Positions 1 through 23,587 of a stretch of 23,587 bases of DNA are shown one piece after another. Made by a program: the position numbers and the translations under genes. Source of the stretch: a virus; the IMG/VR virus record IMGVR_UViG_3300031951_013541, positions 1 through 23,587 of that record, one strand, 5' to 3'. Positions within the stretch are counted from its first letter, which is position 1. The number at the start of each line of letters is the position of its first letter. The notes under the pieces were generated by a model that was given only the letters and a program-made list of their open reading frames with translations, searched no databases and was not told the origin of the DNA.

Positions 1-1404
1 TTGGGTCAAATTTTAGATAGTACTACTAATATTAATACTATTGCACCCAAAACTTTTTATAATTTTAGAAATGATGGTAATGATAAATTAAGAGTTCGTG
101 TTGTACCTACTCTTTCTGATTCTAACACCCAAAGTCAAATTCCAGGTCTCACCAATATTTCAGATCCAAAACATTGGACTCTTTCTTATCTTTTTTCTGT
201 CTATGATATAGAAGATATTGGTTCACCTCCAGGTTCTCAAAACGCAGCTTCTAATACAATTAAATGTTTAAAAATTTATTTTTGGGATGAATGGTATCAA
301 AAAATGATTACTGATATCATGGAGTACTCTACCGCAAAATCTAATGTAGATCAAAAATTAGAAACAGGTAAAGCCATGAAAGAAATCATAGAGAAATCTT
401 TAGAAGGATTAGATTCTACTGATGGTGTACCTGTTAATGATGATGAATGGGAAGATGGATCTTCTAAAATTTTTTATACTACACCCACTCAAACTAATGC
501 TTATGAAAGTTTGATGTATATTTATGACAAACACACCAGCGAAAAAACATTAGATTCTGGTGGTGCCGATAAAGTTTATGATTTTAGCTTACTGATTAAA
601 GAAAGAGGACCAGAAGCTACAGATATTGGCCGATTGACATTAAAACCGGTAAGTACATTTTTCGAAAAAGCAGGCAAAGATACAGAAGGTCCTGGGGAGT
701 ATCAAATTGAACACTTTTTCTTACAAGCTTATGGGGGCAACACAGATAAAACTCTTTCTTATAGAGCCCCCATAATAAAAGGTGCTAGTGATAAAATTGA
801 TTTTAAATCACCAAAATACGGCATGATCACAAGTTACCGTTTTGTTGATATGTCACCCACCATGAATTTTGAAGAATTTTGTACCTCACCGGTTTATTCT
901 TTTGATTTTAAAAATAGAATTTATCGAGTTGAGTTTCAAAACAATTCAGTAAAAACCGCTAGAAAATTAATAGCAGAAAAATATATTAAAGAGGTTTATA
1001 CTAATTCAAGAGGAACCAGTGAAGATCTTTTCTTAACGACACTTGATAAAGATAAAGAAGAAAATCGTAATATAAAACCTGTATTTTCTCTTTATGGTGA
1101 TCAAGAAGATGCAGGATTAAGACAGACTAGCGGATTACAAAAATTACTTTACGTCGGTTTGTTTCAAAATGCTTGCATACATTTTAAAACTTTAGGTTTA
1201 TCTTTTAGAGAACCTGGAAGATTTATAGGCATAGATAAAACAGAAGGAGTGGATTCTGGAGACTTCCAAGATAAATTTTATGGACAATGGTTTGTAATTA
1301 ATGTTAGGCATGTATTTGAATCAGAGCTTTATTACAATGAAATAACAGCAGTTAAATTACATCGTTTTGACTCATTACAAAATAAATTCCCAGGAACCTT
1401 TTAA
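1..1404 (+). CDS. Putative baseplate hub protein (gp27/gpD-like), probably 5'-truncated
   Basis: The reading frame is open from the first base. The TTG at position 1 is only the window edge, so the true start is probably upstream. At least 467 residues are visible. The last 80 or so residues contain LSFREPGRFIGID, then FYGQWFVINVRHVFE and a Tyr-rich strand before KLHRF. This pattern (a beta-barrel that sets a reference point, then 'G.W.V..V.H.F....Y.NEI') is familiar from the C-terminal half of tail hub proteins such as T4 gp27, Mu gpP and P2 gpD. The product would sit at the centre of the baseplate, joining tail tube and spike. The next gene starts 3 nt after its stop. The family call rests on pattern memory, and another tail-tube cap protein is possible. 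Confidence 0.45.
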   Translation: MGQILDSTTNINTIAPKTFYNFRNDGNDKLRVRVVPTLSDSNTQSQIPGLTNISDPKHWTLSYLFSVYDIEDIGSPPGSQNAASNTIKCLKIYFWDEWYQKMITDIMEYSTAKSNVDQKLETGKAMKEIIEKSLEGLDSTDGVPVNDDEWEDGSSKIFYTTPTQTNAYESLMYIYDKHTSEKTLDSGGADKVYDFSLLIKERGPEATDIGRLTLKPVSTFFEKAGKDTEGPGEYQIEHFFLQAYGGNTDKTLSYRAPIIKGASDKIDFKSPKYGMITSYRFVDMSPTMNFEEFCTSPVYSFDFKNRIYRVEFQNNSVKTARKLIAEKYIKEVYTNSRGTSEDLFLTTLDKDKEENRNIKPVFSLYGDQEDAGLRQTSGLQKLLYVGLFQNACIHFKTLGLSFREPGRFIGIDKTEGVDSGDFQDKFYGQWFVINVRHVFESELYYNEITAVKLHRFDSLQNKFPGTF

Positions 1405-1407
1405 CCT

Positions 1408-1668
1408 ATGAAAAAATATTTTACTTCTCTTGATTTAGAAGACGGAAAATTTATAGGATCTTTGCATGATCCTGATACTAATAAAGTTATTTACAAAACT
1501 AAAGGATACAATTCACAACATCAAGTAACTTCAGATATTAATGAATATTTGACTAAACTTAAAAACAGCGAAACAAAAGTAACACCTCACCAACCTCATA
1601 CCATAGTGAACACTATAAATTATCAGAGTGTTGCTACCAAAGGCGGTAGATGTTGTGGTAGAGGTTAG
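1408..1668 (+). CDS. Small hypothetical protein with a Cys-Cys C-terminal tail (86 aa)
   Basis: I do not recognise this protein. It starts at an ATG 3 nt after the hub gene's TAA (TAACCTATG), so it is probably co-transcribed with that gene. It has no signal peptide or membrane segment. The N-terminal 55 residues look like a small alpha/beta domain (YFTSLDLEDGKFIGSLHD). This is followed by a Thr/His/Pro linker and an end reading GGRCCGRG. The vicinal cysteines next to arginines could bind metal, form a disulfide or act as a flexible tail. Its TAG is the only stop codon other than TAA seen in the window, and it overlaps the TAA of the convergent clamp loader gene (TTAG). Reality is supported by the tight spacing and by filling the gap exactly. 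Confidence 0.6.
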   Translation: MKKYFTSLDLEDGKFIGSLHDPDTNKVIYKTKGYNSQHQVTSDINEYLTKLKNSETKVTPHQPHTIVNTINYQSVATKGGRCCGRG

Positions 1669-2579
1669 TACATTCTTAGGCAAGTACTAAACCAATTGAT
1701 TTCTTTATCAACCACAATTGCATCTTTGTACATACCATCAGATATACTTAAAAGAAGAGAAGACTTCTTAGATGCATCTAAATCATTACTAAATACAACC
1801 TCGAACATTTCTTTTAAAAGTTGTAGGTAATCATTAGAAAATTCTACTTCTCTTTCAATTACAAACTTCCTCAATTCTGAAGGATCTTGTTTTTGTAAAA
1901 TTTTATTAATAACTTTCTCTGCTAATCCTTTGGCATTATTTTCTCTAATGTGTAAAGTACCATCATAAGAAAATTTTTGTATATCATTAATAATCCTTCT
2001 AAGATCAGGATATCCATTTTTTATTAGTTCAATTAATTTTTGTTTCTCTTCATTTGGTACATTGATACCTTCTGTTTTAAGAATAAAAATAACTCGATTA
2101 ATAACTCCTTCAAGAGGAGGTGCAAGATTAAAAATTTGACAACGAGATTGAAGAGCCGGAATTATTTTAAAAAGGTAATTACAAGTAAAAATGAAACGAG
2201 TATTTTCAGAATACTCTTCAATGACATTACGCAAAGCTTTCTGAGCTTCTAATGAAATAGAATCTGCCTCATCACATAAAACCACTTTCAACTTACCATC
2301 CAAAGATTTAGTAGAAGCGAACCCAATAATCTTAGATCGAATAGTATCAATACCGTTTTCATCAGAAGCATTAATATAAAGATATTGACAATCTAAAATG
2401 TCTTTAATGATAATTTTAGATAATGTTGTTTTACCTGTTCCTGGAGGACTACTAAAAAGAAGATTGGGGATTTCTTCTTTCTGTTTTAGAGAAGAGAAGA
2501 AATCCCTATGTTCTGATGATAGAACAATGTCTTCTAATTTTTTAGGGCGAAATTTTTCTATAAAAAGATTTTGAAACAT
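1665..2579 (-). CDS. 44: Sliding-clamp loader large subunit (T4 gp44-like, RFC small-subunit-like AAA+ ATPase)
   Basis: This is an AAA+ ATPase of 304 aa (T4 gp44 is about 319 aa) that opens and loads the phage sliding clamp on primer-template junctions during replication. The N-terminus FIEKFRPKKLEDIV is the typical RFC/gp44 opening. Walker A is SSPPGTGKTT (Lys50), Walker B is VVLCDEAD (Asp103-Glu104), sensor 1 is FTCNY (Asn134), and the SRC motif with its trans-acting arginine finger is at residues 145-147. The C-terminal third is helical, as expected for the collar domain. Its ATG overlaps the dut stop (TAATG), so translation is probably coupled. In T4 the partner is gp62, and no gp62 gene is present here. 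The gene ends in a 4-nt overlap with the convergent 86-aa gene. Confidence 0.95.
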   Translation of the reverse strand: MFQNLFIEKFRPKKLEDIVLSSEHRDFFSSLKQKEEIPNLLFSSPPGTGKTTLSKIIIKDILDCQYLYINASDENGIDTIRSKIIGFASTKSLDGKLKVVLCDEADSISLEAQKALRNVIEEYSENTRFIFTCNYLFKIIPALQSRCQIFNLAPPLEGVINRVIFILKTEGINVPNEEKQKLIELIKNGYPDLRRIINDIQKFSYDGTLHIRENNAKGLAEKVINKILQKQDPSELRKFVIEREVEFSNDYLQLLKEMFEVVFSNDLDASKKSSLLLSISDGMYKDAIVVDKEINWFSTCLRMY

Positions 2580-3028
2580 TATCGTCCTGTACTACCAAAT
2601 CCATTTTCTCCGCGAGTAGTTTCTTGAGCTTCTTCAATCCAATCTGACACACTATGAATTAAAGGATAAACTACCAATTGTGCAATTCGATCGCCTTTCT
2701 TAACCTGATAATCAATATCAGAATTATTATTAATTTTAGCTCCTAGATCGCCGCGATATTGACAATCGATAATACCATTAAAGGCTGAAAGGTTATGTTT
2801 GAATTGAAGACCTGAACGACTTTCAATACGAATCCAATATCCTGGGGTGATATATCCCAATTTAAGACCAACTGGAACTGTTGTACCTCCTCGAGCAGGA
2901 ATAATACAATCTTCTACTGCCGTAAGATCATATCCTGAATCTCCAGTCAAAGGATCGTCGTGTTTGCGAACAGGAAGAACTGCGTCTTCGTGAGTCTTGA
3001 CAAATTTAACTTCTACCGTATTACTCAT
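2579..3028 (-). CDS. dut: dUTPase (trimeric deoxyuridine 5'-triphosphate nucleotidohydrolase)
   Basis: The enzyme hydrolyses dUTP to dUMP and pyrophosphate, keeping uracil out of phage DNA and feeding dTMP synthesis. At 149 aa it has normal length for the homotrimeric all-beta family. All five motifs are present in order: I, SGYDLTA (31-37); II, RSGL (71-74); III, GIIDCQYRG (85-93, with catalytic-pocket Asp88 and Tyr91); IV, KGDRIAQLV (111-119); V, RGENGFGSTGR (139-149), the glycine-rich lid that closes over the phosphates. Motif III has Gln90 where Asp is common, an accepted variation. It overlaps the upstream 56-aa gene by 8 nt and the downstream clamp loader by 1 nt. This operon joins nucleotide metabolism to replication. 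An AGGAAGG lies about 10 nt upstream of the ATG and may be one of the few real SD-like sites here. Confidence 0.97.
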   Translation of the reverse strand: MSNTVEVKFVKTHEDAVLPVRKHDDPLTGDSGYDLTAVEDCIIPARGGTTVPVGLKLGYITPGYWIRIESRSGLQFKHNLSAFNGIIDCQYRGDLGAKINNNSDIDYQVKKGDRIAQLVVYPLIHSVSDWIEEAQETTRGENGFGSTGR

Positions 3029-3191
3029 TGATTAATTGCCTTCCTGTAAATTGTTGTCCATCATTACTAGTTTCTTGAATGGGTTGTTGTCCTGCTTTGA
3101 TAGCATTTTGCTGTAACCATGCCACCAATTGATCTGCTTTTTCTCTCGGAACGATAAAGGTCCCATATATAGTGTTTACTGTGATTTCCAT
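3021..3191 (-). CDS. Small hypothetical protein, first gene of the dut operon (56 aa)
   Basis: I found this frame by reading the minus strand between dut and the divergent gene at 3250. ATG is at 3191-3189 and TAA at 3023-3021. The protein begins MEITVNTIYGTFIVPREKAD, continues with an amphipathic helix (QLVAWLQQNAIKAG), and ends in a polar tail finishing FTGRQLINE. It overlaps the start of dut by 8 nt (ATGAGTAA), so the two are probably translationally coupled. It fills what would otherwise be a 220-nt gap. No function is known to me; the strand-turn-strand-helix pattern suggests a tiny folded domain. Confidence that it is a real gene comes from the overlap, the position and the protein-like composition. 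Confidence 0.72.
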   Translation of the reverse strand: MEITVNTIYGTFIVPREKADQLVAWLQQNAIKAGQQPIQETSNDGQQFTGRQLINE

Positions 3192-3202
3192 ATTGAATTA
3201 AT

Positions 3203-3230
3203 ATATTACTTTAGTTTTACTTTTTTTCAA
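3203..3230 (-). promoter_or_regulatory. Possible sigma70-like promoter for the dut/clamp loader operon
   Basis: On the minus strand TTGAAA (3230-3225) is followed after 16 nt by TAATAT (3208-3203). This lies in the only gap between the divergent genes at 3191 and 3250. Transcription would start about 5 nt before the ATG at 3191, giving an almost leaderless mRNA. The match is by eye in AT-rich DNA, so chance is a real alternative. Confidence 0.3.
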
Positions 3231-3249
3231 GAGTTGTTTAAATATCTTT

Positions 3250-3765
3250 ATGAATGAATCCCTTGATACTTTATTAGAAGAACTTTCTTCTTTTGACTAT
3301 TCTACCGTCAAACCACCAAAACGCACGGATGACATGGAAATTACGGAAGACAATATTAATGAATATATCTTAAAAAAGACCAGTAATTTAGTTGACGCTG
3401 GTTTGGGTGCAGTAGAAGATTTAAAAGAGTACATTGTACAAGGACAAAATCCCGACGAAATTGCTGCTTTATCGGAATTAATATCTTCGACCACAAAAGC
3501 TATAGAGTCTCTTAATAGAATTAATTTACACAATAAAAAAGCGAAGGAAACCAAAGAGTTAAAAAAGATGGACATTGACGGTAAAAAAGAAATTGTTGAA
3601 TTAACTCAAGGAGACACAACTATTAATAACAATGTTATAGTCGCTTCAAGACAAGAAATTTTAGAAAAATTGTTTGGTCAAACTGAAAAAGAAAAAGATT
3701 CATTCCAAATGGTTGAAGTCGACCTCAGCACAACTAAGTTAATTTCAGATTCAAACAATAAATAA
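3250..3765 (+). CDS. 16: Probable terminase small subunit (T4 gp16-like)
   Basis: This is a 171-aa acidic, mainly helical protein; T4 gp16 is 164 aa. Visible parts are a Pro/Lys-containing N-terminal tail (TVKPPKRTDDMEITEDN), two long central helices (about 40-105, with DLKEYIVQGQNPDEIAAL and a Lys-rich second helix), and a C-terminal segment NNNVIVASRQEILEKLFG. In T4-like phages gp16 has the same plan: a central helical oligomerisation core, a Lys-rich stretch, then an Asn-rich segment leading to a short 'V..S..EI...L' helix. It would regulate DNA packaging by the large terminase (gp17), which is not in the window. The start has no SD, with TTTAAATA just upstream. A scaffold or other helical assembly protein is the main alternative. 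Confidence 0.58.
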   Translation: MNESLDTLLEELSSFDYSTVKPPKRTDDMEITEDNINEYILKKTSNLVDAGLGAVEDLKEYIVQGQNPDEIAALSELISSTTKAIESLNRINLHNKKAKETKELKKMDIDGKKEIVELTQGDTTINNNVIVASRQEILEKLFGQTEKEKDSFQMVEVDLSTTKLISDSNNK

Positions 3766-3776
3766 TAACAACACAT

Positions 3777-4376
3777 ATGCCTTACGAATTTATTGATAGA
3801 GAAGAATGTATTGGAGATTCTTTATTTAAAATTAACAACAATTCTTTGAATTTTGATAATCGAATTACAAATTTATCTTCCAGTTTTGTAGCAAGTTCTC
3901 AATCACTGACTTCACAAATATATTCACCAGGATCTATATTAAAAGCTTCTTTTCATGGGTTTTCAGAAAACTCAACCAGATCCGGCGATTTGCGAAACTA
4001 CGCCACAGTAAACAATGGCATTATAACAGTTATAAGTTCAAGAGCGAATAGTCGGTTTTTGGTTACTGTTAATGGTCAGGGTTATACTGCACCTGGAGCT
4101 GGAGGTGTAAATGTGGGTATACAAAGAATTATCGGTGGAAATACTTCCAGACTTTTAGGGGTAGATGGAAATTCTGGAGATTCTTGGATGGGCACATCTA
4201 ATGGCCATTATGGCTCTTTTAGCATTACTCGGAGTTACTTAGATTCACCTGGAGTTCCTTCAGGTACCGTAATTTATTATTACCTACTTCACGGTCACTG
4301 GTCTGCTGGTACTAGTTATATTGGATATCCCGGATACACTAGCCAAAGTTCTATCGTAGTCTACGAAATGGTTTAA
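3777..4376 (+). CDS. Small tail-fibre/tip-like structural protein (199 aa)
   Basis: The first 50 or so residues (EFIDREECIGDSLFKIN, then repeated Ser/Asn turns) look like an attachment segment. From about residue 60 to the end the protein is Gly/Ser/Thr/Tyr-rich beta structure, with RFLVTVNGQGY, RIIGGNTSRLLG, SFSITRSYLDSPG and a tip rich in His/Tyr/Trp (YYYLLHGHWSAG). This composition and the 'SLSYLDSP' strand are typical of small jelly-roll fibre-tip domains in T4-like marine phages, so a virion role in host recognition is likely. It follows the terminase-like gene by 11 nt and ends in a 4-nt overlap with the convergent 73-aa gene, whose operon encodes the main fibres. The structural class is fairly clear; the exact role is inference. 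Confidence 0.68.
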   Translation: MPYEFIDREECIGDSLFKINNNSLNFDNRITNLSSSFVASSQSLTSQIYSPGSILKASFHGFSENSTRSGDLRNYATVNNGIITVISSRANSRFLVTVNGQGYTAPGAGGVNVGIQRIIGGNTSRLLGVDGNSGDSWMGTSNGHYGSFSITRSYLDSPGVPSGTVIYYYLLHGHWSAGTSYIGYPGYTSQSSIVVYEMV

Positions 4377-4594
4377 TAAGATCCTCCATCAACTATGAGT
4401 TTTTCTTCTGGTAAAATTAACCCAGAAAGAGCTACCCATAACGAACTATTAGATTGAACAAGAGAACTTGTACTTTTAATGTTATCAGATATTTCTTGTT
4501 TTAAATCAACATAATCAATTGAATTATTCAAAATAATATCTGAATTAACAGAACTTAAAGCTAAAGATTTAGTAATGATTTTATCGATCGCCAT
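4373..4594 (-). CDS. Small protein at the end of the tail fibre operon (73 aa)
   Basis: The protein begins MAIDKIITKSLALSSVNSD and ends EEKLIVDGGSY. It contains one central amphipathic stretch (DLKQEISDNIKSTSSLVQSNSSLWVAL). It starts 5 nt after the stop of the 1120-aa fibre gene, in an AT-rich context (TAAATTATATG) like other starts here. The middle segment resembles 'SSSFVASSQSLTSQI' in the convergent 199-aa protein, which hints at a related attachment helix, but the match is short. A virion or fibre-assembly role is inferred from position only. Confidence 0.58.
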   Translation of the reverse strand: MAIDKIITKSLALSSVNSDIILNNSIDYVDLKQEISDNIKSTSSLVQSNSSLWVALSGLILPEEKLIVDGGSY

Positions 4595-4599
4595 ATAAT

Positions 4600-7500
4600 T
4601 TATATTGATAATGTATCTGAAAGTATTTGTGAAACATTTGAAACTGTTGCAGAGCTCTTTAATCTCATACCAATAGTTTCATCTTCTGTAATTGAACTTA
4701 GCTTTAAGCTAAAGGTATCTTGAGGTATCGTATTAATCTTTAACAAGGTATCGGATTCTTCTTCTGTTAATCCAGAAACACCTGTCTCTACTCTTGTTAT
4801 GTTGACTCTACCTGCATAAAGAATGACAGATCCTCCCCCTGATGTGGTTGTTACAATAGGAATATCTCCATCGTCTCTATATAATCTATAATCTCCTTCG
4901 AATACAACACCAACATTTCTTGTATTATCTAATTTTAGATCAACAACATCAGTAATAATTTTGTAATTCGCTACATCTTCTGCTATTAGTCCTTCATAAT
5001 AATTTCTAATTCCTTGTTCTGTATATTCATTTGCAACCCACCATGCATAAAGTCTTGGTATACTTGTTGTTTGATCAGGGTCATTAATATCAACTTGAAT
5101 AGTGGGATAATCTGCTGTAAATTCTGTAATTGTTGATCCATTGATAGCATGTAAATTATATATTACATCATCTTCTTGATCTGCAAATGCTGTGAAGCCT
5201 GTTGGAGATGCTACGGCTTTAACTTCGTGTCTTAATTTGGCTGTAGTTCCATTAATATAAGTGACACGAATTCTTATAATATCCCCTATCGATATTTCTT
5301 CTCCGTTGTTGTAGTCATATATCAAATCACCCGATTCTTGGTGAATTACATTATACAACTCCTGCCCTGTGGTTTCATTATATATTTGAACTCTAGAGTT
5401 TGTAATTAAATTTGTTATCGTTCCTTTATTTGTTTTAGGTAAAGGATATCTGATTTGTTGTGATATTGAATTGGTGTTCGTTTCTATATATAAATAGTTA
5501 AAAATCGTATTTACAACATTCGCAGTCGATGTCACTCTTATTTTCATTTTGATACCAATAGTAGGATCAATCGAAATTGCTGAAAGATTTTGTGCATTTA
5601 AAGTTAACCAGTTATTGTTATAACCGTTTTTTGTATTATCGTATTGAAATGCCGCAGATAAATTTGTAACATTAGTACCTCTTATTGTGGGTTGCACATT
5701 TCTAAACCCTGTATGGCCAAGCATGTAATACGGCATTTCCCAAGTAATACTATCCCCTACATTGCACAATGTAATCATACTATCACCTAAAAACCCGGAC
5801 TTATTTGTTCCATTTGGAATTAAATCCACTGCCACATAATTACTAGTTAGATCGGTAGGTACGTTTGCCATTAAATACAACAATCCATTGCTATCTGAGT
5901 AAAAAATATCTTTAAAATGAACACCACCTACGTCACCTTGTGGAATAGAAGTGTTCCCTGTTACGGCAGCTACTAATGTACCTCTTATAGTACAATTTTT
6001 GTAGTTAGGTATTTCCCCTGAGCGTCCAAATGATGATGGATAAAGGTAACAATTTTCCATCAAGATGGTGTCTGCTAAAGTGCCTTTAGATTGACCTGAT
6101 GTGCCTATATCCGCTATAAGTTTTCTTGCAACTATGTGCATATTTCTAATCTTTATATTTGTTGCATCATAAATATCTAAAACCCCAAAACTGCCATTAT
6201 TTGTAGAAGCACTAAAACTAGTAAGTGGGTTTGTTTGTGTTCCGACGTTCCTTAACTCTACATTGTTAGTTAAGTTATAAGCATATAGTGTAATGCTGGG
6301 GTCGCCAGTTGGAATACCCGAACTATTTTTAACTGAATTGTTTAATTCAGTTAACTGATAAACTCCATCTATAAAAGTATTATTGCAGTTGTTTAAATTA
6401 AATAAAATTCGCCCAGTTGCTGTAACATCGAGAATGCCGTTTACAAATTGTTTACCTTTTGTATTATAGATAGTAGTATTATTTGTGTTTGTCAAAGACA
6501 TTCCATGTGCACCTAGATAAGAGAAATTTTGTATCAAAAATGTACCTGTGTTTCTAGCAACTTGAATATTGTAACGCAGCTCTCTACCTGCATTAGGAAT
6601 CATTGAAAAACAATTTTTGATCTCAATGTTTTCACAATCGTTTATATAAAAGGGGACACTACTATTACCCAATACTCCGTACGTACTGCCATTCACAGCA
6701 AGAATAGAAACGTTATTTAATTTACAGTTTTTTGCATTATATATAGCTAAACATGAAGTTGAATTATCATAATTATAAGCAGTATATCCCTTATATGGTG
6801 ATGCAATAACATTATCAATAACAATATTATCTGTAGCACCATAATTCATTTTAGCATGAACAGCACTATTTCGTAGGATAAAATCTATCCCCGCTCCATT
6901 AGCATTATATGACCAGTTGCTATTACAATTTTCAAAATTAGCTGTTCTTGTTCCACTTCTTCTATAAAACATATCGTCATAGGAGTTTGCTACTATATTT
7001 TGTGAATAAGACCCCGTAGCAGCAGACGCTGTGGGTGTTCCTGTACCGTTTCCAGAACTGGATAAAAATATATTAGGAACTCGTATCTTACAATTTGCTG
7101 GTGGTAAATATCCAAATTTCCCATCCACTCCGCTATAAGCAATAGTTATCGTACCATTTTCCAAACTGCTGTTAAATATTCTTCCGTTTGCACTCAACTC
7201 TCCATAAATAAATCCACTAGAAAGCACATTTGTTACATTCAAAAGACCCCACGAAGTAGCTGCGTTATGCCAAGGCATATATTGTTCTGAATTAGGATTC
7301 GTCTCAATCCATACTCCGTTAATATTGTCTTTTACCGGTACTTTTATTACTTGATTATATTGTCCGTTAGTAGTCTCATTGAGATAATACCAATCTCCTT
7401 TTGTACTCAAAGTTCCTATTGTAGTTTGATGGTCATAATAACCCCCTGCTTTACCTACAACGTTTATCCATGACCTTTTACCAGAACTCGATATAGTTAT

Positions 7501-7962
7501 AGTTGAACCGTTAGACAGTTGTATTTGCTCGTTGGGAATAAAATTACCTGTTTTAGATTTCAACTTTATCCAACCACTAGAAGGTAAAGGTTTAATATTA
7601 CCATTAGTCGAAGAAATAGGCTCGTAATCTGTATTATTCCAAACACCGAGTAATTTTCCATATGCTCCAGAAGTTGTTCCTATGGATTCAGGTGTATTTT
7701 CAATTGCACTTAAAATTGGAACCGTACCAGAAGATGATGAAAATGGAATCTCCCAAACATTTCTACCATCAATCAAAATTGATCCACCATATGCACCTTC
7801 AATTACAAGTCTGCTAAAAACTGAACCATTATATCCCCACCTGTTATCAGAATCTATAATTAAGTTAGAGTTACGCAAAAATATAAGATCATTATTAACA
7901 AAACCAGCTAACGCACTCGAATTATATGTGAATGTGCTATTTGTAATTGTGAAATTAGCCAT
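4600..7962 (-). CDS. Large tail fibre/tailspike-like protein with a right-handed beta-helix (1120 aa)
   Basis: From about residue 250 to 680 the protein carries irregular repeats of short Asn-rich strands: NCENIEIKNCF, NCKLNNVSILAV, NATNIKIRNMHIVA-like runs and NCYLYPSSF. These are the stacked rungs of a parallel beta-helix as in pectate-lyase-like phage spikes. The N-terminal 240 residues are Gly/Ser/Trp-rich beta modules (GDWYYLNETTNGQYNQVIKV, GVWIETNPNS). The C-terminal 110 residues contain DYRLYRDDGDIPIV, then YAGRVNITRVETGVSGLTEE, a segment seen at the end of many phage fibre or baseplate proteins. A host-binding, perhaps glycan-binding, appendage is likely. Whether it cleaves polysaccharide cannot be told, since no catalytic residues are assignable. 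It begins 3 nt after the 132-aa gene (TAAATTATG). Confidence 0.83.
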   Translation of the reverse strand: MANFTITNSTFTYNSSALAGFVNNDLIFLRNSNLIIDSDNRWGYNGSVFSRLVIEGAYGGSILIDGRNVWEIPFSSSSGTVPILSAIENTPESIGTTSGAYGKLLGVWNNTDYEPISSTNGNIKPLPSSGWIKLKSKTGNFIPNEQIQLSNGSTITISSSGKRSWINVVGKAGGYYDHQTTIGTLSTKGDWYYLNETTNGQYNQVIKVPVKDNINGVWIETNPNSEQYMPWHNAATSWGLLNVTNVLSSGFIYGELSANGRIFNSSLENGTITIAYSGVDGKFGYLPPANCKIRVPNIFLSSSGNGTGTPTASAATGSYSQNIVANSYDDMFYRRSGTRTANFENCNSNWSYNANGAGIDFILRNSAVHAKMNYGATDNIVIDNVIASPYKGYTAYNYDNSTSCLAIYNAKNCKLNNVSILAVNGSTYGVLGNSSVPFYINDCENIEIKNCFSMIPNAGRELRYNIQVARNTGTFLIQNFSYLGAHGMSLTNTNNTTIYNTKGKQFVNGILDVTATGRILFNLNNCNNTFIDGVYQLTELNNSVKNSSGIPTGDPSITLYAYNLTNNVELRNVGTQTNPLTSFSASTNNGSFGVLDIYDATNIKIRNMHIVARKLIADIGTSGQSKGTLADTILMENCYLYPSSFGRSGEIPNYKNCTIRGTLVAAVTGNTSIPQGDVGGVHFKDIFYSDSNGLLYLMANVPTDLTSNYVAVDLIPNGTNKSGFLGDSMITLCNVGDSITWEMPYYMLGHTGFRNVQPTIRGTNVTNLSAAFQYDNTKNGYNNNWLTLNAQNLSAISIDPTIGIKMKIRVTSTANVVNTIFNYLYIETNTNSISQQIRYPLPKTNKGTITNLITNSRVQIYNETTGQELYNVIHQESGDLIYDYNNGEEISIGDIIRIRVTYINGTTAKLRHEVKAVASPTGFTAFADQEDDVIYNLHAINGSTITEFTADYPTIQVDINDPDQTTSIPRLYAWWVANEYTEQGIRNYYEGLIAEDVANYKIITDVVDLKLDNTRNVGVVFEGDYRLYRDDGDIPIVTTTSGGGSVILYAGRVNITRVETGVSGLTEEESDTLLKINTIPQDTFSLKLSSITEDETIGMRLKSSATVSNVSQILSDTLSI
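6329..6354. repeat. Perfect 11-bp inverted repeat with 4-nt loop inside the beta-helix gene
   Basis: Arms TTAACTGAATT (6329-6339) and AATTCAGTTAA (6344-6354) flank GTTT. It lies within coding sequence (QLTELNNSVKN) and has no U-run after it on the transcribed strand, so it is not a classical terminator. It could be a chance AT-rich palindrome. Confidence 0.6.
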
Positions 7963-7965
7963 AAT

Positions 7966-8364
7966 TTATAAAGTATACCTGTCCGTCCAAGCTATATTTA
8001 CTGAAGATGCAGAAGAAATAAACGTACCCGTAGAAGAAAATATAGACTTTTTAATTGTCCATAAGGGATCGGTTTCTAATGTTCCTATTGGAGAAGTTCC
8101 TATATATGTAGCACTCATTCCATAATATTCAGACTTGTATTGTTTTGATTGAGTAGAACTTCCAGTTCCCAGTTTTGTTACACTTTTATCCGAATTGATT
8201 ATATATGCTCCATCATCTATTACAGAACAAACTTGCCCATAATATACATAAGGAGATGTGGTTGCATAGGAAGTTAAAGAATGATATGTCGAATGAACTT
8301 CTGTTGTATCCAATGCTTCTGCTTGGAGTCTATAAAAATTAACTGGAATAGTTAGAAATGCCAT
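7966..8364 (-). CDS. Small tail fibre-associated structural protein (132 aa)
   Basis: This lies between the two large fibre genes, with 3-nt spacers on both sides (TAAGTTATG and TAAATTATG), so it is part of the fibre operon. The protein starts MAFLTIPVNFYRLQAEALDT. It contains a beta-hairpin unit GQVCSVIDDGAYIINSDKSV ending KLGTG, a pattern common in phage fibre/baseplate connector proteins ('G.v..V.ddg.yy..d....w..l'), and ends in NIAWTDRYTL. It may link, cap or trimerise the neighbouring fibres. Function is inferred from the pattern and the neighbours. Confidence 0.65.
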   Translation of the reverse strand: MAFLTIPVNFYRLQAEALDTTEVHSTYHSLTSYATTSPYVYYGQVCSVIDDGAYIINSDKSVTKLGTGSSTQSKQYKSEYYGMSATYIGTSPIGTLETDPLWTIKKSIFSSTGTFISSASSVNIAWTDRYTL

Positions 8365-8367
8365 AAC

Positions 8368-11337
8368 TTAAAAAGATACTGAATATGTTTCTGCTTGTGG
8401 GTATCCTGCAGAGACCAAATATGTATAAACTCTGTAATTTGTAGAATTTGAATTGTTTGCTCCAGCAACAGAAACTGTTGTGTTTGTAAATGCGGTTGTA
8501 ATATTTCCTACCCCTACTTGTACTACTTGAACATTTATATTCGATAATGATGTTGGGAATGCAAAAGAAACTCTCTTATCTCCAGCTTGAATGTTTATAT
8601 TAAAAGATCTGGATGTAGTGGAATTTTCGAAAGATCTTACTTGTGTGGAATCAGAAGCCGCTGTAGTTGTTGTATCCGCTGTATAATAATTATTTCTAAA
8701 CGGGATAAATGTTGTAGTAGCTGTTCTAGTTCCTGATGGTGGTGGTGTTCCTGATGGGTTTCCTATATTATCATATAATTGAGGCCCAGTACCGTAATCA
8801 ACTTCTGTTGTAAAAGTGGTATTAGCATTAAGCTGAAAACTAGTTAAGAGCGGAGTAGAAGTAGAAGTAGAAGAAAGAATGCTTGCTCCAGATTTTATTC
8901 TAAATTGTGTAGCATCTCCAGCACTACCCTTATTGAAGTTTGGTGTTAAAGTTGGAGAGATGTTTGTTCCTATTTCATAGGATAGAGTAGTTGGGGATAT
9001 GGAAACGGAAAGTGTTGGTTGAGTATATACGGCAGGTATTACGGTTGTTAATAAATTTTTAAGAATAGTTTCAAAAGGAGTATTTGCGGGTATTACTGTA
9101 TTATTTGAATATGCTCCTAAACTTGAAGAAAGTTTTGCAGTAATAGGAGTTGTTGTAGTATTTGTTGATGTAAGGCTTGGTTGTAGATTTTGAATGTCTT
9201 GAATTTCTAATAATACATTTCCCGTTTTATTTGCAACAGATTGAACTGGAGCAGCAGATGCTGCTCTTTGAATTGTAAAATATTTGTTAAGCGAACCTTC
9301 TAATAAACTATCGGTTGTACCTGGTGATCCTACTATCTCGACATATGTACTTCCGCCCCATCTATAAACCTTGTTATTATCTAGTGTAATATAAAGAACA
9401 CTTTGAAGACCAGTTCCAGTCGAAGTTAATGAATCGAAAGTTGTATATTCTTGAATCTCATCAACAGAACCTGGTAAGTGAATCGTTGGTATTAAATTGT
9501 TTACTAACTCTACATAATTTCCGGCGGGTTGTTTGGAGTTGAGTGTACTTTGTAAATTGTTTATGTCTGTTATTTCAAGCGTCACATCACCAGTTTTAGT
9601 CGCTACTGATTTAACTGGAGCATCTGAGATAACTCTATCTGATCTATAGAAAAGATGAACAGAACCTTCAATTAGATCATCCGTATTTCTTACCGTATCG
9701 CCTGTATCGCCTTTAGGCCCGACTAAGCTATTTAAGAAATCTTGTTCTGATCCTACATTACCTTCAGAAGTCCAAATATCATATGCGCTTTGTCCTGTTT
9801 CTCCGATGTCTCCTTGTACACCCTTTAAACTACTTAAATAATCAGAAACTGTTCCATCGTTTCCAGCTGATAACCAAACCTGATAAGAATTTTCTCCCTT
9901 TGGACCAGCAATACCTTGTTCACCTACAGGCCCGACTAAGCTATCTAAAAAATCTTGCTCAGAACCAGAGTTTCCATTACTACGCCAAATATCATAAGCA
10001 CTTTGCCCATCAAAACCATTCTCCCCTTGAATGCCTTCTGGTCCTTCAATCCCCACAGGTCCGATTAAACTATCTAAAAATTCTTGTTCAGAACCTAAAT
10101 TTCCATTATCACGCCAAATTTCATAAGCACTTTGTCCTATCGGTCCTATATCACCCTTATCTCCTTTAAACGCAAGTAATCCATTAACTGTTTGATAATT
10201 TGGTGTTATTATTACAATATTAGAACCAGAATCTGGAGGATCTATAAATTTAACTATATCGCCTGAAAGGGTATAAGAAGAATTAGAAAGTTGTCTGACA
10301 TTATCTACAAACACTTCAACAAGTGAAGCATTAGAAGAATTGTTAGTTCCTGAAACTGTAAAATTGGTTGTAACCCCATCCGCAGCAAAAATAAATTTAG
10401 AAGGGTCAGGAATTAAAGCATTAGAAGGAATCCCATTATTGGAACCACTAAAAATTTGAGCTAAATCTACACCACCAGACAAATAACGACCCAATACATT
10501 TAAATCACCATTCATGGTACCACCATCCGCATATTGAACTGCATTGGTACCACCACCACTACTACTCATTCCTATGTTAGGATAAACTTGTCGAACTTTG
10601 TTTATTTGTTCAGCGACAATGGATTTAATTTTAACATCTTCCTCAGATGGTTTTATCTCGTTTTTACTATCTCTAGCAAGCTCTTGGGCGTATTTAGAAA
10701 CAAAAGATGATTTCTTTTCAGTCGAATCGTCTTTATTTAAATTTAATAATTCTACATTATTCTCCTCTTCAGTCTTCTCTTTTTTTACTTTTGTTTTACT
10801 AGAAGCTTTTAATTCTTTTACTATAGATTGAACTCCACTTTTTTTCTTTTTTTCTTTTTCTAACGCGTTGCCTAATTCAGCAATAAATGATTCAAAAGGT
10901 TCTTCTGATTTTTGTGCGTCAATTTCTATATCGTTGGAAGTTTCTTTTAAAGGAGGTTCATTTATTTTTTTTAATTCTTTTTCCTTTTTTAATGTTTGTG
11001 CTAATGTAGTTACAAAAGATTCAAAAGGTTCTTCAGGGTTTGGTGTAGGTTCTAAAATTTCATTTAGAGGTTCATCAGATTTAAGTAATTCTTCTTTTTT
11101 TTCGGGAACAACTTCTTGACTTGCTAGAGGAACATCATTTATTTTTTTTGACTCTTTTTCTTTTTTTATCGTCTCTGCTAAGGTAGCAACAAAAGACTCA
11201 AACGGCTCTGAAGATTTAGGCAGCTCATTAGATTGTTGATTTTCTTCAACAACTACAATTTCTTCTTTATTCTTGGGTTCATCACCTTTGTCAGAAGCCT
11301 GTTTGTAGCCTTCAATGACATCAGCCGCATAAGACAT
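8368..11337 (-). CDS. Long tail fibre protein with collagen-like repeats (989 aa)
   Basis: Residues 1-250 are charged and Lys/Glu-rich, with three copies of an EPFESF...KKEKE..KKIN motif (44-70, 103-130, 146-170) and a degenerate fourth near 210. Around 272-300 is DGGTMNGDLNVLGRYLSGG, a common fibre hinge. Residues 300-390 form a beta module ending in a DNVRQ-type turn. About 390-550 holds collagen-like Gly-X-Y runs alternating with four 'SAYDIW....G..QDFL.SL.GP' units. About 553-720 has two copies of a 'L.EGS...F...R...APV.SVA.KTG.V.LEI.DI.NLQ' fibre repeat. The last 240 residues start SVSISPTTLSYEIGTNISP and are all beta, like the receptor-binding ends of other phage fibres. It is a virion appendage for adsorption, directly downstream of nrdA (15-nt gap). 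Confidence 0.9.
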   Translation of the reverse strand: MSYAADVIEGYKQASDKGDEPKNKEEIVVVEENQQSNELPKSSEPFESFVATLAETIKKEKESKKINDVPLASQEVVPEKKEELLKSDEPLNEILEPTPNPEEPFESFVTTLAQTLKKEKELKKINEPPLKETSNDIEIDAQKSEEPFESFIAELGNALEKEKKKKSGVQSIVKELKASSKTKVKKEKTEEENNVELLNLNKDDSTEKKSSFVSKYAQELARDSKNEIKPSEEDVKIKSIVAEQINKVRQVYPNIGMSSSGGGTNAVQYADGGTMNGDLNVLGRYLSGGVDLAQIFSGSNNGIPSNALIPDPSKFIFAADGVTTNFTVSGTNNSSNASLVEVFVDNVRQLSNSSYTLSGDIVKFIDPPDSGSNIVIITPNYQTVNGLLAFKGDKGDIGPIGQSAYEIWRDNGNLGSEQEFLDSLIGPVGIEGPEGIQGENGFDGQSAYDIWRSNGNSGSEQDFLDSLVGPVGEQGIAGPKGENSYQVWLSAGNDGTVSDYLSSLKGVQGDIGETGQSAYDIWTSEGNVGSEQDFLNSLVGPKGDTGDTVRNTDDLIEGSVHLFYRSDRVISDAPVKSVATKTGDVTLEITDINNLQSTLNSKQPAGNYVELVNNLIPTIHLPGSVDEIQEYTTFDSLTSTGTGLQSVLYITLDNNKVYRWGGSTYVEIVGSPGTTDSLLEGSLNKYFTIQRAASAAPVQSVANKTGNVLLEIQDIQNLQPSLTSTNTTTTPITAKLSSSLGAYSNNTVIPANTPFETILKNLLTTVIPAVYTQPTLSVSISPTTLSYEIGTNISPTLTPNFNKGSAGDATQFRIKSGASILSSTSTSTPLLTSFQLNANTTFTTEVDYGTGPQLYDNIGNPSGTPPPSGTRTATTTFIPFRNNYYTADTTTTAASDSTQVRSFENSTTSRSFNINIQAGDKRVSFAFPTSLSNINVQVVQVGVGNITTAFTNTTVSVAGANNSNSTNYRVYTYLVSAGYPQAETYSVSF
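9692..10172 (-). repeat. Collagen-like and 'SAYDIW' repeat region in the 989-aa fibre
   Basis: Four imperfect units read on the minus strand. Each is made of SAY(D/E)IW or SYQVW, a G.SEQ(D/E)FL(D/N)SL-type stretch, and a Gly-X-Y triplet run such as GPVGEQGIAGPKGEN. Unit length falls from about 43 to 33 residues through different numbers of GXY triplets. The underlying DNA is repetitive as well, so copy-number change by recombination is plausible. Confidence 0.85.
10828..11208 (-). repeat. Three-copy EPFESF/KKEKE motif in the N-terminus of the fibre
   Basis: Protein copies begin EPFESFVATLAETIKKEKES (44), EPFESFVTTLAQTLKKEKEL (105 region) and EPFESFIAELGNALEKEKKK (146 region). They are separated by Glu/Pro-rich linkers of unequal length (starts about 59 and 43 residues apart). 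Each is a short aromatic patch followed by an amphipathic, Lys-rich helix. The copies are clear by eye. Confidence 0.85.
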
Positions 11338-11352
11338 ACTATTACTTATAGC

Positions 11353-13008
11353 TTATCCTTCACATGACTTACATGTAAGTATAGAACGAGCTAATTCTTG
11401 AGCGGGATTAGCAGATCGTTGATAGTATAAACTTTTAATCCCTTGTTCCCAAGCAAAGATCATTAATTCATTAACTTCTTTTGGTTTAGTGTTTGGCGGA
11501 ATCATTAGATTCAACGATTGGCCTTGATCAATATACTTCTGGCGTTGTGCTGCTTGAATGACAATTTCTTTTTGTGAAATTTCACCAAAAGTCTTAAAAA
11601 CATTCTTTTCTTCTTCTGTAAGAAATTCTAAATGTTGTACGGAACCACCATGAACCAAAACAGACTTCCATACTTCATCATTATCTTGATCTTTATCTTT
11701 AAGAAGTTTTTTAAGGTATGGATTTTTATATGTGAATTTGCCTTTAGCTAGATCTTTAACAAAATAATTGGAATTAAGAGGTTCAATAGAAGGAGACACT
11801 TGTCCTAAAATAAAACTAGAAGAAGTGGTAGGTGCAACAGCAAGAGTTGTAGTATTCCTTCTTTTGTCTTTGGAATCACCATATATAGGAGCTTCACCAA
11901 AAATCTCAGCTAATTCTTTAGTAGCGGAGTCTGCTTTGTCTCTAATACTTTTCCAAATTTGATTGTTAAGCATTTTAGCTTCCATGGATTCAAATGCAAT
12001 CATTTGTGATTGAAGAAGAGAATGCCAACCCAAAACACCTAAACCTAAAGCTCTTTGATTTTCAGCAAACTTTCTTGGAGCTTGCATAAATTGCATATCT
12101 TTTGTCTTTTCGATAAATTCAGACATCACTGCATCCAAAAAATAAATTATAGTTTGTACTGCATCAGTATCTTTCCATTCTTCCCATTTCTCTAAATTCA
12201 TAGAAGATAAATCACAAACAAAAGATTCATCTTCTGAATTAGACAGAAAAATCTCTGAACAAAGATTGCTATTATTAATTTTTAATTTTTTATCTTTATA
12301 AATTTGAGGAGCTTGATTATTAGCATTATCACTAAAGAAAATATAAGGATAACCAGATTCGAAACGTTTCTTGACAACAAGACCCCAAATACGTCTTGCT
12401 TCTTTATCTCCATCAACTATCTTCTTCATCCACTCATCTGAAACACAAACACCAATAGAAAGGTCTTGAATTTCATTACCCTCAGAACGTATTTTAAGAA
12501 ATTCTTCAATGTCAGGATGATCGATAGGAAGGTAAGCTGCAAAAGAACCTCTACGCACATTTCCTTGGGAGACCACATTCATTAGTTTATTATAAAGTTC
12601 CATGAAATGAACAGATCCAGTAGAACTACCCCCAGAAGAAATAGAAGTACCTCTCCCCCTCACACCACCAAAGTAAGCTGAAGTACCACCGCCTTGTGCA
12701 GTCATAATACCAACCTCAGCAACCTTTTCTAAAATACCAGGCATGGTATCTGGGATATAAGAACCAAAACAAGAAATAGGAAGACCTCTTTTACGACCAA
12801 AATTAGCCCATATAGGAGAACTTAAACTGTAAAAGCCTCTAGAAAGATAATCTTCAAACTTATCAGCAAATCCTTTAATTTGAAGATATTTTTCTGCAGC
12901 GACACAAATATCTTTAATTCTTTGTTCTGCAGACTCCCCATCCAACAAATATCCTCTTTCAAGAAATTTTCGAGAATCTTTGTTGAGCCAATAAATGTCT
13001 TTATTCAT
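11353..13008 (-). CDS. nrdA: Class I ribonucleotide reductase, catalytic alpha subunit, short form without ATP-cone
   Basis: The enzyme reduces ribonucleoside diphosphates to deoxyribonucleotides for phage DNA synthesis. All catalytic residues are visible: Cys80 (PISCFG) and Cys265 (SFVCDLSSMNL), the redox pair; Asn248, Cys250 and Glu252 (SNLCSE), the thiyl radical site; Tyr528-Tyr529 (SLYYQRS), the radical-transfer pair; and the C-terminal CKSC (546-549) that re-reduces the active site. The specificity loop region is TAQGGGTSAYFGG to GGSSTGSVHF. At 551 aa it is much shorter than E. coli or T4 NrdA (about 750 aa), because it begins almost directly with the ten-stranded barrel domain and has no N-terminal ATP-cone. 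It follows nrdB by 35 nt and precedes the 989-aa fibre gene in the same orientation. No SD precedes its ATG. Confidence 0.97.
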   Translation of the reverse strand: MNKDIYWLNKDSRKFLERGYLLDGESAEQRIKDICVAAEKYLQIKGFADKFEDYLSRGFYSLSSPIWANFGRKRGLPISCFGSYIPDTMPGILEKVAEVGIMTAQGGGTSAYFGGVRGRGTSISSGGSSTGSVHFMELYNKLMNVVSQGNVRRGSFAAYLPIDHPDIEEFLKIRSEGNEIQDLSIGVCVSDEWMKKIVDGDKEARRIWGLVVKKRFESGYPYIFFSDNANNQAPQIYKDKKLKINNSNLCSEIFLSNSEDESFVCDLSSMNLEKWEEWKDTDAVQTIIYFLDAVMSEFIEKTKDMQFMQAPRKFAENQRALGLGVLGWHSLLQSQMIAFESMEAKMLNNQIWKSIRDKADSATKELAEIFGEAPIYGDSKDKRRNTTTLAVAPTTSSSFILGQVSPSIEPLNSNYFVKDLAKGKFTYKNPYLKKLLKDKDQDNDEVWKSVLVHGGSVQHLEFLTEEEKNVFKTFGEISQKEIVIQAAQRQKYIDQGQSLNLMIPPNTKPKEVNELMIFAWEQGIKSLYYQRSANPAQELARSILTCKSCEG

Positions 13009-13043
13009 TAGATTATTTTATTGCACTTTTGAGGATAGTCACA

Positions 13044-14018
13044 TTAAAACAAATCATCCTCTGAAAAAGATTGATTCTTCTTAGAGTATTCCACTGGTCT
13101 ACTCGAAAAAAAGTCAGTCATGTTGTTGCCCAAAAGTTCCTCTTCAAACCACATAGTAGACGTTATTGTCTCTTTGTCTGTCTCAAAAGCTTTAGGAAAT
13201 TTGATCATTCCTAGCGATTGATTAATTCTGTTTTTTACAAATTCTTTTAAAATATCAGCACTAAGACCTTCTTCTTGAATACCATTAACCATCCAATCAA
13301 TAATTTTAGCTTCGGCTTTATAAGCTTCTTCTGCTTCATGAAGAATTCTATCTTCTAATTCTTTATCGAATAAATCAGGATATTCTTCACGTATGGTATT
13401 AATAATCTTAGCACCTACTAATGCATGAATATTTTCTTCATTGCGGGTATACTTGACTTGTTGGTCGGTGTCTTTGAGAACATTTTTAAATCTAGCAAAC
13501 CAATTAATAACATAAAATTGACTAAACAAAGAAACATTTTCTACAAAAAGAGTAAACAAAATTAAAGCATAGAGATATTGTTTCTTGGAGTCCTTATAAA
13601 ATTTATGGGTATACTTTTTAAGATAATTGACTCTACCTTGAATCCAATCTAATTTTAAATTTTGTTCAAATACTTCTTCTAATCCTAAAACAGAAAGTAA
13701 TCTTTCATACGCATTATTATGAATTACTTCAGTGTTTGCCATCACATACCCCAAATCTTGAAGAGAAGGATGGGGGAGATTTTCCCCGAGTTTAGCCCAA
13801 AATGTTTTAACAGCTACTTCAATTTGCCCGATAGCAGAAAGAGTTCTAATAACAATTTCTCTTTCCTGGTCATTTAAATTAACTTTAAATTGTTGAACAT
13901 CGGATTTAAAAGAAAATTCTTTATCTGTCCAAAATCCATTATGCATAGATTGAATAAATTGTTCGGTCCAAGGGTAAAAGTTTGGTTTTCTAGAGATTTG
14001 TTCTTCAAATATTTTCAT
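13044..14018 (-). CDS. nrdB: Class I ribonucleotide reductase, radical-generating beta subunit
   Basis: This ferritin-like helical protein of 324 aa holds the dimetal centre that makes the radical passed to NrdA. Ligands can be read as Glu67 (QIEVAVKTFW), Glu97 and His100 (NTEVIHNNAY), Glu160 (LFVENVSLFSQF), and Glu195 and His198 (EENIHA). Tyr104 lies four residues after His100, as Tyr122 does in E. coli, so a tyrosyl radical is likely. Glu67 takes the place usually held by Asp84 in E. coli. The C-terminus SFSEDDLF is the tail peptide that docks in NrdA. The N-terminus starts straight into the fold, so there is no ATP-cone here either. It lies after a 60-nt gap downstream of the 183-aa gene. 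Confidence 0.97.
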   Translation of the reverse strand: MKIFEEQISRKPNFYPWTEQFIQSMHNGFWTDKEFSFKSDVQQFKVNLNDQEREIVIRTLSAIGQIEVAVKTFWAKLGENLPHPSLQDLGYVMANTEVIHNNAYERLLSVLGLEEVFEQNLKLDWIQGRVNYLKKYTHKFYKDSKKQYLYALILFTLFVENVSLFSQFYVINWFARFKNVLKDTDQQVKYTRNEENIHALVGAKIINTIREEYPDLFDKELEDRILHEAEEAYKAEAKIIDWMVNGIQEEGLSADILKEFVKNRINQSLGMIKFPKAFETDKETITSTMWFEEELLGNNMTDFFSSRPVEYSKKNQSFSEDDLF

Positions 14019-14043
14019 AAAAATTATTTTTGGGCATAGTGGT

Positions 14044-14074
14044 AGTATAGTATGTTTTTGTGTTTTTTCTACAA
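14044..14074 (-). promoter_or_regulatory. Possible promoter in the 60-nt gap upstream of nrdB
   Basis: On the minus strand TTGTAG (14074-14069) is followed after 16 nt by TACTAT (14052-14047), or after 19 nt by TATACT (14049-14044). The gap 14019-14078 is the only long intergenic stretch within the minus-strand block, so independent control of nrdBA would have to act here. The assignment is weak because the region is AT-rich and the host consensus is unknown. Confidence 0.27.
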
Positions 14075-14078
14075 TCTA

Positions 14079-14630
14079 TTATCTTGTAGGTAATGCTTCC
14101 CACCCAGTATAAGGTTTAGACATATCATGGGAAGCTGCTCCTGAGGTAGGAATCTTTACGTTTTTATTTTGTAAATTAACATCAAATTTAAGATCTGAAG
14201 TAGCTTTGACTTCTTCTGGTTTAATGTTAATTTTAGATTTTCTTTTAACACTATCAGGAACTGGTCCTGTATTATTACCATCGTCCATAATTTCCAATGA
14301 CTCGATAGGAACAGTCATTGGGGTTCTATATAAACCAGGTGCGTATTCTATAATAACATCTACGTACATAGCATCTGGAGATTCAGAACCTCCACGATAA
14401 TTTTGTGATGTAGTTGGATAAATGGACTTAACCGCAGATACTCTAAGATTGAGATCAAAGTTAGGATCCATGCAAGATTTAATAAGGTCAACAAATCCTT
14501 TTGGTTTTTGTTTAAAAAATTCTAAACGAAGACAATCTTTGCGGTAACGAACTCTGTCACCAACAATAAATCCTCCTTGTTGATATCTTTCCAACATACC
14601 TTCATACAATGTATTAAACTTCATATCCAT
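14079..14630 (-). CDS. Hypothetical protein, first gene of the nrd/fibre block (183 aa)
   Basis: I do not recognise a named family. The N-terminal 30 residues (MDMKFNTLYEGMLERYQQGG) look helical. Then FIVGDRVRYRKDCL opens a beta-rich domain of about 100 residues with VSAVKSIYPTT, AMYVDVIIEYAPGLY and PMTVPIESLEIMDD, resembling an SH3/KOW-like or small barrel fold. The last 65 residues are polar and low in complexity, with KPYTGWEALPTR at the end. It has its own upstream late-promoter-like box, is divergent from the gp25-like gene, and precedes nrdB by 60 nt. An alternative ATG lies two codons downstream. A virion or assembly role is possible from the neighbours but unproven. Confidence 0.75.
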   Translation of the reverse strand: MDMKFNTLYEGMLERYQQGGFIVGDRVRYRKDCLRLEFFKQKPKGFVDLIKSCMDPNFDLNLRVSAVKSIYPTTSQNYRGGSESPDAMYVDVIIEYAPGLYRTPMTVPIESLEIMDDGNNTGPVPDSVKRKSKINIKPEEVKATSDLKFDVNLQNKNVKIPTSGAASHDMSKPYTGWEALPTR

Positions 14631-14646
14631 AATTTATTTTAGTGAT

Positions 14647-14656
14647 ATTATTTATG
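14647..14656 (-). promoter_or_regulatory. T4-late-promoter-like box upstream of the 183-aa gene
   Basis: The minus strand reads CATAAATAAT at 14656-14647, of which CATAAATA matches 7 of 8 bases of the T4 late box TATAAATA. It ends 16 nt before the ATG at 14630, a normal late-promoter geometry. On the plus strand of the same gap TTAAATAA (14667-14674) ends 8 nt before the gp25-like ATG and could be a weaker counterpart. The phage sigma (gp55-like) is not in the window. Confidence 0.35.
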
Positions 14657-14682
14657 GGTTTTTCTCTTAAATAATAGAAACA

Positions 14683-15183
14683 ATGGCTATTAAAATTAAA
14701 AATTTAGAACAACTGGCCTCAGAATACACTACACAGAGGTATGTTTTTAAAGATTTATTTTTGGACATTAATCTTTCTAAAATACAATCTCCAGGATATC
14801 CGTTGCCTGTACCTGGAGCAGACATTAAAGCTTCTTTTGATGTCGGTGCTATAACAAATTCTTTAACTAATTTGTTTAATACTTTACCAGGTCAAAGATT
14901 TTTATTTCCAGAGTATGGATTAGATCTTCATAGATTTCTTTTTGAACCTATGAGTGATTTTAATGCAGAAATTTTAGGCCGTAAAATTTTAAACGGTATT
15001 GAAACTTACGAATCCAGAGTAAAAGTTTTACAAGTAAGAGTAATACCTGATTACGATAATAACCTTTATAACATAACTATAATGATAGAAATACCAATTT
15101 TAAGTACTACAACCCAAACACAATTTAGTTTAGATTTGAAAAAACAAACATTTATATTTGTACCGACTTCCAGAAACCAGTAA
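14683..15183 (+). CDS. 25: Baseplate wedge subunit, gp25-like
   Basis: This protein nucleates sheath polymerisation and joins the gp6 ring in contractile tails and related injection machines. It has 166 aa; T4 gp25 is 132 aa and the extra length is mostly N-terminal. The family signature is at about 69-92: PGQRFLFPEYGLDLHRFLFE, the 'G.r...PefG..l...lFe' core. It is followed by the helix ILGRKILNGIETYESRVKV and paired strands VRVIPDYDNNLYNITIMIEI that complete the fold. The next gene (gp6-like) starts 3 nt after its stop (TAACGTATG), matching the functional partnership. The start has no SD. Confidence 0.92.
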   Translation: MAIKIKNLEQLASEYTTQRYVFKDLFLDINLSKIQSPGYPLPVPGADIKASFDVGAITNSLTNLFNTLPGQRFLFPEYGLDLHRFLFEPMSDFNAEILGRKILNGIETYESRVKVLQVRVIPDYDNNLYNITIMIEIPILSTTTQTQFSLDLKKQTFIFVPTSRNQ

Positions 15184-15186
15184 CGT

Positions 15187-17013
15187 ATGACCATAAACAC
15201 ACCAAATAATAATTTTGATATCCCTAAAGGAGGGTATGTAGCGTTTGATGCTTTATCTTTAAGAGAACTCATTATAAATCGCTTAAATGAACAAAAAGTT
15301 TTTACCGACCAAAACTATTTGGGTTCAAATTTAGCATCTATCATTGACATCATATCTTATTCATATCACACTTTAATTTATTATCTCAATAAGACTTCAA
15401 CAGAATCTATGTTTTCAGAAGCGCAGCTTTATGAAAATATTAATCGTATTGTTAAATTAATTGATTATTCACCAATCGGTTTTCAAACATCCACACTGTC
15501 ATTTAATTGCTCAGCACAAAATTTAATACAAGGACTATATACTATACCTAGGTATTCGTATGCTTTAACCAATGACATCCCATTTTCATTTAATGAAGAC
15601 ATTACTTTTAATAAAACTACAACACAAGCAGAATCTTTAGATGAATTAGCACAACAAAAAATACTTTTCCAGGGGTATTATCAGGAATACCCCCTTTATA
15701 CTGCAGCGGGTGATGATAATGAAATTGTTATTTTAGACACCGCAAACGAGCAAGTAGACCATTTTAATATTGACGTGTATGTCAAACCTAAGCTTACAGG
15801 TAAATGGGAACAATTTACCAAGACAACTAATCTCTTTTTAGAGACAGGTACAGCCAAAAAATGTGAAATTAGATTAAATCCGAATAAAAGATATGAAATC
15901 AAATTCGGAAATGGTATCAATGGTTATAAATTAGAAGAAGGTGACTTAGTTGCTTTGTATTATTTGAGGTCTTATGGTGCATCGGGTGTCGTTGGTGCAG
16001 GAGCATTCAATACAAACACCAGGCTTATTAGATATGACACTATTCAATACAATCAAATTTTAAATGATTTGTTCAGTGACAATTTAAGATTTTTAACAAA
16101 TGCAGAGTCTTCGGCTTTATTTTTTACTAATAGTGTAAATTCGACACCTATACAAGAAGCAGAAACAGTAGAACAGATAAGAAATTCAGCACCTTCGTCA
16201 TATAAAAGTCAATATAGATTGGTTACAACCAATGATTTTGAGACTTATGTAAAATCTAATTTTTCAAATCTCATATCTGATGTTAAATGTGTGAATAATT
16301 GGTCTTATGTTTCGGATTATTTGGGTTATTTTTATAATATGGGGTTAAAAGATCCATCTAAAACCGAAAGAGCTCTTTTTAACCAAATCAATTACGCGGA
16401 TGCGTGTAACTTTAACAATGTTTATTTGTTTGTAGTTCCAAGATCTGCTACACAAAATTTAGATTACTTGACAGCATCACAAAAAGAATTGATATCTTCT
16501 TCATTACAGGCCGTCAAAATAGCAACTATTGAACCTGTTTTCATTGATCCTGTTTATAAAGCAGTAAGTTTAGGCATAACATCTTCATTAGAAACTTTAA
16601 ATCCTGTTAACGATGAAGAATTATGCAGATTGCAAGTTATAAAAAGAATTTCTTCAAGAAGAAATGATGAATCAATTAAAAAAGATATCGTCAATATCAT
16701 TTCAAATTACTTTAATCGTTCAAGAACCGCATTTGGTGCAGTCTTAGATGTAAGATTATTAACTCAACAAATTTTAGGGGTTGATGGAGTAGAAACCATA
16801 TTCACAGTTCGCACAGATGACTCAACCATTAGAACAGAAGGTTTATCATTATTTACATGGAACCCGATATATCCAGACAACGATAAAAAAGTTTCTATTA
16901 ATAATGTACCTTTAAGATTTTTTGAATATCCTTTTTTCAACAATCTATCAACTTTACCTTCAAAAATTGTAGTTTCACCTGTAAATAATATTTTTGAAAA
17001 CCCTGAATACTAA
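15187..17013 (+). CDS. 6: Baseplate wedge subunit, gp6-like (baseplate J family)
   Basis: This is the core wedge protein whose dimers form the inner baseplate ring and trigger sheath contraction. It has 608 aa against about 660 in T4. Supporting segments are the N-terminal helical region SNLASIIDIISYSYHTLIYY, typical of gp6/J proteins; a central beta domain; the signature around residues 325-355, EQIRNSAPSSYKSQYRLVTT followed by NDFETYVKSNF; and a C-terminal region with alternating strands and helices (SLGITSSLETLNPV, FGAVLDVRLLTQQILGVDGV). It is flanked immediately by gp25-like and wedge-position genes, with 3-nt and 2-nt spacers, forming one wedge operon. Confidence 0.93.
   Translation: MTINTPNNNFDIPKGGYVAFDALSLRELIINRLNEQKVFTDQNYLGSNLASIIDIISYSYHTLIYYLNKTSTESMFSEAQLYENINRIVKLIDYSPIGFQTSTLSFNCSAQNLIQGLYTIPRYSYALTNDIPFSFNEDITFNKTTTQAESLDELAQQKILFQGYYQEYPLYTAAGDDNEIVILDTANEQVDHFNIDVYVKPKLTGKWEQFTKTTNLFLETGTAKKCEIRLNPNKRYEIKFGNGINGYKLEEGDLVALYYLRSYGASGVVGAGAFNTNTRLIRYDTIQYNQILNDLFSDNLRFLTNAESSALFFTNSVNSTPIQEAETVEQIRNSAPSSYKSQYRLVTTNDFETYVKSNFSNLISDVKCVNNWSYVSDYLGYFYNMGLKDPSKTERALFNQINYADACNFNNVYLFVVPRSATQNLDYLTASQKELISSSLQAVKIATIEPVFIDPVYKAVSLGITSSLETLNPVNDEELCRLQVIKRISSRRNDESIKKDIVNIISNYFNRSRTAFGAVLDVRLLTQQILGVDGVETIFTVRTDDSTIRTEGLSLFTWNPIYPDNDKKVSINNVPLRFFEYPFFNNLSTLPSKIVVSPVNNIFENPEY
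15672..15693. repeat. Perfect 8-bp GC-rich inverted repeat inside the gp6-like gene
   Basis: GGGGTATT (15672-15679) and AATACCCC (15686-15693) flank ATCAGG. The arms are unusually G/C-rich for this DNA. It encodes QGYYQEYPL, so the symmetry may partly follow from the protein. No U-run follows. Confidence 0.6.
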
Positions 17014-17015
17014 AA

Positions 17016-20000
17016 ATGTTGCAAGTTAATTTCACAGTAACTCCCACAGCAGGTAATGTTCATTCAACAGAATTTACATTTACAGACACTACATCAGGAG
17101 CATCTGTTTATCGTTATGTTTGGGGTATAGATAATAATAATTTAATTTATGAAACACCTAATTTAAAACACACTTTTAAATATCCAGGTCTTTATAATAT
17201 AACTTTATCAGCAACGGATTTTGACGGTAATCAAAATGAAATTACAAAACAGGTTTTAGTAGATTTAGCTCATAGAGATTATTTAAAATTTACACAAATA
17301 CCTGAAGAATATGCAAACCCAGGGAAGAAAACAAAAATACCATTTAAATTTGAAGTACTTTCTTCTAATCCAGACAAACCACTTTTAGTAGATTTATTTG
17401 CAGCAAATTCCCTTTCGATACCTTATCAATATGTTCCGGAAAAATGGAATTTTTTAAATCCTACTTGGAAGTTTTTAGACAAAAATGATAACGTTGTTAC
17501 TACATTATCTGTAGACCCCATTAAAATTTACGAAAATAATAAAGTAGTTGCTGTATCTGGTACCGGTGAATTTTATTATGTTGATTCTTTAAGCACAGGA
17601 AATCCTACTACCAATTGTCCACTTTTAATAACAGCAACATTACAAACTTCAGGATTTTCTTATCCTTTAGATTCTTCAGTATACCCATATATTTCACACT
17701 CCAATAACGAATCGGTAAGAAGTGCAGTAGTATGGCAAGTAAATGATGTCTTCCCTACAAGGTTAAAAATAACAGGAAATTATTTAGACCCCATTAATGA
17801 AATACAATGGAAAAATATTAAAATGCCGATGTTAATAACAGTGCATTCTAATCGCTCTGATTTAATTCCCGGCAGTGAAGATGATTTAAGTGAAGTTATT
17901 TTTTCTTATCCAAAGACAAATGAATTAGGGAATATATCAGAAATTTTTGCGTCTAAAGAAATTCAACTTATAAACATATTAGATCTTTTATCATTAGATC
18001 CTATCGGTGGGTATATTTTATTAGAAAACGGCGGAAGAATCCCTTTAGAAATTTCTGATAGTTATAATGTTATTGTTACAAATACATTGGCTGGAGGAGA
18101 CCAATATAGACTAGATGATGACCCAATTTATTTCCAATCATTAGATTCTCAAGGATTCAAAATTGGTGGATATATTTTTACTACAGTCACTACTCTTTCT
18201 ACTATTAAAAATGCATCGATTACTTTAAGAACGTTTGGTGTCAATATTCAACCACCCACTAATGATTTTGTTTACCCTGAAGGATTTTCACCTAATCCTT
18301 GCGTATGGATATCAAATCCCGCTCAAAGCACTCTTAATAAAATAACATTAGTTCCAAACAACGGAAATTGTGGAACTATTGATTATTTTAAAAATAAAAA
18401 ATTATTAGTAGAAGGTGTAATAAAAGAAGTTAAAGTACCACAATTAGAATCAGTTCCTAATTTCAATTACCCTCTTTCCGGGTTTTCTGGTGTAGGAACT
18501 ATGGCAATAGACCCTAGAAATTATGATGTTATTGCAGCAGATGTCGAATTAGATAGAATTTATAAAATATCCAATTCCGGAGAAATATTAAAAACATTTA
18601 GTCTTTCGAGTTTAAATGATTATGACAGCCAAAAAAAGATGTTTGATTTTTGGTCGTGGAAAACTCCTTCACAATCTTTGTCTTCTAGCAATTTTACTTT
18701 TTATAGTCCTGCATTTAGAAGCGCTGACCTTAGAAATTATATTGTAACCTTAGACGGATTAATTTGGCCTGTAGGTCGTATTAAAATTAGAGATAATCAA
18801 ACAATAAGAATCTACACCCCTTCTGGTGCTAATCATTTTCTCAAACCCAGAGACGCAAATCTTTACCCACCAGAAAATTTAGATTTCAGTGTCATTCAAA
18901 TATTCAATCCATTATTACCTACTGAATATATAAATTCTTTATCTTATTGGGATTATGTCACTACAACCAGTACAACATCATTCGCTCTCACAGGTTCAGT
19001 TTTAAATGATCCAAATAGATATATAGTAAGCGTTGACGGGTTTTATGAACCCCCGACAAATTACACTATTGACTCTGATAACAATTTATTAAATTTTAAT
19101 ACTCCAGTAAATGCAGATTCTGTAGTCGATATTCATTATTTTGAAAAATCATCGACTCCTGCTTTTTGGGAATTTAATTTAACCGCAAATACCAACTTTT
19201 TACCCTTAACCGGTAATTCATATTATGTACCTGACCCTCATTCTGGGTTCATTGTTAGTGTTGATAAAAAATTAATAAAAACGACAGATTTTAAATTGAA
19301 TGTAGAGGAATCAAAATTAATGTTCAATTATGGTTTGTCTGCAGGATCAAATGTTTATGTGACACAAATAACTGTAGACGAATCTGTTTATGTGCCTGCT
19401 GCTTATACTCCATCATGTATAAGTCTTGATAAAAATTATAACATATGGGTAACTCTTTATGATACTGTTTCAGTATTAAAATTAGACCCGGATTTTAATT
19501 TACTCTTCAGTACTGCTCCTAATAATATACATTGGGATCCTAGAAGCCATACTAAAAACCCAGATAATATAGATTATCAATCTAACGTATTTGGCATAGG
19601 TAAAAGATATAATCCTTTAGATACTTTAGAGGACGACACCTACTCAGAAGACTTTTTCTTAAAACCTTCATTTTGCGAAACAGATAAAAATAATAATTGC
19701 TGGGTTACTTACTCCAATCCGTTATGTAGTCTTTTAGTAAAATACAACCCTCAAGGAATACCATTAGCTGAAATACCAACAGGACATCTTAGTACGCCAA
19801 CCAGTATATCAGTTAATGCTGCAAATAATATTTGGGTCACTAATACTCACAACTCTTCTTATTTTAGTACACCTCTTTCTGGTAGTATAGATTTGTATGA
19901 CACACAAACATATACTAAAACAAAATCTGTTACAGGCATATCAAGACCATATCATCTATCAATTGATAGATCTAATAATCTTTGGTTCTGTCATGGATTA

Positions 20001-21209
20001 AGAAGAATTGGATATTATAACACAACCACAAATCAACTTTCTTCATGGATTTTAGACCTCAGTGGAGGATTTACTGTGTTTGAAATGCCATCAGGTTCTT
20101 TGGTGGAATTTGATGAAGTAGATAATGAAGAAAATAATGAATTGGGTGGTTTGGCCGTTGATGTTTATGATAGAGTTTGGATTTTAGACAGTACCCAAAA
20201 CACGGTTTGGGTTATTAGTGCTTCTCCTCATTTTGGTGATTCTGAAATTAGATATTTTAAAGCAAGACCACAAAGCTTAATTGGTTATTATAATGACATA
20301 AACAACAATTCAATATACACTAAAAGTGAAAATTATTTTTATGAATCTATTAAAGCGACCGGAGATTGGACAGGAAATCGATGGTACCAAAAATACGTAA
20401 CTTATTCAACACTGTCTTCTGTATTATTATCAGGAGTTTCAAATACATTTTCTGTATTTGAATTTGAAGATAAAAATCAAATTAAAAGAATTAATGAATC
20501 TTTTAATAATGCTCAATATTTTAAAAATTTAGCTCTTCCTGAGGTTTTAAAAAACAATTCTACTTTATTTGATCAGATTTTTGCGGGGACTGTGGGTACA
20601 GGATATTTGAGTGGTAGTGAAGATTTAGGTCAAACCATTTATGAAAAAATTGCTAATTTTACTTCAAACCATTCAGATGTAGATACTTGTAACATTGAAC
20701 AATTATTATCTTTGGCTGAAGAAGTGGACCAACCGGTAGAAGACTTTGGAGGTACTTTCCCAACAGAGATCAAAAGGCTAATTGATATATTTTCTATACC
20801 TAGAGCTAAATTATGGGGAGTAAAAGAACAAAAACCTTTATTTCCTCAAAGTATGGGGATGGAATACAAACCAACAGATATTATTCAAGCAGGTGAAAAA
20901 ATAATAGTTAAAAGCAAATTTGATAACAGTATTAAAATAGTAGATGTACCAATACAAAATAATCAAACAACTTACCCGTTATCTACATTTTTAGGTTATG
21001 GGTTGAAACAACCATTATTTTCGAATTATCTTTTTTATAGATACGACCCTGTTTATTCCGACAAATATGTCGAAAATATTATTGATTGGGATGCAGAATT
21101 TACTACTTTATCACCCAATGCATCTAGTTTTGAATCCTGGTATGGCAACAATGGATCTATAGAAACTGCATTTAGATATTTGTTGACTAAGAATTTATTT
21201 GTTAAATAA
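17016..21209 (+). CDS. Very large mosaic baseplate/tail protein at the gp7 position (1397 aa)
   Basis: The gene begins 2 nt after gp6-like. In T4 this place is held by gp7 (1032 aa), the wedge scaffold, and I infer an analogous role. Residues 1-88 form a PKD-like Ig domain (YVWGIDNNN, HTFKYPGLYNITLSATD). About 490-530 is one propeller-like blade (GVGTMAIDPRNYDVIAAD). About 559-785 are three fibre-type modules with 'IVSVDG' strands. About 800-1070 gives five more blades of the NHL/Vgb type: NYNIWVTLYD, NNCWVTYSN, NNIWVTNTH, NNLWFCHG, DRVWILD. The end contains GDWTGNRWYQKYV (about 1115) and PTEIKRLIDIFSIPRAKLWG (about 1250), a segment I associate with phage wedge proteins. There is no signal peptide or membrane segment. 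Confidence 0.82.
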   Translation: MLQVNFTVTPTAGNVHSTEFTFTDTTSGASVYRYVWGIDNNNLIYETPNLKHTFKYPGLYNITLSATDFDGNQNEITKQVLVDLAHRDYLKFTQIPEEYANPGKKTKIPFKFEVLSSNPDKPLLVDLFAANSLSIPYQYVPEKWNFLNPTWKFLDKNDNVVTTLSVDPIKIYENNKVVAVSGTGEFYYVDSLSTGNPTTNCPLLITATLQTSGFSYPLDSSVYPYISHSNNESVRSAVVWQVNDVFPTRLKITGNYLDPINEIQWKNIKMPMLITVHSNRSDLIPGSEDDLSEVIFSYPKTNELGNISEIFASKEIQLINILDLLSLDPIGGYILLENGGRIPLEISDSYNVIVTNTLAGGDQYRLDDDPIYFQSLDSQGFKIGGYIFTTVTTLSTIKNASITLRTFGVNIQPPTNDFVYPEGFSPNPCVWISNPAQSTLNKITLVPNNGNCGTIDYFKNKKLLVEGVIKEVKVPQLESVPNFNYPLSGFSGVGTMAIDPRNYDVIAADVELDRIYKISNSGEILKTFSLSSLNDYDSQKKMFDFWSWKTPSQSLSSSNFTFYSPAFRSADLRNYIVTLDGLIWPVGRIKIRDNQTIRIYTPSGANHFLKPRDANLYPPENLDFSVIQIFNPLLPTEYINSLSYWDYVTTTSTTSFALTGSVLNDPNRYIVSVDGFYEPPTNYTIDSDNNLLNFNTPVNADSVVDIHYFEKSSTPAFWEFNLTANTNFLPLTGNSYYVPDPHSGFIVSVDKKLIKTTDFKLNVEESKLMFNYGLSAGSNVYVTQITVDESVYVPAAYTPSCISLDKNYNIWVTLYDTVSVLKLDPDFNLLFSTAPNNIHWDPRSHTKNPDNIDYQSNVFGIGKRYNPLDTLEDDTYSEDFFLKPSFCETDKNNNCWVTYSNPLCSLLVKYNPQGIPLAEIPTGHLSTPTSISVNAANNIWVTNTHNSSYFSTPLSGSIDLYDTQTYTKTKSVTGISRPYHLSIDRSNNLWFCHGLRRIGYYNTTTNQLSSWILDLSGGFTVFEMPSGSLVEFDEVDNEENNELGGLAVDVYDRVWILDSTQNTVWVISASPHFGDSEIRYFKARPQSLIGYYNDINNNSIYTKSENYFYESIKATGDWTGNRWYQKYVTYSTLSSVLLSGVSNTFSVFEFEDKNQIKRINESFNNAQYFKNLALPEVLKNNSTLFDQIFAGTVGTGYLSGSEDLGQTIYEKIANFTSNHSDVDTCNIEQLLSLAEEVDQPVEDFGGTFPTEIKRLIDIFSIPRAKLWGVKEQKPLFPQSMGMEYKPTDIIQAGEKIIVKSKFDNSIKIVDVPIQNNQTTYPLSTFLGYGLKQPLFSNYLFYRYDPVYSDKYVENIIDWDAEFTTLSPNASSFESWYGNNGSIETAFRYLLTKNLFVK

Positions 21210-21215
21210 TTTGTA

Positions 21216-23587
21216 GTGAGTAATACTAATCAACAAATCTTACAAAGATACGCTCAACCGATATTTGTATCATCATCTAAAAATGATACAAATAAGCCTT
21301 TTACTTTCAAAGAATGGTATGATTCTCATAGAGGAATAACACCAGACCAAGAATTTAAACAATACAATGAGTATTTAGTTAATTGGTATAAAAATAAATC
21401 ACAAACTGTATCTGATAGTAGATTACAATTAAAATTAAATTATCTATCTCTTTTAAAACAATTACAATTATTTTTTAATAAAGAAGAGTCAGAAAATTGG
21501 TATAATAAAGTCAATGTAGAAAATGAAAAAGAATTATTGTTGGCTATACCTTATTTTGCTAAAAAATTAAAAGATATTTCTCTTTATTATTTGCAATTAA
21601 GAAAAGCCATTAAAGAAACTAAATTAAAATATAATCAGGTAGGAACTAGTAATAGTTTAATACAACAAATACAGGAAATAATAGCTAAAAATTACGCACA
21701 AAAAAATAACAATTCTATAAATTTACCTGCCAGAATTTGGAACACGCTTCCTCAATTAAGTTCATTAAATACCAACTTAGCTATTCAATTAGAGGAATTA
21801 TACGATTTTCATTCATACTTCGACCAAACACCAACCTTACCAGCTTCTGCTTATTTTGATACCAATTCTGAAGATCTTAAAAACTTTTTACATACTAAAA
21901 ATTTATCTTTAACATCGGCTGAATGGATTTATAAATTAGGTACCTTTTCTTTATCAGGAGATGAATATGAAGGAGATGACATATCTGATTTTATTAAAGC
22001 ATTAAGTGAAAAGTACATGGGTGAAGATAAATTTATTTTTTCTGAAACCCCAACACAAAGTGCAGCTACAGATTTTTTTAGTCTTTTTATTCAAGAAGGA
22101 AATAATTCTTTTTTCTGGCCTGGTACCGTTTATGAATCAAAAGCACTTTTATTACCAAGATATAATAAAGTTCTGTTATCTGAATTGGGTTTAGAAACTT
22201 TAGGAACTGCAGGATCAAGTATTGAATTAGCAGACACTATCTTTGTTAAAACTGATAACGGAGTGGAAGCAGCTTGGTTAAGAAATTATTTTTCAGATTA
22301 CAAAAAAGAAACCATGAAGGCCATAATCGATCCTTCAACAAAAACTTCTTTTAGATTTCCGTTTCCTGGATATGGATTGTCTGGAGAGGACATAGAATGG
22401 ACTGGTTTTTCTCTTGAATCTGATAAACGTTATCAATACCTAGACGACGCATCAAAACAAAATATAGAAAATGTATATTGGTCAAGTTCTACCGCACTGT
22501 CATCCATTAAATCTTTGCCGATAAATGAAACCACTTTAGTTAAAAATAACGCTAAAGCCCATAAAAATTATAATCACGCAGATCAAATTAAAGTTTGGGA
22601 TTATGCTCCGAATTATAATGATAGTAGTGTACCAGATGTAATATCAGAAGCTTGGTTATATCGTTTCGATAAAACAGACATATCAGTAAATGCAGGTTCT
22701 GATAATGTTATTTTCTGGCCTTATGAACAAATAGACACTTCAAAAGAATTTCCAAATTATTATCCGAAAGCTTTATCTGATGTTTGTACTTCAATGGCAG
22801 TATCTTCTATAGATTTTGTTTTTGCTACAGCAGGTGAATCATTATCATCATCGGATGTTATTTTTAAAATTAAAAATTATAAATTTGGCACAGAAGATGC
22901 AACTGAATGTTGTTGGTTGTCTGGTTCTAAAATAGAAGTACCAGAAGAAAAAATAAGATTTATTGAACAGGAAACATTACAATTAGTTTTAAGTTCGGGA
23001 GAATTTACTCAATTTATTTGGAGTGGTAATGATTTAACCGATGCGGATACTGTTTTTAAAAGTATAGCACATCAACCAGATTGTGCATTTAAAACTACTC
23101 AATATGTTTCTTATTTAGATCATCCTAAATGTACTTGTTCACAGGTTAATTATAGTCCTTTCGGTCATCCTGGAAATGTTTATGAAGAAAATAAATCATT
23201 AGCTGACTTTATTATAGAAGACAACTTTGCACCTGAAAGTTTAGATTTAAGTATTTGGAAAGATGACTATAATACAACTACGACAAGTAGTTCTTCTTTT
23301 GGTTGGTATAAAACATCTTCTGATATTGGTTGGGGTAGTGGTTCTTGGTATTCTGGTGATAGTGAAACTGGAAATAAATTTTATTTAAGAAAAGGTAAAA
23401 AATACATTTATCATAGAGCTAATGTTACAGACTTAGATCCAGAAACTAATAGTCTACCCCGTTACATAGTAAGACACAAATATAATAATAAAAATAAACC
23501 AACATGGGTTCATGCTAAGAAAGATTCTGAGGGTATTTGGGTCAGTACCGATAAACCATCACCCATGATATTAAATCCCGGAGATCT
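21216..23587 (+). CDS. Very large structural protein with GTG start, continuing past the window end (at least 790 aa)
   Basis: The frame opens with GTG at 21216, three codons after the in-frame TAA that ends the preceding gene. It has no stop up to the last base, so the 3' end lies outside. The nearest in-frame ATG is hundreds of codons downstream, which supports the GTG. The first 200 residues are helical and Lys/Gln-rich (SLLKQLQLFFNKEESENWYN, KKLKDISLYYLQLRKAIKET). Later come FRFPFPGYGLSGEDIEWTG (about 380), ECCWLSG (about 564), HPKCTCSQVNYSPFGHPGN (about 637) and a Gly/Ser/Tyr beta region after 700 (GWGSGSWYSGD). Position after the gp25-gp6-gp7-like genes indicates a baseplate wedge or peripheral tail protein. 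I cannot assign a family. No SD precedes the start. Confidence 0.85.
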   Translation, partial: MSNTNQQILQRYAQPIFVSSSKNDTNKPFTFKEWYDSHRGITPDQEFKQYNEYLVNWYKNKSQTVSDSRLQLKLNYLSLLKQLQLFFNKEESENWYNKVNVENEKELLLAIPYFAKKLKDISLYYLQLRKAIKETKLKYNQVGTSNSLIQQIQEIIAKNYAQKNNNSINLPARIWNTLPQLSSLNTNLAIQLEELYDFHSYFDQTPTLPASAYFDTNSEDLKNFLHTKNLSLTSAEWIYKLGTFSLSGDEYEGDDISDFIKALSEKYMGEDKFIFSETPTQSAATDFFSLFIQEGNNSFFWPGTVYESKALLLPRYNKVLLSELGLETLGTAGSSIELADTIFVKTDNGVEAAWLRNYFSDYKKETMKAIIDPSTKTSFRFPFPGYGLSGEDIEWTGFSLESDKRYQYLDDASKQNIENVYWSSSTALSSIKSLPINETTLVKNNAKAHKNYNHADQIKVWDYAPNYNDSSVPDVISEAWLYRFDKTDISVNAGSDNVIFWPYEQIDTSKEFPNYYPKALSDVCTSMAVSSIDFVFATAGESLSSSDVIFKIKNYKFGTEDATECCWLSGSKIEVPEEKIRFIEQETLQLVLSSGEFTQFIWSGNDLTDADTVFKSIAHQPDCAFKTTQYVSYLDHPKCTCSQVNYSPFGHPGNVYEENKSLADFIIEDNFAPESLDLSIWKDDYNTTTTSSSSFGWYKTSSDIGWGSGSWYSGDSETGNKFYLRKGKKYIYHRANVTDLDPETNSLPRYIVRHKYNNKNKPTWVHAKKDSEGIWVSTDKPSPMILNPGD
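21262..21294. repeat. Perfect 12-bp inverted repeat just inside the last gene
   Basis: TATTTGTATCAT (21262-21273) and ATGATACAAATA (21283-21294) flank the 9-nt loop CATCTAAAA. It begins 46 nt after the GTG start. It is followed by AGCCTTTTAC, not a full U-tract. It could be an mRNA hairpin controlling processing, attenuation or translation, or a chance palindrome. Confidence 0.75.

Follow-up and report, generated by a model that had tools for sequence, protein, structure and literature searches.

The protein encoded directly after gp6 in a T4-like baseplate cluster appears to possess an NHL/Vgb-type beta-propeller whose blades 1 and 2 are set apart by an intervening cassette of three tail-fibre modules. 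The cluster lies in the window, by which we mean the whole stretch of DNA that was analysed, 23,587 bases of a metagenomic virus record from IMG/VR. We assign a probability of about 60% to the reading that a propeller in this T4-like wedge-position protein has been split by the fibre cassette and provides an accessory platform with a host-contact stalk. Such a protein would be a clear before-and-after case of how phages build parts for host contact, with a stalk of fibre domains added to a propeller that is still whole in its relatives.

Genomic context and relation to T4 gp7

The target gene is an uninterrupted open reading frame (ORF) of 1397 amino acids on the + strand (17016..21209), starting three bases past gp6. 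Two baseplate wedge subunits precede it on the same strand in the order gp25 (14683..15183; PF04965, 2.8e-13) and gp6 (15187..17013; phrog_219, E 4.8e-42), and together these genes make up a T4-like baseplate cluster. The - strand of the window encodes a clamp loader, a dUTPase and genes for ribonucleotide reductase. Orthologues are likewise placed after gp6, which is found directly upstream of the relatives' genes wherever the contig extends that far.

The place directly after gp6 is that of T4 gp7 (BW3), a protein that assembles with two copies of gp6 into a wedge trimer. Gene position alone suggests that the target protein is a BW3. The two proteins also have in common an Ig-like N-terminal domain (fn3 in gp7, PKD here), but they share no sequence or profile similarity: hmmsearch and hhalign comparisons with T4 gp7, five relatives, Mosig and two cyanophage gp7 genes found no homology, the profile-profile probability against T4 gp7 is 0.1%, and the Gp7 Pfam domain is absent from the window protein. 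For the fold, the 50 best PDB matches of the window model contain no gp7 chain, and neither do those of the model of L077, a relative without a propeller, whose pLDDT is only 61.8; a gp7-like fold is still conceivable. The gene that follows (window 21216-23585; full length L002:8045-13150) has a GTG start, encodes about 1700 amino acids and is conserved across the group; it matches no PHROG, NCBIfam or PDB family. Its 1701-aa product was considered as the true gp7, and the comparison with gp7 was negative.

Two large ORFs on the - strand of the window adjoin each other. One, of 989 amino acids (8368-11337), has many tail-fibre and collagen-like PHROG matches, which make it a candidate for the fibre that the stalk would hold; the other, of 1120 amino acids (4600-7962), has no PHROG match.

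Domains flanking the propeller

The N-terminus is formed by a PKD (Ig-like) domain at residues 6-78 (17031..17249, + strand; Pfam PKD_4 5e-6, covering residues 16-78, and PKD 2.7e-4). With a profile of the whole family, the PKD domain of collagenase is matched in the PDB at 1e-19. The window protein stays just under the cutoff of the curated PKD profile (26.9 of 27 bits), and three relatives (L012, L085, L074) lie above it. A further beta-sandwich, Ig-like region is placed at residues 86-424 (17271..18287, + strand), for which the family search gave no match. Its assignment comes from the predicted fold of the propeller-less L077, whose N-terminus is modelled with moderate confidence (pLDDT 61.8) as tandem Ig-like domains.

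The C-terminal domain (residues 1091-1397; 20286..21206, + strand) is partly helical, carries the motif YEKIANF and is well conserved within the family; it has no PDB or relevant Pfam match. The original prediction had described this part as a wedge-like end. A conserved domain is indeed present, but the match to gp7 was not found.

The propeller

NHL/Vgb-type propellers are built of tandem blades, some 40-45 residues long with four antiparallel strands apiece, and the window protein shows this pattern. AlphaFold2 (AF2), run on residues 300-1140 with 48 sequences (mean pLDDT 71.5, pTM 0.62), predicts six groups of four strands. Blade 1 (493-529; 18492..18602; pLDDT about 83-91) is separated by the insert from blade 2 (799-833; 19410..19514), and blades 3 (883-921; 19662..19778), 4 (928-976; 19797..19943; NHL Pfam match at 925-947), 5 (979-1013; 19950..20054) and 6 (1043-1082; 20142..20261) follow, all on the + strand. 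A blade profile trained on relatives recovers all five of blades 2-6 with E-values from 5e-11 to 0.02, the best E among 200 shuffled controls being 0.56. Within the region 799-1082 there are matches to NHL in Pfam (5e-4), the designed propeller Pizza6 (7e-6, phmmer) and, by the family profile (2e-22), NHL/Vgb-type blades including those of PknD. The best NHL alignments are some 300 columns long, a length that fits five blades plus little else and counts against a disc that includes blade 1. In the Foldseek search of the PDB, Vgb lyase and NHL propellers, which form rings, rank first; a single ring closed by blade 1 against blade 6 would be a possible arrangement.

Blade 1 is the weakest by sequence, because its E-value, 5e-4 when the blade 1 sequences of relatives are part of the training set, is only 0.77 when they are left out. 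It is preceded by a blade-like hairpin at residues 429-446 (18300..18353, + strand), with AF2 strands at 429-434 and 439-446 and a conserved W-x-x-x-P, a possible seventh half-blade. Owing to this hairpin the exact count of six is uncertain, and the model is best read as a propeller of six, possibly seven, blades.

The fibre-module cassette

The cassette occupies residues 538-795 (18627..19400, + strand). Its three modules, of about 60 residues with the consensus Y-IVSVDG-I-QSP-SYTI, are found at residues 558-632 (18687..18911), 654-711 (18975..19148) and 727-785 (19194..19370), all on the + strand. Module 1 was located by the module profile, the family alignment and AF2, module 3, the weakest by sequence, by the module profile and AF2, and module 2 matches a tail protein family directly (phrog_29076, 7.6e-4). 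The profile that locates the three modules was itself built from them; in a leave-one-out test module 2 is recovered at 2e-5, and modules 1 and 3 weakly or not at all, so that the mutual likeness of the modules rests mainly on the predicted strand pattern and the family alignment. For modules 2 and 3 the AF2 pLDDT is mostly 88-96.

A kinship with phage tail fibres is indicated by profile matches to tail-fibre families: seven of 13 modules match phrog_18673 (tail fibres), a further match lies in a tail-collar fibre gene of PaBG (PaBG_00243), and single modules are present in collagen-type and lipase-type fibres. Against the PDB the cassette profile gave nothing significant, and single modules found only a spore filament protein (0.006).

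Evidence for an insertion

Relatives were sought in IMG/VR with a query of 397 aa that covers the later blades and the beginning of the C-terminal domain. Of the 106 that were found, 80 were kept and reduced to 49 aligned members, the window included. From position 532, where blade 1 ends, to position 798, where blade 2 starts, 43 of the 49 have only 2-73 residues, so the site of the cassette is empty in them, as opposed to 255-265 residues in five members, the window among them, which we call stalk bearers; the one remaining member, L077, has no propeller. The alignments fall cleanly into two segments: against the compact relative L012, residues 1-537 and 796-1395 of the window protein abut at subject positions 496 and 501. 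We regard the contiguity of blades 1 and 2 in the relatives as the decisive evidence, and on these alignments the split is explained as an insertion of the fibre modules into a once-continuous propeller. The AF2 model agrees: in it the insert begins behind the final strand of blade 1 and ends at the strand that opens blade 2.

Most of what had been predicted for this part of the protein is borne out by these results. The PKD-like Ig fold, a single blade near residues 490-530, three 'IVSVDG' modules at about 559-785 and five further blades at about 800-1070 were all recovered, and both the relatives and the structure prediction favour the proposal that a fibre stalk is inserted in a split propeller.

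The cassette is present in 11 of 102 distinct complete proteins, each time at the same site, and also in three further incomplete ones. Four full-length proteins from at least two lineages have no detectable propeller at all (L077:2840-5035, L194:4372-6903, L176:4498-6909 and L173:4618-6939).

Three other interpretations of the architecture have to be weighed here. The propeller might be complete from 799 to 1082, with residues 493-529 belonging to another fold; the sequence weakness of blade 1 and the blade-like hairpin in front of it would fit this. In compact relatives, however, the gap to blade 2 shrinks to as little as two residues, like the spacing of blades 4 and 5, a ScyF NHL model of NCBIfam aligns blades 1 to 3 of L012 in one stretch (4.6e-5, below the cutoff of the model), and AF2 gives blade 1 four strands as in the other blades, which makes a separate first blade improbable. 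Virginiamycin B lyase heads the PDB fold matches, which could point to a streptogramin-lyase-like or otherwise catalytic propeller, but the matches to NHL, LRP6 and designed propellers are almost as good, identity is low throughout, and the gene belongs to a structural cluster; an enzyme is therefore very improbable. As the window is a metagenomic record, two genes could also have been joined during assembly, a suspicion that is refuted by the recurrence of the same junctions in ten or more distinct contigs, which come from different samples.

History and divergence of the cassette

On a tree of gp6 the five stalk bearers form one clade together with the compact L012 (SH-aLRT 99), and on a tree of the C-terminal domain (88 rows) ten stalk bearers group with four compact relatives (support 95). 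Judged from both trees the stalk belongs to one lineage, and a single gain, with or without later loss, is therefore enough to explain its distribution.

The genome G001 (locus L095) possesses three cassettes, one in the orthologue of the target gene and one in each of the next two baseplate genes (L113, i.e. G001:C1:14500-28500 in reverse-complement coordinates; genes at 1638-5573, 5579-11320 and 11317-13293). The second copy is a clean insertion at residue 1462 of the homologue in L002, the third is situated near the start of the following gene. The copies are 61-75% identical to each other and at most 44% identical to other cassettes, and were therefore copied or homogenised inside the G001 lineage. 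In another locus (L128:6854-12837) the downstream gene bears a related module triplet, at a nearby site that differs from that of G001.

Four stalk bearers were compared in six pairs, and in each pair the cassette is the part of the protein that is conserved least; in one such pair it is 57% identical, against 70-73% for the Ig region, the propeller and the C-terminus. This is as expected for an exposed or host-facing part, and weak constraint would look alike. A tentative extension of our reading, to which we give considerably less credence than to the reading itself, is that the cassette might be a plug-in part, copied within the genome between neighbouring baseplate genes and set into any outward loop that tolerates it; one baseplate would then bear identical docking or adhesion stalks at several sites, the wedge propeller being one. 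If true, the propeller in the wedge is one mounting site among several for such a stalk.

Putative function

Besides a core of PKD, Ig-like and C-terminal domains the protein has, in most relatives, an NHL/Vgb-type propeller, which we envisage as an accessory platform outside the wedge. In the lineage of the window the three-module cassette was inserted in the loop that leads from the final strand of blade 1 into the opening strand of blade 2. The two blades would still pack side by side around the insert, and the cassette would stand out from the face of the propeller as a short stalk, which may dock a fibre or spike, or may itself touch the host surface. Both cassette and propeller seem dispensable for basic assembly, since there are relatives without the cassette or without the entire propeller. 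In known baseplates it is BW3 (T4 gp7) to which the receptor-binding proteins attach (PMC10811340). For the propeller the original prediction had suggested a docking hub or a binder of surface glycans, and both are possible.

The docking or adhesion of a host-contact part is the function we favour, and a brace between wedges is its main rival. Under the latter, propeller and cassette would link one wedge to the next, or to the sheath, and have no role in adsorption. Subunits of the T7 nozzle contact one another most strongly through loops of the propeller (PMC6702177), and the repetition of the cassette in three adjacent baseplate genes of G001 is what matching parts of an interface would look like. 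Yet at least two separate lineages lack the propeller and most lack the cassette, and the cassette diverges faster than the rest of the protein, unlike a conserved interface, so that we consider a brace possible but clearly less probable than docking or adhesion. Propellers are general binding platforms, and the disc itself might be a lectin-like receptor-binding domain that binds surface glycans and is merely extended by the cassette. Its gene holds the position whose product carries the receptor-binding proteins in other phages (PMC10811340). This explanation we deem unlikely, given that the propeller shows roughly the same conservation as the core and is not hypervariable, and that no lectin or carbohydrate-active family was matched.

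Comparison with known propellers and fibres

The statement in the original prediction that no named phage family is described in this way is too strong, because the nozzles of T7 and SU10 share the design of a domain-interrupted propeller bearing a fibre dock. In T7 gp12 the propeller has seven blades, a loop of blade 3 gives rise to an inserted domain, and there is a dock for the fibre (PMC6702177). In SU10 (Kuravirus), a short-tailed phage whose nozzle has seven blades and lines the DNA channel, the chain exits between blades 2 and 3 as four inserted Ig-like domains, and a loop on blade 1 docks the short tail fibre (PMC9509320). The likeness of the window protein to both is one of architecture only. 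T7 gp12 belongs to another tail type and has a channel-gate role, and in contrast to SU10 we deal here with a wedge-position protein of a contractile tail, with fibre-type modules after blade 1. The gene lies in a gp25-gp6 contractile-tail cluster, which does not fit the nozzle of a short tail, with its platform domain and DNA channel; by analogy, the window protein may work like a podoviral nozzle, but we do not class it as one.

With the NHL and Vgb propellers (PknD, TRIM71, virginiamycin B lyase, ScyF) the window protein shares the blade repeat and the fold, but here a stalk of about 258 residues interrupts the propeller, inside a phage baseplate protein. Likewise, the 60-residue 'Y-IVSVDG' module of phrog_18673, phrog_29076 and PaBG_00243 is elsewhere part of fibres, whereas here three stand in a row within a propeller. 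The literature that we searched, which mostly excluded subscription journals, holds no report of a propeller in a myoviral wedge. Given the T7 and SU10 nozzles, our finding is therefore a known design in a new place and not a new category, and it hints at propellers with inserted domains as a design that recurs in phage tails, found in short-tailed nozzles and in a baseplate gene of contractile tails.

Occurrence in environmental viruses and further observations

A search with the C-terminal domain found 265 candidate loci in environmental viruses. Searches of 50,697 phage records by tblastn, in which the window protein, two relatives, the C-terminal domain and the cassette served as queries, found no relative, and a search of bacterial genome contigs for a clue to the host gave no match. 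A common type of baseplate may therefore lack a studied isolate. The top viral fold match (994 columns) is A0A6J7XER1, a "PKD domain containing protein" of an uncultured Caudovirales phage; it is most likely a member of the same family already in UniProt and, as a point of difference, carries no functional description. The family is widespread in environmental viruses.

Some relatives show other peculiarities. In another clade (L055, L053, L059 and L052, also L074 and L085) a different insert of about 90 residues lies inside blade 4; it does not consist of the fibre modules of the cassette. In L025/L027 the C-terminal domain seems interrupted, the ORF (6126-11216) being 1696 amino acids long and the last part of the domain forming a separate small ORF (11245-11556), which could be due to an insertion element, an intein or an intron. 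The gp6 of L098 is divided into two ORFs (648-1418 and 1575-2453), with residues about 254-310 uncovered between them, and here an intron, a frameshift or an error could be the cause.
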